Assembly: GCF_018531375.1 (NCBI RefSeq)
Contig: NZ_JAHBOH010000002.1
Location: forward strand, 558,001-622,000
Source: Cellulomonas fulva
Lineage (GTDB): Bacteria; Actinomycetota; Actinomycetes; Actinomycetales; Cellulomonadaceae
Length of the DNA stretch: 64,000 bases
Direction: 5' to 3'
This document shows positions 1 through 64,000 of the stretch, piece after piece. The notes beneath the pieces are model-generated. The model saw only the letters and a program-made list of their open reading frames with translations, was not told where the DNA came from and made no database searches. The translations under genes were made by a program, and so were the position numbers. Within the stretch, counting starts at the first letter, position 1, and the number at the start of each line of letters is the position of its first letter.

Positions 1-282
1 GCGCAGGCGAGCCAGCTCGCGCCCTTCCTCGGGCAGCTGACGACCGTCGATCGTGATCGTGCCGGAGTCGATCGTCTCGAGCCGGTTGATCGTGCGGCAC
101 AAGGTGGACTTGCCGCTCCCGGACGGCCCGATGATCACCACGACCTCACCGCGCGCGACGGTCAGGTCGATGCTCTTGAGCACGTGGAGCTCGCCGAAGT
201 GCTTGTCGACGCCACGCAGCTCGACGAGTGGCGCGCCCGTCGGGGAGCGCGTCGGTTCGGGTGCCGTCTCGACGTCCGCCAT
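1..282 (-). CDS. Amino-acid ABC transporter ATP-binding protein, N-terminal part (cut by window)
   Basis: The gene runs leftward out of the window and only its first 94 codons are present. The translation has the A-loop region (DKHFGELHVLKSIDL) followed by a Walker A box GPSGSGKS and the phrase STLCRTINRLETIDSGTI, which is typical of the polar amino-acid (glutamate/glutamine) uptake ATPases of the GluA/GlnQ type. It would power a membrane permease with a solute-binding partner, probably encoded to the left. The start ATG at 282 is chosen because a -10 box TAGGTT (294-289) ends six bases before it, which suggests a leaderless mRNA. The exact substrate cannot be read from this fragment. Confidence 0.85.
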   Translation of the reverse strand, partial: MADVETAPEPTRSPTGAPLVELRGVDKHFGELHVLKSIDLTVARGEVVVIIGPSGSGKSTLCRTINRLETIDSGTITIDGRQLPEEGRELARLR

Positions 283-288
283 TGCACG

Positions 289-294
289 AACCTA
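289..294 (-). promoter_or_regulatory. -10 box TAGGTT of the ABC ATPase gene (leaderless)
   Basis: TAGGTT on the minus strand, with six bases (288-283) before the ATG at 282. Transcription would start at or next to the start codon. No clear -35 was seen. Confidence 0.5.
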
Positions 295-391
295 GGGGGA
301 AATGTCCCGTTGCGCGAGCAGCGGGCCTGGTGAGCCGGGGTGCGGGGGCGGCGCCGGCCACCCTCGTCGCGGGGTGCGACCCCGGACGCCG

Positions 392-397
392 TACCCT
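392..397 (+). promoter_or_regulatory. -10 box TACCCT of miaB
   Basis: TACCCT ends eight bases before the ATG at 406 and no Shine-Dalgarno sequence lies between, so a leaderless or nearly leaderless mRNA is likely. Confidence 0.45.
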
Positions 398-405
398 GGA
401 CGGCG

Positions 406-2037
406 ATGTCCACGACCCTCGACCACGCCACCGGGACGACGAGCACGCCGACGGCCTCGTCGGCCCTCGCGCGTCCCGACGCCGGTGCGGGCGCCCTCGC
501 GGGCGACGCGGGCGACGCGCCCCGCACGTACGTCGTCAAGACGCTCGGCTGCCAGATGAACGTGCACGACTCCGAGCACATGGCGGGCATGCTCGAGCAG
601 GCGGGGTACGTCGCCGCCGGCCCCGAGCAGGCCGCCGCGGAGGACGCGGACGTCGTCGTGATCAACACGTGCGCCGTCCGGGAGAACGCCGCGGACAAGC
701 TGTACGGCAACCTCGGCCGGCTCGCGGGTACCAAGCGGCAGCGCCCGGGTGGCATGCAGATCGCCGTGGGCGGCTGCCTGGCGCAGAAGGACCGCGCCGG
801 GATCGTCGAGCGGGCTCCGTGGGTGGACGTCGTGTTCGGCACCCACAACCTCGACGTGCTCCCCGCGCTGCTGGAGCGCGCGCGGCACAACGCGTCCGCG
901 CAGGTCGAGATCGAGGAGTCCCTGCAGGTCTTCCCCTCCACGCTGCCGACCCGCCGCGAGTCGGTCTACGCGGGCTGGGTGTCCATCAGCGTGGGCTGCA
1001 ACAACACCTGCACGTTCTGCATCGTCCCGCACCTGCGCGGCAAGGAGCGGGACCGGCGGCCGGGCGAGATCCTCGCGGAGGTCGAGGCGCTCGTCGCGAC
1101 CGGTGCCATCGAGGTCACGCTGCTGGGCCAGAACGTGAACTCCTACGGCGTCGGCTTCGGTGACCGAGGCGCCTTCGCCAAGCTCCTGCGCGCCGTCGGC
1201 GCGGTCGAGGGCCTCGAGCGCGTCCGGTTCACCTCGCCGCACCCGGCGGCGTTCACCGACGACGTCATCGCGGCGATGGCCGAGACCCCCGCGGTCATGC
1301 CCTCGCTGCACATGCCGCTGCAGTCCGGGTCGGACCGCGTGCTGCGCGCGATGCGACGCTCCTACCGGTCGGAGCGGTTCCTCGGCATCCTCGACCGGGT
1401 GCGCGCGCACATCCCGGACGCGGCGATCACCACGGACATCATCGTCGGCTTCCCGGGGGAGACCGACGACGACTTCGAGGACACGCTCCGCGTCGTCGAG
1501 GCCGCGCGCTTCTCGTCGGCCTTCACGTTCCAGTACTCGCAGCGGCCGGGGACGCCGGCGGCCGACCTGCCGGACCAGCTGCCCAAGGCGGTGGTCCAGG
1601 AGCGCTACGAGCGCCTGGTCGCGCTGCAGGAGCGGATCTGCGCCGAGGAGAACCGCGCGCAGGTGGGTCGCACGGTCGAAGTGCTGGTGTCCGAGGGCGG
1701 CGGCCGCAAGGACGACGCGACCCGTCGGCTGTCCGGCCGGGCCGCCGACAACCGGCTCGTGCACCTCGCGCTGCCGGACGGCCTGGCGCCGGCTGCCGCG
1801 CCGCGGCCCGGTGACCTGGTCACGGTGCAGGTGACGCACGGCGCGCCGCACCACCTCGTCGCGGACTCGGCGCTCGCGGGTGGGGCGTTCGTGGTCCGGC
1901 GCACGCGCGCGGGTGACGCGTGGGAGTCCCGGACCGCGTCCGACGGGCACGCGCACAGCGGGGCGGGCGCGTGCGGCTCCCCGGCCGGACCCGCCGGTCC
2001 GGTCAGCCTCGGCATGCCCACCCTGGGCACGCGCTGA
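406..2037 (+). CDS. miaB: tRNA-2-methylthio-N6-dimethylallyladenosine synthase MiaB
   Basis: MiaB is a radical-SAM methylthiotransferase that adds the 2-methylthio group to i6A37 of tRNAs reading UNN codons, after MiaA has made i6A (miaA lies 9.8 kb downstream). The 543-residue protein has the N-terminal UPF0004 domain ([13 protein letters not shown], then NTCAVRENA), the radical-SAM cluster CNNTCTFC (Cys198, Cys202, Cys205), the phrase [10 protein letters not shown], and a C-terminal TRAM domain ([15 protein letters not shown]). The reading frame is open from 340, but the ATG at 406 directly follows the -10 box and begins a plausible Thr/Ser/Ala-rich lead before the conserved domain. The last 60 residues are Gly/Ala/Pro-rich and not part of the family core. 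Confidence 0.95.
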
Positions 2038-2179
2038 CCCACCGCGGAGCGCCCCCGGTGCCCGCGGGCGTCATCCCTGAGGCGGATCCTGCGTGTCGGC
2101 CCGCGCCGCTACTGTCGCGCTGCGGCCCGCGGTGGGCCGTTCGGCACGGTGTGCCGCCCGCCAGCAGGGGAGCTCGTCG

Positions 2180-4960
2180 ATGCGGTTCAGGACCAGGGGG
2201 AGGGCGCTGCTCGGCGGCGCCGTGACGATCGGGGCGCTGCTCGCGGCGGGGCTCGGCCCGGCGGCAGGCGCGGAGCCGGAGCCGGGCGGGACGCGCGCGG
2301 CGTCGGGCGTGAGCGTGTCCAGCACGGGGGGCGCGGCCGGGCCGGGTGCGGTCGACCCGGGCGACGTGCGCGTCGCGCGGGACCGGACGGGGAGCACCGT
2401 GTCGTGGATCCCGTCGCGACCCGTCGGGTTCGGGGACGCGCGGGTCGAGTTCCGCGCGGGCGACGAGCTCCTGGGCGTCCCGGTACCGGTGGGGCCGGCG
2501 TACGTGCTGCGGGTGCCCGGCCGGTCCGACGTGCAGGCACAGGACGTCACCGTCACGCTCGGCACCCGGGTGCTGGCCGGCCCGGACAGCCCGGCCGCGG
2601 CACCGAGCGCGCGCACCTCGGTCCCGCCGGTCGAGGACGTCCTCCCGAGGGATCCGGGCACCCGTGGGACGTACTCGACCACGAGCTGGGAGTACCGGCT
2701 GCCGTCGGTCGCGCTCGCTGGGCTGCCGGCGAAGGTCGAGATGCTGGGCAAGGTCGTCGCGCCGACGCGCTTGGTGGGCGACCGGCCCGTGGTGCTCTTC
2801 CTGCACGGCCGGCACACCACCTGCTATCAGAAGGGCAGCGACGGTCTCTCGATCGACTGGCCGTGCCCGTCGGGGTGGAGCGCCATCCCGAGCCACCGCG
2901 GGTACGCGCAGGCCCAGCAGCTGCTCGCGAGCCAGGGCTACGTGACCGTCTCGATCTCGGCGAACGGCGTGAACGGGCAGGACGACGCGCTGCTCGACGC
3001 GGGAGCCGACGCGCGGGCCGCCCTGGTGCGTCGGCATCTCGACGTCCTCGCCGACTGGGACGCCGGACGGGGCGACGGCCCTGCCCAGCGCACGGCGCTC
3101 ACCGGCCACCTGGCGATGCGCCGCGTGATGACGGTCGGGCACTCGCGGGGCGGCGAGGGCGTCCAGCGGGCCGCGCTCCAGACGCAGGCGGGGGACCGGT
3201 TCACCATCGCGGGTCAGGTGCTCGTGGCCCCGACGGACTTCGGCCAGCAGGTCGCGGTGGGCGTCCCGACGACGGTCCTCCTGCCGTACTGCGACGGCGA
3301 CGTCTCCGACCTGCAGGGGCAGATGGTCGTCGACCAGGGTGCGCGCGTTGCGGCGGGCGACCGCGCGACGCGGTCGGCGGTCCTGGTCATGGGCGCGAAC
3401 CACAACTACTTCAACTCGGAGTGGACGCCCGGCAGCGCCGCGGCGCCTGCGTGGGACGACTGGTGGAACGCGTCGGACGCGGTCTGCGGTGACGAGGCGC
3501 CGCAGCGGCTCTCCGCGGCGCAGCAGCGGGCGGTGGGGGCGACGTACGTCGCTGCTGCGGCCCGCACCTACCTCACCTCGGACACGTCGGCGCTGCCGCT
3601 GCTCGACGGCACGGCGGTCCGCGCGCCGTCCGCCGGCACGGCGGTCGTGCTCTCGCACGCGGTGGGCGGCCGCCGCAGCACGCTCGTCGTCCCCGGGGAG
3701 CGGGGGACGCTCACGGGACGTGGCGGCATGACGGTGACCCCGTGCGTCGGCGCACGCACGCCGGGCTCGGAGCTCGCACGATGCGGCCGCGACCTCGGCT
3801 CGCCGCACTGGACCCCGCAGTCCTGGTCCTGGGCGGGCCCGGCCGGCGAGCTCGTGCGGCTGAGCTGGACGGCCAAGGGCGCGACGGCGACGCTGCCGGT
3901 GACCACCGACCTGCGGTACCGCAGCCATCTCGACCTCCGGCTGGTCGCACCGCCGCAGTCGACGACGCCGAGCGTCGAGGTCGTGTTCCGCGACCGACGG
4001 GGCCGAGCGGTCGCCGCGCGGCCGGTGCGTCAGGCCGTGCCGCTCCCGACGCACGAGTCCGGCCACGAGTGGGCGCAGAACGTCCGGGTGCCCATCCCCG
4101 CCGGCGTCGACCGAGCGGCGCTCACCTCGATCTCCCTGCGCTCGACCTCGTCGACCGGGACGCTGCTCCTGCTCGACGCGAGCGCGGCTGCACGCGGCCT
4201 CGCGAGCTCGACCGCGACGGTCCGCTCGTTGCCGCGCATCGCGGTCCCGGCGACGACGACGATCGACGCGACCGGCTCGGGTGACGAGACCGTGACGGTC
4301 CGCGTGCCCGTGACCGGCACGGTGCGCGCCCCGGCGATCGTCGAGCTCATGGCGGCGGACTCCAGCGGGCGGGCGCAGCTCCACCGGGTGACGCTCCGTC
4401 CGGGCCAGCGAGCGCTGGAGGTGCCGGTCTCCTACGCCGGCGACGACGCGTACGCCGATGACGCCAGCGGCGTCCCTGCCTACGTCGTGGCCGTCCGTGC
4501 CGTGCGCAACGTGAGCGTCGACGACTACATCGGCGACGTCCAGGTGCGCTCGGGCGTACCGCGGCCGACGTTCTCGGTCGAGGCCGCGGCGGCGTCCGCG
4601 GGGCCCGGGGAGAGCCTGACGTGGCGCCTGCGGCTCAGCGGGCCGACGACGCAGGAGGTGTACGTGCCCATCAGGGCGGTCGTCCCCGACGGTGCCGAGC
4701 TGACGGTCGGTGACCTCCTGCCCGGGTGGGCGGCGGCCAACCTCCCCGCGGTCCTGCCCGCGAGCACGCCGCTGAGCGAGTCCGGGTTGAGGCTGCTGGT
4801 GGCGGTCCCCGCGTACGCGACCTCGGTCCTGGTCGAGGTCCCGATCCGGCAGGGCATCACGTTCACCGGCAGCCGGACGGTCGAGCTCGTGGCGAGCACC
4901 AAGCAGTTCGGGCCGCGGTCGCTCACTCTCGCCGGTACGGTCACGAGACCCGGTTCCTGA
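2180..4960 (+). CDS. Large secreted alpha/beta-hydrolase-like protein
   Basis: A 926-residue protein starting at an ATG preceded by a good Shine-Dalgarno (caggggag). Residues 1-30 form a Sec signal peptide (Arg-rich start, then GGAVTIGALLAAGLGPAAGA). The middle part reads like an alpha/beta hydrolase: FLHGRHTTCY near the oxyanion hole, nucleophile elbow GHSRGG with Ser322, an acidic turn LPYCDGDVSDLQ and a candidate His in GANHNYFNSEW. About 500 residues of Ser/Thr/Val-rich beta-type sequence follow, which I do not recognise as a named domain. The upstream frame reaches 2093 but lacks a signal-peptide-compatible start. The substrate is unknown; an esterase, lipase or cutinase-like role on an extracellular polymer is only a guess. 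It ends against a strong hairpin shared with the convergent YbjN gene. Confidence 0.75.
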   Translation: MRFRTRGRALLGGAVTIGALLAAGLGPAAGAEPEPGGTRAASGVSVSSTGGAAGPGAVDPGDVRVARDRTGSTVSWIPSRPVGFGDARVEFRAGDELLGVPVPVGPAYVLRVPGRSDVQAQDVTVTLGTRVLAGPDSPAAAPSARTSVPPVEDVLPRDPGTRGTYSTTSWEYRLPSVALAGLPAKVEMLGKVVAPTRLVGDRPVVLFLHGRHTTCYQKGSDGLSIDWPCPSGWSAIPSHRGYAQAQQLLASQGYVTVSISANGVNGQDDALLDAGADARAALVRRHLDVLADWDAGRGDGPAQRTALTGHLAMRRVMTVGHSRGGEGVQRAALQTQAGDRFTIAGQVLVAPTDFGQQVAVGVPTTVLLPYCDGDVSDLQGQMVVDQGARVAAGDRATRSAVLVMGANHNYFNSEWTPGSAAAPAWDDWWNASDAVCGDEAPQRLSAAQQRAVGATYVAAAARTYLTSDTSALPLLDGTAVRAPSAGTAVVLSHAVGGRRSTLVVPGERGTLTGRGGMTVTPCVGARTPGSELARCGRDLGSPHWTPQSWSWAGPAGELVRLSWTAKGATATLPVTTDLRYRSHLDLRLVAPPQSTTPSVEVVFRDRRGRAVAARPVRQAVPLPTHESGHEWAQNVRVPIPAGVDRAALTSISLRSTSSTGTLLLLDASAAARGLASSTATVRSLPRIAVPATTTIDATGSGDETVTVRVPVTGTVRAPAIVELMAADSSGRAQLHRVTLRPGQRALEVPVSYAGDDAYADDASGVPAYVVAVRAVRNVSVDDYIGDVQVRSGVPRPTFSVEAAAASAGPGESLTWRLRLSGPTTQEVYVPIRAVVPDGAELTVGDLLPGWAAANLPAVLPASTPLSESGLRLLVAVPAYATSVLVEVPIRQGITFTGSRTVELVASTKQFGPRSLTLAGTVTRPGS

Positions 4961-4968
4961 GCGCGGGC

Positions 4969-4993
4969 GGGGCCGCGCGCGCCGCGCGGCCCC
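4969..4993. terminator. Bidirectional terminator hairpin
   Basis: A perfect 11-bp stem (4969-4979 with 4983-4993) closes a 3-base loop between two convergent genes. It lacks a T-run, as is usual in such GC-rich genomes. Confidence 0.6.
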
Positions 4994-4994
4994 G

Positions 4995-5522
4995 TCAGTT
5001 GTCGGGCACCTCCGGTGCCGGGCCGCCTGACGGCAGGGTGGCCTCGAGAGCCGCGAAGAGCTGGACGCCCGTGCCCAGGCCGCACGCGAGGATCTGCTCG
5101 AGCTGGGCGTCCGTGGCGCCCGGCTCGAAGTCGGCGGACACCTCGCTGTACAGCGCGAGCATGCCCTCCTCCTCGCGCACGTAGGCCTTGGGCCAGATGC
5201 GCTCGCGGTTCCAGTCGTTGAGCGCCAGACCGACGGCCGCGCGCTGCTCGAGCGGGAGCTGGCGGTGCCAGCGCCCGCGGATCTGGACGATCTCCGCGTG
5301 GTCACCGAGCAGCAGGAACCAGAACCGGCTGCCGTCCCAGGTGCCCGTGAGGTCGCCGTCCTCGTCGACCACGAACCGGTAGCCCTTGGTCAGCAGGTAG
5401 TCCCCGACGCGGTCGCGCGTGACGGGTGTGGGCTCCTGGGTGTCGGCCGGCGGGCGCTTGGTCGGCTTCGGGAGACCGCCGAGCACGCGCTGGAGCCAGC
5501 TCTGGCGGTTCTGCCCGCTCAC
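4995..5522 (-). CDS. YbjN domain protein (copy 2 of 3)
   Basis: A 175-residue cytoplasmic protein of the YbjN family (type III secretion chaperone-like fold). Family signatures are visible in order: GYRFVVDEDGDLTGTW, FWFLLLGDHAEIVQIRGRW, LNDWNRERIWPKAYV, then an acidic LYSEVSADFEPGATDAQLEQIL. The start is GTG at 5522, overlapping the stop of the upstream paralogue by four bases (GTGA), so the two are translationally coupled. YbjN proteins are linked to stress and motility phenotypes in enterobacteria; the function in actinobacteria is not established. Two paralogues lie beside it. Confidence 0.85.
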   Translation of the reverse strand: MSGQNRQSWLQRVLGGLPKPTKRPPADTQEPTPVTRDRVGDYLLTKGYRFVVDEDGDLTGTWDGSRFWFLLLGDHAEIVQIRGRWHRQLPLEQRAAVGLALNDWNRERIWPKAYVREEEGMLALYSEVSADFEPGATDAQLEQILACGLGTGVQLFAALEATLPSGGPAPEVPDN

Positions 5523-6118
5523 GGCGCGCTCCCGGCGGGGTCGGGGTACTTCTCCTCGAGGGCGTCGAAGAACATGCTCCCGGTCGACAGCCCGCAGAAC
5601 AGCAGCTGGGAGAGCTGCGCGTCGGTCGCGCCGTGCTCCAGGTCGGTCGCGACCTCGGAGACGACGTGCACGCGCCCGTTGTCCCGGACCCGGACGTAGG
5701 CCTTGGGCCAGATGCGGTCGGCGTTCCACTCGTTGCACAGGTCGAGCACCTCCTCGAGGCGCTCGATCGAGATCTCGCGGTGCCACTGCCCCCGTACCTG
5801 CAGGATCTCGGCACGCTCCCCGAACAGGAAGAAGTAGAACAGCCGACCGCGCCACAACCCGCCGAGGTCGCCGTCGTTGTCGACGAAGTAGCTGAACTGG
5901 TTCTCGCTCATCCACGCCGCGATGCGTGCCGGGCTCACCGGCGTGGGGTTGTCCGGCGCGGGCTCCGCGACGCCGAGCTCGCGGGCGAGCAGGCGGGCCA
6001 CGCTCGCGTGCAGCTCCGAGTCGGTCGGCTCCGGGCCGACGCTCGTCGCCGTCTCGTCGTGCCGGCGCGCCCGCACGCGGCGCCACCACGGGCGGTGCGG
6101 TTCGTGCTGCGCGGCCAT
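5519..6118 (-). CDS. YbjN domain protein (copy 1 of 3)
   Basis: A 199-residue YbjN family protein with a 60-residue basic and acidic N-terminal extension before the domain. The domain shows MSENQFSYFVDNDGDLGGLW, FYFFLFGERAEILQVRGQW, LCNEWNADRIWPKAYV and VVSEVATDLEHGATDAQL. The order and spacing match the two neighbouring copies. It starts at ATG 6118, six bases after a -10 TAGTGT, so the two-gene minus-strand operon (this gene plus 4995-5522) is probably transcribed without a leader. Confidence 0.87.
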   Translation of the reverse strand: MAAQHEPHRPWWRRVRARRHDETATSVGPEPTDSELHASVARLLARELGVAEPAPDNPTPVSPARIAAWMSENQFSYFVDNDGDLGGLWRGRLFYFFLFGERAEILQVRGQWHREISIERLEEVLDLCNEWNADRIWPKAYVRVRDNGRVHVVSEVATDLEHGATDAQLSQLLFCGLSTGSMFFDALEEKYPDPAGSAP

Positions 6119-6124
6119 GGGCCG

Positions 6125-6130
6125 ACACTA
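6125..6130 (-). promoter_or_regulatory. -10 box TAGTGT of the YbjN pair (leaderless)
   Basis: TAGTGT read leftward, then six bases, then ATG at 6118. There is no ribosome-binding site in the gap. Confidence 0.5.
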
Positions 6131-6230
6131 CCCGCGCGCCCGCCGCGACGCCGGGAACGTCCGGCGTCCCACCCCGTGGGACATGTCCGGGTTCGGCACG
6201 GGTTGCCCCTCGCGCCCGGCCCCCGGGCGT

Positions 6231-6236
6231 TAGGGT
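6231..6236 (+). promoter_or_regulatory. -10 box TAGGGT of the YbjN-HSP90-TPR operon
   Basis: TAGGGT lies about 75 bases before the ATG at 6311. Unlike its divergent neighbour this mRNA would carry a leader with a Shine-Dalgarno (gaggagg near 6296). No convincing -35 at 17 bp. Confidence 0.4.
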
Positions 6237-6310
6237 CGACGGCGGCGCATGCGGCCCGCCCGGACGGGGCCGACCGTCGCGCCCGCCAACCGACGAGGAG
6301 GACGGTCCCG

Positions 6311-6817
6311 ATGGGGTTCTTCAACAAGCCTGACGCGCTGCCGGACCAGCCGGGGGCCGCGCTCGCCCCGCTGAGCCACGACCGGATCACCGCGGTGCTC
6401 GACGCGCGTGGCTACAACTACGGCATCGACGACGACGGCGACATCGGCGGCATCTGGGACGACCACGTCTTCTACTTCCTGCGGATCGGCCAGGAGCAGG
6501 AGTACCTCCAGGTGCGCGGCCGCTGGTCCCGTCCCCTGTCCGCCTCGCACTACACGGCGGTCCTCGAGCTCGCCAACCAGTGGAACACCGACAAGGTCTT
6601 CCCCAAGACGTACGTGCGCGTCGAGGACGGCGAGCTCGGTGTCTACGCGGAGCACTCGGTGGACTACGAGAAGGGCGTGGCCGACGAGCAGATCGACCAG
6701 CACCTCGCGTGCGGCGTGTCGACCGCGCTCTCGTTCTTCGGCCTGCTCGACGAGCGGTTCCCCGAGGCGGTCGAGGAGCACCGCGTCCGGGCGCAGGCCG
6801 CGCGCGCCCCGGAGTGA
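6311..6817 (+). CDS. YbjN domain protein (copy 3 of 3)
   Basis: A 168-residue YbjN protein transcribed opposite to the other two copies. It keeps every family block: GYNYGIDDDGDIGGIW, FYFLRIGQEQEYLQVRGRW, LANQWNTDKVFPKTYV and YAEHSVDYEKGVADEQI. The ATG at 6311 has the Shine-Dalgarno gaggagg about ten bases upstream. Its stop overlaps the GTG start of the HSP90-family gene (GTGA), so it is the first cistron of a three-gene operon with an HSP90-type ATPase and a TPR protein. That placement suggests a chaperone-like or client role, but this is inference. Confidence 0.88.
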   Translation: MGFFNKPDALPDQPGAALAPLSHDRITAVLDARGYNYGIDDDGDIGGIWDDHVFYFLRIGQEQEYLQVRGRWSRPLSASHYTAVLELANQWNTDKVFPKTYVRVEDGELGVYAEHSVDYEKGVADEQIDQHLACGVSTALSFFGLLDERFPEAVEEHRVRAQAARAPE

Positions 6818-8901
6818 GCGGGTCCGCCGCGGGAGGTGAGCCGGGCGCCCACGCGTTCCAGGTCGACCTGCGCGGTGTCGTCGACCTGCTCGCCCGGCAC
6901 CTCTACTCCGGTCCGCGGGTGTACCTGCGGGAGCTCCTGCAGAACGGGGTCGACGCCATCACCGCGCGCCGGGCGGTCGATGCCGGGGCACCCGCGCGGG
7001 TGCGGCTGCGGCCGCTGCCCGGCGGGGGGCTCGAGGTCACCGACTCGGGCGTCGGGCTCACCCCGCAGGAGGCCCGCGACCTCCTCGCGACGATCGGTCG
7101 GTCGTCGAAGCGCGACCTCGACCTGGGCGTCGGCCGCGACGAGTTCCTGGGGCAGTTCGGCATCGGGCTGCTGTCCGCGTTCATGGTCGCGGAGAGCATC
7201 GAGCTCGTCTCGCGCTCCGCGGTGGACCCGACGGCACCGGCGGTGCGCTGGCGCGGCTTCGACGACGGCAGCTACACGCTGGACGTGCTGCCCGACGCGT
7301 CGGTCGAGCCGGGCTCGACCGTGCGGCTGCAGCCGCGCCGTGACGCCGAGCACTGGCTCGAGCCGGCGACGGTGGTGACGCTCGCCGAGGAGTTCGGCGG
7401 GCTGCTGCCCGTCGACGTCGCGGTCGAGGTGCCGCTGCACGCTCCCGGGCAGCCCGACGAGCCAGCGCACGGCGAGCAGGCCAACAGCGAGCAGGCCAAC
7501 AGCGAGCGGGCGCACGACGAGCGGCAGCGCGTCTGGCGCCGGACGAGCGCGACCGAGCTCCCGTGGCGCGCCGCGCGGCCCGACGAGGACGCGGAGGACC
7601 GGGCCACGCGTCTCGCGGGCTACTGCGAGCGCACGTTCGGCTTCGTGCCGCTCGCGCACATCGACCTCGACGTCCCGGTCGCGGGCGTGAGCGGGGTCGC
7701 GTTCGTCCTCCCGCAGAGCGCCCCGGCGTCGTCGGCGGTGCACCGCGTGTACCTCAAGCGCATGCTCCTGGGCACGCGCGTGCCGCAGGTGCTGCCCGAC
7801 TGGGCGTTCTTCGCGCGATGCGTGCTCGACGCGACCGCGCTCCGCCCGACGGCCTCGCGGGAGGCGCTCTACGAGGACGAGGTGCTCCTCGCCACGCGCG
7901 ACGCCCTGGGTGCCGCGGTGCGGGCGTGGACGCTCGACACGTTGCGCGCGCGCTCGGCGCTCACCCGCCGCTTCGTCGACGCGCACCACCTCGCGCTGCG
8001 TGCGCTCGCGACGACGGACGACGACCTGCTCGACCTCGCGGCCGACGCGCTGCCGTACGAGACGACGGACGGGGTGCGCACGCTGACCGAGGTGCGCGAG
8101 GAGACGGGCGGCGTGGTCTACGCCTCCACCGTCGAGGAGTACCGCCGCATCGCCGCCGTGGCACGGGCGCAGGGCCTCGTCGTCGTGAACGCGGGGTACG
8201 TGTACGACGCGGACATCCTCGCGCGGCTGGCGCGCCGGCACCCGACCTGGGGCGTGCGCCCGCTCGGCGCGCAGGACGTCGCCCAGGTGCTGTCGACGCT
8301 GCCGCCGGTCCGCGAGATCGAGCTCGCGTCGTTCGTCGCGTCGACGAACGCGGTCCTCGAGCCGCTCGAGTGCGAGGTGCAGCTGCGCGAGTTCGAGCCG
8401 ACGAGCCTGCCCGCGCTGCTCCTGCAGGACCGCGACGGCGAGCACCGGCGCACGCTCGCCCGCACGGTCGCCGAGGGGGACGACCTGTGGGGCGAGGTGC
8501 TCGCGGGCTTCGCCGAGGACGCGCAGCCTCGTCGGCTCGTGCTCAACTGCGCGAACCCCGTCGTCGGGCGCCTCGTGGACGCGCCGCCGGGCGAGGTCCG
8601 GGACGCGGGCGTGCGCTCGTTGTACGTCTCCGCGACGCTCCTGGCGGGCGAGCCGTTGCGCGCCCGCGACGCCGAGCTGATGAACGGGTCGCTCTCGGTG
8701 CTGCTCGAGGCGGGTCTGCCCGCCGTCACGTCCGAGACCGGCCGGGGACCCAGCGCGGACCCCGCCCCGGACCCCACCCCGGACCCCACCCCGGACCCCA
8801 CGACTGACCCCACGACTGACCCCACGACTGACCCCACGACTGACCCCACGACTGACCGCGCCCCGAAGCCCACGCACGACCCCACGGAAGGACACCGGTG
8901 A
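6814..8901 (+). CDS. HSP90 family (HtpG-like) ATPase
   Basis: A 695-residue protein starting at GTG 6814, overlapping the YbjN gene. The N-terminal GHKL ATP-binding fold is clear: LRELLQNGVDAIT (Glu40, Asn44), DSGVGLTPQEA, then GQFGIGLLSAFMV. The middle domain follows (FGFVPLAHIDLDVPV, LKRMLLGTRVPQVLPDWAFF, SREALYEDEVL). This matches the divergent actinobacterial HSP90 branch more than canonical HtpG. Insert 7474-7509 carries a short in-frame duplication (EQANS). The last 45 residues are an in-frame minisatellite giving PDPT and TTDP repeats, unlikely to be folded. The stop overlaps the GTG of the TPR gene, so the two proteins are made together. Confidence 0.85.
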   Translation: MSGSAAGGEPGAHAFQVDLRGVVDLLARHLYSGPRVYLRELLQNGVDAITARRAVDAGAPARVRLRPLPGGGLEVTDSGVGLTPQEARDLLATIGRSSKRDLDLGVGRDEFLGQFGIGLLSAFMVAESIELVSRSAVDPTAPAVRWRGFDDGSYTLDVLPDASVEPGSTVRLQPRRDAEHWLEPATVVTLAEEFGGLLPVDVAVEVPLHAPGQPDEPAHGEQANSEQANSERAHDERQRVWRRTSATELPWRAARPDEDAEDRATRLAGYCERTFGFVPLAHIDLDVPVAGVSGVAFVLPQSAPASSAVHRVYLKRMLLGTRVPQVLPDWAFFARCVLDATALRPTASREALYEDEVLLATRDALGAAVRAWTLDTLRARSALTRRFVDAHHLALRALATTDDDLLDLAADALPYETTDGVRTLTEVREETGGVVYASTVEEYRRIAAVARAQGLVVVNAGYVYDADILARLARRHPTWGVRPLGAQDVAQVLSTLPPVREIELASFVASTNAVLEPLECEVQLREFEPTSLPALLLQDRDGEHRRTLARTVAEGDDLWGEVLAGFAEDAQPRRLVLNCANPVVGRLVDAPPGEVRDAGVRSLYVSATLLAGEPLRARDAELMNGSLSVLLEAGLPAVTSETGRGPSADPAPDPTPDPTPDPTTDPTTDPTTDPTTDPTTDRAPKPTHDPTEGHR
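8767..8856 (+). repeat. In-frame 12-bp minisatellite at the 3' end of the HSP90-family gene
   Basis: Three 12-bp units coding PDPT (from 8767) run into five 12-bp units coding TTDP (8800-8856). Both arrays keep the frame, so copy number changes would lengthen or shorten the tail without breaking the protein. Confidence 0.9.
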
Positions 8902-10856
8902 CCACGACCGTCGAGGCGGCGAACCGCGAGATCAGCCGGCTGCGTGACCTGCCGTACGGGCTCGCGCGGACGGCCGCGTTCGAGCAGCTCGTCGCGCGGC
9001 TCGAGGCGGAGGGTCCGGAGGCGGCGCGCGCGTACGGCTACGCGGGCCTCGTCGAGTCGCTCGTGTGGGGCCAGGAGGTGCAGAAGGCGTTCGTGCCGTT
9101 CACCCGCTGGCTGCGCTGGGCCGACGAGCACCCCGAGCACCTCGACGACGGCGACTGGCACCTGCTGCACTGGTCGTTCAAGTGGATGGTCTCCGACCTC
9201 ATGGAGTACCCCTCGGTCTCGCGCGAGCAGATCGAGCGCACGCTCGCGGACATGGAGCGCCGGTACGCGCTCGCCGGCAACGGGATGAACGCGGTCCGTC
9301 ACGAGCGGTTCCTGTGGGAGTGGAGCCGCGGCACGCCGGACGCCGCCGCCGCCTACGAGTCCTGGGTCACGACGCCGCGCGACGACTTCTCGCAGTGCGA
9401 GGCGTGCGAGCCCGGCGACCGGGCGTCGTACCTCTTCGACGCGGGCCGCACCGACGAGGGCATCCGGCTGCTCGAGGCGACGCTCCCGCAGGACCCGCGG
9501 TGCGCGACCGAGCCCGCGGACATGCTCTCGCTCCTGCAGCTCGCCTACCTGGACGCCGGTCGCTACGACGACGCCGCACGCACCTACCGGCGCGCGCTCG
9601 CCTCCCTGGACCAGGCGGAGGGCGGCATGGTGGGCGCGCGCGGCCGCCACGTCGTGTTCCTGCTGCGTGCCGGGCACCGCGAGCGCGCGCTCGCGCGGCT
9701 CGTGGCGGAGGGGGCGCTGCTGGTCGCGGCACCGACCCCGTGGCTGCGCCTCGTCTTCCTGCGCCAGGCCGCGGGCGTCACCGCCTGGTGGCGCACGCAC
9801 GAGCCCGAGCGACCGGTCGCGATCGAGGGCGTGCCGGCCGGCACGGTCGCCGAGCTCGACGACTGGGTCCTGGCCCAGGCACGTGCCCTGACGAGCCAGT
9901 TCGACGAGCGCGACGGCACCGACGGCTCCGCCCGCGCGCTGGCGGAGGCGCTGGTGCTCGACGTGGTCACGGAGCCGGTCGACCTCACGGTGCTCGCGCT
10001 CGGCGGGCGGCGCGAGAGCGTCGCCCCGGCCGCCGACGGGCACGGGTCCGGACATGAGCCTGCCGGGACACGGGACGCCGGCCCGGCCGCCGACGGCACG
10101 TCGACGTCGCTCGACGACCGGCTGCGAGCGCTCTCGGCGAGCGCCGAGGACGCGTTCCGCCGCGGTGACCTCGCCGTCGCGGGCGAGGAGTACCAGCGCC
10201 TCGCCGTCGCGGCGCAGGACGGCGGGCTCCTGACCGCCGCGGGCATGGCGTACGCGGAGGCCGCGCGCTGTGCGCAGGAGCTGCACGACGAGGTGAGCGC
10301 GGGCTGGGCCTACGAGCAGGCGGTCGCGCTGCTGCGCGCGGGCGGCGCCGAGCCGCTCGTCGTGGCGGCCGTGGTCCGGGCGTGGGCGCCGGTCGCGGCC
10401 GAGCACGGCCGCGCCGAGGCGCTGCTCGACGAGCTCGCCCGCCTCGATGCCGCGCTCGGTGCCGAACCGGAAGCCGCGGCCGGCGGGGACGCACCCGACG
10501 AGGCGGCCACCGCGCTGCGGGCCGAGCGCGCGCGGCTGACCGACATCCGCGCGCGCACGCTCGCCACGCTGGGACGCGCCGAGGAGGCCGCCGGTCTCGC
10601 GGTGCAGGGCGCGGAGGCGTTCGCCGGCGTCGGCATGATCGCCTCGGCGTCGGACGCGTTCTGGCTGGCGGGACGGCTGCACCGCGACCTCGCGCAGGAG
10701 GACCGGGCGCTGTGGTGCCTGGAGTCCGCGGTCGAGGGCTTCGAGCTGGCGCGGGACCGGCAGCGCCGCGCGGGCGCCGCGGGCGACCTCATCACCCTGC
10801 TGCGGGCGCGGGGCCAGGACGGCCGTGCGGACGAGCTGGCGCGCAGCCTCGCCTGA
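8898..10856 (+). CDS. Tetratricopeptide-repeat protein, HSP90-linked
   Basis: A 652-residue, Ala/Arg/Glu-rich helical protein with TPR-like helical pairs, for example AYLDAGRYDDAARTYRRALASLDQ near residue 215 and AEDAFRRGDLAVAGEEYQRLAVAAQDGG near 415. A low-complexity Gly/Ala/Asp linker around residues 370-400 splits it into two helical halves. No signal peptide or membrane segment is seen, so it should be cytoplasmic. It starts at GTG 8898 inside the stop of the HSP90 gene. TPR proteins commonly serve HSP90 as co-chaperones in eukaryotes; a similar pairing here is an inference from coupling. Confidence 0.75.
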   Translation: MTTTVEAANREISRLRDLPYGLARTAAFEQLVARLEAEGPEAARAYGYAGLVESLVWGQEVQKAFVPFTRWLRWADEHPEHLDDGDWHLLHWSFKWMVSDLMEYPSVSREQIERTLADMERRYALAGNGMNAVRHERFLWEWSRGTPDAAAAYESWVTTPRDDFSQCEACEPGDRASYLFDAGRTDEGIRLLEATLPQDPRCATEPADMLSLLQLAYLDAGRYDDAARTYRRALASLDQAEGGMVGARGRHVVFLLRAGHRERALARLVAEGALLVAAPTPWLRLVFLRQAAGVTAWWRTHEPERPVAIEGVPAGTVAELDDWVLAQARALTSQFDERDGTDGSARALAEALVLDVVTEPVDLTVLALGGRRESVAPAADGHGSGHEPAGTRDAGPAADGTSTSLDDRLRALSASAEDAFRRGDLAVAGEEYQRLAVAAQDGGLLTAAGMAYAEAARCAQELHDEVSAGWAYEQAVALLRAGGAEPLVVAAVVRAWAPVAAEHGRAEALLDELARLDAALGAEPEAAAGGDAPDEAATALRAERARLTDIRARTLATLGRAEEAAGLAVQGAEAFAGVGMIASASDAFWLAGRLHRDLAQEDRALWCLESAVEGFELARDRQRRAGAAGDLITLLRARGQDGRADELARSLA

Positions 10857-10938
10857 CGGGTCGACCACAGGCGGGCAGCCAGGTCGCAGGGCGGCCGCGC
10901 CGGGGACGGTCGGGTACGGGCGGCAGAGGTGCGGGCAG

Positions 10939-10944
10939 TACGGT
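10939..10944 (+). promoter_or_regulatory. -10 box TACGGT of the LigB-like/miaA operon
   Basis: TACGGT ends seven bases before the ATG at 10952, with no Shine-Dalgarno between, giving a probable leaderless mRNA. Confidence 0.5.
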
Positions 10945-10951
10945 CCTGCCT

Positions 10952-11815
10952 ATGCTCGTCGCCGCCGTCCTGGTCCCGGACACCGCGCTGCTCGTCCCCG
11001 GGGTGGCGGGCCGCGCGGACGTCGCGGTGGACCTCCGGGCCGCGGTGCTGGACGCGCTGCGTGGCGCGCTGGACTCCGCGCCCGGCGCCGAGGTCGTCGT
11101 GGTCGCTCCCGCCGACGAGCGCCGGGTGCCGGCCGACGAGCGCCGGGCGCCGGCCGACCGGCACGAGCCCGTCGAGCTCGCCGGCTCCGTCACGGCGAGC
11201 CTGGCGGCGGCGGGGGTACCCGACGCGTTGCTCATCACCGTGCCGGTCGTCGAGCTCGCGGCGCCCCGCACCGGTCCGGAGCGACGGGGCGCTCGGCTGG
11301 TCGAGCGGCCACCCTCGGTCGCGAGCGCGGTGGCGCTCCACCTGCTCGTCGCCGCCGGCCGTACCTGCGCCGTGCGCGTCGTCGAGGTGCCACGGGCGCC
11401 GCGGGACACCGACGACACGGCCGGCACCTGGACCGAGCTCGGGCGGGACCTGGTCGCGGGTGACGAGGAGGTGGTGCTCGTCGTCGTCGGCTCCGGATCC
11501 GCGCGGCACGGACCGGACGCGCCGCTCGCGGAGGACCCGGACGCCGCAGCCGCCGACCACGCGATGGTCGGAGCCTTCGAGCAGCCCGACCCCGCCGCGC
11601 TCGCGGTGCTCGCCGAGACCCTCACGGCGCGCGACGCGACCCGCCTCGCGGTGTCCGGCTGGGCGCCGTGGCACGTCCTGGCGGGTGCCGTCGCGGCCGG
11701 GCCGGTGACGTCCGGTGCCGCCCCCGACGCGCGCTCCGCGGTGACGGCCGACGTCACGGCTCCCGTGCTCCTCGGCGCCCAGCACGTCGTCGGGACGTGG
11801 CGGGTGAGCGCATGA
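10952..11815 (+). CDS. LigB-like (class III extradiol dioxygenase subunit B-like) protein
   Basis: A 287-residue protein of the family named for resemblance to the catalytic B subunit of class III extradiol dioxygenases. It opens with LVAAVLVPDTALLVPGVAGR and later has VVLVVVGSGSARHGPDAPL and GWAPWHVLAGA. The usual metal-binding His pair of true LigB enzymes is not obvious, so dioxygenase activity is doubtful. It overlaps miaA by four bases (ATGA). Genes of this family sit between miaB and miaA in many actinobacteria as far as I recall, which hints at a role near tRNA modification. Bases 11113-11160 hold an 18-bp in-frame duplication (ADERR-V/A-P). Confidence 0.7.
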   Translation: MLVAAVLVPDTALLVPGVAGRADVAVDLRAAVLDALRGALDSAPGAEVVVVAPADERRVPADERRAPADRHEPVELAGSVTASLAAAGVPDALLITVPVVELAAPRTGPERRGARLVERPPSVASAVALHLLVAAGRTCAVRVVEVPRAPRDTDDTAGTWTELGRDLVAGDEEVVLVVVGSGSARHGPDAPLAEDPDAAAADHAMVGAFEQPDPAALAVLAETLTARDATRLAVSGWAPWHVLAGAVAAGPVTSGAAPDARSAVTADVTAPVLLGAQHVVGTWRVSA

Positions 11816-12789
11816 CCGTGTCCCCGCCCGCCGGCCCCCTCGTCGTGACCGTCGTCGGGCCGACGGCGACCGGCAAGTCCGACCTGGCGCTCGAGCTCGC
11901 GCTGGCGCTGGGCGGCGAGGTGGTCAACGCCGACGCGCTGCAGCTGTACCGCGGGATGGACATCGGCACCGCCAAGCTCGCGCCGGACGAGCGCCGCGGG
12001 GTGCCCCACCACCTGCTCGACGTCCTGGACCCGGCGCAGGAGGCGTCGGTCGCGGACTACCAGCGGTGGGCCCGCGCGGCGATCGACGACTGCCACGCGC
12101 GCGGACGGCGTGTGGTCGCGGCCGGCGGGTCCGGCCTCTACGTGCGCGCGCTGCTGGACCACATGGAGTTCCCCGGCACCGACGCGCAGGTGCGGGCGGG
12201 CCTCGAGGATCGCGTCGAGGCGGAGGGCTCGCGGGCCCTGCACGACGAGCTCGCGCGCCTCGACCCTGAGGCCGCGGCGGCCATAGGCCCGCGCAACGCC
12301 CGTCGGATCGTGCGCGCCCTCGAGGTGATCGCCCTGACCGGCCGGCCCTACTCGTCGGCCCTCCCGCAGCACGTGTACGAGGTGCCGGCGGTGCAGATCG
12401 GGCTCGACTGCGACCGCGCGCTGCTCGACGAGCGCATCGCCGCCCGCACCGACCGCATGTACGACGCGGGGCTGGTCGAGGAGGTCGAGCGCCTCGTCGC
12501 GCACGGTTGGGGACGGACCGCGGCCCGCGCGGTGGGCTACGCCGAGGCCGTCGGGTTGCTGCGCGGCGAGCTGACGCCCGACGAGGCGCGCGCGGCGACG
12601 AGCGCCGGGACGCGGCGGCTCGCGCGCAAGCAGATGGGCTGGTTCGGTCGGGACCCGCGCGTGCACTGGCTGGACGCCCAGGACCCCGACCTCGTCGCGC
12701 GGGCGCTGGCGCTCGTCGCCCGGGCCGACCGTGGCGAGCTCGGCCCGGCGACGGACGACCCCGCGCCCCGCCGTAGTCTGGGCTCATGA
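11812..12789 (+). CDS. miaA: tRNA dimethylallyltransferase MiaA
   Basis: MiaA transfers the dimethylallyl group from DMAPP to A37 of tRNA, the substrate of MiaB. The 325-residue protein has the P-loop GPTATGKSD (from residue 16), the DMAPP/tRNA motifs NADALQLYRGMDIGTAK and GVPHHLLD, the GGSGLYVRAL segment, and GPRNARRIVRALE. Length is normal for the family. It starts at ATG 11812 within the stop of the LigB-like gene and ends in the start of dapF (ATGA), so four genes form one coupled unit. Confidence 0.96.
   Translation: MTVSPPAGPLVVTVVGPTATGKSDLALELALALGGEVVNADALQLYRGMDIGTAKLAPDERRGVPHHLLDVLDPAQEASVADYQRWARAAIDDCHARGRRVVAAGGSGLYVRALLDHMEFPGTDAQVRAGLEDRVEAEGSRALHDELARLDPEAAAAIGPRNARRIVRALEVIALTGRPYSSALPQHVYEVPAVQIGLDCDRALLDERIAARTDRMYDAGLVEEVERLVAHGWGRTAARAVGYAEAVGLLRGELTPDEARAATSAGTRRLARKQMGWFGRDPRVHWLDAQDPDLVARALALVARADRGELGPATDDPAPRRSLGS
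12774..12779 (+). promoter_or_regulatory. -10 box TAGTCT inside the end of miaA, for dapF
   Basis: TAGTCT followed by six bases and the ATG of dapF at 12786. It would give dapF a leaderless mRNA of its own in addition to read-through from miaA. Confidence 0.45.
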
Positions 12790-13775
12790 CCGTGACCGCC
12801 GGGACCTCGCCCACCGAGAGCTCGCACGCCGCGCCCGCCGCGAGCCCGACGCTGCACGTCACCAAGGGGCACGGCACGCAGAACGACTTCGTCCTGGTCG
12901 ACGACCGCGACGGCGTGCTCGAGCTCGGCGCCACGCTCGTGCGGGCGCTCGCGGACCGCCGTGCCGGCGTGGGCGCCGACGGCGTGATCCGGCTCGTCGC
13001 AACGCAGCACGTCCCCGAGGGCGCGCCGCTGCTCGCCTCCGCACCGGACGCGCGCTGGTTCATGGACTACCGCAACGCCGACGGGTCGATCGCGGAGATG
13101 TGCGGCAACGGCGTGCGCGTGTTCGCGCTGTACCTGGACCGGCTCGGCCTGTGGCCCGACGGTGAGGAGCTCGCGGTCGGGACGCGCTCGGGGGTCATGC
13201 GGGTGCGCCGCGTCGCCGTGCCGGCCGGGGTCGACGACACGGCGTGGTTCGCGTTCGACATCGGGCGCTGGCACGTGCCCGGGGGAGCGGACGCCGTCGC
13301 CGCGGGGTTCGACGCGGAGGTCGCGGTCGCCGGGCTCGCCGTGGCCCGGCCGGCGCTCGGGATCGACGTGGGCAACCCGCACACGGTGCTCGCGCTGCGG
13401 GACGAGGCGGAGCTCGAGGCCGTCGACCTGACGCGCGCGCCACAGGTGCACCCCGTCCCGCCGCAGGGCAGCAACATCGAGCTCGTCGTGCCGCTGGGCG
13501 AGTCCGACGTCGACGGGCGCACGACCGCGCGCATCCGGATGCGCGTCCACGAGCGCGGCGTCGGCGAGACCCGCTCCTGCGGTACGGGAGCCGTCGCGGC
13601 CGCCATGGCCGTGCGGACGTGGGCGGGCGCCGGCGCGCCGGACGACTGGCTGGTGGACGTCCCGGGCGGCACGGTCCGCGTGCGCTCCCTGCCGGACGGC
13701 CGCGCCGAGCTCGCGGGACCGGCGGTGCTCGTGGGCGAGATGGACGTCGACCTCGCCGCGCTGCTCGACCGGTGA
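12786..13775 (+). CDS. dapF: Diaminopimelate epimerase DapF
   Basis: DapF converts LL- to meso-diaminopimelate, the last step before lysine and, where used, peptidoglycan. The 329-residue protein has both catalytic cysteines: Cys106 in EMCGNGVR and Cys265 in ETRSCGTGA. Other family blocks are GHGTQNDFVLVDD, GADGVIRL, MDYRNADGS and DVGNPHTV. The start is ATG 12786, overlapping miaA. About 23 Thr/Ser/Ala-rich residues precede the conserved HVTKGHGTQND. Confidence 0.96.
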   Translation: MTVTAGTSPTESSHAAPAASPTLHVTKGHGTQNDFVLVDDRDGVLELGATLVRALADRRAGVGADGVIRLVATQHVPEGAPLLASAPDARWFMDYRNADGSIAEMCGNGVRVFALYLDRLGLWPDGEELAVGTRSGVMRVRRVAVPAGVDDTAWFAFDIGRWHVPGGADAVAAGFDAEVAVAGLAVARPALGIDVGNPHTVLALRDEAELEAVDLTRAPQVHPVPPQGSNIELVVPLGESDVDGRTTARIRMRVHERGVGETRSCGTGAVAAAMAVRTWAGAGAPDDWLVDVPGGTVRVRSLPDGRAELAGPAVLVGEMDVDLAALLDR

Positions 13776-14131
13776 CGGCGCGCGCGGTGGCCACGGTTCC
13801 GCGGGCGAGGGACGGGGAGACGGAGCGGCTGACGGCCGCCGATCTGGGCGTGCCGCTCGGCGAGCGCGCGACGCTCGTCGAGTTCTCCAGCCGGTTCTGC
13901 CAGCCGTGCCGAGCGGTGCGTCTGCTGCTCGAGCGCGCGGTGGCCACGACCGACGATGTGCGACTCGTCGACCTCGACGTCGCGCAGCACACGGGGCTCG
14001 GTGAGCGGTTCGTCGTCACGTCGACGCCCACCGTCCTGGTGCTCGACGCCTCGGGCACGGTGCGCGCGCGGGCGACGGGGGTGCCGTCGCTGGCTCAGGT
14101 CCGCGCCGCGCTGGCGTCCCTGGGCGCCTGA
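13772..14131 (+). CDS. Thioredoxin-like protein
   Basis: A 119-residue single thioredoxin fold. The redox motif is SSRFCQPCRAV (Cys43, Cys46), followed by LVDLDVAQHTGLGERFVVTSTPTVLVLD with the cis-proline in STPT. No signal peptide or membrane anchor is present, so it should act in the cytoplasm as a disulfide reductase. The GTG start at 13772 overlaps the dapF stop. Its 3' end overlaps the end of the convergent MFS gene by 37 bases. Confidence 0.82.
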   Translation: MTARAVATVPRARDGETERLTAADLGVPLGERATLVEFSSRFCQPCRAVRLLLERAVATTDDVRLVDLDVAQHTGLGERFVVTSTPTVLVLDASGTVRARATGVPSLAQVRAALASLGA

Positions 14132-15612
14132 GCGCTGGGCGGGGCCTGCGCGCGGCCCGGTCGACGCCGCTCGGCGTGGGGTTGCACACGGAGGGCGACG
14201 AGCGCGGAACCCAGCGCCATGACCGCGGCGAGCGCGAGGCACGTGGCATAGGGGACCGGACCGCCGCGGTGGGCGACGGACGTGAAGAGCACGCCCGTTA
14301 CCGACAGCGCGAGAGACGCGCCGATCGAGTCCGCGACCGAGATGGCGGAGCTGTTGGTCCCCTCCGCGCCCGGCGGTGACAGCCGCAGGACAAGGACGGT
14401 CTGGCGCGCGTAGGTCAGCCCCATACCCGCGCCCGCGAGCGCCCACGCAGACACGAGGACTCCGACAGGTGCGCGCAGCGCCGCGCCCACCGCGGCGGAG
14501 GCGATGGCGACCGTGACGGCCGCGGTGCCGATCCGGATCGCCCGCGCGTGCGGGAGCCGCGAGCCGAGCCGCCCTTGCACCCAGGACGCGGTCGCCCAGG
14601 TGATCGCCGCCGCGGTCAGGCTGATCCCGGCGAAGGTGGGCGGGACGTCGTAGCGCCGGGTCAGCAGGTAGGGCAGGTACACCTCGGCGCCGAAGAAGCC
14701 GGCGGCCAGCAGCCCGCGGTCCGCGACCACGGCGGGCAGCCCGCGCACGGCCCGGAGCGTCCCGCGCGGCAGCAGCGGCCGCGCCGCCGCGAGCGCACCC
14801 ACGACGCCCACGACGGCGAGCGTGCCGGTGGCCGCCCCGCCGAGCTCCGGGCTGATGCCGAGCACGAGGACGGCGAGCGCGGCGAGCGTCGCCCACGCGA
14901 CGCGCCGGCCCCCGGTCGCGACCCCGGCCGCCCCGGCTGTCTCGCCGGACGACGCGCCGGACGTCGTCCGGGGCGACGCACGGTCGGGTTCGGGCGCCTC
15001 GGGTGCGACCGGGTCCGGTGCCCCGACGCCGCGCACGCGCGCGAGCACGACGAGAGCGATCGGCGGGACCAGCAGCGCGACGCCGAGGAAGACCCAGCGC
15101 CAGTCCGCCTGCTCGGCGACGAGGCCCGCGACGGGCGGTCCGACCAGGGACGGGACGACCCAGGCCGCCGAGAACCCGGCGAACACCCGCGGGTGCAGGT
15201 CACCGGGGTACAGCCGAGCGACGACGACGTACGCCACGACCGTCAGCGCGCCGCCGCCGAGGCCCTGCAGCAGCCGGCCGCCGGCGAGCACGGCCATGGT
15301 AGGCGCCGTCCCGGCGACGACGAGCCCGGCGACGAACGCGGACGCTGCGGCGACCAGGGGTCGCGCCGGCCCGGCCCGGTCGGCCCACGCACCCGCCGCG
15401 ACCATGCCGACCACGCCGGATGCGAGCGGCGCCGCGAACGCCACGGCGTACAGCGCGGCCCCGTGGAGCTCGAGCGAGACCGCCGGCATGATCGTGGTCA
15501 CCGCGAGGCTCTCGAACGCCGCGAGGAACACCAGGGCGCACATCGCCCACGTCGTCGGCCGCAGGCGGCGCCAGGCCGCACGCGACTCGTCGGTCACCAG
15601 GGCGTCGGGCAC
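14095..15612 (-). CDS. MFS transporter (DHA2-like drug efflux type)
   Basis: A 505-residue membrane protein with about 14 hydrophobic segments. It begins MPDALVTDESRAAWRR, then a first helix WAMCALVFLAAFESLAVTTIMPAV and the motif A region GAWADRAGPARPLV. The motif LLQGLGGGALTVVAYVVVARLYP is characteristic of the 14-TM efflux branch of the major facilitator superfamily. A charged and Gly/Ala-rich loop lies near residues 215-245. The substrate cannot be told. Start GTG at 15612 lies six bases after a -10 TACCGT. Confidence 0.85.
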   Translation of the reverse strand: MPDALVTDESRAAWRRLRPTTWAMCALVFLAAFESLAVTTIMPAVSLELHGAALYAVAFAAPLASGVVGMVAAGAWADRAGPARPLVAAASAFVAGLVVAGTAPTMAVLAGGRLLQGLGGGALTVVAYVVVARLYPGDLHPRVFAGFSAAWVVPSLVGPPVAGLVAEQADWRWVFLGVALLVPPIALVVLARVRGVGAPDPVAPEAPEPDRASPRTTSGASSGETAGAAGVATGGRRVAWATLAALAVLVLGISPELGGAATGTLAVVGVVGALAAARPLLPRGTLRAVRGLPAVVADRGLLAAGFFGAEVYLPYLLTRRYDVPPTFAGISLTAAAITWATASWVQGRLGSRLPHARAIRIGTAAVTVAIASAAVGAALRAPVGVLVSAWALAGAGMGLTYARQTVLVLRLSPPGAEGTNSSAISVADSIGASLALSVTGVLFTSVAHRGGPVPYATCLALAAVMALGSALVALRVQPHAERRRPGRAQAPPSAQAPRDASAART

Positions 15613-15618
15613 CCGAGC

Positions 15619-15624
15619 ACGGTA
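15619..15624 (-). promoter_or_regulatory. -10 box TACCGT of the MFS gene (leaderless)
   Basis: TACCGT read leftward, six-base gap, GTG at 15612. Confidence 0.5.
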
Positions 15625-15716
15625 GCCCCACCCACCGACGGCCCACGCAGCCAGGTCGGACTGCTCGGGGCCGGCGGCGGTCGGGGCCCGGCGTCACGAG
15701 CTCTCGTCGACCGGCG

Positions 15717-16352
15717 TCACGCGGTCTCGTCGGCCGCCGTCACGCGCAGGACGCGGAAGCCGCGCGCGCTGGCGACCCGCTCGACGACCGCGTGGGGCCC
15801 GAGCACGTCCGGGAGCTCGGCGGCGAGCCAGCGGTGCAGCGAGTCGGCGCCCAGGTTCTTGCCGACGACGAGGTGCGCCGCACCACCGGGCGCGAGCCGC
15901 GGCAGCCACTGGAGCAGCAGGTCGTGCAGCGCGGCCTTGCCGACGCGGATCGGCGGGTTCGACCAGATCGCGGCGAACCGCACGTCGTCCGGGACCTCGT
16001 CCGGGAGCACCGCGCGCACCGCGGTCGCCCCGGCCGCGTCCGCGTTGCGGCGCACGAGGTCGAGCGCGCGCTCGTTCACGTCCACGGCCCAGACCCGGGC
16101 GCCGGGGGAGCGCAGCGCGAGCTCGAGCGTGAGCGGGCCCCAGCCGCACCCGAGGTCGAGCAGGTCCCCGGTGGTGGGCGGCGTCGGCACCTCGTCGAGC
16201 AGCACCCGCGTCGCGTGGTCGACGTGGTCCGGGGAGAAGACGCCCCCGGCCGTCTCGACGTGCAGCTCGCGGTCGGCCAGGTGCACGACGATCGAGCGGC
16301 GCTCGTCGGGCGACGCGGGCCGCGCGGTGAAGTAATGGTCGCCCTCGGTCAC
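15717..16352 (-). CDS. Class I SAM methyltransferase, RsmC/RlmG-like
   Basis: A 211-residue methyltransferase. The SAM-binding motif I is LLDLGCGWGPLTLELAL, the acidic motif II is VWAVDVNERAL, and the catalytic NPP motif is IWSNPPIRVGK, which in RsmC/RlmG-type enzymes marks methylation of an exocyclic amine of guanine in rRNA. The protein has only one such domain, like many actinobacterial versions. The rRNA target is inferred from family. Start GTG 16352 follows a -10 TAAGGT by six bases. Confidence 0.85.
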   Translation of the reverse strand: MTEGDHYFTARPASPDERRSIVVHLADRELHVETAGGVFSPDHVDHATRVLLDEVPTPPTTGDLLDLGCGWGPLTLELALRSPGARVWAVDVNERALDLVRRNADAAGATAVRAVLPDEVPDDVRFAAIWSNPPIRVGKAALHDLLLQWLPRLAPGGAAHLVVGKNLGADSLHRWLAAELPDVLGPHAVVERVASARGFRVLRVTAADETA

Positions 16353-16358
16353 GCGCCG

Positions 16359-16364
16359 ACCTTA
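16359..16364 (-). promoter_or_regulatory. -10 box TAAGGT of the methyltransferase gene (leaderless)
   Basis: TAAGGT read leftward, six-base gap, GTG at 16352. Confidence 0.5.
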
Positions 16365-16423
16365 CCGACGCCCGTCGGCCCGCAGCGAAACACCTCGACC
16401 CGCTCGCACGCGCGTGCGACCCT

Positions 16424-16457
16424 GGAGGAACAGCGACCCCGGAGGAACCCAGACCCC
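16424..16457 (+). repeat. Two 17-bp direct repeats in the hflX leader
   Basis: GGAGGAAC-N5-CCCC occurs at 16424-16440 and again at 16441-16457 (four mismatches). Each copy holds a Shine-Dalgarno-like ggagg, but the one used for hflX is probably gagagg further down. Confidence 0.6.
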
Positions 16458-16483
16458 GGGCGACGCACGACGAGAGGAACCGC

Positions 16484-18007
16484 GTGAGCGACACGCACCG
16501 CACCACCACCCCGAGCAGCACGCCGGACGAGCCCCGCTCGCCGCAGCAGCTGGCCGACGACGTGGTGGCACGGGTGCTCGCGAGGGCGGGGACCGCGCTG
16601 CAGTCGGGCGCCACCGTCCACTCGGCCTACGACGGCGACCAGCTGGACCTGGAGGAGCGCACGTCGCTGCGCCGCGTCGCCGGCCTGTCCACCGAGCTCG
16701 AGGACGTCACCGAGGTCGAGTACCGGGCGCTGCGGCTCGAGCGGGTCGTGCTCGTCGGGGTGTGGGGGACGGGGACCGTCCAGGGCGCCGAGGTGTCCCT
16801 CCGGGAGCTCGCCGCGCTGGCGGAGACCGCCGGCTCGCAGGTGCTCGAGGGCGTGCTGCAGCGCCGGGCCAAGCCGGACCCCAGCACCTACCTCGGCTCG
16901 GGCAAGGCCGCCGAGCTCGCGTCCGTGGTCGCCGCCGTGGGCGCGGACACCGTCGTCGTCGACGGTGAGCTCGCGCCGTCGCAGCGGCGCGCGCTGGAGG
17001 ACATCGTCCGCGTCAAGGTCGTCGACCGCACGGCCCTGATCCTCGACATCTTCGCGCAGCACGCCAAGTCCCGGGAGGGCAAGGCGCAGGTCGAGCTCGC
17101 GCAGCTCGAGTACCTGCTCCCGCGCCTGCGCGGGTGGGGCGAGTCCATGTCGCGGCAGGCGGGTGGGCAGGTCGGCGGTGCCGGCGCCGGGATGGGCTCG
17201 CGCGGACCCGGTGAGACCAAGATCGAGCTCGACCGGCGTCGGATCCGCAACCGGATGGCCAAGCTGCGGCGGGAGATCGCGGCGATGCAGCCGGCCCGGC
17301 TGACCAAGCGCGCGTCGCGCAAGCGCAACGCCATCCCCTCGGTCGCCATCGCGGGGTACACGAACGCGGGCAAGTCCTCGCTGCTCAACCGGCTCACGAA
17401 CGCGGGCGTGCTCGTCGAGAACGCGCTGTTCGCGACGCTGGACCCGACGGTCCGGCGCGCCGAGACGAGCGACGGGCGCCTGTACACGCTCGCGGACACG
17501 GTCGGGTTCGTGCGCGCCCTGCCGCACCAGCTCGTCGAGGCGTTCCGTTCCACCCTCGAGGAGGTGGCCGACGCGGACCTGATCCTGCACGTCGTCGACG
17601 CCTCGCACCCCGATCCCGAGGGCCAGATCGCGGCCGTGCGGCACGTGTTCGCGGACATCCCGGGCGCCATGGACGTGCCCGAGATCATCGTGCTGAACAA
17701 GGCGGACCTGGCGGAGCCGGAGGCGATCGCGCGGCTGCGCTCGCGCGAGCTGCACTCGATCGTCGTCTCGGCGCACAGCGGCGAGGGCATCGTCGAGCTC
17801 CAGGAGCTCGTCGCGGACCAGCTGCCGCGTCCGGGCGTGGCGGTCGACGTCGTCGTGCCGTACCACCGCGGCGACCTGGTGAGCCGCGTCCACGAGCACG
17901 GGGACATCCAGGCGGAGGAGCACGTCGAGCAGGGCACGCACCTGCGCGCCCGCGTCGACGAGTCCCTCGCGGCCGAGCTCGAGGCCGCGGCCGCCCGCAC
18001 GGCGTGA
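16484..18007 (+). CDS. hflX: GTPase HflX (ribosome-splitting factor)
   Basis: HflX is a ribosome-associated GTPase that splits stalled 70S ribosomes under stress. The 507-residue protein has the N-terminal HflX domain (VLQRRAKPDPSTYLGSGKAAEL, then VVDGELAPSQRRALED), the SGP-like Gly-rich segment ahead of GPGETKIELDRRRI, a coiled-coil, and the G domain: G1 GYTNAGKSSLLN (near residue 290), G3 DTVGFVRALPHQLVEAF, G4 NKAD, and a C-terminal HRGDLVSRVHEHGDI. The GTG start at 16484 is the first in frame after the leader and has the Shine-Dalgarno gagagg eight bases upstream. Confidence 0.95.
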   Translation: MSDTHRTTTPSSTPDEPRSPQQLADDVVARVLARAGTALQSGATVHSAYDGDQLDLEERTSLRRVAGLSTELEDVTEVEYRALRLERVVLVGVWGTGTVQGAEVSLRELAALAETAGSQVLEGVLQRRAKPDPSTYLGSGKAAELASVVAAVGADTVVVDGELAPSQRRALEDIVRVKVVDRTALILDIFAQHAKSREGKAQVELAQLEYLLPRLRGWGESMSRQAGGQVGGAGAGMGSRGPGETKIELDRRRIRNRMAKLRREIAAMQPARLTKRASRKRNAIPSVAIAGYTNAGKSSLLNRLTNAGVLVENALFATLDPTVRRAETSDGRLYTLADTVGFVRALPHQLVEAFRSTLEEVADADLILHVVDASHPDPEGQIAAVRHVFADIPGAMDVPEIIVLNKADLAEPEAIARLRSRELHSIVVSAHSGEGIVELQELVADQLPRPGVAVDVVVPYHRGDLVSRVHEHGDIQAEEHVEQGTHLRARVDESLAAELEAAAARTA

Positions 18008-18030
18008 GCCGCGGGGTCCGGGGCGCGCAC

Positions 18031-18036
18031 TAGGCT
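18031..18036 (+). promoter_or_regulatory. -10 box TAGGCT of the DinG-type helicase gene (leaderless)
   Basis: TAGGCT, six bases, then ATG at 18043. The GTG at 18037 touches the -10 box and so is unlikely to be the start. Confidence 0.5.
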
Positions 18037-18042
18037 GTGCCG

Positions 18043-20199
18043 ATGCCCGCGCAGCCCTCGTCCACCACCGACGAGCGGCGGTCCGGGACGGGCGGCGAGC
18101 GGGCGACGGCCGCGCGTGAGGACGCGCGGGACGCCGACGTCGACGCCCTCCTCGACGTCGCGGTCGGGGTCCTCGGTGGTGGCCGGCGCGATGGTCAGCA
18201 CACCATGGCGCGCGCGGTCGCCCGGTCGCTCGACAGCGGCGAGCACCTGCTCGTCCAGGCGGGCACGGGCACCGGGAAGTCGCTCGGCTACCTGGTGCCG
18301 GCCGTCCGACACGCGGTCCACGCCGACGAGCGCGTGATCGTGTCCACCGCGACGCTCGCGCTGCAGCGCCAGGTGCTGACGCGTGACCTGCCCCTCGTCG
18401 CCGACGCGCTCGCACCGCGCCTGCCGCGCAAGCCTCAGGTCGCGCTGCTCAAGGGCTGGCACAACTACCTGTGCCTGCACAAGGTCGCGGGCGGCTACCC
18501 CGAGGACGACCAGGGATCGTTGTTCGACCTCCCCGAGCGGGCGGGCGCCGCCGAGCACCCGGCGACGAGCGGGAGCGCGTCGGGTCCGGAGGGCCGCGAG
18601 GCGCTGGGCGCGCAGGTGGTCCGGCTGCGGGAGTGGTCCGACGAGACCGAGACGGGTGATCGGGACGACCTCGTGCCGGGTGTGACCGACCGCGCCTGGC
18701 GTCAGGTCTCGGTGACGTCGCTCGAGTGCCTGGGCTCCGCCTGCCCGCTCATCGAGGAGTGCTTCCCGGAGCGGGCGCGGGCGCAGGCGCGCGAGGCGGA
18801 CGTCGTCGTCACCAACCACGCGATGCTCGGCATCGCCGCCTCCGGCTCGCCGCACGTCCTGCCCGAGCACCAGGTCCTCGTCGTCGACGAGGCGCACGAG
18901 CTGGTCGACCGGGTCACCGCGCAGGCCACCGCGGAGCTCTCGCTCCCCGTGGTGCAGCACGCCTCACGCGCCGCGCGGCGGCACGGCGGCGTCCCCTCGT
19001 CGGACCTCGAAGCGGCCGGGGAGGCGCTGGCCGCCGCGATCGTTCCCCTGCCCGAGGGCCGGTTCCGTGACGGGCTCCCGCCCGCGGTCCACGACGCGGT
19101 GGCGGCGGTGCGGGACGCGGCCCGCACGCTGCTGACCCTCCTGCGCCCCGAGGCGGGCGTCACGGCACCCGCGGACGGCGGCCGCAAGGTCGCGCAGTCC
19201 GCGGTGCTGACGCTGTTCGAGACGGCCGAGCGGATGACGGGGGACCCGGGGGACCTGGCCCGCAGCGTGCTGTGGTGCGCGCGCGGCGAGGACCGGTCGG
19301 GGGCGGTGACCACGCGCCTGCACGCCGCGCCGCTGGCCGTCAACGGTCTGGTCCGGACCCAGCTGCTCGCGAACCGCACGGCGGTCCTCACCTCGGCGAC
19401 CCTCGCTCTCGGCGGCTCGTTCGAGCCGACCGCGCGCTCGGTGGGCCTCGAGCTTCGGCCCGACGCCGAGCCGGTCGGACCGACGACGGTGCCGGGCGCG
19501 GATCCCGCCCCGGAGACGCCGGAGGGGCCGCTGCGCTGGCGCGGGCTCGACGTCGGCAGCCCGTTCGACTACCCGCGGCAGGGCATCTGCTACGTCGCCC
19601 GTCGGCTGCCGCCGCCCGGGCGCGAGCCCGCCACCGACGCCCAGCTCGACGAGATCGAGGCGCTCGTGCGGGCCAGCGGGGGAGCGACGCTCGGCCTGTT
19701 CTCGTCGCGCCGGGCCGCCGCGGCGGCCGCGGAGGCGATGCGCGAGCGGCTCGACGTGCCGGTCCTGCTCCAGGGCGACGACCAGCTCCCGACGCTCGTC
19801 GCGCAGTTCGCGGCCGACGACGCGACGTGCCTGTTCGGGACGCTCGCGCTGTGGCAGGGCGTCGACGTGCCGGGGCGCTCGTGCCGGCTGGTCCTCATCG
19901 ACCGGATCCCGTTCCCGCGCCCCGACGACCCCGTGCGGTCCGCGCGCTCCGACGTCGTCGCACGTGCGGGCGGCAACGGTTTCATGGCGGTCTCCGCGAC
20001 CCATGCCGCGCTGCTGCTCGCGCAGGGCGCGGGGCGACTGGTCCGTGGGCCCCAGGACCGCGGCGTCGTCGCGGTGCTCGACCCGCGCCTGGCGACGGCT
20101 CGGTACGGCGAGTACCTGGCGCGCTCGATGCCACCGTTCTGGCGCACCACCGACCGCGACGTCGCGCTCGCCGCGCTCACGCGGTTGCGCGACGCCTGA
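18043..20199 (+). CDS. dinG: ATP-dependent DNA helicase, DinG/XPD family
   Basis: A 718-residue superfamily 2 helicase. Walker A is QAGTGTGKSLGYLVP, the Walker B box is VVDEAHELVDR (DEAH), and the C-terminal half has LFSSRRAAAAAAEAM, GTLALWQGVDVPG and GAGRLVRGPQDRGVV. Four cysteines expected for the XPD-type iron-sulfur cluster are present (one in YLCLHKVAG and three in LECLGSACPLIEECF). Proteins of this family unwind R-loops and D-loops during repair. The start ATG follows a leaderless -10 box. DinG itself is SOS-induced in E. coli, but I see no SOS box here. Confidence 0.92.
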   Translation: MPAQPSSTTDERRSGTGGERATAAREDARDADVDALLDVAVGVLGGGRRDGQHTMARAVARSLDSGEHLLVQAGTGTGKSLGYLVPAVRHAVHADERVIVSTATLALQRQVLTRDLPLVADALAPRLPRKPQVALLKGWHNYLCLHKVAGGYPEDDQGSLFDLPERAGAAEHPATSGSASGPEGREALGAQVVRLREWSDETETGDRDDLVPGVTDRAWRQVSVTSLECLGSACPLIEECFPERARAQAREADVVVTNHAMLGIAASGSPHVLPEHQVLVVDEAHELVDRVTAQATAELSLPVVQHASRAARRHGGVPSSDLEAAGEALAAAIVPLPEGRFRDGLPPAVHDAVAAVRDAARTLLTLLRPEAGVTAPADGGRKVAQSAVLTLFETAERMTGDPGDLARSVLWCARGEDRSGAVTTRLHAAPLAVNGLVRTQLLANRTAVLTSATLALGGSFEPTARSVGLELRPDAEPVGPTTVPGADPAPETPEGPLRWRGLDVGSPFDYPRQGICYVARRLPPPGREPATDAQLDEIEALVRASGGATLGLFSSRRAAAAAAEAMRERLDVPVLLQGDDQLPTLVAQFAADDATCLFGTLALWQGVDVPGRSCRLVLIDRIPFPRPDDPVRSARSDVVARAGGNGFMAVSATHAALLLAQGAGRLVRGPQDRGVVAVLDPRLATARYGEYLARSMPPFWRTTDRDVALAALTRLRDA

Positions 20200-20245
20200 A
20201 CCGCTAGCCTGACCAGGCACGCTGCAGCCCGACCGTGGAGGCCTG

Positions 20246-21265
20246 ATGACCGACCCGACGACCGGGCTGACGCCCCGGGACGACGACGACATGGCTCTGA
20301 CGGCCCGCCCGCACCTGCGGCGCAGGTCCAAGCTCGCGATCGTCGGCGCCGGGGCCGTGGGGTCGACCATGGCGTACGCGGCGCTGATGCGCGGCGCCGC
20401 GCGGACCGTGGCGCTCTACGACATCAACACGGCCAAGGTGGAGGCCGAGGCGCTCGACCTGGGTCACGGGATCCAGTTCATGTCGATGGCCGAGGTGGTG
20501 GGCTCCGACGACATCGCGGTCTGCGCCGGTGCCGACGTCGTGATGTTCACCGCGGGCGCCAAGCAGAAGCCCGGCCAGACGCGGATCGACCTCGCCGAGG
20601 CGACGATCGGCCTGGTGCGCAAGGTGCTGCCGTCGGTCGTGGAGGTGGCCCCGGACGCCGTGTTCGTCATGGTCACCAACCCCGTCGACGTCGTGACCTA
20701 CGCCGCGCTGAAGATCTCCGGGCTGCCGCCGTCCCAGCTGTTCGGTTCCGGGACCGTGCTGGACAGCTCGCGCCTGCGCTACCTGCTCGCGCAGCACACG
20801 GGCGTCGCGGTCCAGAACGTGCACGCCTACATCGCCGGGGAGCACGGCGACTCCGAGCTGCCGCTGTGGAGCTCCGCGTCGATCGGCGCGATCCCGCTGC
20901 TCGACTGGGAGGGCCGCGGTGGCACCGGCCCTCTGACCGCCACCGTGCGCGACGAGATCGCGCGCGAGGTCGTCGAGTCGGCGTACCGGATCATCGAGGG
21001 GAAGGGCGCGACGAACTACGCGGTGGCGCTGGCGGGCTCGCGGATCATCGAGGCCGTGCTGAAGGACGAGCGGCGGGTCCTGCCGGTGTCCTCGCTCCTC
21101 GACGGCTACTACGGCATCGACGACGTCTGCCTCTCGGTCCCGTCGATCGTGGGCGCCGCGGGCGTGCTCGACCGGCTGCCCGTGCCGATGTCGGTGGACG
21201 AGCTCTCGGGCCTGCGCGCCTCCGCGGCCGCCGTGCGTGACGTCGCCCGGCAGTTCGGCTACTGA
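20246..21265 (+). CDS. ldh: L-lactate dehydrogenase
   Basis: This NAD-dependent enzyme reduces pyruvate to L-lactate in fermentative growth. The 339-residue protein has the Rossmann loop VGAGAVGSTMAYA, the substrate-binding block MFTAGAKQKPGQTRIDL, VTNPVDVVTYAAL, FGSGTVLDSSRLRYLL, and the catalytic His motif IAGEHGDSELPLW. These features separate it from malate dehydrogenase (the GAKQKPGQ loop with Gln is lactate type). About 25 residues precede the usual start; the ATG at 20246 has a Shine-Dalgarno tggagg, but ATG 20291 is an alternative. A -10 TAGCCT lies at 20204-20209, giving a leader of about 30 bases. Confidence 0.94.
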   Translation: MTDPTTGLTPRDDDDMALTARPHLRRRSKLAIVGAGAVGSTMAYAALMRGAARTVALYDINTAKVEAEALDLGHGIQFMSMAEVVGSDDIAVCAGADVVMFTAGAKQKPGQTRIDLAEATIGLVRKVLPSVVEVAPDAVFVMVTNPVDVVTYAALKISGLPPSQLFGSGTVLDSSRLRYLLAQHTGVAVQNVHAYIAGEHGDSELPLWSSASIGAIPLLDWEGRGGTGPLTATVRDEIAREVVESAYRIIEGKGATNYAVALAGSRIIEAVLKDERRVLPVSSLLDGYYGIDDVCLSVPSIVGAAGVLDRLPVPMSVDELSGLRASAAAVRDVARQFGY

Positions 21266-21492
21266 CCGCCGCTCCGGCGTGGCGGCGCGGCCTCGTCGTC
21301 GTCCGCGTCCTCGACGTCCGCGGACGAGGCTCCCGGACGCACCTCGGACGTCGGCGCGTCGCGAGACGGCCGGCTGGGCGGTGACGTCACCGGCCCCGCC
21401 GCGTCGTCCGCAGGCGGCGGCACTGCCGGGCCCAGCGCCCGACGCAGGCGCGCGCCGAGGCCGGGCGGCGGGTCGGGGCGCCGACCGGGCAC
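21259..21492 (-). CDS. Small hypothetical protein downstream of lexA
   Basis: A 77-residue Pro/Ala/Asp-rich, probably disordered protein with no recognised domain. It starts at GTG 21492, three bases after the lexA stop, so it could be the second cistron of the lexA mRNA. Its third codon positions are about 87 percent G or C, which fits coding use in this genome. The 3' end overlaps the end of ldh by seven bases. A non-coding 3' region is the alternative. Confidence 0.4.
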   Translation of the reverse strand: MPGRRPDPPPGLGARLRRALGPAVPPPADDAAGPVTSPPSRPSRDAPTSEVRPGASSADVEDADDDEAAPPRRSGGQ

Positions 21493-21495
21493 GGC

Positions 21496-22260
21496 TCAGA
21501 GGCTCCGCAGGACGCTGACGACGCGGCCGAGCACGGTCGCGTCGTCACCGGGGATCGGCGCGTAGGCGGCGTTGTGCGGCAGGAGCCACACGTGCCCGTC
21601 GGCGCGCCGCAGCGTCTTCACCGTGGCCTCGCCGTCGAGCATGGCGGCGACGATCTCCCCGTTCTCCGCCACGGGCTGGCGTCGGACGACGACCCAGTCG
21701 CCGTCGCAGATCGCCGCCTCGATCATCGAGTCGCCGCTCACCTTCAGCAGGAACAGCTCGCCGTCGCCGACCAGCTGCCGGGGCAACGGGAACACGTCCT
21801 CGACCACCTGGTCCGCGAGGATCGGGCCGCCCGCGGCGATGCGACCGACCACGGGGACGTAGGACGGCGCCTGCAGCTGCTCCCGCCCCGCGCCCTCGCC
21901 GAGGTCGACCTCCGACGGCACGCCGTCCCACGTGCCGACCGTGCGCGCGTCGTCCGCCTGCACGACCTCGATGGCGCGCGGGCGCTTCGGGTCGCGGCGG
22001 AGGTAGCCCTTGCGCTCGAGCGCGGTCAGCTGGTGCTTGACGCTGGACGGGCTCGTGAGCCCGACGGCCTCGCCGATCTCCCGCATGCTCGGGGGGTAGC
22101 CGCGCGACTCGACCGACGTCCGGATGGTCTGGAGCACCAGCCGCTGACGGGCCGTCAGGCCGTCCGCGCCGGCCGGCGTCTCGAGCTCGTGCACGGTCGC
22201 TCCCGCGTCCCGCGCCTCGTCGATCGTCGCCTGCGTGTCGTCTGCCACGTCGTCCCCCAC
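21496..22260 (-). CDS. lexA: SOS repressor LexA
   Basis: LexA represses DNA-damage genes until RecA filaments trigger its self-cleavage. The 254-residue protein has an N-terminal winged helix ([34 protein letters not shown]), the cleavage site Ala143-Gly144 in RIAAGGPI, and the Ser178 (GDSMIEAAI) and Lys215 (GEATVKTL) catalytic dyad. Length includes a 33-residue acidic lead before the HTH. Start is GTG 22260; in-frame GTG 22248 is an alternative. The promoter lies 230 bases upstream with an SOS box over its -35, so autoregulation is expected. Confidence 0.97.
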
Positions 22261-22488
22261 CCCGTCCTGTCCGTCCGCTGCCCGTTGCCTGCCCGTGCCG
22301 TCCTCGCCACCGCTGCCACCGTCCCTGCCGGCCCGCGCGGTGTGCTGGACCGGCGGGGCCGGGCCAAGCCCGGCCGCTCCGGCCGCGTCCCGGCCGCTGA
22401 CCTGCGACGACCGCTGAACGAGCCGTGACGTGCCAGGTGCTCGCGGCGTGCGTGTCAGTGGTCGGTGGTGCGCTGTTCCTCGTCAGCG

Positions 22489-22517
22489 AGCCTACGCAGG
22501 CCGAGCACGGAACTCAA
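22489..22517 (-). promoter_or_regulatory. lexA promoter (TTGAGT-17 bp-TAGGCT)
   Basis: Read leftward, -35 TTGAGT is at 22517-22512 and -10 TAGGCT at 22494-22489, with a 17-bp spacer. The SOS box at 22514-22529 covers the -35. Transcription should begin near 22482, leaving a leader of roughly 220 bases before the GTG at 22260, in which I see no other convincing gene. Confidence 0.65.
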
Positions 22518-22529
22518 ACATCTGTTCGA
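22514..22529. promoter_or_regulatory. SOS box (LexA operator) between lexA and the LysM gene
   Basis: TCAAAC-ATCT-GTTCGA matches the actinobacterial/Gram-positive LexA operator TCGAAC-N4-GTTCGA in 11 of 12 positions. It sits on the -35 of lexA. Confidence 0.85.
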
Positions 22530-22565
22530 GATCTGTGGACGCGTGTCGGAGGCCTCTGGTAGACA

Positions 22566-22596
22566 TCGTACAGACGTACGTCGAACAGACGTATGA
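22566..22596. promoter_or_regulatory. Two abutting SOS-like sites upstream of the LysM gene
   Basis: TCGTAC-AGAC-GTACGT (22566-22581) and TCGAAC-AGAC-GTATGA (22581-22596) both keep the 6-4-6 layout of a LexA operator, share the AGAC spacer and share one base. Each departs from consensus in two to three positions, so they may be weaker sites. A further half-site GTTCGAA lies at 22606-22612. Confidence 0.45.
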
Positions 22597-22664
22597 CGGA
22601 CAGGCGTTCGAAGCCCCGCCGGAACGGCGGGCGACGCGGATGCGACGAGGAAGGGATCGGCGAG

Positions 22665-23075
22665 ATGAGCGCGATGGTGATCGGCCCGGCGATCGGACGA
22701 GGCACGGCGGCGCACGGCTCTCGGCCGGAGCGGGCGCGCCAGGCGCAGACGCGCGGGGCGCAGGCGCGTGCGCAGGTGCCGGCCGGCGGCGAGCTCCGGC
22801 TCACGGCCCGCGGCCGAGCCCTGCTCGTCGTGCTGGCACTCGTCGCGGTCGCCGCCGCGTTCTTCGCGGGGGCCCGGGCGAGTGCGGCTGACGACGCCGC
22901 GCCGAACGTCGACCGGTACGTGGTGCAGTCCGGCGAGACGCTGTGGGGGATCGCCGAGTCCTCGCGGGCGGCCGGCGAGTCGGTGGCCGAGCAGGTTCGC
23001 GAGCTCGTGCGCGTCAACGGGCTCTCGGGCTCGCAGGTGATGGCGGGCCAGGAGCTCGTGGTCCCGCGCGGCTGA
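22665..23075 (+). CDS. LysM membrane protein, probable SOS-induced division inhibitor
   Basis: A 136-residue protein with a basic cytoplasmic N-terminus, one membrane helix (residues 48-67, ALLVVLALVAVAAAFFAGAR) and an external LysM domain (YVVQSGETLWGIAESS to LVRVNGLSGSQVMAGQELVV) that should bind peptidoglycan. It is divergent from lexA. That is the position of Mycobacterium Rv2719c (ChiZ), Corynebacterium divS and Bacillus yneA, which hold back cell division in the SOS response; Rv2719c and YneA also carry LysM. The role is inferred from this context and from the SOS sites. ATG 22665 has the Shine-Dalgarno aggaaggg; ATG 22593 lies inside the operator and is rejected. Confidence 0.8.
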   Translation: MSAMVIGPAIGRGTAAHGSRPERARQAQTRGAQARAQVPAGGELRLTARGRALLVVLALVAVAAAFFAGARASAADDAAPNVDRYVVQSGETLWGIAESSRAAGESVAEQVRELVRVNGLSGSQVMAGQELVVPRG

Positions 23076-23098
23076 CGCACGAGGTCGGTGACCGGCAC

Positions 23099-23127
23099 TT
23101 GCGCCGCGCGAGCAAGCCCCCTAGGTT
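23099..23127 (+). promoter_or_regulatory. Promoter TTGCGC-17 bp-TAGGTT under an iron box
   Basis: -35 TTGCGC at 23099-23104 and -10 TAGGTT at 23122-23127 with a 17-bp spacer, pointing right. The expected start of transcription is near 23134. No convincing protein gene follows before nrdR at 23412. Confidence 0.6.
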
Positions 23128-23139
23128 AGCCTTACCTCA
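23121..23139. promoter_or_regulatory. DtxR/IdeR-type iron box
   Basis: The 19 bases 23121-23139 match the DtxR/IdeR consensus TWAGGTTAGSCTAACCTWA in 16 of 19 positions (mismatches at positions 1, 13 and 18). Such an A/T-holding palindrome is very unlikely by chance in this GC-rich DNA. It covers the -10 and the start of transcription, where an iron-loaded repressor would block RNA polymerase. Confidence 0.75.
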
Positions 23140-23320
23140 CTCGGGAGCTGGGGGGCTCGAACGGTGAGGCGCGGGAGGCGCTGAGCGGCTTTTTGCCGCG
23201 CGCGGTGCGGGACCTCGTCCCGCACGCACCCGCAGCACCGCGGCGCCGAGGCGAGTCGGCCCGCGTCCCGGGACGGGCGTCCCGGAGGGGCGGTCGCCGG
23301 ACACGGCGGCCGCCCCTCGC
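23134..23320 (+). ncRNA. Candidate iron-regulated small RNA or leader upstream of nrdR
   Basis: No recognisable protein is encoded in this stretch. It holds a 5-bp hairpin with loop TTTTT (23185-23199), a perfect 9-bp hairpin with loop CTC (23205-23225) and a 9-bp stem 23285-23293 with 23310-23318 that could end transcription. A six-codon reading frame (GTG 23164, MRRGRR, stop at 23182) follows a G-rich Shine-Dalgarno and could be a leader peptide. A second frame of 53 Arg/Pro-rich codons (GTG 23205) has no ribosome-binding site. A small RNA, an nrdR leader, or a chance iron box are the alternatives. Confidence 0.35.
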
Positions 23321-23340
23321 GCGACTGCCGGAGGCGTCGC

Positions 23341-23369
23341 TTGCGGCGCGATGGGCCGTGGCCTAGCGT
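23341..23369 (+). promoter_or_regulatory. nrdR promoter (TTGCGG-17 bp-TAGCGT)
   Basis: -35 TTGCGG at 23341-23346 and -10 TAGCGT at 23364-23369, spacer 17 bp. The leader would be about 36 bases with the Shine-Dalgarno GGAGG at 23401-23405. Confidence 0.65.
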
Positions 23370-23411
23370 CACCTGGGCGCATCCGCCGCGCCGACGACAC
23401 GGAGGTCCCCG

Positions 23412-23921
23412 GTGCACTGCCCGTTCTGCCGCCATCCGGACTCGCGGGTGGTCGACTCGCGCACGTCCGACGACGGCTCCTCGATCCGACGCCGTCGGCA
23501 GTGCCCCGCGTGCAACCGACGGTTCACGACGGTCGAGACCACGAGCCTGTCGGTGGTGAAGCGCTCCGGCGCGACCGAGCCGTTCAGCCGCGACAAGATC
23601 GCCGGCGGCGTGCGCAAGGCGTGCCAGGGCCGACCCGTGAGCGAGGACGACCTCGCGCTGCTGGCGCAGAAGGTCGAGGAGACGCTGCGCTCCTCGGGCT
23701 CGGCCGAGATCGACGCCTACGAGATCGGGCTCGCGATCCTGGGGCCGCTGCGCGAGCTCGACGAGGTCGCGTACCTGCGGTTCGCGAGCGTCTACCAGGC
23801 GTTCGACTCGCTCGAGGACTTCGAGGCGGCGATCACCGTGCTCCGCGCTGAGCGGGACGAGCGCGCGGAGGGCGAGGGCCGCGCGGCGGCGGACGACGAG
23901 CCCACGGCGACCGAGGTCTGA
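23412..23921 (+). CDS. nrdR: Transcriptional repressor NrdR
   Basis: NrdR senses ATP/dATP through its ATP-cone and represses ribonucleotide reductase genes. The 169-residue protein has the zinc ribbon (Cys3, Cys6, Cys31, Cys34), the [17 protein letters not shown] block, and the ATP-cone ([27 protein letters not shown] to [26 protein letters not shown]). The C-terminal 25 residues are an acidic tail beyond the family core. GTG 23412 is preceded by GGAGG at six bases. No NrdR box was found in the window; the reductase genes lie elsewhere. Confidence 0.96.
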
Positions 23922-23942
23922 GCCAGCGGCCGGAGCGCGGGA

Positions 23943-23948
23943 TACGGT
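23943..23948 (+). promoter_or_regulatory. -10 box TACGGT of the S9 peptidase gene (leaderless)
   Basis: TACGGT, six-base gap, GTG at 23955. Confidence 0.5.
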
Positions 23949-23954
23949 CGACGG

Positions 23955-26042
23955 GTGAACCCTGACGACATCTTCCTCTGGCGCGCCCCGGGCGCGCCCG
24001 CGGTCCTCCCGGACGGGACGGCGGCGGTCGTCGCCGTGTCGCGTCCGGACGCCCCGGACGACGACTACCGCGGTGGCCTGTGGTGGGTCCCGCTCGACGG
24101 CGGCGCGCCGCGCGTGCTCACCCGGGGGCACGCGGACAGCGCCCCGGACGTCTCGCCCGACGGCCGCTGGGTCGCGTTCGTGCGGCGCGCGTCGGGAGGC
24201 CGGCCCCAGGTGCACCTCGTCGAGGCAGCGGGCGGCGAGCCGTTCGCGGTCACGGCCGAGCCCGCCGGGGCGAGCGAGCCGCGGTTCTCCCCGGACGGCA
24301 CGCGGATCGCGTACCTGGCACGGGTGGCCGACGAAGGCCGGTACGTCCCGGGGGAGGACGCCCGCGCCGAGGCGCCGCGGCTCGTCACCACCTTCCGCTA
24401 CCGCGAGGACGGCCTCGGCTTCTCGCGGGACCGGCACCTGCGGCTTTTCGTCGTCGACCTGCCCGCGGCACCGGGCGCCGAGCCCGCCGCGCCGGAGGCA
24501 GGGACACCGCTGACGCCGCCCGGGCTGGACGTCGCGTCGCCGCGGTGGTTTCCGTCGGGCGACGCGGTCGCGGTCGTCGCGGCCCGGCACGCCGAGCGCG
24601 AGGACGACCTGCGGCGGGACGCACTGCGCGTCGCCGTGCCGGCGACGGGCGCGCCCGCGCCCGCCGAGCCCGTGCTGCCGGTGCCGCTGACGGACGCCGA
24701 CGCCGGATCCACCCTCGCGGTGGACGTGGCGCTCCCGTCGGCCGACGGGCGTCGCGTGTGGCTCCTGGCGAGCGACGCGGGACCGACGGGCCGGGACTTC
24801 GTCGCCAGCCTCACCGGGCTCTTCGTGCTCGACCTCGACGGCCCGGCGCCGGCCGGGACACCTCGCCGGCTCACGGATGCCGACGAGGTCGACCTCGAGG
24901 GCGTGCTCGTGGAGCACCAGGGCGGCGTGCTGGTCGCCGAGCAGCGGGCGGGCGCGGTCGTGCTCGCGCACGTGGACGGTGACGGGACCGCGCGCACGGT
25001 CCTGGACGGCGAGGTCGTCGTGCTCGGGGCGGGCGTCGGCGGCGGCCGCGTGGTCGTCGCCCGCGCGACGCCGGACAGCGCGGGGGACCTCGTCGAGGTC
25101 GGGGACGAGCCGCGCGTGCTGACCGACCTCTCGGCGGACCTGCGCGCGACGGGCCGCCTGCGCACACCCCGGCCGCTCGTGGCGCAGGCACCGGACGGCT
25201 ACCGGGTCGAGGGCTGGCTCACCACGCCCGACCCCGAGCGGCACGCGCCCGGACCGTACCCGACGATCCTGATGATCCACGGCGGCCCGTTCGCGCAGTA
25301 CACGCACGCGCTGTTCGACGAGGTGCAGGTGCTGGCGGCCGCGGGGTACGCCGTGGTGCACGGCAACCCGCGCGGCTCGTCGGGCCGCGGCCGCGCGCAC
25401 GGCCGTGCGATCCGGCGGGCGTTCGGCACGGTCGACACCGACGACGTGCTCGCGCTCCTGGACCAGGCGCTGGCGGACGACCGGTTGGACGCCGCGCGCA
25501 CGGGCGTGATGGGTGGCTCGTACGGCGGCTACCTGACCGCGTGGCTGACGACCCGCACGGAGCGGTTCACGGCGGCCGTCGTCGAGCGCGGCTTCCTGGA
25601 CCCGGTGAGCTTCGTGGGCTCGAGCGACATCGGGTGGTTCTTCGGTCTCGAGTACCTGGGCGACGCCGCGGTCGAGCCGGAGGTGGTCGCGGCCCAGTCG
25701 CCCATGGCGCACGTCGGTGCGGTGCGCACGCCGACGCTCGTCATCCACTCGGAGGAGGACTGGCGCTGCCCCGTGGAGCAGGGCCAGCGCTGGTTCGTCG
25801 AGCTCAAGCGCCGGGGCGTCCCGTCCGAGCTGCTGCTCTTCCCCGGCGAGGGCCACGAGCTGTCGCGGTCCGGCCGGCCGTCGCACCGCCTCGCGCGGTT
25901 CGAGCACGTGCTGCGCTGGTGGCGCACCCACCTGCCGGCGACGACCGGCGACGCCACCACCGGGGACGCGACGACCGGCGACGCGACGACCGGCGACGCG
26001 ACGACGGGCACGGACGCCCAGGGTGCCGTTCGGCACGTGTGA
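23955..26042 (+). CDS. S9 family (prolyl oligopeptidase-type) serine peptidase
   Basis: A 695-residue cytoplasmic peptidase. The N-terminal half is a WD40-like beta-propeller (LWWVPLDGGAPRVLTRGHADSAPDVSPDG, FSPDGTRIAYL). The C-terminal alpha/beta-hydrolase domain has ILMIHGGPFAQYTHALFDE, the nucleophile elbow GGSYGGYL with Ser522, the acid in VIHSEEDWRCPVEQG and the His in FPGEGHELSRSGRP. This is the acylaminoacyl-peptidase/DPP-like group that cuts short peptides. The last 30 residues include five 5-residue units (ATTGD), an in-frame 15-bp minisatellite. It begins at GTG 23955, six bases after a -10 box. Confidence 0.92.
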   Translation: MNPDDIFLWRAPGAPAVLPDGTAAVVAVSRPDAPDDDYRGGLWWVPLDGGAPRVLTRGHADSAPDVSPDGRWVAFVRRASGGRPQVHLVEAAGGEPFAVTAEPAGASEPRFSPDGTRIAYLARVADEGRYVPGEDARAEAPRLVTTFRYREDGLGFSRDRHLRLFVVDLPAAPGAEPAAPEAGTPLTPPGLDVASPRWFPSGDAVAVVAARHAEREDDLRRDALRVAVPATGAPAPAEPVLPVPLTDADAGSTLAVDVALPSADGRRVWLLASDAGPTGRDFVASLTGLFVLDLDGPAPAGTPRRLTDADEVDLEGVLVEHQGGVLVAEQRAGAVVLAHVDGDGTARTVLDGEVVVLGAGVGGGRVVVARATPDSAGDLVEVGDEPRVLTDLSADLRATGRLRTPRPLVAQAPDGYRVEGWLTTPDPERHAPGPYPTILMIHGGPFAQYTHALFDEVQVLAAAGYAVVHGNPRGSSGRGRAHGRAIRRAFGTVDTDDVLALLDQALADDRLDAARTGVMGGSYGGYLTAWLTTRTERFTAAVVERGFLDPVSFVGSSDIGWFFGLEYLGDAAVEPEVVAAQSPMAHVGAVRTPTLVIHSEEDWRCPVEQGQRWFVELKRRGVPSELLLFPGEGHELSRSGRPSHRLARFEHVLRWWRTHLPATTGDATTGDATTGDATTGDATTGTDAQGAVRHV
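25938..26012 (+). repeat. Five 15-bp tandem repeats at the 3' end of the S9 peptidase gene
   Basis: Units of 15 bp coding ATTGD, nearly identical (third and fourth exact copies), in frame and just before the stop. Confidence 0.9.
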
Positions 26043-26156
26043 CCGACGCGCCGGCGCAATCGGCTGGCGCGCGCGCGTCTCGTCGGACAGGGTGAGACGA
26101 CGCGCGCGCCGCACGCAGGGCGACGGCGCACGCCAGACCGGGAGGAGGGACGGCCG

Positions 26157-26348
26157 ATGACGGACGACCAGGACCACACGACCGCCGTGAGCGAGGACCA
26201 GAAGGCCAAGTTCCGCGAGGCGCTCGAGCGCAAGAAGGCCTCGGGCCACAAGGTCGCGGACGGCTCGACCAACACCGGAGCCGTGCACGGCTCCGAGACG
26301 GCGGGACCGGTCCAGCGGCGCTTCCAGCGCAAGTCCGGCTCGGCCTGA
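26157..26348 (+). CDS. DUF5302 small protein
   Basis: A 63-residue hydrophilic protein matching what I know of the actinobacterial DUF5302 family: an acidic start, then EDQKAKFREALERKKASGHKVADGS and a basic end VQRRFQRKSG. The middle is a likely helix; there is no membrane segment. Shine-Dalgarno gggaggaggg lies eight bases before the ATG. The function is unknown. A strong bidirectional terminator follows. Confidence 0.75.
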   Translation: MTDDQDHTTAVSEDQKAKFREALERKKASGHKVADGSTNTGAVHGSETAGPVQRRFQRKSGSA

Positions 26349-26370
26349 CGCGCGGCAGCACACCGACGAC

Positions 26371-26404
26371 GAGGCCCGCCACCGCAGCAGCGGTGGCGGG
26401 CCTC
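26371..26404. terminator. Bidirectional terminator between DUF5302 and serA
   Basis: A perfect 15-bp stem (26371-26385 with 26390-26404) with the 4-base loop AGCA lies between convergent genes. Confidence 0.8.
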
Positions 26405-26439
26405 GTGCCGTTCTCGGGGTCCGTCAGGTACGACGAACT

Positions 26440-26487
26440 GTCAGGACGGCAGTCGGTCAGGACAGCAGGCGGTCAGGACAGCAGGCG
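26440..26487. repeat. Three 16-bp tandem repeats over the serA stop codon
   Basis: Units at 26440-26455, 26456-26471 and 26472-26487 (last two identical, first with two changes). The third carries the serA stop codon, so the end of the gene has been copied outward twice. Confidence 0.85.
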
Positions 26488-27672
26488 CAGGCGCACGGCC
26501 TCGGGCTGGGCGCGCAGGGCGTCGAGCACGTCGTCGCTCACCGTGGAGCCCGCGTCGGTGACCACGTAGCCGAGCTCGCCGCGCGTCGCGAGGAGCTGGC
26601 CCTCGATGTTCACGCCGTGCTCGGCCAGGGTCGCGTTGACCTTGGCGAGGACGCCGGGGACGTTGCGGTGGAGGTAGGCGAGCCGGTGCACGCCCGGCGG
26701 CTGGTCGAGGGCGACGTTCGGGAGGTTGACCGAGAGGGTCGTCGAGCCGGTCGCCAGGTAGTCGCGCACCTTGTTGGCCACGAACTGCCCGATCGCCTCC
26801 TGGGCCTCCTCGGTCGAGCCGCCGGTGTGCGGGGTGAGGATCACGTTCGGGAGGCCGAGCAGCTCGGACTCGAACGGGTCGCCCTTGCGCTTGGGCTCGA
26901 CCGGGAACACGTCGATCGCGGCGCCCGAGAGCTGCCCGGAGACGATCGCGTCCCGGACGGCGGCGGGGTCGACGACGAACCCGCGGGACAGGTTGAGCAG
27001 GATGGCACCCGGCTTCATCCGGGCGATCTGCGGTGCGCCGAAGAACCCGGCGTTGCCGGGACGGCCGTCCACGTGCAGCGTGACGATGTCGGCCGTGCTC
27101 AGCAGCTCGTCGAGCGAGGCGGCCCGCCGCGCGTTGCCGAGCGCGAGCTTCTCCGCCGCGTCGTAGAAGACGACGGACATGCCGAGGTTCTCGGCGAGCA
27201 CCGACAGCTGGGTGCCGATGTTGCCGTAGCCGATGATGCCGAGCGTGCGACCCCGCACCTCGTGCGCGCCGGTGGCTGACTTGTTCCAGACCCCGGAGTG
27301 CATCTCCTTGTCGAACACGGTCAGCCGGCGCGTGAGCGCGATGATGTCCGCGATCGCGATCTCGACGACCGAGCGCGTGTTGGAGAACGGCGCGTTGAAC
27401 GTGGCGACGCCCAGGTCGGCCGCGGCGCGCAGGTCGATCTGGTTGGTGCCGATGCAGAAGGCGCCGACCGCGACGAGGTCCTTCGCCTGAGCCAGGACGT
27501 CGGCCGTGACCTGGGTCTTCGACCGGATCCCGAGCAGCTGCACACCGTCCAGGGACTCGACGAGCTCGGACTCGTCGAGCGCGCCGGTGCGGGTGGTGAC
27601 ATCGAAGCCCGCGGCCTCGAGGATCGCGCGGGCCTGCGGGTGGAGGTTCTCGAGCAAGAGGGCCTTGGGCAC
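26473..27672 (-). CDS. serA: D-3-phosphoglycerate dehydrogenase SerA
   Basis: SerA makes 3-phosphohydroxypyruvate, the first step of serine synthesis. The protein of about 399 residues has the Rossmann motif GIIGYGNIGTQL, substrate-loop Arg in GIRSKTQV, catalytic Asp/Glu/His region (AAIDVFPVEPKRKGDPFESELL and TPHTGGSTEEAQ) and a C-terminal ACT domain (HRNVPGVLAKVNATLAEHGVNIEGQ) for serine feedback. It is the short E. coli-like type and lacks the extra domain of the mycobacterial form. I take GTG 27672 (PKALLLENLHPQA) as the start; GTG 27678 and GTG 27729 in the same frame are possible and would add 2 or 19 residues. Confidence 0.93.
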   Translation of the reverse strand: MPKALLLENLHPQARAILEAAGFDVTTRTGALDESELVESLDGVQLLGIRSKTQVTADVLAQAKDLVAVGAFCIGTNQIDLRAAADLGVATFNAPFSNTRSVVEIAIADIIALTRRLTVFDKEMHSGVWNKSATGAHEVRGRTLGIIGYGNIGTQLSVLAENLGMSVVFYDAAEKLALGNARRAASLDELLSTADIVTLHVDGRPGNAGFFGAPQIARMKPGAILLNLSRGFVVDPAAVRDAIVSGQLSGAAIDVFPVEPKRKGDPFESELLGLPNVILTPHTGGSTEEAQEAIGQFVANKVRDYLATGSTTLSVNLPNVALDQPPGVHRLAYLHRNVPGVLAKVNATLAEHGVNIEGQLLATRGELGYVVTDAGSTVSDDVLDALRAQPEAVRLRLLS

Positions 27673-27754
27673 GGGCACATGGTGCGCCTGTCCGGGTGCT
27701 GGGCGCGCGGGCGTCCGTCCTGCGGACACCGTCCCGGTGGTCGGTGAGGTGTGC

Positions 27755-29983
27755 TCAGCAGCCGCTCGGGAGCGGTGCCGCGTGCAGCACGTGGAGCGTG
27801 CGCGTGGGGCGGGTCATCGCCACGTACAGGTCGCCGGCCGAGCGGGCCAGGACCTCGGCGGGCTCGACCAGCACGACGACGTCGAACTCCAGGCCCTTGG
27901 CCGCCAGGGGCGTCAGCACGACGACGGGCGCGTCGAGGTCGGGCGCGCCGTCGGGCGCGAGCAGACCCGCGTCCGCCGCGGCCGCGCGGACCGACTCCTG
28001 CCGCTCCGCCACCGCCAGGAGAGCCACGCGGCCGCCACCGGAGGCGTCGCGCACCTCCTCGAGCGCGTCGGCCGCGACGGCCGCCGCGCGCCGCTCGAGC
28101 TCGTCGCCGGGGACCTGCCGCACGACGAGCGCGTCCGGCACCTCACGCGCGGACGTGAGCGGCGACCGAGGCAGGCCCGCCGCATCGGCGACCCGGCCCG
28201 CCACGTCCGCGACCGCGGCGGGCGTGCGGTAGTTCACGGTCAGGTCGGCCTGCCGCCAGGAGCCGCGGAGCACGGGGTCGAGCATCCGCGCCCAGCTGCG
28301 CGCACCGGCGGGGGACGTGGTCTGCGCGACGTCGCCCACGATCGTCAGCGAGCGCGTCGGCACGCGTCGCAGCAGGATGCGCCAGGCCATGGCGGAGAGC
28401 TCCTGCGCCTCGTCGACCACGACGTGCCCGTACGTCCACCGTCGGTCGGCGGCGGCGCGCTCGGCGGTCGTGAGGGCCGGACCGCCGCCGGCGAACCGGT
28501 CGGCGAGCAGCTCCGCGGAGACGAACGCCCCGCCCCCGGTCTGCTCGAGGACCTGCCGCGCGTACGCCACCTCGCGGGCCCGCGCGTCGGCCGCGGCCCG
28601 GGCCTGCGCGCGGTCCGCCTGGTCGTCCTCGCCGAGCAGCTCCGCGGCCTCGTCGAGCAGCGGCACGTCCGCGGGCGTCCACGGCGCGTCGGCGGGCCGC
28701 GCGAGCAGCGCGCGGTCGCGCTCCGACAGCTCGGGCGCCGCCTGGGCCAGGCGCCACGGTCGTGAGTACAGGTCGCCGACGAGCTTCTGCGGGCTCATCG
28801 GCATCCACGCGAGGTTGAGCGCGATGCGCACCTCCCGCGTCGAGCGCAGCTCCTCGACGATCTCGCCGCGCTCGTCGGCCGGCACCTCGAACGCGAGCTG
28901 CGACACGTACTGGTTCGCGAGGCGCGAGAGCATGTCGCGGACGAACGCGACCCGCGCGAGGTTGTGCGGGCGGTGCAGGCGCCGCGCGCGGGCGATCGCC
29001 TGGGCGACGTCGTCGGGCCGGACCACGACCCTGCGGCCGTCGATGCGCACCTCGACCGGCTCGGCGGGCACCCGCTGCCGTGCGCGCACGGCGCGCTCCA
29101 CGACGCGCGCCATGATCGCGCGACCCTTGATCTCGGCGACCTCGTCGGGCTCGGTCCCGTCCGCGACGACGCCCGGGACCAGGTCCGCGACCGTCGTCGT
29201 GACCACGCCGGTCTCGCCGAGGGACGGCAGGACCTGGTCGATGTACCGCAGGAAGGTGCGGGACGGGCCGACGAGCAGCACGCCCGAGCGCTCGAGCAGG
29301 CGGCGGTGCGCGTAGAGCAGGTACGCGGCGCGGTGCAGCGCCACGGCGGTCTTTCCCGTGCCCGGCCCGCCCTGCACGACGAGCGCGCCCCCCAGCTCGG
29401 AGCGGATGATCCGGTCCTGCTCGGCCTGGATGGTCGCGACGATGTCGCCCATCCGGCCGGTCCGGCCGGCGCGCAGGCCGGCGAGCAGCGCGCCCTCGCC
29501 CGAGAGCCCCGACAGCTCGGCGCCGTCGCCGTCGAGGAGCTCGAGGTCGAGCACCTCGTCCTCCACACCGGTCACGGTGCGGCCGCGGGTGACCACGTGC
29601 CGGCGCCGGCGCACGCCGTCCGGGTGCGCGGCCGTCGCCCGGTAGAACGCCTGCGCCGCCGGTGCCCGCCAGTCGGTGAGCAGCGGGGTCTGCTCCGGGT
29701 CGGTCAGACCGATGCGACCGACGTAGCGCCGCGAGTCGTCTTCGAGGTCGAGCCGGCCGAAGACCAGGCGCTCCTCGACGGCCTCGAGCTGTGCGAGGCG
29801 GTCCTCGTAGAGGGTCGCGAACGCGTCGCGCTCGCTGCGGTTCTGGGGCGAGCCGGACGGGCCCTGGCGCCGCACCTCGGCGAGGCGCGCGCGGGTCTGG
29901 CCGCGCAGGTCGTCGAGGCGGCCGTACACGACGTCGACCTGGGCCTGCTCGCGTGCGATCTCGTCGTCCGTGCCGGCCGTCAC
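27755..29983 (-). CDS. helD: HelD/HelR-type RNA polymerase recycling ATPase (UvrD-like)
   Basis: A 742-residue UvrD-like superfamily 1 protein. It opens with an antiparallel coiled-coil region (EIAREQAQVDVVYGRLDDLRGQTRARLAEVR), followed by the family signature VGRIGLTD, DWRAPAAQAFYRATAAHP, and then Walker A VVQGGPGTGKTAVALHRAAYLLY. Later motifs include VVVDEAQELSAMAWRILLRR, GDVAQTTSP, and LTPLAAKGLEFDVVVLVEP near the C-terminus. HelD proteins pull stalled RNA polymerase off DNA, and HelR relatives protect against rifamycins. GTG 29983 has the Shine-Dalgarno gaggagg upstream. The longer open frame to 31435 is antisense to the phosphatase gene and not coding. Confidence 0.9.
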   Translation of the reverse strand: MTAGTDDEIAREQAQVDVVYGRLDDLRGQTRARLAEVRRQGPSGSPQNRSERDAFATLYEDRLAQLEAVEERLVFGRLDLEDDSRRYVGRIGLTDPEQTPLLTDWRAPAAQAFYRATAAHPDGVRRRRHVVTRGRTVTGVEDEVLDLELLDGDGAELSGLSGEGALLAGLRAGRTGRMGDIVATIQAEQDRIIRSELGGALVVQGGPGTGKTAVALHRAAYLLYAHRRLLERSGVLLVGPSRTFLRYIDQVLPSLGETGVVTTTVADLVPGVVADGTEPDEVAEIKGRAIMARVVERAVRARQRVPAEPVEVRIDGRRVVVRPDDVAQAIARARRLHRPHNLARVAFVRDMLSRLANQYVSQLAFEVPADERGEIVEELRSTREVRIALNLAWMPMSPQKLVGDLYSRPWRLAQAAPELSERDRALLARPADAPWTPADVPLLDEAAELLGEDDQADRAQARAAADARAREVAYARQVLEQTGGGAFVSAELLADRFAGGGPALTTAERAAADRRWTYGHVVVDEAQELSAMAWRILLRRVPTRSLTIVGDVAQTTSPAGARSWARMLDPVLRGSWRQADLTVNYRTPAAVADVAGRVADAAGLPRSPLTSAREVPDALVVRQVPGDELERRAAAVAADALEEVRDASGGGRVALLAVAERQESVRAAAADAGLLAPDGAPDLDAPVVVLTPLAAKGLEFDVVVLVEPAEVLARSAGDLYVAMTRPTRTLHVLHAAPLPSGC

Positions 29984-30012
29984 GTCGCGCGTCCTCCTCG
30001 GTCGTGGGGCAA

Positions 30013-30068
30013 TCGTCGGGCTGGTCGTCGGGCTGGTCGTCGGTCTGGTCGTCGGGCTGGTCGTCGGG
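30013..30068. repeat. 12-bp tandem repeat between helD and the phosphatase operon
   Basis: CTGGTCGTCGGG units at 30021, 30033 (one change), 30045 and 30057, with a partial copy at 30013. They fall within 30-85 bases upstream of the helD start, in the divergent intergenic stretch 29984-30277. The rest of that stretch shows only the phosphatase -10 box TACGCT (30247-30252). Confidence 0.9.
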
Positions 30069-30246
30069 CCAGGTCGGTCGGACCAGGTCGTCGGCTCACG
30101 CCAGGTCGGGTACGACGAGCGCGAGCGGCCGTCCATTCTTCCACCTGCACGACGAGCCGACGCACGCGGCGTGTCGCGGCGCGCCGGTGCGACCCCGTCG
30201 TGCCGGGCGACGGGGCGTCTGCCTGCGGGAGGGCCGCGCGGGGCCG

Positions 30247-30252
30247 TACGCT
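30247..30252 (+). promoter_or_regulatory. -10 box TACGCT of the phosphatase-kinase-regulator operon
   Basis: TACGCT lies 25 bases before the chosen GTG at 30278, so transcription would begin near 30259 and include the Shine-Dalgarno gaggagagg. GTG 30257 is only four bases from the box and less likely. Confidence 0.45.
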
Positions 30253-30277
30253 TCGGGTGCCCGAGGAGAGGATCGCC

Positions 30278-31489
30278 GTGATCGAGGTCGACCCCAGGCG
30301 CCCCGCGGGCTACCCCGCCGCGACCGGGGCGCTGCGCCTGCTCGTCGTCGAGGACGACGAGGGTGACTGGCTGCTCGTGTCCGAGCACCTGGCCGACGCC
30401 GGGCTGGACGCCGACCTGGTCCGCGCCCGCACGCTCGACGAGGCCGTCGGCCTGCTCGACGTGGACTGCGTCCTGCTGGACCTCGGCCTGCCGGACGCCG
30501 TCGGGCTCCCGGCGCTCGACCGGCTGCTGGCCGCGGGCGCACCCGCCGTCGTCGTGCTCACCGGCATGTCCGAGGCCGACGCCGGGCTCGCCGCGGTCGC
30601 GGCGGGCGCCCAGGACTACCTGCTCAAGGTCGACGTGGACGGCGAGCGGCTGGCGCGGTCCGTGCGCTACGCGATCCAGCGCAAGCGCCTCGAGGAGACC
30701 GACCGCCAGCTGTACCGCAGCAACGTCCGCGAGCAGGAGACCACGCGGCTCGAGCAGGCGCTCCTGCCGCGCCCCGCGGTCGCGGACCGCTCGCTCGAGC
30801 TCATGGTCGGCTACCGCGCGGGCCGTGACGGCGTGCTCGGTGGCGACTTCTACGACGCGGTGCAGCGTCCCGACGGCAGCGTCCTGGTGCTGGTCGGTGA
30901 CGTGTGCGGGCACGGGCCCGACGAGGCCGCGCTCGGCGCGACGCTGCGCACGGCCTGGCGCACGCTCGTGCTGGCCGGCATCCCGACCGACCAGATCCTC
31001 GGGCTCGTCGAGCGCGTGCTCGAGGCCGAGCGGGCCCGTCCGGAGGTCTTCACGACCGCCGCGATGCTCGCCGTCGCGCCGGACCGGCGGCACGCCGACC
31101 TCTACCTGGCGGGTCACCCCGTGCCGTTCCTGCTCGGGCCGCCGACCACGCTCGTCTCCTCCGCCGCCCGCGGCCGCGCGCTCGGCATCCCGGTGGACGG
31201 CGGCTGGCGGCCGCTGCACCTGGAGCTCGACGCGCCCTGGCGGCTGCTGCTGCACACCGACGGACTGATGGAGGCGACCATCGCCGGGAGCACCGAGCGG
31301 CTGGGCAAGCCCGGCCTGGTCGCGGTCGTCGACGAGGCGCTGACCGCCGAGGGCTCGAGCCCGACGGGCCACGACGGGTCGGCGCAGGCGCCCGACCTCG
31401 TCGGACGCGTGATCGACCGGGTGCGCGCGCTGCACGGCGGCGACCTGGTCGACGACGCGGCGGTCGTCGTCGTCGGGTGGCGCGGGTGA
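30278..31489 (+). CDS. Receiver-PP2C (RsbU/SpoIIE-type) phosphatase
   Basis: A 403-residue fusion of a response-regulator receiver and a PPM/SpoIIE phosphatase. The receiver has acidic Asp26/Asp27 (LVVEDDEG), the phospho-acceptor Asp68 in VLLDLGLPD, the switch Thr in VVLTGMSE and Lys in YLLKVD. A coiled linker (residues 125-160) leads to the phosphatase with LGGDFYDAV, LVGDVCGHGPDEAAL and HTDGLMEATI as metal-binding blocks. Such proteins free anti-sigma antagonists or other Ser/Thr-phosphoproteins. The next gene, a histidine kinase, overlaps its stop (GTGA). Start GTG 30278 has a Shine-Dalgarno about nine bases upstream. Confidence 0.88.
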   Translation: MIEVDPRRPAGYPAATGALRLLVVEDDEGDWLLVSEHLADAGLDADLVRARTLDEAVGLLDVDCVLLDLGLPDAVGLPALDRLLAAGAPAVVVLTGMSEADAGLAAVAAGAQDYLLKVDVDGERLARSVRYAIQRKRLEETDRQLYRSNVREQETTRLEQALLPRPAVADRSLELMVGYRAGRDGVLGGDFYDAVQRPDGSVLVLVGDVCGHGPDEAALGATLRTAWRTLVLAGIPTDQILGLVERVLEAERARPEVFTTAAMLAVAPDRRHADLYLAGHPVPFLLGPPTTLVSSAARGRALGIPVDGGWRPLHLELDAPWRLLLHTDGLMEATIAGSTERLGKPGLVAVVDEALTAEGSSPTGHDGSAQAPDLVGRVIDRVRALHGGDLVDDAAVVVVGWRG

Positions 31490-33183
31490 GCGCGGCGGCA
31501 GCCAGCCGCGAGGGCGGACGTCCGCGGGCGGGCTCGAGGACGTCGCTGCGCCACCGGCTGCGCCAGCTCCTCGTGGGCGCCGGGGCGTTCCTCGTCGTGC
31601 TCGTCGCGCTCGCGGGCGTCGCCTACGCGCAGCAGGTGCAGCGCCAGGACATCGTCACGCAGGACCTGTTCGAGGCCATCACCCGGGCCGACGCCGGCTA
31701 CGTCACGCTGGTCGACGCCGAGACGAGCCTGCGCGGGTACGCGCTGACCGGGGACCCCGCCGCGCTCGAGCCGTACGAGCGGGCCGTGGCGCAGGGACCG
31801 GAGTTCGAAGACATCGCGCAGGACGTCGCGCAGGTGCGTCAGGACCCGACGGTGGACGCGACGGCGGAGCGCGCCGACGCTCTCGCGCGCGAGTGGTACG
31901 AGGAGTACGCCGCGCCCCTGGTCGCCCAGATCGAGGCGGACGGCATCGACTCGGTCGACCCGGCGCAGATCGAGGAGGGCAAGCAGCGGTTCGACGAGCT
32001 GCGCGCGGCGGTCACGGAGTTCGTCGACGCGTTGCGCGTCCTGCGTGACGACGTGGCGCACGAGCTCACCCGGTGGACGCGCGCCGCCTCGACCGTCGTC
32101 GGCGTCCTGGCGGTCGTCATGGTCACGGTCGGCGTGCTGGTGTGGGTCGCGCTGCGTCGTTGGGTCGTCGAGCCGCTCGAGCAGGTCGGCGCGGACGTCC
32201 GCGGCGTCGCGTCGGGCGACCTCGCGCACCCGGTCCTCGCGCAGGGACCCGACGAGGTGCGCTCGCTCGCCCACGACGTCGAGCGGATGCGCACGACGCT
32301 CGTCGAGCAGGTGCACGCGGTGGAGGCGGCCCGTCGCGAGGTCGAGGACGCGCACGCGCGACTCGGCGAGCAGGCCGAGGAGCTGCGCCGGTCCAACCGC
32401 GACCTCGAGCAGTTCGCCTACGTCGCGTCGCACGACCTGCAGGAGCCGCTGCGCAAGGTCGCGAGCTTCACGCAGCTCCTGCAGAAGCGGTACGGCGGCC
32501 AGCTCGACGAGCGCGCGGACCAGTACATCGCGTTCGCCGTGGACGGCGCGAAGCGGATGCAGCGGCTGATCCAGGACCTGCTCGGGTTCTCCCGCGTGGG
32601 CCGGGTCGGCCGCGAGCTCACCGACGTCGACCTCGGCGCCGCGCTCGACGTCGCCACGTCGCAGCTCGAGGAGGCGATCGCGGACGCGGGCGCCACGGTC
32701 ACGCACGGCGAGCTGCCCACGGTCGTCGGCGAGGAGCCCCTGCTCGTCCAGCTGTTCCAGAACCTCGTCGGGAACGCCGTGAAGTTCCGCGACCCGGAGC
32801 GTCCCGCGCGCGTCCACCTCTCGGCGCGCCGCGTGCCCGGGGCGTGGGAGCTGGCCTGCGAGGACGACGGGATCGGCATCGACGAGCAGTACGCCGAGCG
32901 CGTGTTCGTGATCTTCCAGCGGCTGCACGCCAAGGACCTCTACGAGGGCACGGGCATCGGCCTGGCGCTGTGCAAGAAGATCGTCGAGTTCCACCGCGGC
33001 CGGATCTGGATCGAGCAGCCGACCGACGGCGTGGGGACCCGGATCTGCTGGACGCTGCCCGACCCCGTCGAGGACGCGGCTGCGGCTACGCTCACCGACG
33101 GCACCACCAGCACGACCATCGAGCCCGCCGCCTCCGGCGGGCCCACGAGCGCCGCGGGCGCGAGGGACGGAGCACACGCATGA
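31486..33183 (+). CDS. CHASE3-HAMP sensor histidine kinase
   Basis: A 565-residue membrane kinase. Two membrane helices (around residues 29-49 and 205-225) flank an external CHASE3 domain ([22 protein letters not shown] is its signature). HAMP and a coiled-coil ([22 protein letters not shown]) follow. The HisKA box is [16 protein letters not shown] with His316, of the phytochrome/cyanobacterial type, and the ATPase has [19 protein letters not shown] and [14 protein letters not shown]. The tail is Thr/Ser/Ala-rich. It overlaps both neighbours by four bases, so phosphatase, kinase and regulator are made from one message. Confidence 0.92.
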
Positions 33184-33620
33184 CGGGTTCGCGCAAGACC
33201 ATCGACGTCCTGCTGGTCGAGGACGACCCGGGCGACGTCCTGATGACGCGCGAGGCGTTCGAGCACAACAAGGTGCGGAACACGCTCACGGTCGTCGCCG
33301 ACGGGGTGAGCGCGCTGCAGTACCTGCGCAAGGAGGGCGAGCACGCGGACGCGAGCACGCCGGACCTGGTCCTGCTCGACCTGAACCTGCCGCGGATGGA
33401 CGGGCGCGAGGTCCTCGAGGCGCTCAAGGCCGACGAGCGGCTGCGGATGATCCCCGTCGTCGTGCTCACGACGTCGGAGGCCGAGGAGGACGTGGTGCGC
33501 AGCTACGCGCTGCACGCCAACGCGTACGTCACCAAGCCGGTCGACTTCGACGCGTTCATCACCGTGGTCCGGCAGATCGACGAGTTCTTCGTCGAGGTCG
33601 TGCGCCTGCCTCAGCGCTGA
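33180..33620 (+). CDS. Rcp-type single-domain response regulator
   Basis: A 146-residue stand-alone receiver of the Rcp1 group, the usual partner of phytochrome-like kinases. Key residues are Glu14-Asp15-Asp16, phospho-acceptor Asp67 ([13 protein letters not shown]), Thr97/Thr98 (VVVLTTSE) and Lys119 (YVTKPVD). There is no output domain, so it must act by binding another protein, perhaps by passing phosphate to the receiver of the upstream phosphatase. ATG 33180 lies in the stop of the kinase gene. Confidence 0.92.
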
Positions 33621-33716
33621 CCCGGGAATCCGCGGGGGCGTGCGGACGTTCTAGCCGGCAGAGCACCGGGCCTCCCGGTGGGGACGACGACGACGGACGA
33701 GGGAGCACGCGCGAGC

Positions 33717-34649
33717 ATGCTGGACCCCAAGGACATCTACGAGCTGGACCCGGTCGTGGCGGCCGAGGTCGACGCGCGCGCCGCGGCGCAGGGATCGGGC
33801 CCCGTGCTCGTGCACGCGGTGCGCGGCTTCGTCGACGCCGGCAGCACCGGCCAGCTCGCGGTGGAGCACCTGGCCGAGGAGCTCACGACCACGCGGCTGG
33901 CGACGTTCGACGCCGACCAGCTGGTCGACTACCGCTCACGGCGCCCGGCGATGACGTTCGAGGCCACCACCTGGACGTCGTACGAGGCGCCCGAGCTGGT
34001 GGTCGACATGGTGCGCGACGCCGACGGCGTGCCGTTCCTGCTGCTGCACGGCAGCGAGCCGGACGTGCAGTGGGAGCGGTACGTGGCGGCGGTGCGGCAG
34101 ATCGTCGAGCGGTTCGACGTGCCGCTGACCGTCGGCCTGCACGGGATCCCGATGGGGCTGCCGCACACCCGCCCCGTCTCGGTGACGGCGCACGCGACGC
34201 GCCCGGAGCTGGTGGCCGAGCACCCCGCCTGGTTCGGCAAGGTCCAGGTCCCGGCGAGCGCGGGCGCCCTGCTCGAGCTGCGGCTGGGGGAGGCGGGGCA
34301 CGACGCGGTCGGCTTCGCGGTGCACGTGCCGCACTACCTCGCGCAGTCCGCGTACCCGCAGGCGACGATCGCCGGCCTGCGCGCCGTCGAGCGCGCCACG
34401 GGCCTCGAGCTGCGCACGGACGGGCTCGAGCAGGCCGCGACCGACGCGACGCTGGAGATCGAGCGGCAGGTCGCGGAGTCCGACGAGGTGCGCACGCTCG
34501 TGCACGCGCTCGAGGAGCAGTACGACGCGTTCAGCCGCAGCATCGGCCGCACGAGCCTCCTGGCCCAGAGCGCCGACCTGCCCACCGCCGACGAGCTGGG
34601 CGCCGAGTTCGAGCGCTTCCTCGCGCAGCAGGGCGACGACGGGGCCTGA
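33717..34649 (+). CDS. PAC2 family protein
   Basis: A 310-residue cytoplasmic protein of the PAC2 family (named after a proteasome assembly chaperone). Family blocks are VLVHAVRGFVDAGSTGQLAVEHL, FLLLHGSEPDVQWERYVAAV, GLHGIPMGLPHTRPVSVTAHA, and FAVHVPHYLAQSAYPQATIAGL. PAC2 relatives in actinobacteria are found near proteasome and Pup genes, but no such genes are seen here and the molecular role is not known. I use ATG 33717 (MLDPKDIYELDP); GTG 33678 would add 13 residues of little character. Confidence 0.85.
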   Translation: MLDPKDIYELDPVVAAEVDARAAAQGSGPVLVHAVRGFVDAGSTGQLAVEHLAEELTTTRLATFDADQLVDYRSRRPAMTFEATTWTSYEAPELVVDMVRDADGVPFLLLHGSEPDVQWERYVAAVRQIVERFDVPLTVGLHGIPMGLPHTRPVSVTAHATRPELVAEHPAWFGKVQVPASAGALLELRLGEAGHDAVGFAVHVPHYLAQSAYPQATIAGLRAVERATGLELRTDGLEQAATDATLEIERQVAESDEVRTLVHALEEQYDAFSRSIGRTSLLAQSADLPTADELGAEFERFLAQQGDDGA

Positions 34650-34940
34650 GCCGTCACCCGACCGGCGGACCCCTGCGGTCGACCTTTACCCAATCGTTGT
34701 CAAAACGCGGCGAACGGGGAGCCCGGAGGCGTGGCGCAGGCCACATCCCTGGTGCAAGGATCGTGCTCGTTGCAGTGGCGTGATCGCTTGACCGGAACCA
34801 CTCCACCACGGCCCCCGGGCTGCGGTGCGAGGTCCCGCCGGCCCCGAGGCCGGTCCACCGGTGCAGGACGTGAGGCATTGCGGCACGGCCGTGGTGAACA
34901 GGTCCGCGGCCGTCACCGGTTGGATGACAGGAAGCAAGTC

Positions 34941-35144
34941 ATGGCACAGGGTGCTGTCAAGTGGTTCAACGCTGAGAAGGGCTACGGGTTCATCGCCCAG
35001 GACGGCGGCGGCGCCGACGTCTTCGTCCACTACTCGGCGATCGACTCGCAGGGCTACCGCTCGCTCGACGAGGGTCAGCGCGTCGAGTTCGAGATCACGC
35101 AGGGCGCGAAGGGTCCGCAGGCCGAGAGCGTCCGCCCGCTCTGA
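34941..35144 (+). CDS. Cold-shock protein (CspA family)
   Basis: A 67-residue single cold-shock domain that binds single-stranded RNA and DNA. Both nucleic-acid motifs are intact: [12 protein letters not shown] (RNP1) and DVFVHYSAI (RNP2). ATG 34941 is preceded by the Shine-Dalgarno aggaag. The 291-base gap upstream (34650-34940) holds an unusually A/T-rich patch at 34683-34715 and no other gene that I can see; a long leader, as in other cold-shock genes, is possible, but I could not place the promoter. A strong hairpin terminates the gene. Confidence 0.95.
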
Positions 35145-35182
35145 TCTCTCCTCGTCCGGGGCGTCGTGCCGCGGACGGTGGT

Positions 35183-35216
35183 CCGAGGGCCGTCCCGGTC
35201 ACGGGGCGGCCCTCGG
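35183..35216. terminator. Bidirectional terminator between csp and the spermidine-synthase-like gene
   Basis: Outer 10-bp stem 35183-35192 with 35207-35216 and inner 4-bp stem around the loop GTCA. It overlaps the last codons of the minus-strand gene. Confidence 0.7.
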
Positions 35217-36146
35217 CGCGTCCGCCGCAGCTCCGCCGTCCGGCGCGGGCGGCGGGTCCCGCAGCACCGGCGCACCTGCGACAAAGGCGCGCAGCTCGTC
35301 GCCGCGCAGCAGCCGCGCCGGTGCCGGGAGCGTGCGCACGGCGCGCGCGAGCCCGGCGACCCCGAGCAGGTCCTCGTCGTGCGCGGCCGCCACGACGACG
35401 TTGCCGTAGCCCCGTCCGCGCAGGAGCGCGGGCTCGGCGATCACGGCGACGTCCGCGAACGCCTCGCGGAGCGTCGCGATCTCGCTGCGCGCGAGCGTGA
35501 GCGGCGGCCGGTCCGCGCAGTTCACCAGGTACACGCCCCCGGCCCGGACGACGCGGGCGGCCTGCTGCGCGACCTCGAGGGTCGTCAGGTGCGCAGGCGT
35601 GCGGTCGCCGGCGAACACGTCGCGCACGACGACGTCCGCGCTCGCGTCCGCGAGCCGTTCGAGCTGCTCGCGCGCGTCTCCCGCCCGGATCCGCAGGGCG
35701 GGTGCCCGGGGGAGGCCGAACCAGGTGCGCGCGAGCTCGGGCAGCCGCGCGTCGAGCTCCACCGCGAGCTGCCTCGAGCCGGGGCGCGTCGCGTCGAGCG
35801 CGCGCGCGAGCGCGCAGCCGCCGGCGCCCAGGTGCACCACGTCGAGCGGCGTCCCGGGGCGGACGACGTCGATCACGAGCGCCATCTGCTGCATGTACTC
35901 GAACGCGAGGACCCCGGAGTCCTCGAGGTCCACGTACGAGCTCGGCACGCCGTTGACCAGGAGCGTGGCGCCGGAGGCGTGGTCGGGGTCGGGTCGGACC
36001 TCGACGGTGCCCGTCGGGACCTCGACCGGCCCGTCGGGCCAGCCCGCTCGCAGTGCCGCCGGCCCGCCGCGGTGCGAGGCAGCCGCGCGTGCGGAGCCGG
36101 GTGTCGGTGGTCGGTGGGAGCCTTCACGTCGTCGGGCCGCGGACAT
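35199..36146 (-). CDS. Spermidine synthase-like methyltransferase-fold protein
   Basis: A 315-residue protein with the spermidine-synthase fold: LLVNGVPSSYVDLEDSGVLAFEYMQQMALVI, the SAM-type Gly-rich motif VVHLGAGGCALARAL, acidic VELDARL, AGDAREQLERL and VVRDVFAGDRTPAHL. Such stand-alone actinobacterial proteins are often called fused or SpeE-like, but many lack proof of aminopropyltransferase activity, and no SAM decarboxylase lies nearby. The first 40 residues are basic and low in complexity. ATG 36146 follows a -10 TAGAGT by exactly six bases. Confidence 0.75.
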   Translation of the reverse strand: MSAARRREGSHRPPTPGSARAAASHRGGPAALRAGWPDGPVEVPTGTVEVRPDPDHASGATLLVNGVPSSYVDLEDSGVLAFEYMQQMALVIDVVRPGTPLDVVHLGAGGCALARALDATRPGSRQLAVELDARLPELARTWFGLPRAPALRIRAGDAREQLERLADASADVVVRDVFAGDRTPAHLTTLEVAQQAARVVRAGGVYLVNCADRPPLTLARSEIATLREAFADVAVIAEPALLRGRGYGNVVVAAAHDEDLLGVAGLARAVRTLPAPARLLRGDELRAFVAGAPVLRDPPPAPDGGAAADAPRAAP

Positions 36147-36152
36147 CCCACG

Positions 36153-36158
36153 ACTCTA
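36153..36158 (-). promoter_or_regulatory. -10 box TAGAGT of the spermidine-synthase-like gene (leaderless)
   Basis: TAGAGT read leftward, six-base gap, ATG at 36146. The expected -35 zone (36181-36176) lies inside the left arm of the 14-bp inverted repeat 36172-36216. Confidence 0.5.
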
Positions 36159-36171
36159 CGCACCGGCGGTT

Positions 36172-36216
36172 TCTTCCGCGGACGTGGCAGAGCTCGTGGC
36201 GGACGTCCGCGGAAGA
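36172..36216. repeat. Perfect 14-bp inverted repeat in a divergent promoter region
   Basis: Arms 36172-36185 and 36203-36216 are exact reverse complements around a 17-base centre. It lies over the -35 zone of the leftward gene and about 40 bases upstream of the -35 of the HEPN-dinB promoter, so it could be an operator or a cruciform/hairpin. Confidence 0.85.
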
Positions 36217-36257
36217 CCAGCGCGCGAGAGCAGTGGTCCGGGAGGCTTCTCGGACAC

Positions 36258-36286
36258 TTGACGAGTTCGAACATGCGTTCGATACT
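36258..36286 (+). promoter_or_regulatory. HEPN-dinB promoter (TTGACG-17 bp-GATACT)
   Basis: -35 TTGACG at 36258-36263 and -10 GATACT at 36281-36286, spacer 17 bp filled by an SOS box. Transcription should start near 36293, with GGAGG at 36293-36297 as ribosome-binding site. Confidence 0.75.
36267..36282. promoter_or_regulatory. Perfect SOS box (LexA operator)
   Basis: TCGAAC-ATGC-GTTCGA is a perfect palindromic LexA operator placed between -35 and -10, where bound LexA would shut the promoter. Confidence 0.93.
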
Positions 36287-36305
36287 GGGAACGGAGGTGG
36301 TCGGG

Positions 36306-36758
36306 ATGGGTGCACAGCGAACGGCGGCGCGTGGCGGAGGACGTCCGCAGGAGCTGCTGGCGCGCGCGGACGCCGAGCTCCTGGCCGCCCAGTACTCGGC
36401 GGAGCCGTGGGAGCGGTTCAGCCACGCGCACCTCGCCGGGCTGCGTGCCGCCGCCGCCGTGGTCGCGCGGCGCGGCGCCCCGGGCGGTCGTGGGGCGCCC
36501 CGTACGGTCTGGGGCATGGTGGACGCGGTGGCCCCGGAGCTCGCGGACCTCGCCGCGTTCTTCGCCGACGGCGCCGCCCTGCGCTCCGCGGTCGACGCCG
36601 GCAGGTTCGACCGGGTGACCGAGGAGCGCGCCGAGCGCACGCTGTGCCTGGCGGAGGACCTCGTGGACGCGGCGCACGCGCTGGTCGCTGCGGAGGAGCC
36701 GGTGCCCTTCGTGGCGCGGTCCGCCGCTCCGCGCATGCTCGCGGTGCGTGCGTCGTGA
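36306..36758 (+). CDS. SAV_6107-like HEPN domain protein, SOS-controlled
   Basis: A 150-residue all-helical protein resembling the SAV_6107 HEPN family: ELLARADAELLAAQYSAEPWERFSHAHLAGLRAAAAVVA, then GMVDAVAPELADLAAFFADGAALRSAVDAG and AERTLCLAEDLVDAAHALVA. HEPN proteins are often RNases with an RX4-6H motif; RFSHAH (Arg37, His42) could fit but lies earlier than usual, so activity is uncertain. It is the first gene behind a perfect SOS box and overlaps dinB by four bases. ATG 36306 has GGAGG eight bases upstream. Confidence 0.75.
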   Translation: MGAQRTAARGGGRPQELLARADAELLAAQYSAEPWERFSHAHLAGLRAAAAVVARRGAPGGRGAPRTVWGMVDAVAPELADLAAFFADGAALRSAVDAGRFDRVTEERAERTLCLAEDLVDAAHALVAAEEPVPFVARSAAPRMLAVRAS

Positions 36759-38083
36759 GTCGCGGTCCGCGCGCGGAGCACGTCCGGCGTGACTGGGGCG
36801 GGACCGAGGACGGGTGCTCGATCCTGCACGTCGACATGGACGCGTTCTTCGCCTCCGTCGAGCTCGCCCGTCGGCCGCAGCTGCGGGGCCGGGCGGTGAT
36901 CGTCGGGGGTGCCGCGCGCGGCGTGGTCCTGGCCGCGACGTACGAGGCGCGGGCGTTCGGCGTGCACTCGGCGATGCCGATGGCGGCCGCGCTGCGGGCG
37001 TGCCCGCAGGCGATCGTGGTGCCGCCCGACCACAAGGCGTACCACGAGGTCTCGGTCGGCGTGATGGAGGTGCTCTCGGACGTCACCGCGCTCGTGGAGC
37101 AGGTCAGCATCGACGAGGCGTTCCTCGACGTCCAGGGCGCCCGGCGCCGGCTCGGCCCACCGACGACGATCGCGGCGCACATCCGGGCGCAGGTGCTGTC
37201 CCGGTACGGCATCACGTGCTCCGTCGGCATCGGCGCCACCAAGTTCGTCGCCAAGCTGGCGTCCGGGCACGCGAAGCCGGACGGTGTCCTGCTGATCCCG
37301 CGCGCGGCGACGGTCGACTTCCTGCGCGCCCTGCCGGTGGGCGCCCTGTGGGGCGTCGGCGAACGGACCGAGGCCTCGCTCGCCCGCTGGGGCATCAGGA
37401 CGGTCGCCGAGCTCGCGGACAGCGACGTCGGCACCGTCCAGCGTGCCGTGGGCAAGGTGGCGGGCGCGCACCTGTACGACCTGGCGTGGGGGCGTGACCC
37501 GCGCCCGGTCCAGCCGGGGCGGGCGGAGAAGTCCGTCGGTGCCGAGGAGACCTTCGGTGCGGACGAGCACGACCTGGGCGTCGTGCAGGCGAAGGCGCTC
37601 GAGCTCGCGGACCGGTGCGCGCGGCGGCTGCGCCAGCGCGGGCTCGTGGGGCGCACCGTCAGCGTGAAGGTCCGCACGTCGGACTTCCGCACCCTCACCA
37701 GGTCGCGGTCGCTGACGGCGCCGACGGACGTCGGGCGCGAGATCTACCTCACGTCACGGGACCTGCTCGCAGGCGTCGACCTGCGCGGTCTTCCCGTGCG
37801 GCTGGTGGGCGTCCGGGTCGAGGGGCTGTCGTCGGTCGCGGACTCCGTGCGGCAGCCGACCTTCGACGACCTGTTCGCGGACGTCGCCGCAGGCAGCGGT
37901 GCCGCGGGAGTCGCCGAGCCGGCGCGCCGGTCGCCCGATCGCGAGGAGCGCAGGAACGCGGAGCTCGCGATGGACCAGGTGCGCGAGCGCTTCGGTGGCG
38001 CGGCGATCACGCCCGCGACGACGCTCGCGGCGCCCGTGTCCGACCGCTCGACTACCACCTTCCAGGTTGCGGATCTATCCTGA
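36755..38083 (+). CDS. dinB: DNA polymerase IV (DinB)
   Basis: DinB is a Y-family polymerase that copies past damaged bases. The 442-residue protein has the catalytic blocks LHVDMDAFFASVEL and VSIDEAFLDV, the steric region GVVLAATYEARAFGVHSAMPM, helix-hairpin-helix LPVGALWGVGERTEASL, and the little-finger part with VSVKVRTSDFRTLTRS. A likely sliding-clamp peptide is QPTFDDLF (near residue 368). A tail of about 60 residues follows. It starts at GTG 36755 within the stop of the HEPN gene and so is under the same LexA-controlled promoter. Confidence 0.95.
   Translation: MSRGPRAEHVRRDWGGTEDGCSILHVDMDAFFASVELARRPQLRGRAVIVGGAARGVVLAATYEARAFGVHSAMPMAAALRACPQAIVVPPDHKAYHEVSVGVMEVLSDVTALVEQVSIDEAFLDVQGARRRLGPPTTIAAHIRAQVLSRYGITCSVGIGATKFVAKLASGHAKPDGVLLIPRAATVDFLRALPVGALWGVGERTEASLARWGIRTVAELADSDVGTVQRAVGKVAGAHLYDLAWGRDPRPVQPGRAEKSVGAEETFGADEHDLGVVQAKALELADRCARRLRQRGLVGRTVSVKVRTSDFRTLTRSRSLTAPTDVGREIYLTSRDLLAGVDLRGLPVRLVGVRVEGLSSVADSVRQPTFDDLFADVAAGSGAAGVAEPARRSPDREERRNAELAMDQVRERFGGAAITPATTLAAPVSDRSTTTFQVADLS
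38076..38081 (+). promoter_or_regulatory. -10 box TATCCT at the end of dinB, for the DUF3040 gene
   Basis: TATCCT overlaps the dinB stop codon and lies about 41 bases before ATG 38122. No matching -35 was identified. Confidence 0.45.
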
Positions 38084-38121
38084 TCCCGTTCAGCACTTCT
38101 CACGGACCATCGGGGGTCGGG

Positions 38122-38526
38122 ATGCCTCTCTCCGAGTACGAGCAGCGCGTCCTCGAGCAGATGGAGCGCCAGCTGGCCTCCGACGACCCTCGGCTCGCGA
38201 ACACGCTCACCCAGCGCGGGCGCCGGTCGTTCGGCCGGTACCTCATCGCTGGCGCAGGTGCGGTCGTCGGCCTCCTGCTGCTCGTCTTCGGCGCGGCCTA
38301 CAGCGCGCCCGTGCTGGGCGTCGTCGGCTTCGTGGTGATGTTCGCTGCGGTCGCCTACGCCTTCGCCAACCCGCGGCGCTCCGGCTCCGGACCGCAGGGC
38401 GTGGTCACGGACGAGGGTGCCGTGCGCAAGCCCCGCTCCGGCCACGCGCCCAAGGCCGCCAAGCAGGGCTTCATGGCCCGCATGGAGGAGCGCTGGGACA
38501 AGCGCCGCGGCCAGGGCGGTCTGTAA
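38122..38526 (+). CDS. DUF3040 membrane protein
   Basis: A 134-residue protein of the actinobacterial DUF3040 family. It begins with the conserved PLSEYEQRVLEQMERQLASDDPRLA, has two hydrophobic helices (YLIAGAGAVVGLLLLVFGAAY and APVLGVVGFVVMFAAVAYAF) and a basic C-terminal tail. It lies on its own behind dinB, in the position next to the mra cluster seen in many relatives. The function is not known. The start ATG 38122 is where the family begins. Confidence 0.9.
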   Translation: MPLSEYEQRVLEQMERQLASDDPRLANTLTQRGRRSFGRYLIAGAGAVVGLLLLVFGAAYSAPVLGVVGFVVMFAAVAYAFANPRRSGSGPQGVVTDEGAVRKPRSGHAPKAAKQGFMARMEERWDKRRGQGGL

Positions 38527-38540
38527 GCCTTCCCGAGGTC

Positions 38541-38597
38541 AGCCCGCACCGGTCGAGCCCGCACCGGTCGAGCCTGCACCGGTCGAGGCCGCACTGG
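38541..38597 (+). repeat. 15-bp tandem repeat after the DUF3040 gene
   Basis: Units at 38541, 38556 (identical), 38571 (one change) and a decayed fourth at 38586. No gene is seen between 38527 and 38696. Confidence 0.85.
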
Positions 38598-38678
38598 CAT
38601 CACTCGGGCCGGCGCCGGCATCAGACGTCAGGACTTCCTGGCGAGCGAGGGCGTCCGGACGGCCAGGTCGTCCGGACA

Positions 38679-38694
38679 GTCAGGTCGTCCTGAC
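38679..38694. terminator. Weak hairpin between convergent DUF3040 and transglutaminase genes
   Basis: Stem GTCAGG (38679-38684) with CCTGAC (38689-38694), loop TCGT, next to two GTCCGGAC palindromes (38653-38660 and 38670-38677). It may end transcription from either side. Confidence 0.35.
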
Positions 38695-38696
38695 GG

Positions 38697-41039
38697 TCAC
38701 GACGTGGTGACCGGGCTCCGGCGGCCATCGCTCCGACGGCCGTCGCTCCGACGGCCCCAGCTGCGGCGGCCACGGCTCCCGCGGGCGGCGCGCACGCCGC
38801 CGGTCACCTCGTCGACCCAGCCCGCGAGCTGGCCGGGTTCCGGCGTCACCGCGTGCGGTGCGTACCGGGCCTGCTCGACCGCGAGAGCCAGCCGGGACAG
38901 CGCGAGCGTGGCCGACTCGGTGAGCCCCGCGCCGTCGCCGGCCGGCGCGCCGACCGACCAGGCGTCGACCTGCGCCGTGACGGACCGGACCGCGGCGCGC
39001 GGGGTCGTGGACGCGCCCCACCGGACCCCGTAGCGCGCCAGCGCGCGTCGCAGCCGGCTCCAGGCCTGCTCGGGCGTGAGCTCGGCCAGCACGCGGGAGC
39101 GCCGGCGCGTCAGCAGCAGGACGCCGCCCGTCCCGGCGGCGAGCACCAGGAGCACGGTGGCCGCAGCGGGGACCCACGGGACGTCGCTCTCGGTGTCGAC
39201 CGGGGCGGACACGCCCGGGGCGACGGTCGCGGTGCTCACGGGACCCGGAGCCGCGGTGGGGATCGCCGGCTCGGTGGGGCCGGAGCCGATGGTGTCGGCG
39301 TACGGATCGCTCCAGATCGGCGGCGCGCCGGTCTGGACGGCGGGGGTGGGCTCGAAGCGGACCCAGCCGTAGCCGTCGAACGCCAGCTCCGGCCAGGCGT
39401 GGGACTGCTGGCCGGTGATCACGTAGGAGCCGTCGTCGGCGGTCCCCGGCAGGAAGCCGACCCCGACGCGCGCGGGGATCCCCAGCGAGCGCGCCATCAC
39501 GGTCATGGCGGTCGCGAACTGCACGCAGTAGCCCTTGCGGGACTGCAGGAAGTCCCAGACGGCGTCGGGCGACTGCGCGGGGTCGATCCGGGTGTCGTAG
39601 GTGAAGTTCACGGCGGAGCGCAGGTAGGTCTGGAGCGCCATGGCCTGCTCGTACGGCGTCGTCGCGTCCTGGGTGACCTCGCGTGCGAGCGCCGCGATGT
39701 CCGCCGCGTGGGCGGTGGGGGGCACCTCGGTCGCCCGGGGGTCGCCGACCTCGCCGATGCCGACGCCCTCGAGGTCGTCGCCGGTCAGGTCGGGGATCTC
39801 GACGATGCTCCGCCAGCGCATCCCCTCGGTCGTGGGGTCGGCGCCGTCCACGGTGTCGCGGTCGACGTCCCAGCGCCAGGGCCCGTCGAGCTGCAGCGTG
39901 CGCGGGAACGTCGAGATCGGCAGCTGACGGTCCTCGAGGACGCCGACCTCCATGTCCACCTGGGCGAGCGTCCCGCGCCGGGGGTCGGGGGCGGTCCCGC
40001 GCAGGGCGGGGTCGGCGGCCAGGAGACCGTCGTCGACCGGGAGGCCGTCGTCGGTCGGCTCGTCCGCGTGCCAGGAGCGGCCGTCGAAGGACATGAGGGT
40101 GAACGCGCGCAGGGGCCCGATCGAGTTCGCGTTGACGGGGGGCGCCGTCGACGCGGCCGACGGGCTCGGCGCGGCGGACCCGTCCGCGCCGGCCTCGTCG
40201 GAGCCCGGCGGCCGGACCGTGTAGCGCAGCGCGACCTGGCTGGACCGCGTCCCGAGGCTCTGCCGCACGTCGAGGTCCGACGAGAGGTCGACCGGGCCCG
40301 CGGCGCCCGAGCCCAGGTTCGGCAGGCCCCACGACGACCAGCCAGGGAGCGCGGCGAGCGGCGGACCGGCGAGCAGCGCGACGGCGAGGATGCCGACCGC
40401 CGCTCCGGAGGCGAGCCCGACCCGGCGCGCCCCGTCGTCGCGCGCCGGCTGGGGGACGACGCTCAGCGCGAGCAGCAGCAGGTAGGCCAGGCCGGTCCAG
40501 AACAGCGCGGACCCGCGCGCCGGGAAGCCGAGCGCGATCGTCGGCGTCCACATCGCGGCGAACGCGAGGCCGGACCAGGCCGCCATGCCGAGCGCGACCG
40601 CCAGCAGGTCGGCGGCGAGCAGCACCGCGATCGCGCCGACGGCGATCATCAGCTCGAGCGGCCGGGTGACGTCCACGGGGACGGTGGACTCGTCGACCAG
40701 CCGCAGGCCCTCGCCCCAGAGCGCGACGGTGCGGTCCCAGGACGCGGTGTCGGGGACCAGCTGGAGCCGTCCGGGCGGCCCGCCGTAGCGGAGCAGGACC
40801 GCGACGCCCGCCACGACGAGCCCGACGACGCTGGGCAGCCGCACCGACCGCGTCACGGCCCGCACGACGACGACCACGGCGGCGACGACGAGCAGCAGGA
40901 GCACGATCGGGCTCCGCCACGGGGTCGCCCCCACCAGGTTGGTGAGCGCGTGCAGCGACGTCACGGTGGCGAACCAGCACAGGCCCGTCGCGGCGACCGC
41001 GCGCCAGCCGCGGGGCGGGACGGTGTGCAGGACGTTCAC
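38697..41039 (-). CDS. Transglutaminase-like membrane protein (DUF3488/transglutaminase core)
   Basis: A 780-residue membrane protein. The first 230 residues hold about six helices, followed by an external part with a transglutaminase-type papain-fold domain: Cys505 in SRKGYCVQFATAM, His in ITGQQSHAWPELAF and Asp in FDGYGWVRFEPTP. One more helix (WVPAAATVLLVLAAGTGGVLLL) precedes a cytoplasmic DUF4129-like tail. The final 25 residues are Arg/Ser/Gly repeats from a 15-bp duplication near 38715-38775. The triad is complete, so protease or cross-linking activity outside the cell is possible. GTG 41039 overlaps the DUF58 stop. The partners DUF58 and MoxR recur with this protein in many bacteria. 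Confidence 0.88.
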   Translation of the reverse strand: MNVLHTVPPRGWRAVAATGLCWFATVTSLHALTNLVGATPWRSPIVLLLLVVAAVVVVVRAVTRSVRLPSVVGLVVAGVAVLLRYGGPPGRLQLVPDTASWDRTVALWGEGLRLVDESTVPVDVTRPLELMIAVGAIAVLLAADLLAVALGMAAWSGLAFAAMWTPTIALGFPARGSALFWTGLAYLLLLALSVVPQPARDDGARRVGLASGAAVGILAVALLAGPPLAALPGWSSWGLPNLGSGAAGPVDLSSDLDVRQSLGTRSSQVALRYTVRPPGSDEAGADGSAAPSPSAASTAPPVNANSIGPLRAFTLMSFDGRSWHADEPTDDGLPVDDGLLAADPALRGTAPDPRRGTLAQVDMEVGVLEDRQLPISTFPRTLQLDGPWRWDVDRDTVDGADPTTEGMRWRSIVEIPDLTGDDLEGVGIGEVGDPRATEVPPTAHAADIAALAREVTQDATTPYEQAMALQTYLRSAVNFTYDTRIDPAQSPDAVWDFLQSRKGYCVQFATAMTVMARSLGIPARVGVGFLPGTADDGSYVITGQQSHAWPELAFDGYGWVRFEPTPAVQTGAPPIWSDPYADTIGSGPTEPAIPTAAPGPVSTATVAPGVSAPVDTESDVPWVPAAATVLLVLAAGTGGVLLLTRRRSRVLAELTPEQAWSRLRRALARYGVRWGASTTPRAAVRSVTAQVDAWSVGAPAGDGAGLTESATLALSRLALAVEQARYAPHAVTPEPGQLAGWVDEVTGGVRAARGSRGRRSWGRRSDGRRSDGRRSPVTTS

Positions 41040-42285
41040 CGGGCGCTCCCGAGCAGTCGCATCCAGCACGTGATCGCGGGCTCGCCGGGCGTGACCAGGC
41101 ACGCGCGCCAGCCCGCGCGGCGCAGCGCGTCGACGGTGTGCTCCGCGTCGCGCTGGTCCGCGGCGTGCTGCGGGTCGGTCCGCACCATCGCCCAGCCCTG
41201 GGCGGTGTCCGCGACGTGCGCGAGGGCGGCGCGTGCGCCGGCGCCGAGCGGGCCGAGCACTCCCAGCACGATCTCGCCGCCGGCCTCCGTGCTCTCGAGG
41301 AGGTGCGCGCTGGCGACGAGCCGCGACTGCGCCTCCGACGAGACCCGCGTGGCCTCGAGGTCGACCGTCTGGTCGAGGAGGGCGGCGCGCGCGCCGTCGT
41401 GCCGCGTGTGGAGGAACGGCACGCCGGTCACGCCGGTGTGGGCGCGGGTGCCGTCGAGGAGCCGGACGGGGTGTCCCGCGTCCAGCATCGCGAGGGCGAC
41501 CGAGGCCGCGAGCGAGATCGACCACTCGACGTGCGCGGGCCGGGTCGGCAGGTCCAGCAGCACCGAGACCGGCCGCATCCCGGCGCGCTCGTCGGACCGC
41601 ACGACGAGCTCGCCGCGCCGCGCGCTGCTGCGCCAGTGCACGCGGCGCAGGTCGTCGCCCTCGCGGTAGTCGCGCAGCGACGAGTCGTCGGTGGACGGCG
41701 AGCGCGCACCGATCGCGACGCGGTCGGGCTCGCCGACCAGGACGTCGCTCGGCGCCGGCAGCGCGGTGACGGCGGGCCACACCGTGACCTCGGCCTGCTC
41801 GCCGAGCGTCGACGTGCTGGCGACGGTGCCGAACAGGTCGTTGCGGGTCACGACGAGCGGTCCGAGCGGCCAGCGCCCTCGTCGCGCCGTCTGGACGCCG
41901 TAGGACACGACGACGAGCCCGGGGGAGCGCTGGACCCGCGCCCGCAGCGGCCGGCCGGCCGAGAGCTCGGTGGCGGCCTGCTCGGCGAACCGGAGGCCGG
42001 CCAGCCGCGCGCGCGTGGCGGGGTCGGCCGACGTGATGCGGACCTCCACGGCGACGCGCTCGCCCGCGTGCACGGGGTTGGGGACGACCGCGCGGTGCAC
42101 GGCCAGCGGCCGGCGGTGGTGACCGGTGTCGATCCAGGCGACCACGCCGGCGCTGGCGCCGACGACAAGCAGCCCGACCGCGCCGAGGCGTGCCAGGTCG
42201 ACCGAGCCCATCGCGACGGCGAGGAGGACGATCGCCAGGCCGACCGCCGCCAGGGCCCAGCCGCGCAGCGTCGGTCGTAGGCGCA

Positions 42286-42286
<1 letters not shown>
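41036..42286 (-). CDS. DUF58 domain protein
   Basis: A 416-residue protein with two N-terminal membrane helices (LAAVGLAIVLLAVAMGSV and LGAVGLLVVGASAGVVAWI), a beta-rich part, and the DUF58 core signature SSLRDYREGDDLRRVHWRSSARRGELVVRSDE, ending in a von Willebrand-like region (VSVLLDLPT). DUF58 proteins are encoded with MoxR AAA+ ATPases and are thought to be their clients or adaptors. It shares one base with the moxR stop (TGATG) and four with the transglutaminase start. Confidence 0.92.
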
Positions 42287-43287
<1,001 letters not shown>

Positions 43288-43314
43288 GAGCGACTCCTTC
43301 GGCGGTCTGGGACG

Positions 43315-43320
43315 AGCCTA
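43315..43320 (-). promoter_or_regulatory. -10 box TAGGCT of the moxR operon
   Basis: TAGGCT read leftward, 27 bases before the ATG at 43287, leaving room for the Shine-Dalgarno gaaggag. No -35 recognised. Confidence 0.4.
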
Positions 43321-43413
43321 CGGCCCGTCCTGCACGTCCGGGGCGCGCTCGCGGCGGACGGGGCGCTGGGCGGCGAGAGATCACCCGTCCGCCCCGGCCG
43401 GCCCCGAGGTCCT

Positions 43414-43430
43414 CCACTTCGCTCCACCAC
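43414..43430 (-). promoter_or_regulatory. MraZ-type repeat cluster A
   Basis: On the minus strand, GTGG at 43427-43424 and 43417-43414 are 10 bp apart, each within a GTGGAG-like unit. This is one of three such clusters in the 542-base moxR-mraZ gap (43288-43829), which otherwise holds no gene I can support. Confidence 0.45.
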
Positions 43431-43584
43431 GGCGCGCCGCCCGGGCCCCGGGAGCGGCCCGCGCCGAGCGCTGACGCCCGCGTGCCGCGTGATCATGCGG
43501 ATCCGCCCCGGTCGCACCGGGAGGACCGCCGCCAGCCCCTGCGGCAGGCGGGGCCCGGCTGCGCCGCGCGGAACGCGATCTCCT

Positions 43585-43598
43585 CCACTTCTCCCCAC
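43585..43598 (-). promoter_or_regulatory. MraZ-type repeat cluster B
   Basis: On the minus strand, GTGG at 43598-43595 and 43588-43585, again 10 bp apart, with an AAGTGGAG unit. Confidence 0.45.
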
Positions 43599-43659
43599 GG
43601 GCGCTGACCTGCGAAGACGCGTGCCGATCGGGTGAAAACCAGCATTCTCACCGGGCTCG

Positions 43660-43693
43660 GTGGAGGGAAGTGGAGTACCGTGGAGGCACGTGG
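43660..43693 (+). promoter_or_regulatory. MraZ-type repeat cluster C (operator at the mraZ promoter)
   Basis: GTGG begins at 43660, 43670, 43680 and 43690, a strict 10-bp period, as GTGGAGGGAA, GTGGAGTACC, GTGGAGGCAC and GTGGTGAGGC. MraZ of other bacteria binds short G/T-rich repeats spaced 10 bp apart in front of its own gene. A possible -10 TACCGT (43676-43681) lies within the cluster, so binding would block it. Confidence 0.7.
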
Positions 43694-43829
43694 TGAGGCG
43701 GGGAGCGGGCTGCGAGGTCCGACGAGCCGCCCGCCACGGCCAACCACGGGCCGGCCGCGGAACCGCGCAGCGCAGAGGTGCAGCGGTGACGCCGCCGGCC
43801 ACGGGTCCGAGCAGCGGGAGGGAGGGGCG

Positions 43830-44303
43830 GTGTCGCATGAGTCCATGGGCGTCCTCGGCTCCGGCCTGCCCTTCCTCGGCACCTACACCCCGCGCCTGGA
43901 CGACAAGGGCCGGCTCATCCTCCCGGCCAAGTTCCGCCCCCAGCTCGCCCAGGGCCTGGTCATGACGCGCGGCCAGGAGCGCTGCCTCTTCCTGCTGCCG
44001 CTGGAGGAGTTCCGTCGCTACCACGACCAGCTCCGCCAGGCGCCCGTCACCAGCAAGCAGGCGCGTGACTACCTGCGCGTCTTCCTCTCGGGTGCCAGCG
44101 ACGAGCTGCCGGACAAGCAGGGGCGGATCTCGATCCCGCCCGTGCTGCGGCAGTACGCCGGGCTCGACCGCGACGTCGCCGTGATCGGCGCCGGCACGCG
44201 CGTCGAGATCTGGGACCTGGCCGCCTGGGAGACCTACCTGGCCGAGCAGGAGTCCGGCTACGCCGACGCGACGGAGGAGGTCTTCCCGCAGGGCCGCTGG
44301 TGA
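43830..44303 (+). CDS. mraZ: Transcriptional regulator MraZ
   Basis: MraZ is a DNA-binding regulator of the division and cell-wall cluster that acts on its own promoter. The protein has the two AbrB-like halves: [24 protein letters not shown] and a second [24 protein letters not shown] choose GTG 43830 (157 residues) because of the strong Shine-Dalgarno gggagggagggg just before it; ATG 43845 (152 residues) has none. Four phased GTGG repeats lie 137-170 bases upstream. It heads the rightward cluster, although 295 bases separate it from rsmH. Confidence 0.94.
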
Positions 44304-44440
44304 CGCGCCGCTCGGCTCCCGCCCGACGAGACCTCCTCCCGACCGCTCTGCCGCACTTCCCCGCGGCAGAGGGCCGGTGGGGGATCTGGTCGGACGGCGG
44401 AGGGGCTGCCCGACCACCAGCCACGAGGAAGCACAGCAGG

Positions 44441-44555
44441 AGACGCAGCCGGCAGCTCAGCACGGCAGCTCAGCAGGACAGCACAGCAGAACCGCTCAGC
44501 AGGACGGCACGGCAGGACAGCACGGCAGGACAGCACGGCAGGACCGCTCAGGAGC
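44441..44555 (+). repeat. Degenerate CAGCAC/GGACAGC repeat tract between mraZ and rsmH
   Basis: Repeats of about 12-13 bp built from GGCAGCTCAGCA and GGACAGCACGGCA fill most of the 295-base gap 44304-44598. I find no gene in it. The tract is less GC-rich than its surroundings and has few T residues. Confidence 0.85.
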
Positions 44556-44598
44556 ACGACGGCGCGGCGGAGAGCACGGCGGGAAGGGGGTGAGCAGG

Positions 44599-45633
44599 AT
44601 GACGGAGCGCGACGCGTCGCAGGTCCCCGAGGGGGCACCGGCGGCACCCGGCGCGGCCGACCGGCACGTGCCGGTGCTGCTCGACCGTTGCCTCGAGCTC
44701 CTCGCCCCCGCGCTGTCCGCCGACGGCGCCGTGATGGTGGACTGCACGCTCGGCATGGGCGGCCACACCGAGGCCGTCCTGCGCCGCTTCCCGGCGGTCC
44801 GCGTCATCGGCCTCGACCGCGACACGCAGGCGCTGGAGCTGGCGGGCGAGCGGCTGGCGCCGTTCGGCGACCGGTTCACGGGCGTGCACGCCGTGTACGA
44901 CGAGATCCGCGACGTGCTGGCCGAGCTCGGCGTCCCGGCGGCGCAGGGCGTGCTCATGGACCTGGGCGTCTCGAGCCTGCAGCTCGACGAGGTCGAGCGC
45001 GGGTTCTCCTACGCCAAGGACGCGCCGCTCGACATGCGCATGGACACGACGTCCGGTCCCACGGCGGCGGACGTCCTCGCGACGTACGACGAGCGCGAGC
45101 TCGCGCGCGTGCTCCGGACCTACGGCGAGGAGCGGTTCGCCCCGCGGATCGCCCGCGCGATCGTCCGGGAGCGGGCGACGAGCCCGCTCAGCCGCACGGG
45201 GGAGCTCGTCGACCTGGTCCGCCGCAGCATCCCCGCGGCGGCGCGCCAGACCGGAGGGCACCCCGCCAAGCGCACGTTCCAGGCGCTGCGGATCGAGGTC
45301 AACCGGGAGCTCGAGGCGCTGGAGAACGCGCTCCCGGAGGCGATCGAGGCCCTGGCCGTCGGCGGCCGCATCGTCGTCGAGGCCTACCAGTCGCTCGAGG
45401 ACCGCATGGTCAAGCAGGCGTTCGCGCAGGGCGCGAGCGTCAGCGCCCCGCCCGACCTGCCGGTCGTCCCGGAGACCCACCAGCCGTACCTGCGGCTGGT
45501 GACCCGCGGGGCCGAGGAGGCCGACGCCGCCGAGCTCGCCCGCAACCCCCGTTCCCAGTCCGTCCGCCTGCGCGCCGCCGAGCGGCTGCGTCCCACCCCT
45601 GACCACCTGCGCACCACCCGGAGGGCCGCATGA
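44599..45633 (+). CDS. rsmH: 16S rRNA (cytosine(1402)-N4)-methyltransferase RsmH
   Basis: RsmH methylates N4 of C1402 in the decoding centre of 16S rRNA. The 344-residue protein shows [13 protein letters not shown], the SAM motif [59 protein letters not shown] and the C-terminal [17 protein letters not shown]-type block (here [13 protein letters not shown]). I use ATG 44599; GTG 44590 in frame is an alternative. Its stop overlaps the ftsL start. Confidence 0.96.
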
Positions 45634-46058
45634 GCGCCATCGCTGCACGGGCTCACGCCGCACTGCCCGCACCCGGCCGTCCGTCCCGCGCGACGGCGCC
45701 GTCACCGTCACCGTCCCCGTCGCGGCTGCGGGTGGTCCGGGCCCCCGCGCACGCGCGCACCCGGGTCCCGTTCGTCCTCGTCTGCATGGCGGTGCTCGCT
45801 GGTGCGCTGCTGTCCGCGCTGCTGCTCAACACGCAGATGGCGTCGAACGCGTACGAGCGGTACGACCTGTCGAACGAGCTCGGCCGCCTCGACCAGGACG
45901 CGAAGGACCTGGTCGCGCAGCTGGACCAGAAGTCGTCGCCGGCGGAGCTCGCGAGGTCCGCGGGCGAGCTCGGCATGGTGCCCTCGGAGGGCACCGGCTG
46001 GATCCGCCTGTCCGACGGCAAGGTGCAGGGCGCGCCCGCCGCCTCCGACGGTCGATGA
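45630..46058 (+). CDS. ftsL: FtsL-like division protein
   Basis: A 142-residue bitopic protein at the ftsL position. A Pro/Ser/Arg-rich cytoplasmic part leads to one membrane helix ([22 protein letters not shown], about residues 46-67) and an external coiled-coil ([42 protein letters not shown]). This layout is that of FtsL/DivIC proteins, which link FtsQ to the FtsWI synthase. Sequence identity in the family is low, so the name rests on layout and position. It overlaps both neighbours by four bases. Confidence 0.85.
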
Positions 46059-47998
46059 CGGATCTCGTCGACCCGCCGCGCGTCCGTCCGGGCAGACACG
46101 GGTCGCCGGGGCACAGTGGGTCCGTGACCACGACGACCCCGCGACCCGCGCGCGAGCCGCGCGTCGTCGAGGGTGCGCCCAGCGACCCGAAGCACCGCCC
46201 CTCCCGGGGCGGGCCGACCTCGCCGGCCGGTCCGCCCCGGGGCGGGTGGCGCGGTCCGCGCACGGCGCGCGCGGGGGAGCGCCGGCGCATGCTCTTCCTC
46301 ACGGTCGCCCTGGTCGTGGTGCTCGCGCTGTTCGCCGGCCGGCTCGTGTACGTGCAGGTCGTGCGCGGTCCGTCGGTCGCGCAGGAGGCGCGCGAGAAGC
46401 GCCTGACGAGCTACAGCCTCATCGGGACCCGCGGTCAGATCACCGACCGGGACGGCGTCGCGCTGGCCACGTCGGTCGAGCGCTACGACGTCTCGGTGAA
46501 CCAGCTGCTCGTCGGCTCCTACCGGGGCGACGGCACGGAGGCGGACCCGGACGGTGCGCTGGGCGTCGCGAAGCGGCTCGCCCCTCTGCTGGACGAGGAC
46601 GTCGCCGAGCTCGGCGGGCGCCTGGTCGGCGAGCGGCAGTTCGTCTACCTCCTCAAGGGCGTGCTGCCCGAGGTCGCGCGCGAGATCTTCGCGCTCCGGC
46701 TGCCCGGGATCAACGTCGACAAGGCCGCGGCCCGCACCTACCCGAACGGCAACCTCGCGGGCAACGTCATCGGGTACACGAACTCGAACGGCCAGGGGCT
46801 CGCGGGACTCGAGGCGTCGCTGGACGACCAGCTCAAGGGCACGCCGGGCGTCGAGACCTACGAGCGCGGGGCCAAGGGCCAGGCCGTCCCGGGCGGGCTC
46901 TCGGAGGGCACACCCGCGCGCACGGGTGACTCGGTGCGGCTGACGCTCGACGCCGACATCCAGTGGAAGGCCCAGAGCCTGCTCGACGCCCAGGTCGCCG
47001 CAACCAAGTCCGACGGCGGCACCGTCGTGGTGACGAACGTGCGCACGGGCGAGATCCTCGCGCTCGCCGACTCGGGCTCGACCGACCCGAACAACCCGGG
47101 CGACGCCGAGGAGGGCTCGCTGGCCGCGTCGGTGTCGAACGTCTTCGAGCCGGGCTCCACGGGCAAGGTCATCACGATGGCCGCGGTCATCGAGGAGGGG
47201 CTCGTCGGGCCGACGGACCGGTGGACGGTGCCGTACGTGTTCACGACCGACAACGGCCAGCAGATCCACGACTCCCACGAGCACGGCACGCTGCACCTGA
47301 CCACGACGGGCGTGCTCGCCGAGTCCTCCAACACCGGCACGGTGCAGGTGGGCGCAGGCCTCTCGGAGGAGAAGCGCTACCAGTGGCTCACCCGGTTCGG
47401 CTTCGGCTCGACCACCGGGGTCGAGCTGCCGGGGGAGTCGCGCGGCATCCTGCACGACTGGGAGGACTGGGACGGCCGCACCAAGTGGAACGTCCTGTTC
47501 GGCCAGGGCGTCGCGGTGACCGCGCTGCAGGCCACGCAGGTGTTCGCGACGATCGCGAACGACGGCGTGCGCGTCGAGCCGCACGTCATCGCGGGCTGGA
47601 CGGACCCCGACGGCGAGTACACCGAGGCGGACCCCGCCCCGCGCACGCGCATCGTCTCGCAGGAGACCGCGGACACCGTCCTGTCGATGATGGAGAGCGT
47701 GGTCGACGACGGCACGGGCGCCAACGCGTCGATCCCCGGCTACCGCGTGGCCGGCAAGACGGGCACCGCGCAGAACTGGCTCCACGGCAAGCAGGGCATC
47801 ACGGCGTCGTTCATCGGCGTCGTGCCCGCGGACGACCCGCAGATCGCGGTCAGCGTGTTCCTGCACGAGCCGAAGACCTCGATCTACGGCGGCACCGTGG
47901 CCGCGCCCGTGTTCAAGGAGGTGGCCGCCTACACGCTCAGCGAGCTCGGCGTCGCTCCCTCGGGCACCAAGCCGACGCTCTTCCCGACCGAGTGGTGA
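46055..47998 (+). CDS. ftsI: Division transpeptidase FtsI (PBP3-type)
   Basis: FtsI cross-links peptidoglycan at the septum with FtsW. The 647-residue class B penicillin-binding protein has a 70-residue basic cytoplasmic tail, one membrane helix (RMLFLTVALVVVLALFAGRLVYV), a pedestal domain (GTRGQITDRDGVALATS) and the transpeptidase domain with Ser368-x-x-Lys371 (GSTGK), SSN (ESSNTGTV) and KTG (AGKTGTAQ). There is no PASTA domain, unlike many actinobacterial PBPs. ATG 46055 overlaps ftsL. Confidence 0.96.
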   Translation: MTDLVDPPRVRPGRHGSPGHSGSVTTTTPRPAREPRVVEGAPSDPKHRPSRGGPTSPAGPPRGGWRGPRTARAGERRRMLFLTVALVVVLALFAGRLVYVQVVRGPSVAQEAREKRLTSYSLIGTRGQITDRDGVALATSVERYDVSVNQLLVGSYRGDGTEADPDGALGVAKRLAPLLDEDVAELGGRLVGERQFVYLLKGVLPEVAREIFALRLPGINVDKAAARTYPNGNLAGNVIGYTNSNGQGLAGLEASLDDQLKGTPGVETYERGAKGQAVPGGLSEGTPARTGDSVRLTLDADIQWKAQSLLDAQVAATKSDGGTVVVTNVRTGEILALADSGSTDPNNPGDAEEGSLAASVSNVFEPGSTGKVITMAAVIEEGLVGPTDRWTVPYVFTTDNGQQIHDSHEHGTLHLTTTGVLAESSNTGTVQVGAGLSEEKRYQWLTRFGFGSTTGVELPGESRGILHDWEDWDGRTKWNVLFGQGVAVTALQATQVFATIANDGVRVEPHVIAGWTDPDGEYTEADPAPRTRIVSQETADTVLSMMESVVDDGTGANASIPGYRVAGKTGTAQNWLHGKQGITASFIGVVPADDPQIAVSVFLHEPKTSIYGGTVAAPVFKEVAAYTLSELGVAPSGTKPTLFPTEW

Positions 47999-48125
47999 AC
48001 CGGAGGTCGCTGGACGAGTCGGGCACCGCGCGGGTCGGCGGAGGTGCGGCTGTGACGATCGTCGCACCGGGCCCCGACGGCGCTGACGGCGCGCCGCACG
48101 GACGGGCGCGGGGTGCCCTGGGCGG

Positions 48126-48131
48126 TAGATT
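48126..48131 (+). promoter_or_regulatory. -10 box TAGATT of murE (internal promoter)
   Basis: TAGATT ends seven bases before ATG 48139, with no Shine-Dalgarno in the gap. The 140-base ftsI-murE gap thus seems to hold a leaderless promoter inside the cluster. Confidence 0.5.
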
Positions 48132-48138
48132 CCTCCCC

Positions 48139-49806
48139 ATGACCTCGACGGCCCGGATGCGACCCGCGCGTCCCGCCGACTGTCGGCTCAGCGACCTGGT
48201 CGACGTGTTCTCCCTGGTCAGCGTGGGCGTCGACCCCGCGAGCACCGTGGTGCAGGGCGTCAGCGTCGCCTCCGACGACGTGCTGCCGGGCGAGCTGTTC
48301 GTCGCCGTCCCCGGTGCGCGCACGCACGGGGCGGCGCACGCGCGGGCGGCCGTCGAGGCCGGCGCCGTGGCCGTGGTGACCGACGCGGCGGGCCGCGACG
48401 TCCTGGGCGACCTGGCCGGGCGCGTGCCGGTGCTGCTCACGGACGAGCCCCGGGCGGTCGCCGGCCTCCTCGCCGCGCACGTGCTGGACCACCCGGCACG
48501 GCGCCTGCGCACGGTGGGCGTGACCGGCACCAACGGCAAGACCACCACCACGTACTTCGTCGACGCCGCGCTGCGGGCCGCGCACGCGACCACCGCGGTG
48601 CTCGGCACGGTCGAGCTCCGGATCGGCGCGGACGCGATCGAGTCCCCGCGGACCACCGTGGAGGCACCGGTGCTCCAGAACGTGCTGGCGCTGGCGCTGG
48701 AGCGCGGCGCGACGGCCGTCGCGATGGAGGTCTCCTCGCACGCGCTGGCGCTGCACCGCGTCGCGGGCACCGTGTTCGACGTCGTCGGCTTCACCAACCT
48801 GCAGCGCGACCACCTCGACTTCCACGGGGACATGGAGGGCTACTTCCGGGACAAGGCGCGCCTGTTCGCTCCGGGCCAGGCGCGTCGCGGGGTCGTGGTG
48901 GTCGACGACGAGTGGGGCCGCCGGCTCGCCGCGCAGGCCCAGATCCCGGTGGAGTCGGTCGCCACGCACGTCGACGACCCGGCCGCGGCGGACGCCGACT
49001 GGGCGGTCGTCACGGCGGACGTGGGCCTGGACGGGGTCGGCTCCTCCTTCACGCTGCGCGGTCCCGACGGACGCGAGCACGTCGCCTCGAGCCCCCTGCC
49101 CGGGCTCGTCAACGTCTCCAACGCGGCGCTGGCGATCGTGCTGGCCCACGCGGCCGGGGTGGCGCTGGACGTCGCGATCGCCGCGGTCGGCACCGCCCAC
49201 GCGATCCCCGGCCGGATGGAGCGCGTGATCGAGCGTGCCCCCGGCCGGCCGCTGGGGATCGTCGACTACGCCCACACGCCCGACGCGCTGGTCCTGGCGC
49301 TCGGGGCCGTGCGGCCCATCACGCCCGGCCGGCTCGTGATCGTGCTCGGCTCGGACGGGGACCGCGACCGCGGCAAGCGCCCGATCATGGGGCAGATCGC
49401 CGCGCGGCTGGCCGACGTGGTCGTCGTCACCGACGAGAACCCGCGCTCGGAGGAGCCGAGCAGCATCCGCGCCGCCATCCTGGACGGCGTGCGGGAGGTC
49501 CGGCCCGGCCTGACCGACGTCCACGAGGTCGAGCCGCGCGCCCAGGCGGTGCGGCACGGCGTCGCCCTGGCGGGCGAGGGGGACACCGTCATCGTGACGG
49601 GCAAGGGCCACGAACCGACTCAGGAGATCGCCGGAGTGTTCCACCGGTACAACGACCGTGACGTGCTGCTGGCCGCGCAGGCCGAGGGGCTCGCCGACGC
49701 AGCGCCCGCCGACGCAGCGCCCGACAGGCTCCCCGGCCGACTGCCCGACCCGACGCCCGACGGCGCGGGGCGGGCGTCGCGCCCGGGTGACGGGGGCGAC
49801 GAGTGA
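48139..49806 (+). CDS. murE: UDP-MurNAc-tripeptide ligase MurE
   Basis: MurE adds the third amino acid to UDP-MurNAc-L-Ala-D-Glu. The 555-residue protein has the ATP loop GVTGTNGKTTTTYF (from about residue 127), the EVSSHALALHRVAGTVFDVVGFTNLQRDHLDFHG block, LPGLVNVSNAALAIVLAH, and GIVDYAHTPDALVLAL. The motif that reads the amino acid is DENPR (residues 432-436), close to but not identical with DNPR of meso-DAP enzymes. The C-terminal tail has a 15-bp duplication (ADAAP, 49694-49726). It overlaps murF by four bases. Confidence 0.95.
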   Translation: MTSTARMRPARPADCRLSDLVDVFSLVSVGVDPASTVVQGVSVASDDVLPGELFVAVPGARTHGAAHARAAVEAGAVAVVTDAAGRDVLGDLAGRVPVLLTDEPRAVAGLLAAHVLDHPARRLRTVGVTGTNGKTTTTYFVDAALRAAHATTAVLGTVELRIGADAIESPRTTVEAPVLQNVLALALERGATAVAMEVSSHALALHRVAGTVFDVVGFTNLQRDHLDFHGDMEGYFRDKARLFAPGQARRGVVVVDDEWGRRLAAQAQIPVESVATHVDDPAAADADWAVVTADVGLDGVGSSFTLRGPDGREHVASSPLPGLVNVSNAALAIVLAHAAGVALDVAIAAVGTAHAIPGRMERVIERAPGRPLGIVDYAHTPDALVLALGAVRPITPGRLVIVLGSDGDRDRGKRPIMGQIAARLADVVVVTDENPRSEEPSSIRAAILDGVREVRPGLTDVHEVEPRAQAVRHGVALAGEGDTVIVTGKGHEPTQEIAGVFHRYNDRDVLLAAQAEGLADAAPADAAPDRLPGRLPDPTPDGAGRASRPGDGGDE

Positions 49807-51284
49807 TCGCGCTGTCCGCCACCGAGATCGCGGAGGCCACGGGCGGGGCGCTGCACGGCGTCGCCGCGCACGCGCTCGTCGCGGGCGCCGTGGTGACCGA
49901 CTCGCGCGACGTCGAGCCCGGCGGGCTGTTCGTCGCGCTCCCGGGCGAGCACGTCGACGGGCACGACTTCGCCGCGACCGCCGTCGCGGCCGGTGCGGCC
50001 GCGGTGCTCGCCGCGCGCCCGCTCGTCGGACCGGACGGTGCGGCGCTGCCGTGCGTCGTCGTGCCGGACGTCGAGGTCGCCCTCGGCGAGCTCGCCCGCG
50101 AGGTGCTGGCCCGGCTGCGGCTCGCCGCGGTCGCGCCCGGGGGCAGCGGCCTGCGCGTCGTCGGCGTGACGGGCTCGGTCGGCAAGACCACGACGAAGGA
50201 CCTGCTCGCGCAGCTCTGCGGCGCGGTCGGCCCGACGATCGCCCCCGTGCGGTCCTTCAACAACGAGATCGGCCTGCCGCTCACGGTGCTGCGCGCGGAC
50301 GAGTCCACGCGGTTCCTCGTGCTCGAGATGGGCGCGTCCGGCCCGGGTCACCTCACCTACCTCACCCGCATCGCGCCGCCGGACGTGGCGGTGGTGCTCG
50401 TCGTCGGCCAGGCGCACCTCGGCGGGTTCGGCGGCGGCATCGACGCGGTGGCGACCGCGAAGTCCGAGATCGTCCAGGGCCTGCTGCCCGACGGCGTCGC
50501 GGTGCTCAACGCCGACGACCAGCGCGTGATCGCGATGGCCGCGCTCGCCCCGGGTGACGTGGTCACGTTCGGCGCGGCGCGCGGCGCCGGCGTGCGCGCG
50601 ACCGACGTCGAGCTCGACCGGGCCGGTCGTGCCCGGTTCACGCTGCTGGTCGGCGAGGGCACGGCCGACGAGGCCTCCGCCCGGGTGGAGCTGCGGCTCG
50701 TCGGCGAGCACCACGTGCACAACGCGCTCGCGGCCGCCGCGGCGGCGCTCGCGGTGGGCCTCACGCTCGACGAGGTCGCGACCGGCCTGACGGGCGCGGA
50801 CGCGCTGTCGCCGCACCGGATGCACGTCGTCGACCGTCCCGACGGCGTCACGGTGGTCGACGACTCCTACAACGCCAACCCCGACTCGATGCGCGCCGCG
50901 CTCAAGGCCCTCGCGGTCCTCGCGGGCCGCGACCGCCGCTCGATCGCCGTGCTGGGCGAGATGCTCGAGCTCGGCGAGGGCTCGCGCGAGGCGCACGACG
51001 CGATCGGCCGGCTCGTCGTGCGGCTGAACGTCGGCCTCACCGTCGTGGTCGGCGAGGGCGCGCGCGCGATCCGCGACGGCGCGAACCACGAGGGCAGCTG
51101 GGGCGACGAGGTCGTGCTCGCGGACGACGTCGACGCGGCGGCCGCCTTCCTCGCCGAGGAGCTGCGCGCGGGCGACGTCGTGCTCGTGAAGTCGTCGTAC
51201 GGCTCCGGCCTGTGGCGGCTGGGCGACCTGCTGACCGACGCCCCCGGGGCGCCGGCCGCCGACGGCGGGGTGACCGCTCCGTGA
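49803..51284 (+). CDS. murF: UDP-MurNAc-tripeptide-D-Ala-D-Ala ligase MurF
   Basis: MurF adds D-Ala-D-Ala to the tripeptide precursor. The 493-residue protein has [28 protein letters not shown] loop [44 protein letters not shown] and [20 protein letters not shown] with [21 protein letters not shown] 49803 lies in the murE stop, and the murF stop overlaps the GTG of mraY. Confidence 0.96.
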
Positions 51285-52369
51285 AGGCCGTCCTGATCTC
51301 CGGCGGCGTGGCGATGCTCGTCGCGCTGCTGGGCACGCCGCTGTTCATCCGCTACCTGGTCCGCAAGCAGTACGGCCAGTTCGTCCGCCAGGACGGCCCG
51401 ACCGCGCACTTCACCAAGCGCGGCACGCCGACCATGGGCGGCGTCGTGATCCTCGCCGCCACGCTCCTCGGCTGGGCGGCGGCGCTCCTGCTCACGGGCA
51501 CCACGCCGTCGGTCTCCGCGGTGCTGGTGCTGTTCCTCATGACCGGCCTGGGGCTCGTCGGCTTCCTCGACGACTTCATCAAGATCAGCCGGCAACGCAG
51601 CCTGGGCCTCAAGGCGCGCTGGAAGATCGTGGGGCAGGGCCTGGTCGGCGTGGTGTTCGCGGTGGCGGCGCTGCAGTTCCCGAACGCGCAGTTCCGGACG
51701 CCGGCCTCCACGAACATCTCCTTCATCCGCGACACCAACCTGGACCTCGCGTTCGCGGGCGCGACGGTCGGCCTGATCCTGTTCGTGATCTGGGCCAACT
51801 TCCTCATCACCGCGTGGTCGAACGCGGTGAACCTGACCGACGGCCTGGACGGGCTCGCGACCGGCGTCTCGCTCATCGTCTTCGGCGCGTACGTCGTCGT
51901 GTGCGTGTGGCAGTTCAACCAGTCCTGCCAGATCCTGTCCTCGGCGGGTCCGCGCTGCTACGAGACGCGCGACCCGCTCGCGCTGGCCGTGGTCGCCGCG
52001 GCGATCACCGGCGCGTGCTTCGGCTTCCTGTGGTGGAACGCCAGCCCCGCCAAGATCTTCATGGGCGACACGGGCTCGCTCGCGCTCGGTGGCGCGCTCG
52101 CGGGGCTCTCCATCCTGACCCGGACCGAGATCCTCGCGGCCATCATCGGCGGCCTGTTCGTGCTCGAGGTGCTGTCCGACGTCATCCAGATCGGCTTCTT
52201 CAAGCTGACCCGCAGACGCGTGTTCCGGATGGCGCCGCTGCACCACCACTTCGAGCTCGGCGACAACCGCTGGGGCGAGGTGACGATCGTGATCCGGTTC
52301 TGGATCATCGCGGGGCTGTTCGTCGCGCTGGGGGTGGGCGTCTTCTACGCCGAGTGGGTGGCCGGCTAG
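51281..52369 (+). CDS. mraY: Phospho-MurNAc-pentapeptide translocase MraY
   Basis: MraY joins phospho-MurNAc-pentapeptide to undecaprenyl phosphate to give lipid I. The 362-residue polytopic protein has about ten helices. Conserved polar blocks are [71 protein letters not shown] and [16 protein letters not shown], including the catalytic Asp residues and the His-rich loop. GTG 51281 overlaps murF; the stop TAG is followed at once by the murD GTG. Confidence 0.97.
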
Positions 52370-53851
52370 GTGGCCGGGACGGATCCGACGAGGCCGCTCG
52401 ACCTGGACGGAGCGCGCGTCGTCGTCGCCGGGATGGGCGTGTCCGGGCGCGCGGCGCTCGAGGTGCTCGCCGCGCGCGGCGCGCGGGTCGTGCCCGTCGA
52501 CGACGCCTCCGACGAGGGCGTGCACTCGGCCGAGTACCTCGCTGCCGACGGCCTCGCGCGGGCGGACCTCGTCGTCGCGTCGCCCGGGCTCGCGCCGCAC
52601 CACCCGCTGCTCGCCGCCGCCGCGGAGCGGTGGCTGCCGCTGTGGAGCGAGGTCGAGCTGGCGTGGCGCGTGCGCGTCGCGGGGCCGGCGGGCGAGCCCG
52701 CGCCCTGGCTCGCGCTGACCGGGACCAACGGCAAGACCACCACGGTCGGCATGCTCGAGTCGGTGCTCACCGCCGCCGGGCGCGTGACGGCCGCGGTGGG
52801 CAACGTGGGGACGCCGATCGTGCTGGCGGCCACCGACCCCACGCTCGAGGTGCTGGCGGTCGAGCTCTCGAGCTTCCAGCTGCACCTCACGCACTCGATG
52901 TCGGCGCAGGCGGCCGCCGTGCTCAACGTCGCACCCGACCACCTCGACTGGCACGGCTCGCTCGACGCGTACGCCGCGGCCAAGGCCCGCATCTACGAGC
53001 GCGCCCAGCGCGCCTGCGTGTACAACGTCGCGGACCCGCGCACCGAGCAGATGGTGCGCGACGCGGACGTGGTCGACGGCGCCGTCGCGGTGGGCTTCAC
53101 CACCGGCACGCCCGGGGTCGGGCAGGTCGGGCTGGTCGAGGACGTGCTCGTCGACCGCGGCTTCTCGCGGCTGCGGCACACCCACGCCGCTGAGCTCGGC
53201 ACGCTCGAGGACCTCTCCGCGCTCGCCGGGCCGGACGGGACCGTGCCGCGGCACGTCGTCGCGGACGCGCTCGCGGCCGCCGCGCTCGCGCTCGCGCACG
53301 GCGTCGACCCGGCGCACGTGCGCGACGGCCTGCGGGCGTACGGACCCGGTCGGCACCGCATCGAGACGGTCGCGCGCGTCGACGGCGTCGCGTACGTCGA
53401 CGACTCCAAGGCCACCAACGCGCACGCCGCGGCCGCGTCGCTCGGGTCGTTCGAGCCGGGCTCGGTGGTGTGGGTCGCGGGCGGGCTCGCGAAGGGCGCG
53501 CGGTTCGACGAGCTCGTCGTGGGCCGGCGGGACCGCCTGCGCGGCGTCGTCCTCATCGGCGCGGACCGCGAGCCGCTGCGCGACGCGCTCGCCCGACACG
53601 CCCCGGATGTCCCCGTCGTCGAGATCGAGCCCGGTGAGACTGAGGACGTGATGACCTCGGCTGTCGCTGCCGCGCGCGCGCTCGCGCTCGACGCCGGCGC
53701 GCGCCCGGGCCCCGTGACCGTCCTGCTGGCGCCGGCGTGCGCCTCGATGGACCAGTTCGCGTCCTACGCGGCGCGCGGCGACGCGTTCGTCGCCGCCGTG
53801 GGCCGGCTCCCGGGTGCTCGCGCGGGAGGCGATCCGGGCGGTCCCGCGTGA
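52370..53851 (+). CDS. murD: UDP-MurNAc-L-alanine:D-glutamate ligase MurD
   Basis: MurD adds D-glutamate to UDP-MurNAc-L-Ala. The 493-residue protein has the N-terminal Rossmann part (VVVAGMGVSGRAALEVLAARGARVVPVDD), ATP loop LTGTNGKTTTVGMLESVL, VELSSFQLHLTHSM, VAPDHLDWHGSLDAYAAAKARI, GPGRHRIETVARVDGVAYVDDSKATNAHAAAASL and VWVAGGLAKGARFDELV. GTG 52370 abuts the mraY stop with no gap. Confidence 0.96.
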   Translation: MAGTDPTRPLDLDGARVVVAGMGVSGRAALEVLAARGARVVPVDDASDEGVHSAEYLAADGLARADLVVASPGLAPHHPLLAAAAERWLPLWSEVELAWRVRVAGPAGEPAPWLALTGTNGKTTTVGMLESVLTAAGRVTAAVGNVGTPIVLAATDPTLEVLAVELSSFQLHLTHSMSAQAAAVLNVAPDHLDWHGSLDAYAAAKARIYERAQRACVYNVADPRTEQMVRDADVVDGAVAVGFTTGTPGVGQVGLVEDVLVDRGFSRLRHTHAAELGTLEDLSALAGPDGTVPRHVVADALAAAALALAHGVDPAHVRDGLRAYGPGRHRIETVARVDGVAYVDDSKATNAHAAAASLGSFEPGSVVWVAGGLAKGARFDELVVGRRDRLRGVVLIGADREPLRDALARHAPDVPVVEIEPGETEDVMTSAVAAARALALDAGARPGPVTVLLAPACASMDQFASYAARGDAFVAAVGRLPGARAGGDPGGPA

Positions 53852-53873
53852 CGGCCGGCCGGGAGGTCCGACG

Positions 53874-55181
53874 ATGACGGCGCTGGACCCCGCGGCGGGG
53901 GGAGCGGCCGAGGACCGGCACGGGCGCCGGTCGGTGCTGGGCCAGTGGAACAGCGTGGTGACGAGCTACTACGTGCTGGTCGGCGCCACCGCGCTGCTGC
54001 TCGTCGTCGGGCTGGTCATGGTGCTCTCCAGCTCGAGCGTGGAGTCGCTCGACGAGAGCGGGAACGCGTACGCGGTCTTCCTCGACCAGGCGAAGTTCGC
54101 CCTCATCGGCGTCCCCGTGGCGATCGGGCTGGCGCGCCTGCCGGTGCGGTTCTTCAAGGCGATCGCCTGGCCGGTCCTCGGCGCCGCGGTCGTCTTCCAG
54201 TCGCTCATCTTCGTCGGCCTCGGCTGCGGCGCGGGCGGCAACACCAACTGGGTCTGCCTGCCGGGCGGCATCACCGCCCAGCCGTCGGAGACGATCAAGC
54301 TCGCCCTCGCCCTGTGGCTCGCCGTGGTGCTCGCCCGCAAGCAGCCCTACCTCGAGCAGTGGAAGCACGTGTTCGTCCCCGCCGTGCCGGTCGCCGGGCT
54401 CGCAATCGGGGCGGTGCTGCTCGGGCACGACCTCGGCACGGCGATGGTGCTGTTCGTGCTCGTCGCGGGGGCGATGTTCGTCGCCGGGGTGCCGCTGCGC
54501 ATGTTCGCGGTCGCGGGGATGCTGGCGGCCGGGGCGGTCGCCGTCCTGGTGGTGCTCAGCCCCAACCGCATCGGGCGCATCACCTCCTGGCTCGGCGGCG
54601 ACGAGTGCTCCACGTCCGCGGCCTGCTACCAGACGCTCCACGGCAGCTGGGGCCTGGCCAGCGGCGGGATCGGCGGCCTCGGCCTAGGGCAGAGCCGCGA
54701 GAAGTGGTCCTACCTGCCGGCGGCCCACAACGACTTCATCTTCGCGATCCTGGGCGAGGAGCTCGGGCTCGTCGGGACGCTCGTCGTCCTGGGCCTGTTC
54801 GGCCTGCTCGCCTTCGCGATGATCCGGGTGATCCGGCGGCACCCGGACCCGTTCGTCAAGATCGCGACCGGCGGGATCCTGGCCTGGATCGCGGGCCAGG
54901 CGCTGGTCAACATCGCGGTCGTCATCGGCCTCGCGCCCGTCATCGGCGTGCCGCTGCCGCTCGTGTCCGCGGGCGGCTCCGCGCTCATCATGACGCTCGC
55001 GGCGCTGGGCGTGGTGATCGCGTTCGCCCGCGACGAGCCGGGCGCCGCCGAGGCGCTCGCGGCCCGGCCCGGCGTGGTGCGCCGCTCGCTCGCCGTCGTC
55101 GGCGTGAGCCGGGTCGCGCGGCCCTCGTCGGCCCGCGGCTCGTCGAGGACCCCATCGACCCGAGGGAGCACGCGTGGCTGA
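53874..55181 (+). CDS. ftsW: SEDS peptidoglycan glycosyltransferase FtsW
   Basis: FtsW polymerises glycan strands at the septum together with FtsI. The 435-residue protein has ten membrane helices. SEDS motifs are visible: VLSSSSVESLDESGNAYAVFLDQAKFA, NWVCLPGGITAQPSETIKLALALW, GHDLGTAMVLFVLVAGAMFVAG, LASGGIGGLGLGQSREKWSYLPAAHNDFIFAILGEELG and PLVSAGGSALIMTLAALG. ATG 53874 has the Shine-Dalgarno gggagg; the open frame from 53814 lies inside murD. It overlaps the next gene by eight bases. Confidence 0.96.
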   Translation: MTALDPAAGGAAEDRHGRRSVLGQWNSVVTSYYVLVGATALLLVVGLVMVLSSSSVESLDESGNAYAVFLDQAKFALIGVPVAIGLARLPVRFFKAIAWPVLGAAVVFQSLIFVGLGCGAGGNTNWVCLPGGITAQPSETIKLALALWLAVVLARKQPYLEQWKHVFVPAVPVAGLAIGAVLLGHDLGTAMVLFVLVAGAMFVAGVPLRMFAVAGMLAAGAVAVLVVLSPNRIGRITSWLGGDECSTSAACYQTLHGSWGLASGGIGGLGLGQSREKWSYLPAAHNDFIFAILGEELGLVGTLVVLGLFGLLAFAMIRVIRRHPDPFVKIATGGILAWIAGQALVNIAVVIGLAPVIGVPLPLVSAGGSALIMTLAALGVVIAFARDEPGAAEALAARPGVVRRSLAVVGVSRVARPSSARGSSRTPSTRGSTRG

Positions 55182-57840
55182 CGGCTCGACACCGGCGGAG
55201 GTGTCGGTCCTGCTGGCCGGCGGCGGGACGGCAGGGCACGTCAACCCGCTGCTCGCGGTCGCCGACGAGATCGTGCGCCGCCACCCCGCGGCGCAGGTCA
55301 CGGTGCTGGGCACGGCCGAGGGGCTCGAGGCCCGGCTCGTCCCGGCCCACGGCTACCCGCTCGCGATCGTCCCGCGCGTGCCGCTGCCGCGACGACCCTC
55401 GCTCGACCTGCTGCGGCTCCCGGGCCGGCTCCGTGCCGCCGTGGCCGCGGCGGGACGCGCGATCGACGAGTCCGGCGCGCAGGTCGTGGTGGGATTCGGT
55501 GGCTACGTCGCCACGCCCGCGTACCTGGCCGCGCGGCGGCGCGGCGTGCCGATCGTCGTGCACGAGCAGAACGCCCGGCCCGGGCTGGCGAACCGGCTGG
55601 GGGCGCGGTGGGCGCAGGCGGTGGCCGTGACCTTCCCCGGCACGGAGCTGCGCGGGGCGCGGGTGACCGGCCTGCCCCTGCGTCGCCCGGTGGCGGACCT
55701 GGTCGCGGCGCGCGCGGTGGACGCCGCGGCCGCGCGGCGCGCCGCTGCCGCGGAGCTCGGGCTCGACCCGGACCTGCCGACGCTCGTGGTGACGGGCGGG
55801 TCGCTGGGCGCCGCGAGCGTGAACGCCGCCGTCGCGGGGGCGGCGGGCGAGCTGCTGGGCGCCGGCGTCCAGGTGCTGCACCTCACGGGCCGGGACAAGT
55901 CCGCGCCCGTGCACGCCGTGCTCGGAGAGCTGGGTCTGCCCGAGCAGGTCATCGAGCGGTACCACGTGCGCGAGTACCTCGACGACATGCACCTCGCGCT
56001 CGCGTGCGCCGACCTGGTCGTGGGCCGGGCCGGTGCAGGCACGGTGTGCGAGGTGGCCGCGCTCGGCCTGCCGGCCGTCTACGTGCCGCTCCCGGTGGGC
56101 AACGGCGAGCAGCGGCGCAACGCCGCGGGCGTGGTCGCCGCCGGCGGGGCGCTGCTGGTCGACGACGCCGCGCTGGACCCCGCGTGGGTGGTCCGGCACG
56201 TCGTGCCGCTGCTGGTCGGCAGCCGCGCGGCCGACGAGCGGGCGCGGATGGGCGCGGCGGCCGCGGGTGCGGGGTTCCCCGACGCCTCCGGCCGGGTCGC
56301 GGACCTGGTCGACGCGCTGCGCCCGGCCGGCGGACCGACGCGTGCTGACGCGGCGGCACCGGCCGCGGCGGCACGGTCCGTCGGCGCATCGGTCGGCGCG
56401 TCGGTCGGCACGTCGGTCGCCACGGCCGGGGACCAGCTCGTGGTGGCCGACCTGGGCCGCGTGCACCTCGTCGGGGTGGGCGGGGCCGGCATGTCCGCGA
56501 TCGCGCTGCTGCTGGCGGCGCGCGGGCTGCGCGTGTCCGGCTCCGACGCGGCCGACGGGCCCGCGCTGCCGGCCCTGCGCGCCGCGGGCGTCGCCGTGAC
56601 CGTCGGCCACGACGCCGCGCTGGTCACCGGCGTCGACACGCTCGTCGTCTCCTCCGCCGTGCGGGAGAGCAACCCGGAGCTGAGCGCCGCGCGCGCGGCC
56701 GGCACCCGCGTGCTGCACCGCAGCGAGGCGCTCGCCGCGCTCATGGCGGACCGGGACGCGGTCGCGGTCGCTGGCGCGCACGGGAAGACGACCACGTCCG
56801 CGATGGTTGCGACGGCGCTGGCCGCCGCGGGCGCGGACCCGTCGTTCGCCATCGGCGGGACCGTCCTGACGGCCGACGGTGCGCTCGGTGGCGCACGCGA
56901 CGGCTCCGGCGCCGCGTTCGTCGCGGAGGCCGACGAGTCCGACGGCTCGTTCCTCGCCTACCGCCCGCTGGTCGCCCTCGTCACGAACGTGGAGCCGGAC
57001 CACCTGGACCACTACGGGTCGCGCGAGGCCTTCGAGGGGGCGTTCGTCGCGTTCGCCGAGCGGGTGCGCGACGGCGGGACGCTCGTGGCGTGCGCCGACG
57101 ACGAGGGCGCCCGAGCGCTGGTCGCGCGTGTGCGGACCGACCTCGCCGACCGCGGCGTCGCGGTGGTCACCTACGGCCGCGCCGAGGACGCCGACGTCCG
57201 CGTCGGCGAGCTGGCCCGGACCGCCGCGGGCTGGACCTTCGAGGTCGGGTCCGGCGACGCCGCCGCGACCATCACGCTGTCGATGCCGGGCGAGCACGTG
57301 GCCCTGAACGCCGCCGGGGCCTGGGCCGCCTGTGCCGCGCTCGGTGTGGCCGGGACCGCCGCCGCCGCGGGGCTGGCGCAGTTCCGGGGGACGGGCCGGC
57401 GCTTCGAGGACCGGGGCACCGCGGGCGGCGTGCGCGTGGTCGACGACTACGCGCACCACCCGACCGAGGTCACGGCGCTGCTCCGGGCCGCCCGCTCGGT
57501 GGCGGGCGAGGGGCGCGTCCTCGTGCTCTTCCAGCCGCACCTGTACTCGCGCACGCGGACCTTCGCCGCCGAGTTCGGCGCCGCGCTGGACCTGGCCGAC
57601 GTCGTCGTCGTGACCGACGTCTACGCCGCGCGCGAGGACCCCGACCCGACCGTCTCCGGCGCGACCGTGGTCGAGCAGGTCCCGACGAGCGGACGCGCGA
57701 CGTACGTGGCCGACCGGCACGAGGCGGCGCTCGCGGTCGCCGCCGCCGCGCGCCCCGGTGACCTGCTGCTGACGGTCGGCGCGGGCGACGTCACGCTGCT
57801 GGCCGACGTGGTGCTCGCGGCGCTCGGCGGCCGGCCGTGA
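55174..57840 (+). CDS. murG-murC: MurG-MurC fusion protein (lipid II synthase + UDP-MurNAc-L-Ala ligase)
   Basis: One uninterrupted frame of 888 residues joins two enzymes normally separate. Residues 1-380 are MurG, which adds GlcNAc to lipid I: VLLAGGGTAGHVNPLLAVAD, VVGFGGYVATPAYLAA, VHEQNARPGLANRLGA, VTGGSLGAASVN and VGRAGAGTVCEVAALGLPAVYVPLP. Residues 430-888 are MurC, which starts the stem peptide: VHLVGVGGAGMSAIALL, AGAHGKTTTSAMVATAL (near 534), NVEPDHLDHYGSREAFEGAF and VVDDYAHHPTEVTALL. The linker is Ala-rich with three 12-bp repeats (VGAS, 56380-56415). GTG 55174 has the Shine-Dalgarno gaggga. An internal start before VVADLGRVHLVG could also release free MurC; a missed stop or frameshift in assembly is the other alternative. 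Confidence 0.9.
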   Translation: MADGSTPAEVSVLLAGGGTAGHVNPLLAVADEIVRRHPAAQVTVLGTAEGLEARLVPAHGYPLAIVPRVPLPRRPSLDLLRLPGRLRAAVAAAGRAIDESGAQVVVGFGGYVATPAYLAARRRGVPIVVHEQNARPGLANRLGARWAQAVAVTFPGTELRGARVTGLPLRRPVADLVAARAVDAAAARRAAAAELGLDPDLPTLVVTGGSLGAASVNAAVAGAAGELLGAGVQVLHLTGRDKSAPVHAVLGELGLPEQVIERYHVREYLDDMHLALACADLVVGRAGAGTVCEVAALGLPAVYVPLPVGNGEQRRNAAGVVAAGGALLVDDAALDPAWVVRHVVPLLVGSRAADERARMGAAAAGAGFPDASGRVADLVDALRPAGGPTRADAAAPAAAARSVGASVGASVGTSVATAGDQLVVADLGRVHLVGVGGAGMSAIALLLAARGLRVSGSDAADGPALPALRAAGVAVTVGHDAALVTGVDTLVVSSAVRESNPELSAARAAGTRVLHRSEALAALMADRDAVAVAGAHGKTTTSAMVATALAAAGADPSFAIGGTVLTADGALGGARDGSGAAFVAEADESDGSFLAYRPLVALVTNVEPDHLDHYGSREAFEGAFVAFAERVRDGGTLVACADDEGARALVARVRTDLADRGVAVVTYGRAEDADVRVGELARTAAGWTFEVGSGDAAATITLSMPGEHVALNAAGAWAACAALGVAGTAAAAGLAQFRGTGRRFEDRGTAGGVRVVDDYAHHPTEVTALLRAARSVAGEGRVLVLFQPHLYSRTRTFAAEFGAALDLADVVVVTDVYAAREDPDPTVSGATVVEQVPTSGRATYVADRHEAALAVAAAARPGDLLLTVGAGDVTLLADVVLAALGGRP
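56380..56415 (+). repeat. Three 12-bp tandem repeats in the MurG-MurC linker
   Basis: GTCGGCGCATCG, GTCGGCGCGTCG and GTCGGCACGTCG follow one another in frame and code VGAS-VGAS-VGTS. Confidence 0.9.
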
Positions 57841-58877
57841 GCCCGACGCGCCCGCCCCGCCCGCCGGGCACCCGGTCGGCATCCGGCCCGTCACCCCGCT
57901 CGGTGCCCGCCGGTGCGTCCGCGCCGCGCCGGCCGAACGGATCGGGCGCGTCGGGCACCCGGTCGCCCGCGGTCGCCTCGCCACCTCCGGCGCCGCCGCG
58001 GACGGCGTCCTCGGCCCCGCGCGCCGACGTGCCGACGCCCTCGCAGCGCACGGACGTCCCGCCGCCGCCGCGCCAGGTCGTCGGCCCGGGCACCGCGCCG
58101 ACGGCTGCCGTCGGGGTCGCGATCCGTACGCCGCCCGTCGTCTCGCCGACGTCCGCCGCCCGGTTCGCCGAGCGTGCGCGCCTGCGCCGCTCGATCGCCC
58201 GCCGCCAGGTCGTCTCGCTCGCGGTCGCGGCGGCCGTGGCGATCGGGCTGGTGTACCTGCTGTTCTTCTCGCCCGTCCTCGCGCTGCACGCCGCCACCGT
58301 CGAGGTGCGCGGGGCGGGCACGGTGGTCGCGGTCGACCAGGTGCGCGCGGTCGTCGACGAGCTCGGCGGCACGCCGCTGCCACGGCTCGACACGGGCGGC
58401 CTGCAGGCCGACGTGCTCGACGTGCCCGGCGTGCGTGAGGCGACCGTGACGCGGAGCTGGCCGCACGGCCTGACGGTGACGCTCGTCTCGCGCGAGCCCG
58501 TCGCGGCCGTGCCCGCGCAGGGGCGCGCCGGGTACTCGCTGCTGGACCAGGACGGCGTCCAGGTGGGGCACGTCGGCAAGGCGCCGGCCGCGCTGCCGGT
58601 GGTGGACGTCCCGGTCGGCGACAAGCGCACGCTCCGGGCGGTGCTCTCGGTCATCGAGCAGCTCCCAGCCGAGCTGCTGGCGGACGTCGGCTCGGTCTCC
58701 GCGCGGACCCAGGACACGGTCTCGATGCAACTGCGCGGTGCCGCGCGGGTCGACTGGGGGAGCGCGGCGGAGACGCCACTCAAGGTCGCGGTGCTGACGA
58801 CGCTGCTGGCCACGAACGCGGGCAAGAAGGCGGACGTGATCGACGTCTCCGCGCCGCGCATGCCGATCACCCAGTGA
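57837..58877 (+). CDS. ftsQ: Division protein FtsQ
   Basis: FtsQ holds FtsL/FtsB-type partners at the septum. The 346-residue protein has an unusually long Pro/Ser/Arg-rich cytoplasmic region of about 120 residues, one membrane helix (VVSLAVAAAVAIGLVYLLFF), then the POTRA domain (LALHAATVEVRGAGTVVAVDQVRAVVDELGGTPLPRLDTGGL) and the FtsQ domain (VPGVREATVTRSWPHGLTVTLVSREPVAAV, DWGSAAETPLKVAVLTTLLAT). GTG 57837 overlaps the stop of murG-murC. Its stop codon lies in the first of three 11-bp repeats. Confidence 0.94.
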   Translation: MSPTRPPRPPGTRSASGPSPRSVPAGASAPRRPNGSGASGTRSPAVASPPPAPPRTASSAPRADVPTPSQRTDVPPPPRQVVGPGTAPTAAVGVAIRTPPVVSPTSAARFAERARLRRSIARRQVVSLAVAAAVAIGLVYLLFFSPVLALHAATVEVRGAGTVVAVDQVRAVVDELGGTPLPRLDTGGLQADVLDVPGVREATVTRSWPHGLTVTLVSREPVAAVPAQGRAGYSLLDQDGVQVGHVGKAPAALPVVDVPVGDKRTLRAVLSVIEQLPAELLADVGSVSARTQDTVSMQLRGAARVDWGSAAETPLKVAVLTTLLATNAGKKADVIDVSAPRMPITQ

Positions 58878-58903
58878 GCGGCCAGTGAGTGGCCAGTGAG
58901 CGG
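58871..58903 (+). repeat. Three 11-bp tandem repeats over the ftsQ stop codon
   Basis: CCAGTGAGCGG at 58871 and 58893 and CCAGTGAGTGG at 58882. The end of ftsQ, including TGA, is copied twice downstream. Confidence 0.9.
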
Positions 58904-59003
58904 TGCGGGTGCGTGAGCCCGGTCGCCGAGGGCCGCGCCGGGTGGTTCGACGCACGCGGGAGACGGCCGGCCGAACCCGTGACGCGACACGCGCGCGCGG
59001 TCG

Positions 59004-59032
59004 TTGATCGGCGCCGGGGCGCGACCTAGCGT
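59004..59032 (+). promoter_or_regulatory. ftsZ promoter P1 (TTGATC-17 bp-TAGCGT)
   Basis: -35 TTGATC at 59004-59009, -10 TAGCGT at 59027-59032, 17-bp spacer. It would give ftsZ a leader of about 125 bases containing the inverted repeat 59065-59081. Confidence 0.65.
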
Positions 59033-59038
59033 CACGCC

Positions 59039-59066
59039 GTGACAGGACATCTGACATAACTATAAC
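59039..59066 (+). promoter_or_regulatory. ftsZ promoter P2 (GTGACA-16 bp-TATAAC)
   Basis: -35 GTGACA at 59039-59044 and -10 TATAAC at 59061-59066, spacer 16 bp, in the most A/T-rich patch of the 288-base gap 58878-59165. Confidence 0.5.
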
Positions 59067-59081
59067 CCTCAAGTAGAGGGT
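59065..59081. promoter_or_regulatory. Inverted repeat ACCCTC-N5-GAGGGT at the ftsZ promoter
   Basis: A perfect 6-bp inverted repeat around AAGTA directly downstream of, and overlapping, the P2 -10 box. The shape (CTC-N5-GAG halves) fits a dimeric, perhaps MerR-type, regulator. Corynebacterium controls ftsZ with the MerR-type FtsR; equivalence is a guess. Confidence 0.55.
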
Positions 59082-59165
59082 GAAGGTTGCTCCGCACGCC
59101 GCGTGTCGCGAATGCAGGCAGCCCACCACAGCAGCACCAGCCGCACTGAACGAGAGGCACCCACC

Positions 59166-60488
59166 GTGGCAGCTCCGCAGAACTATCTGGCGGTCATCAA
59201 GGTCGTCGGCATCGGCGGTGGCGGCGTCAACGCCGTGAACCGCATGATCGAGGTCGGCCTCAAGGGTGTCGAGTTCATCGCCGTCAACACCGACGCCCAG
59301 GCCCTGCTCATGTCCGACGCCGACGTCAAGCTCGACGTCGGCCGCGAGCTCACGCGCGGCCTCGGCGCGGGCGCGGACCCCGAGGTCGGCAAGAAGGCGG
59401 CCGAGGACCATGCCGAGGAGATCGAGGACGTCCTGCGCGGCGCGGACATGGTCTTCGTCACGGCGGGCGAGGGCGGCGGCACCGGCACGGGCGGTGCGCC
59501 GGTCGTGGCCCGGATCGCGCGGTCGCTCGGTGCGCTCACGATCGGTGTCGTGACCCGTCCGTTCACCTTCGAGGGCCGGCGCCGCTCGGTCCAGGCGGAC
59601 GCCGGCATCGACGCCCTGCGGGCCGAGGTCGACACGCTCATCGTCATCCCGAACGACCGCCTGCTGCAGATCTCCGACCGCTCGGTCTCGGTGCTCGACG
59701 CCTTCCACTCCGCGGACCAGGTGCTGCTCTCCGGTGTCCAGGGCATCACGGACCTGATCACGACGCCGGGGCTCATCAACCTCGACTTCGCGGACGTGAA
59801 GTCGGTCATGCAGGGTGCCGGGTCCGCGCTCATGGGCATCGGCTACGCGCGCGGCGACGACCGCGCGGTGCAGGCCGCGGAGATGGCGATCAGCTCGCCG
59901 CTGCTCGAGGCCAGCATCGACGGCGCGCACGGCGTGCTGCTGTCCATCCAGGGTGGTTCCGACCTCGGCCTGTTCGAGATCAACGAGGCCGCGCGTCTGG
60001 TGCAGGAGGCCGCGCACCCGGAGGCCAACATCATCTTCGGTGCGGTCATCGACGACGCGCTGGGCGACGAGGTCCGGGTGACCGTGATCGCGGCCGGGTT
60101 CGACGGCGGGTCGCCGCAGGTGCGTCGTGACGCCCGGGCGCTCGGCCAGGTCAGCGGTCAGCAGGGCGGTCAGGGGGCCGGCCAGGCGGCGCAGGGCGCG
60201 CACACGACCGGCCACGGCCCGGGTCAGGTGCGTCAGGTGCCGTCCGTCCCCGCGCCGCGCACGGACGCCCCGCAGGAGGTGCCCGCCTTCGCGGCGGCCG
60301 ACCGCCCGGTCGCCGTCCCCGGTGGTCAGCCGCTCCCGACCTCGTCGCCCCAGGAGGTGCCGGCGTTCCTCTCCACGGAGGCCGAGCCCGCACCGTCGAC
60401 CACGTCGCTCGAGGTGCCGCGGATCTTCTCGGAGGACGAGCCGCGGCGCGAGCGCGACGACCTCGACGTCCCCGACTTCCTCAAGTGA
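59166..60488 (+). CDS. ftsZ: Division GTPase FtsZ
   Basis: FtsZ builds the cytokinetic ring. The 440-residue protein has the nucleotide-binding part ([54 protein letters not shown], the tubulin signature [19 protein letters not shown]), the T7 loop [23 protein letters not shown], and a disordered linker with a C-terminal tail ending in DLDVPDFLK, the SepF-binding peptide. GTG 59166 has the Shine-Dalgarno gagagg; the frame is open to GTG 59103 but the extra 21 residues are not family-like. Two promoters precede it, and pgeF overlaps its stop. Confidence 0.98.
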
Positions 60489-61291
60489 GCGACGGCCCGT
60501 CGGCGCGCCGGTCGACCGACCGGCGCCCCGGCGGGCTCACGCTCGACGAGGTCGACCTGGGGCCGGGCGTGCGGGCCGGCTTCACCGACCGGCGGGGCGG
60601 TGTCAGCCGGCCGCCGTACGACGCGCTCGACCTGGGTGCCCACGTCGGCGACGACGAGGCCGCGGTCCGCGAGAACCGGGCGCGCCTCGCGGCGTGGGCC
60701 GGGTGCCCGGTCGCGTTCGCGGACCAGGTGCACGGAGCGACGACGCTCGTCGTCGCGACGCCGTCCGCGGTCCCGGCCGACGCGCTGCGTGCCGTCGGCG
60801 CGGGCGACGCGCTCGTCACGGCGGACCCGGGCGTCGCGCTCGCCGTGCTCGTGGCCGACTGCGTCCCGGTCCTGCTGGCGGACGACGACGCCGGCGTCGT
60901 GGGCGCGGCGCACGCGGGCCGACGCGGCCTCGTGGACGGCGTCCTGCCGTCCGTGGTCGAGGCGATGGTCGCCCTGGGCGCCCGCCCCGAGCGGGTCCGG
61001 GCCGCCGTCGGGCCGGCCATCGCGGGCTCGTCGTACGAGGTCCCGGAGGCGATGCGCGACGAGGTCGCGGTGCTGGTCCCGGAGGCGCGCGCCACGACGC
61101 GCGCGGGCACGCCGGCGCTCGACCTGCCGCGCGGGGCCGAGGCGGTGCTGCTGCGCTGCGGCGTGGGCGAGGTGCTGCGGTCGCGGCGGGACACGTGGGC
61201 GGACGCCGACCTGTTCTCGTTCCGGCGCGACGGTCGGACGGGACGCGCGGCAGGTGTGATCCGTCCCCTCGCGCGGCGTGTCGCGACCTGA
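60485..61291 (+). CDS. pgeF: Peptidoglycan editing factor PgeF (YfiH/laccase domain)
   Basis: PgeF removes wrongly built UDP-MurNAc-L-Ser precursors. The 268-residue protein has the metal-site residues of the family: His in [12 protein letters not shown], Cys in [13 protein letters not shown], and His in [14 protein letters not shown]. The last is usually HAGWRG; here Trp is replaced by Arg. Other blocks are [20 protein letters not shown] and [14 protein letters not shown] 60485 overlaps the ftsZ stop, so the two are co-translated. Confidence 0.92.
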
Positions 61292-61310
61292 GGCGTCCCG
61301 CGCGCGTTGC

Positions 61311-61316
61311 TAGCGT
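61311..61316 (+). promoter_or_regulatory. -10 box TAGCGT upstream of sepF
   Basis: TAGCGT with a weak -35 CTGAGG (61288-61293) 17 bp upstream. It gives sepF a leader of about 125 bases holding repeats and a hairpin. Confidence 0.4.
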
Positions 61317-61373
61317 GACCAGCGGACGGACCTTCGGACCGCGAGGCGCACGCCGACCGGCACGCAGGAGCGG

Positions 61374-61412
61374 GTCCGACGAGCAGGTCAGACGAGCAGG
61401 TCAGACGAGCAA
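61374..61412 (+). repeat. Three 13-bp tandem repeats in the sepF leader
   Basis: GTCCGACGAGCAG (61374), GTCAGACGAGCAG (61387) and GTCAGACGAGCAA (61400). A hairpin CCGGAC-GAC-GTCCGG (61416-61430) follows and ends against the Shine-Dalgarno gggaggag. Confidence 0.9.
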
Positions 61413-61446
61413 GGTCCGGACGACGTCCGGGGGAGGAGCGGGGGCC

Positions 61447-61923
61447 ATGGCCGGAGCGCTGCGCAAGACGATGCTGTACCTCGGCCTGGCCGACGACCAC
61501 GCCACGCACCCGGAGCACGGGGAGTACCTGGACGACGAGGGGGTCGACATGCCGATGGATGCCGAGGAGCAGCACGAGGCCCAGGTGACGCCCTTCCGGC
61601 CGACCCGCGTGAGCGCCGTCGAGCAGCCCGCCGCGCAGGACCTGCGCCGCATCACGACGATCCACCCGCGCTCGTACAACGACGCGCGCAAGATCGGTGA
61701 GGCGTTCCGCGAGGGCACGCCGGTGATCATGAACCTGACGGACATGGACGACGCGGACGCCAAGCGGCTGGTCGACTTCTCGGCCGGCCTGATCTTCGGC
61801 CTGCACGGCGCCATCGAGCGGGTGACCAACAAGGTCTTCCTGCTGTCGCCGGCCCACGTCGAGGTCTCGGGAGAGCCCCCGCTGGGTGCGCCCAGCCGCG
61901 CCGGGTTCTACAACCAGAGCTGA
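61447..61923 (+). CDS. sepF: FtsZ-ring membrane anchor SepF
   Basis: SepF ties FtsZ to the membrane and is the main anchor in actinobacteria, which lack FtsA. The 158-residue protein has an N-terminal amphipathic helix ([16 protein letters not shown]), an acidic linker, and the SepF core ([72 protein letters not shown]). ATG 61447 has gggaggag eight bases upstream. Confidence 0.96.
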
Positions 61924-61926
61924 CGC

Positions 61927-62223
61927 GTGCGCGTCCTGCTGCAGCTGGCGACGTTCGTCGTCTTCGTCTTCTTCCTGTTCCTGCTCGTGCGCCTGGTCCT
62001 CGACTGGGTCATGTTCTTCGCGCGTGAGTGGCGCCCGCGGGGGATCGCCCTCGTGGTGGCGGAGAGCACCTACTCGGTGACCGACCCGCCGCTCAAGGCG
62101 CTGCGCCGGATCCTGCCGCCGCTCACGATCGGCAGCATCCGGCTCGACCTCGCGTTCCTGGTGCTGTTCCTGCTGTGCAGCGTGCTGCTGTCGGTGCTGC
62201 CCAGCATCGCGGCCCGTCTGTAG
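61927..62223 (+). CDS. YggT family membrane protein
   Basis: A 98-residue protein with two hydrophobic stretches (VLLQLATFVVFVFFLFLLVRLVLDWVMFF and LDLAFLVLFLLCSVLLSVLPSI) flanking the conserved YSVTDPPLKALRRILPPLTIGSIRLD. YggT proteins lie between sepF and divIVA in most Gram-positive bacteria; their role in division or osmotic stress is not settled. GTG 61927 begins three bases after the sepF stop, so they are co-transcribed. Confidence 0.92.
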   Translation: MRVLLQLATFVVFVFFLFLLVRLVLDWVMFFAREWRPRGIALVVAESTYSVTDPPLKALRRILPPLTIGSIRLDLAFLVLFLLCSVLLSVLPSIAARL

Positions 62224-62265
62224 GCGCCGCCCTCCTCGGAGCCGCGTCGCGGGCTCGTTGTCCGC

Positions 62266-62271
62266 TACGGT
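62266..62271 (+). promoter_or_regulatory. -10 box TACGGT upstream of divIVA
   Basis: TACGGT about 80 bases before ATG 62355. No matching -35 was found. Confidence 0.4.
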
Positions 62272-62354
62272 GAGTCGAGGTGGTCGGGTGACTGCCTCGC
62301 ACCACCGGTTCCGCCAGCTCGACCTACCCCGCTCTACCGACAGAGGTGACGACG

Positions 62355-63044
62355 ATGGCACTGCTCACTGCAGATGACGTCCTGAACAAGAAGTTCCAGG
62401 CGACCAAGTTCCGTGAGGGCTACGACCAGGACGAGGTCGACGACTTCCTGGACGAGGTCGTCAACACCCTGCGTGACCTCCAGGGCGAGAACGAGGACCT
62501 CAAGACCAAGCTGGCCGCCGCCGAGCGTCGTATCGCCGAGCTGAGCCGTGCCGGCGCGCAGCAGTCCGTCGCCGCGCCGGCTCCCGCGCCCAAGCCGGAG
62601 CCCACGCCCGAGCCCGCTCCCGCGCCGGCCCCCGTCGTCGCGGCGCCCGCGCCCGCGCCGCAGGTGAGCGCGCCGGTGACCTCGGGCCGCACCAACGAGC
62701 CGGAGTCGGCCACGGGCATGCTCCAGCTGGCGCAGAAGCTGCACGACGACTACGTCCGCAGCGGCCAGGAGGAGTCGGAGCGCCTCGTCTCGGAGGCCAA
62801 GGGCCAGGCGACCCGCATCGTCCGCGAGGCCGAGGAGACGTCGCAGCGCACGCTGGGCCAGCTCGAGCAGGAGCGCTCGCTCCTCGAGCGCAAGATCGAC
62901 GAGCTCCGCGTGTTCGAGCGGGACTACCGCACGCGCCTCAAGAGCTACCTCGAGAACCTCCTGGGCGACCTGGACAACCGCGGCAGCGCGCTGCCGCCGC
63001 GGTCCGCGCAGGCGCAGCCGGTCGGCGACGGCCACACCATCTAG
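62355..63044 (+). CDS. divIVA: Polar growth protein DivIVA (Wag31)
   Basis: DivIVA marks curved membrane at cell poles and septa and directs wall growth. The 229-residue protein has the N-terminal lipid-binding domain (LTADDVLNKKFQATKFREGYDQDEVDDFLDEVVNTLRDLQGENEDLKTKL), a Pro/Ala-rich linker (residues 75-115) and a long coiled-coil (SATGMLQLAQKLHDDYVRSGQEESERLVSEAKGQATRIV and ERSLLERKIDELRVFERDYRTRLKSYLENLL). ATG 62355 is chosen over GTG 62346 as it begins the conserved core. A terminator follows. Confidence 0.97.
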   Translation: MALLTADDVLNKKFQATKFREGYDQDEVDDFLDEVVNTLRDLQGENEDLKTKLAAAERRIAELSRAGAQQSVAAPAPAPKPEPTPEPAPAPAPVVAAPAPAPQVSAPVTSGRTNEPESATGMLQLAQKLHDDYVRSGQEESERLVSEAKGQATRIVREAEETSQRTLGQLEQERSLLERKIDELRVFERDYRTRLKSYLENLLGDLDNRGSALPPRSAQAQPVGDGHTI

Positions 63045-63137
63045 CAGTCCGTCGGGAGGGCGGCCGCGGGTCGGCCGTCCTCCTCACCGGGCATCGCCAC
63101 GGCGGGGTACCGCGGCGACGTCCGGGCAGGTCAGCAC

Positions 63138-63169
63138 CACGACACGCCGGCAGCGTCCGGCGTGTCGTG
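63138..63169 (+). terminator. Terminator after divIVA
   Basis: A perfect 13-bp stem (63138-63150 with 63157-63169), 6-base loop, then TTGTG. The next gene's -35 TTGTGC starts at the foot of the stem. Confidence 0.75.
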
Positions 63170-63198
63170 TTGTGCACGGGCGGACACCCGTCTACATT
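63170..63198 (+). promoter_or_regulatory. Promoter of the DksA/TraR gene (TTGTGC-17 bp-TACATT)
   Basis: -35 TTGTGC at 63170-63175, -10 TACATT at 63193-63198, spacer 17 bp; leader of about 24 bases with a Shine-Dalgarno aggggg. Confidence 0.65.
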
Positions 63199-63228
63199 CT
63201 CGTCACCTCACAGACAGGGGGCTCGGCC

Positions 63229-63690
63229 GTGGCCAACGACTCGCTCAGCACGACGATCGCAGTGACTCCGGACTCGAAGGAGCTCGCGCGCCTCGCGAAG
63301 CTCTTCCCGGTCCGCGACGGTGAGGAGCCCTGGACGGGGCGCGAGGTGCGCGCCGTGGCCGACGAGCTCGTCGCCGACATCGACCGCCTCACGGGCGAGC
63401 TCGCCAGCGCGGACGCGGAGCTCTCCGACCTCCTGCGCAACTCCGGCGACGGCGCCGGGGACGACCAGGCGGACTCCGGCTCGTCCGCGCTCGAGCGTGA
63501 GCAGGAGCTCACGCTGGTCAACAACACGCGCGACATGCTCGGTCAGACGCAGCACGCGCTCGCCCGCATCAGCGCCGGCACGTTCGCGGCCTGCGAGGCG
63601 TGTGGCCAGGCGATCGGCAAGGCGCGTCTCCAGGCGTTCCCGCGCGCGACGCTGTGCGTCGAGTGCAAGCAGCGCGAGGAGCGTCGCTGA
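63229..63690 (+). CDS. DksA/TraR C4-type zinc-finger protein
   Basis: A 153-residue protein. An N-terminal helical region with a coiled-coil (VADELVADIDRLTGELASADAELSDLLRNS) is followed by DMLGQTQHALARISAGTFAACEACGQAIGKARLQAFPRATLCVECKQREERR, a four-cysteine zinc finger (C-x2-C, C-x2-C) of the DksA/TraR type. Such proteins bind the secondary channel of RNA polymerase, or in actinobacteria the beta subunit region, to adjust transcription. Its place between divIVA and lspA is common in relatives. GTG 63229 has aggggg upstream; the ATG at 63172 lies in the terminator/promoter region and is rejected. Confidence 0.9.
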   Translation: MANDSLSTTIAVTPDSKELARLAKLFPVRDGEEPWTGREVRAVADELVADIDRLTGELASADAELSDLLRNSGDGAGDDQADSGSSALEREQELTLVNNTRDMLGQTQHALARISAGTFAACEACGQAIGKARLQAFPRATLCVECKQREERR

Positions 63691-63698
63691 CGCACCCG

Positions 63699-63704
63699 TA
63701 GACT
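63699..63704 (+). promoter_or_regulatory. -10 box TAGACT of lspA (leaderless)
   Basis: TAGACT, six-base gap, GTG at 63711. Confidence 0.5.
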
Positions 63705-63710
63705 CCTGCG

Positions 63711-64000
63711 GTGCCCACCACGCCCGACAGGTCCGACGAGCCTGCCCTGACCGAGCCGCCGAACGAGTCCTCCGGCGCGCCGTCGGACGAGCCCGCGGGC
63801 GGGGCCCTGGGCACGCACAGGCCCACGGACGTCGCGGCCGGCACGGCACCGCTCGACGTCGCCGCTGACGGCCAGCCGGACGTCGAGGACTCGAACGTCG
63901 CCACGCGCGCCCCGCGGCGGCGGGGGCTGGTCCTGCTGCTCGTCGCGGTCACCCTCGTGGTGCTGGTCGCGGACCAGCTGAGCAAGGCGTGGGCGCTGCG
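63711..64000 (+). CDS. lspA: Lipoprotein signal peptidase LspA, N-terminal part (cut by window)
   Basis: Only the first 96 codons are present. A hydrophilic Asp/Pro/Ala-rich extension of about 70 residues precedes the first membrane helix (GLVLLLVAVTLVVLVADQLSKAWAL). The block DQLSK is the first conserved motif of signal peptidase II, which cleaves the signal peptide of lipid-modified prolipoproteins. The catalytic Asp residues lie beyond the window. GTG 63711 follows a leaderless -10 box. Confidence 0.88.
   Translation, partial: MPTTPDRSDEPALTEPPNESSGAPSDEPAGGALGTHRPTDVAAGTAPLDVAADGQPDVEDSNVATRAPRRRGLVLLLVAVTLVVLVADQLSKAWAL

Follow-up and report, generated by a model that had tools for sequence, protein, structure and literature searches.

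Error-prone polymerase systems and the HEPN_SAV_6107 family

In actinobacteria, a phylum that includes both antibiotic producers and pathogens, the SOS mutasomes are responsible for mutation after damage, and the inventory of their parts is not yet complete. The ImuA'-ImuB-DnaE2 mutasome is encoded in a mutagenic operon behind a LexA box, and the actinobacterial DnaE2B-[ImuB-C]-PolY modules bring together DnaE2, an active Y-family polymerase and a small protein (PMC12926913). UmuD/UmuD', YqjX, SRAP and ImuB-C are examples of small proteins with a link to SOS whose genes adjoin those of Y-family or DnaE2 polymerases (PMC3765255, PMC12926913). HEPN is not mentioned in the main text of PMC12926913, nor in that of the S. 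venezuelae LexA paper; a literature search outside subscription papers and supplements found one paper naming SAV_6107, none linking HEPN with DnaE2 and none on DUF6504, a small protein that recurs below.

The actinobacterial family HEPN_SAV_6107 is listed as 'HEPN-M (SAV_6107)' by Anantharaman et al. (2013), where it is tabulated as lacking the Rx4-6H motif that sits at the end of helix 3; the table gives neither gene neighbourhood nor function for it (PMC3710099). The SOS control and the polymerase operons of this family are new here; they offer a clue to what this functionally uncharacterised HEPN family does, one that points away from the RNase role commonly assumed.

A LexA box in the promoter of a HEPN-dinB operon

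The window, that is, the whole 64-kb stretch of DNA that was analysed (558001-622000 of contig C2 in an actinobacterial genome of 3.74 Mb), carries the following features between a promoter at 36258 and a gene for a morphological-type protein ending at 38526:

36258..36263, plus strand: −35 hexamer TTGACG (promoter scan)
36267..36282, plus strand: LexA (SOS) box TCGAACATGCGTTCGA, with perfect palindromic half-sites, in the spacer and covering the first two −10 bases
36281..36286, plus strand: −10 hexamer GATACT (promoter scan)
36293..36298, plus strand: Shine-Dalgarno-like GGAGGT (sequence)
36306..36758, plus strand: HEPN_SAV_6107 family protein, 150 aa, HEPN fold, no canonical Rx4-6H
36755..38083, plus strand: DinB-family (Pol IV) translesion polymerase, 442 aa, start overlapping the HEPN stop by 4 nt
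38122..38526, plus strand: DUF3040/SCO2097-family protein, conserved next neighbour towards mraZ, a possible member of the operon

A promoter scan of both strands from 36100 to 38700 returned a single site, the sigma-70-type promoter TTGACG-17 nt-GATACT at 36258-36286, and shuffled-sequence controls gave a mean of 0.0 sites. The 17-nt spacer is taken up by the LexA box, which has 0 mismatches to TCGAAC-N4-GTTCGA. The HEPN ORF runs from an ATG at 36306 to a TGA at 36758 (PF18726, E=4.8e-24) and has GTGA in common with the start of dinB, whose GTG lies at 36755 and whose end lies at 38083 (IMS, E=9.4e-51); the IMS palm (PF00817), thumb (PF11799) and C-terminal (PF21999) domains of DinB each score above cut-off. 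On its other side the HEPN gene is flanked by a divergent methyltransferase-like gene with a weak Pfam match. A sequence-only reading of this DNA had described, over the span 36258-38083, a perfect palindromic SOS box in the spacer of a good promoter followed by a HEPN gene overlapping dinB, and this anatomy proved correct in each part. Compared with the DnaE2B-[ImuB-C]-PolY modules, the window's operon lacks DnaE2 and DUF6504; the ImuA'-ImuB-DnaE2 genes are likewise absent from it and are found elsewhere in the genome.

The repressor and two further sites lie in the same window:

21496..22260, minus strand: LexA repressor (PF01726 + PF00717)
22514-22529: SOS-box-like site between lexA and the divergent LysM gene, one mismatch
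22581-22596: SOS-box-like site between lexA and the divergent LysM gene, two mismatches

Perfect boxes occur only three times in the whole genome of 3,744,005 bases: at HEPN-dinB, upstream of the imuA'-imuB-dnaE2 operon (contig C1, box at 3004641, no HEPN alongside) and near a serine-recombinase-like gene. With up to one mismatch there are 36 boxes genome-wide versus 11 with a reversed control pattern. All three Y-family genes of the genome, namely the HEPN-linked dinB, a second dinB (one-mismatch box) and imuB, have a box in front. A box inside the promoter and a LexA encoded in the genome place the operon in the LexA/SOS regulon, and the proposed LexA control of the HEPN-dinB pair is thus supported at the level of sequence. 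LexA binding and induction by damage would be expected by analogy with cg2381 of Corynebacterium glutamicum, a probable orthologue discussed below. In the undamaged cell, LexA seated on the box between −35 and −10 would block RNA polymerase; upon damage, RecA-driven cleavage of LexA would free the expression of HEPN and DinB from one mRNA, with translation of DinB presumably beginning inside the HEPN stop.

Two other box-bearing sites of this genome were noted. A LysM-domain protein gene (22593-23075, plus strand) diverges from lexA across the SOS boxes within 22514-22611, an arrangement which we take to be like that of the YneA/DivS-type SOS division suppressors. The third perfect box (L041:4157-4172; C2:190156), identical in all 16 bases to that of HEPN-dinB, lies about 0.4 kb before the serine-recombinase-like ORF, possibly an SOS-triggered mobile element.

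Fold and motifs of the HEPN protein

The window's HEPN protein matches PF18726 with 85.2 bits (gathering cut-off 27.2) and no NCBIfam model. An AlphaFold2 model built from 94 window and locus sequences has a pLDDT of 89.7 and a pTM of 0.79, with a pLDDT of 92-99 per ten-residue block across residues 11-130. The nearest solved chain is 2hsb (Z 14.9, rmsd 2.7 over 116 residues), and a sacsin HEPN chain scores Z 13.3. Since Z values of about 13-14 are by themselves insufficient for helical bundles, the fold is assigned because four of the top five structural matches carry HEPN in their title. The folds of UmuD and YqjX are unrelated to HEPN. ImuB-C, too, differs in fold from this all-helical bundle (PMC12926913). 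No natural HEPN-polymerase fusion occurs in the 107 regions described in the next section.

W69 is invariant across the 94 sequences, and R47 belongs to the positions with at least 90% conservation; position 82 is L in the window protein and W in nearly all others. Across 107 sequences, position 37 is R in 86% and position 42 is H in 90%, and in the model this R37-x4-H42 pair lies where helix 2 begins. The end of helix 3, where Rx4-6H has its place, shows no conserved R-H pair in the 107 sequences. The Corynebacterium homologues lack both R37 and H42, yet they retain R47 and W69.

These features bear on whether the protein could be an SOS-induced, RNA-directed factor which cuts or binds RNA and restrains translation or growth during the action of the polymerases. 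RNase activity is the rule among HEPN families, R37-x4-H42 is well conserved outside Corynebacterium, and motif-less HEPN proteins have been toxic in genome-scale screens (PMC3710099). Such a role is nevertheless unlikely in our estimation, given the tabulated absence of Rx4-6H, the want of a conserved H at the end of helix 3, and the loss of R37 and H42 in Corynebacterium with R47 and W69 kept; nor is there an MNT nucleotidyltransferase antitoxin gene adjacent to the window's HEPN gene or a PADLOC match. RNase activity, raised by the sequence-only reading as frequent among HEPN proteins, found no support: it appears unlikely because Rx4-6H is absent and Corynebacterium has lost the R-x4-H pair. 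The possibility of a toxin or defence gene was likewise set aside, with no PADLOC match and no MNT partner.

Gene order in 107 HEPN regions

Neighbouring genes were compared in 107 HEPN regions from 41 families, hand-picked from coordinate-bearing matches (in most cases one or a few from each genus), with genes assigned by BLAST against the window genome and region L100, and with a box counted if it lay within 1.6 kb upstream of HEPN. A perfect box was found in 81 regions, a one-mismatch box in 12 and none in 14, although L154 and L166, scored as having no box from a wrong start anchor, each have a perfect one. The remaining DNA of these regions has 5 perfect boxes in 1,463,623 positions, so that about 0.6 would be expected against the 81 found. 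Perfect boxes are spread over 33 of the 41 families.

Error-prone polymerase genes lie downstream in 86/107 regions, again in 33/41 families. The next genes are DinB in 32 regions, a DUF6504-associated DnaE2 in 44 (36 of which have DUF6504 upstream of HEPN, with PF20114 confirmed for two), a methyltransferase and then DinB in 6, and ImuA'-ImuB-DnaE2 in 4 (L169, L182, L190, L193); a methyltransferase without polymerase follows in 4, no polymerase in 16, and one region (L104) was too short for its context to be judged. The fullest gene order is box-DUF6504-HEPN-DnaE2-methyltransferase-DinB-DUF3040, of which the operon in the window appears to be a shortened version. DUF3040 and mraZ are common wider neighbours. 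The DUF6504-HEPN-DnaE2-(MTase)-DinB arrangement has the same make-up of DnaE2, active Y-family polymerase and small protein as the DnaE2B-[ImuB-C]-PolY modules (PMC12926913), and DUF6504 may be the ImuB-C of those modules, although a profile comparison by hhalign did not connect the two (E 0.38).

The HEPN gene is thus a real, conserved member of the actinobacterial SOS regulon; in most cases, though not in all, it heads an operon of error-prone polymerases or lies close to its start. The HEPN-dinB pair itself recurs, with DinB next in 23 of the 24 regions of the window's own family, and the converse pattern, unrelated genes beside HEPN in most relatives, is not what the 86 polymerase-linked regions display. 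The partnership with DinB posited by the sequence-only reading holds insofar as DinB is often the next gene (32/107), but HEPN has at least two other polymerase systems as partners besides DinB, and the operon is therefore not a DinB-specific switch. Since the same HEPN and the same switch stand before three kinds of error-prone polymerase operon, the protein probably assists mutation after damage, in a role so far overlooked. With perfect boxes in 33/41 families and three polymerase systems, it is a concrete candidate for a missing mutasome part.

Partner exchange and loss

A quick tree of 94 HEPN proteins (158 columns; 14 of 91 inner branches starred) requires 17 context changes, versus 47 in shuffles. 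The four HEPN proteins from ImuA'-ImuB-DnaE2 regions form one group (support 72) inside the HEPNs of DnaE2 context, with one change needed, which indicates that HEPN swapped its partner system while keeping the SOS box and the adjacency to a mutagenic polymerase. In these operons (families f76 and f89) HEPN lies directly ahead of imuA', whereas the imuA'-imuB-dnaE2 operon of the window's genome is HEPN-less.

Neither partner is bound to the other. Each of the 32 genomes without HEPN that were examined has retained a Y-family polymerase, one or more (5/32 keep DUF6504), and HEPN is thus accessory. In the window's family, L302, L306 and L319 have a box ahead of dinB and no HEPN; three small genomes (L327-L329) have box-DUF6504-DnaE2, also without HEPN. 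Nine DinB-DUF3040 loci of families f2, f49, f52 and f63 (L298, L301, L303, L304, L310, L311, L313, L315, L321) have neither HEPN nor box in the 3.4-kb locus, from which it follows that box and HEPN tend to come and go together there. Conversely, HEPN is kept without a polymerase in Corynebacterium, in the Streptomyces-like family f5 and in several other families; away from the dcw genes it occurs with ImuA'-ImuB-DnaE2 (f76, f89) or alone (f75, f77). HEPN can exist without a linked polymerase, and a polymerase can be kept without HEPN.

This independent loss of HEPN and polymerases would suit an independent SOS effector that stays near polymerase genes only because both are regulated alike and their order is inherited; synteny could suffice to preserve the block box-(DUF6504)-HEPN-(DnaE2)-(MTase)-DinB-DUF3040. 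The exchange of partner to ImuA'-ImuB-DnaE2 speaks against such an effector, as do the occurrence of HEPN with DUF6504 on a phage-like element and the stop/start overlap before DinB: a HEPN stop of the ATGA/GTGA overlap type is found in 27/32 regions before DinB versus 3/16 regions without polymerase. We accordingly regard it, too, as unlikely.

In all four f5 regions (L033, L034, L035, L189), which have neither box nor polymerase, HEPN-methyltransferase-DUF3040 stands in the usual order with the box and dinB gone; the family's namesake, Streptomyces-like lineage seems to have left SOS control. The phage-like element is region L116 (f59, genome G463), where a second HEPN copy (8201-8626) is followed about 0.5 kb later by a DUF6504 gene (9126-9395), with no polymerase in the fetched 16 kb, making up a mobile HEPN-DUF6504 pair.

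Promoter types

In the boxed regions of the window's family (22/22) and of f57 (5/5), a TTGACN sequence ends 3-4 nt before the box, so that LexA would occupy the spacer in these two families; in other families a −10-like TAnnnT commonly lies ahead of the box. Promoters were also searched with the RecA-NDp consensus TTGTCRGTG-N8-TAnnnT. A RecA-NDp-like motif of at least 7/9 bases was found in 18 of 65 non-DinB-type promoters versus 16 of 18,600 control windows, and in none of 28 DinB-type promoters, the window promoter scoring 0. Given the role described for the RecA-NDp promoter, whose name we adopt (PMC6789036), this distribution suggests an added PafBC-type control in the non-DinB-type lineages and not in that of the window.

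In L125, TTGTCGGTG-N8-TACAGT lies within 60 bp upstream of the LexA box and matches the RecA-NDp motif at 9/9 bases; a perfect LexA box and HEPN come right after it, making this a candidate dual LexA/PafBC promoter.

Corynebacterium and published induction

Corynebacterium retains HEPN next to mraZ, usually behind an SOS box, and has no polymerase there. Among 20 regions of its family, 11 have a box with no more than one mismatch in the upstream 0.3 kb, and a polymerase follows HEPN in one (L214). A further set comprised 76 named loci, 73 of them titled Corynebacterium and C. glutamicum itself lying outside them; HEPN is at most 2.6 kb upstream of mraZ in 73/76, and no polymerase was found within about 5 kb of HEPN in any of the 76. 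A box of at most one mismatch lies within 450 bp in 25 loci, against a background of 4 in 727,293 positions; 35 loci have a two-mismatch box, a class beyond the background control, which covers at most one mismatch, and 16 have none.

The PF18726 profile matches in the C. glutamicum control genome. The conserved hypothetical gene cg2381 belongs to the C. glutamicum LexA regulon of Jochmann et al. (2009), as cited in PMC5055667, and rises by 3.86 log2 with ciprofloxacin, equal to recA (PMC5055667). Because the order in Corynebacterium is HEPN-DUF3040-mraZ and mraZ is cg2378 (PMC5055667), cg2381 is probably this HEPN, the HEPN_SAV_6107 orthologue.

The same arrangement could point to an SOS cell-cycle checkpoint, in which HEPN acts on division or on DUF3040 (the SCO2097 morphological protein) and the dcw genes, the polymerases being just co-regulated. 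DUF3040 and mraZ are common neighbours, the Corynebacterium box-HEPN unit stands directly ahead of DUF3040-mraZ, and mraZ falls as cg2381 rises with ciprofloxacin (PMC5055667). We consider a checkpoint distinctly unlikely, however, as HEPN away from the dcw genes accompanies ImuA'-ImuB-DnaE2 or stands alone, and SOS-linked candidates for such a role already lie beside lexA (divS in C. glutamicum, the LysM gene in the window).

A model for HEPN in error-prone synthesis

The data presented above have led us to favor a model whereby HEPN_SAV_6107 is a non-catalytic (non-RNase) helical protein that acts in error-prone synthesis, as an adaptor or a regulator, with several polymerase systems, a proposal drawn from operon context for which we judge the chances to be even. 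After damage, HEPN would recruit or restrain the error-prone polymerases encoded with it. A more elaborate version, which we put forward only tentatively, is a shared 'polymerase manager': a non-catalytic HEPN acting in the DinB, DUF6504-DnaE2-DinB and ImuA'-ImuB-DnaE2 systems, under LexA and RecA-NDp-like (PafBC-type) control in many lineages.

Distribution of PF18726

PF18726 is present in 194/198 genomes of the window's family, 110/248 of its order and 170/246 of its class. In the family containing Corynebacterium it is present in 150/161 genomes, and 10 of the 11 negative genomes belong to one genus (g7), inferred to be Mycobacterium-like. A phage or plasmid home for HEPN was considered and rejected: no HEPN match was found in 50,697 phage records or in PHROGs, and the single match in plasmid records, from Nonomuraea gerenzanensis, lies on an 11.85-Mb record that is probably a chromosome. 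The hypothetical protein-DNA polymerase IV pair of the S. venezuelae plasmid pSVJI1, a conceivable HEPN case, was not among the HEPN matches in plasmid records. The Nonomuraea gerenzanensis HEPN has two one-mismatch boxes in front.

Among 149 genomes drawn from the phylum, 14 match PF18726 and 9 pass the cut-off. Six of the 14 (L027-L032), excluded from every region count, are weak matches from other actinobacterial classes (E 1e-7 to 1e-4), several in AT-rich DNA; they have the motif GHHFTVFQ in common and probably represent a separate HEPN family.

Follow-up and report, generated by a model that had tools for sequence, protein, structure and literature searches.

MurG, the lipid II glycosyltransferase, and MurC, the UDP-MurNAc:L-alanine ligase, are read as one protein in Cellulomonas fulva, and the same two genes are joined in much of the genus. 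The gene lies in the dcw cluster of the window, by which we mean the whole stretch of 64,000 nucleotides that was analysed. We consider it very probable that this bifunctional MurG-MurC protein is a genuine, dcw-encoded product of the Cellulomonas group, of the same kind as the fusion of 'C. gilvus', and that it originated through an insertion or deletion (indel) at a gene overlap. The gene and its two enzyme parts are as follows.

55174-57840, plus strand: murG-murC fusion gene, 888 codons, GTG start and TGA stop, from the open reading frame and its domains; the joined frame is likewise present in 47 further genomes of the genus.
55174-56319, plus strand: MurG part, lipid II glycosyltransferase, residues 1 to about 382, from Pfam, NCBIfam and motifs.
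56455-57840, plus strand: MurC part, UDP-MurNAc:L-alanine ligase, residues about 428-888, from Pfam, NCBIfam, motifs and a PDB match.

The frame at 55174-57840 contains no internal stop over its 888 codons, with MurG at about residues 10-378, a linker at about 384-427 and MurC at about 428-884. Both enzymes share this single stop-free frame, and no second MurG or MurC was found elsewhere in the genome, the fusion being present in single copy. The earlier note had read MurG and MurC as one 888-residue protein, a reading that the open frame, the Pfam and NCBIfam domains and the joined frame in relatives all bear out. In the MurG part the motifs GGGTAGH, HEQN, GGSLG, GAGTVCE and EQRRNA are all present, and Pfam places Glyco_transf_28 (PF03033) at residues 12-151 with 114 bits and Glyco_tran_28_C (PF04101) at 203-370 with 112 bits. 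The NCBIfam model TIGR01133 (murG) scores 247.3 bits over residues 10-378 (profile 6-352 of 353), 3 bits under its cut-off of 250.25; it is the top-scoring glycosyltransferase model for these residues and the gene occupies the murG position of the cluster. Judged from Pfam and synteny, there is little doubt about the MurG identity. The MurC part carries all of GAHGKTT, DESDGSF, NVEPDHLD, GRRFE, DDYAHHP and FQPHLYSRT, together with the Pfam domains Mur_ligase (430-526), Mur_ligase_M (532-719) and Mur_ligase_C (742-871). TIGR01082 (murC) matches residues 430-880 with 451.7 bits, above its cut-off of 335.1, and the PDB entry 7bva matches with an E value of 1.9e-110. Both halves would be expected to be active. 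The predicted polypeptide would presumably remain uncleaved; alternatively, it may be cleaved after translation.

The cluster reads ftsL, ftsI, murE, murF, mraY, murD, ftsW, murG-murC, ftsQ and ftsZ, followed by sepF-like and divIVA-like genes. The gene names are taken from the translated open reading frames, and those from ftsI to ftsZ served as anchors in a survey of junctions described below. The two direct neighbours of the fusion gene both overlap it.

53814-55181, plus strand: ftsW, overlapping the murG start by 8 nt, from the list of open reading frames and as an anchor gene.
57837-58877, plus strand: ftsQ, overlapping the murC stop by 4 nt (GTGA), from the list of open reading frames and the junction survey.

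More generally, the dcw genes (46055-60488 in the window; L163-L202) are mostly chained by 4-nt xTGA overlaps, and ftsW/murG usually overlaps in another frame, by 8 nt here. Six loci (L139, L140, L142, L146, L149 and L153) have open frames of 1355-1504 codons, which raised the question of a triple fusion with FtsW or FtsQ; this was rejected, as neither FtsW nor FtsQ is encoded in the joined frame.

The linker is repetitive, and a sequencing or assembly error might have missed a stop or frameshift between two ordinary genes. The joined frame, however, recurs with differing linkers in 47 further genomes of the genus that were assembled independently, which refutes the artefact reading for the genus and makes it exceedingly improbable for this locus. 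Of 82 Cellulomonas genomes, 9 were left unjudged because matches were missing or because the locus ran into an N-run or the end of a contig. The other 73 divide into 48 fused and 25 separate, so that about two in three carry the fusion. In a sister genus of the same family three loci are fused (L157-L159) and three are not (L160-L162). Buchananella hordeovulneris (L034), from another family, is also fused at 3025-5490, with a linker of 17 codons that contains no in-frame start codon, and this fusion is apparently independent in origin. Because one frame is seen in 48 of 73 resolvable genus genomes, in three loci of the sister genus and in B. hordeovulneris, the fusion is not a sequencing error. 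None of the other surveyed loci outside Cellulomonas, apart from that of Buchananella, was fused; phyla outside the Actinomycetota are represented through those surveyed loci and are all separate. Among the best matches listed for 395 other genomes sampled from the rest of the phylum, no joined match was free of stops. N-runs at the linker or over murC can mimic a split or absent gene. The apparent lack of MurC in one genome (G027, L155) reflects an N-run over murC and not gene loss, and an apparent split within a fused clade (L154) reflects an N-run at the linker, so this locus was excluded from the tree.

The separate genes point to how the fusion may have arisen. In 37 of 38 unfused loci murG and murC overlap by 4 nt, the stop codon of the one and the start codon of the other sharing the sequence ATGA or GTGA. 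These are 24 of 25 genus genomes with separate genes and all 13 loci taken from other records, among them one duplicate of a genus genome. The one exception among unfused genus genomes (L118, G001) has a murG ending in CTGA and a murC beginning with ATG in another frame. At the overlap murC lies in the -1 frame, whereas in fused genomes the frame difference is zero, so that the fusing step amounts to an indel of net +1 (mod 3). A small one would suffice, since for most genus genomes with separate genes the MurC frame extends without a stop for 14 to 387 codons back into murG. A tree of MurG plus MurC with 92 rows, which is made from the two proteins themselves and is not a species tree, contains 15 all-fused clades, Buchananella included, and requires at least 10 changes of state, 8 of them forced by well-supported branches. 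On this tree the trait has changed at least 8-10 times. Most of these changes would be gains, since nearly all unfused relatives share the exact overlap that a re-split must recreate. We propose that in the ancestor murG and murC were separate and translationally coupled through the xTGA overlap, and that a net +1 (mod 3) indel there removed the murG stop and brought MurG into the MurC frame. In-frame repeat growth would then have altered the tether while the ribosome-binding signal of murC decayed. The result would be a 1:1 product, with MurC held where MurG sits, at the inner face of the membrane. A 1:1 ratio had also been suggested in the earlier note and is supported here: as no stop codon closes the murG part, translation of MurG entails translation of MurC, barring ribosome drop-off.

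Between the two enzymes lies a linker that the earlier note had described as built from repeats, and two repeat units were indeed found.

56323-56454, plus strand: linker, residues about 384-427, rich in Ala, Pro, Val and Ser and predicted to be disordered, from pLDDT, unconserved columns and in-frame repeats.
56349-56386, plus strand: 15-nt repeat unit, 2.5 copies, within the linker region.
56369-56424, plus strand: 12-nt tandem repeat, 4.6 copies, encoding an SVGA/SVGT-like part of the linker.

Across the fused genomes the linkers are unconserved, of low complexity and rich in Ala and Pro, and range from 17 to 143 codons; 'fused' is defined by the shared frame, so their being multiples of three is no independent test. 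Stops occur in the two other frames of only 12 and 17 of 47 fused linkers, and because GC-rich DNA seldom has stops in other frames, little can be concluded from an open frame in the linker by itself. The linkers do retain coding composition, with a G+C of 0.90/0.67/0.93 at codon positions 1/2/3. AlphaFold (38 fused sequences) returned two confident enzyme folds with a mean pLDDT of 89.5, and a pLDDT below 50 for linker residues 386-417. The pTM was 0.58, and the model therefore gives no fixed placement of either enzyme relative to the other. In the predicted product each enzyme folds on its own, and a flexible, disordered tether connects the two. One fused clade (L139, L140, L142, L145, L146, L148 and L149) has linkers of about 100-137 residues with Ala/Glu/Arg repeats (e.g. 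AAERAEAERAAAERAAAQEAERAERAEQDRLAAERAEAERAA), which look like a single charged helix and not a floppy tether.

The earlier note had also raised the possibility of an internal start near 56440, from which a separate MurC could be made. The window contains a sole plausible candidate.

56440-56445, plus strand: GTG GTG, possible internal start for a separate MurC, with a weak upstream match.

The Shine-Dalgarno match of the GTG at 56440/56443 is -5.7 kcal/mol, a value equalled or beaten by 17% of ordinary in-gene start-like codons; murC starts in separate genomes have a median of -8.2 kcal/mol. For the top-scoring in-frame start codon of each fused linker the median is -5.2, and since 0.25 of null draws from ordinary in-gene start-like codons are as low, these signals do not stand out from background. 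If the codon adjoining the MurC core is set aside, ATG, GTG and TTG are absent in frame from the linkers of nine fused loci, and four loci lack them altogether. The suggestion therefore stands in part: this genome may have a weak internal start at 56440/56443, and a conserved one in the linker is not supported, given the background-like signals and the loci that lack an in-frame start codon. To judge from these scores, the ribosome-binding signal of murC is gone in fused genomes. No promoter or terminator was found within the gene, the promoter search covering the sigma-70 type.

What the fusion does is a separate question. The pathway runs in the order MurC, MurD, MurE, MurF, MraY, MurG. The earlier note had proposed that the fusion could channel the pathway, and proximity alone would favour a direct passage of substrate from one active site to the other. 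This is unlikely because the two steps are not consecutive, with MurD, MurE, MurF and MraY acting in between (also PMC6420597), and the structure model gives the enzymes no fixed relative placement; we regard channelling as highly improbable. The consequence would instead be co-localisation.

Tethering with a benefit and neutral tolerance are then the live explanations, both compatible with the origin proposed above. An indel at the overlap may simply join frames in stop-poor, GC-rich DNA and be tolerated without benefit. The unconserved, low-complexity linkers of widely varying length are consistent with this, as are the common and closely related unfused genomes and the MurC frame already open upstream in most of them, and we give this possibility very nearly an even chance. 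The junction survey, covering nine dcw junctions from ftsI to ftsZ in 41 genus genomes, speaks against it. The murG/murC junction is fused in 30 of 41 and every other junction in 0 of 41, even though the same xTGA overlap is found at murE/murF (40/41), murF/mraY (41/41) and murC/ftsQ (37/41). With at least 5 changes in this subset, the chance that all fall at one of four equal junctions is about 0.004, a result that indicates specificity and not benefit, because junctions may differ in tolerance, for example through membrane topology. Alternatively, the tether may have been selected: MurG, a proposed scaffold of the Mur enzymes at the membrane, would recruit MurC, the first ligase, to the vicinity of MraY and MurG and fix the ratio of the joined enzymes. 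The recurrence and junction specificity of the fusion argue for this, MurG oligomerises and binds MurE-MurF in Bordetella (PMC6420597), and the same group regards the occurrence of MurG/MurC fusions as an argument that a complex exists (PMC4929429). Set against it are the third of the genus that lacks the fusion and the unconserved linker, and we would place selected tethering somewhat short of an even chance. More tentative still, and on balance doubtful, is the proposal that selection has favoured fusion again and again where murG meets murC, making this boundary a hotspot; at least 8 separate joins or splits of the two essential enzymes in Cellulomonas and kin, the loss of the MurC start and an advantage in holding MurC on a membrane-bound MurG scaffold would then go together.

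Within the genus, close relatives have either the fused or the separate state and have switched between the two repeatedly, which amounts to a natural experiment. It bears on a long-standing question of peptidoglycan synthesis and Mur inhibitor design, namely whether the cytoplasmic Mur ligases work as a complex on MurG at the membrane. The point most worth further attention is the repeated fusion at the murG/murC junction alone.

Fusions of murG and murC were reported by Laddomada, Miyachiro and Dessen in 2016, with the actinomycete 'C. gilvus' in their Figure 3 (PMC4929429), and the fusion described here is therefore known in kind. The 'C. gilvus' case involves the same two genes in the same order and cluster, apparently in the same genus if C. 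is read as Cellulomonas; the window comes from a different genome. In the part of that article available to us, the account of 'C. gilvus' gives no analysis of distribution, origin, linker or start site. The present analysis adds the origin by overlap indel, the at least 8-10 changes of the trait, the junction specificity, the loss of the murC start signal and the distribution across the genus. Laddomada et al. (2019) also mention murG/murC fusions and point out that the steps are non-consecutive (PMC6420597). MurE-MurF of Bordetella pertussis likewise unites two neighbouring dcw Mur enzymes in one polypeptide (PMC6420597), but MurE and MurF catalyse consecutive steps whereas the lipid II pathway has MurC at one end and MurG at the other. 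In MurB/MurC of Verrucomicrobium spinosum and MurC/Ddl of Chlamydia, MurC is similarly joined to a peptidoglycan enzyme, with other partners (PMC4803751).
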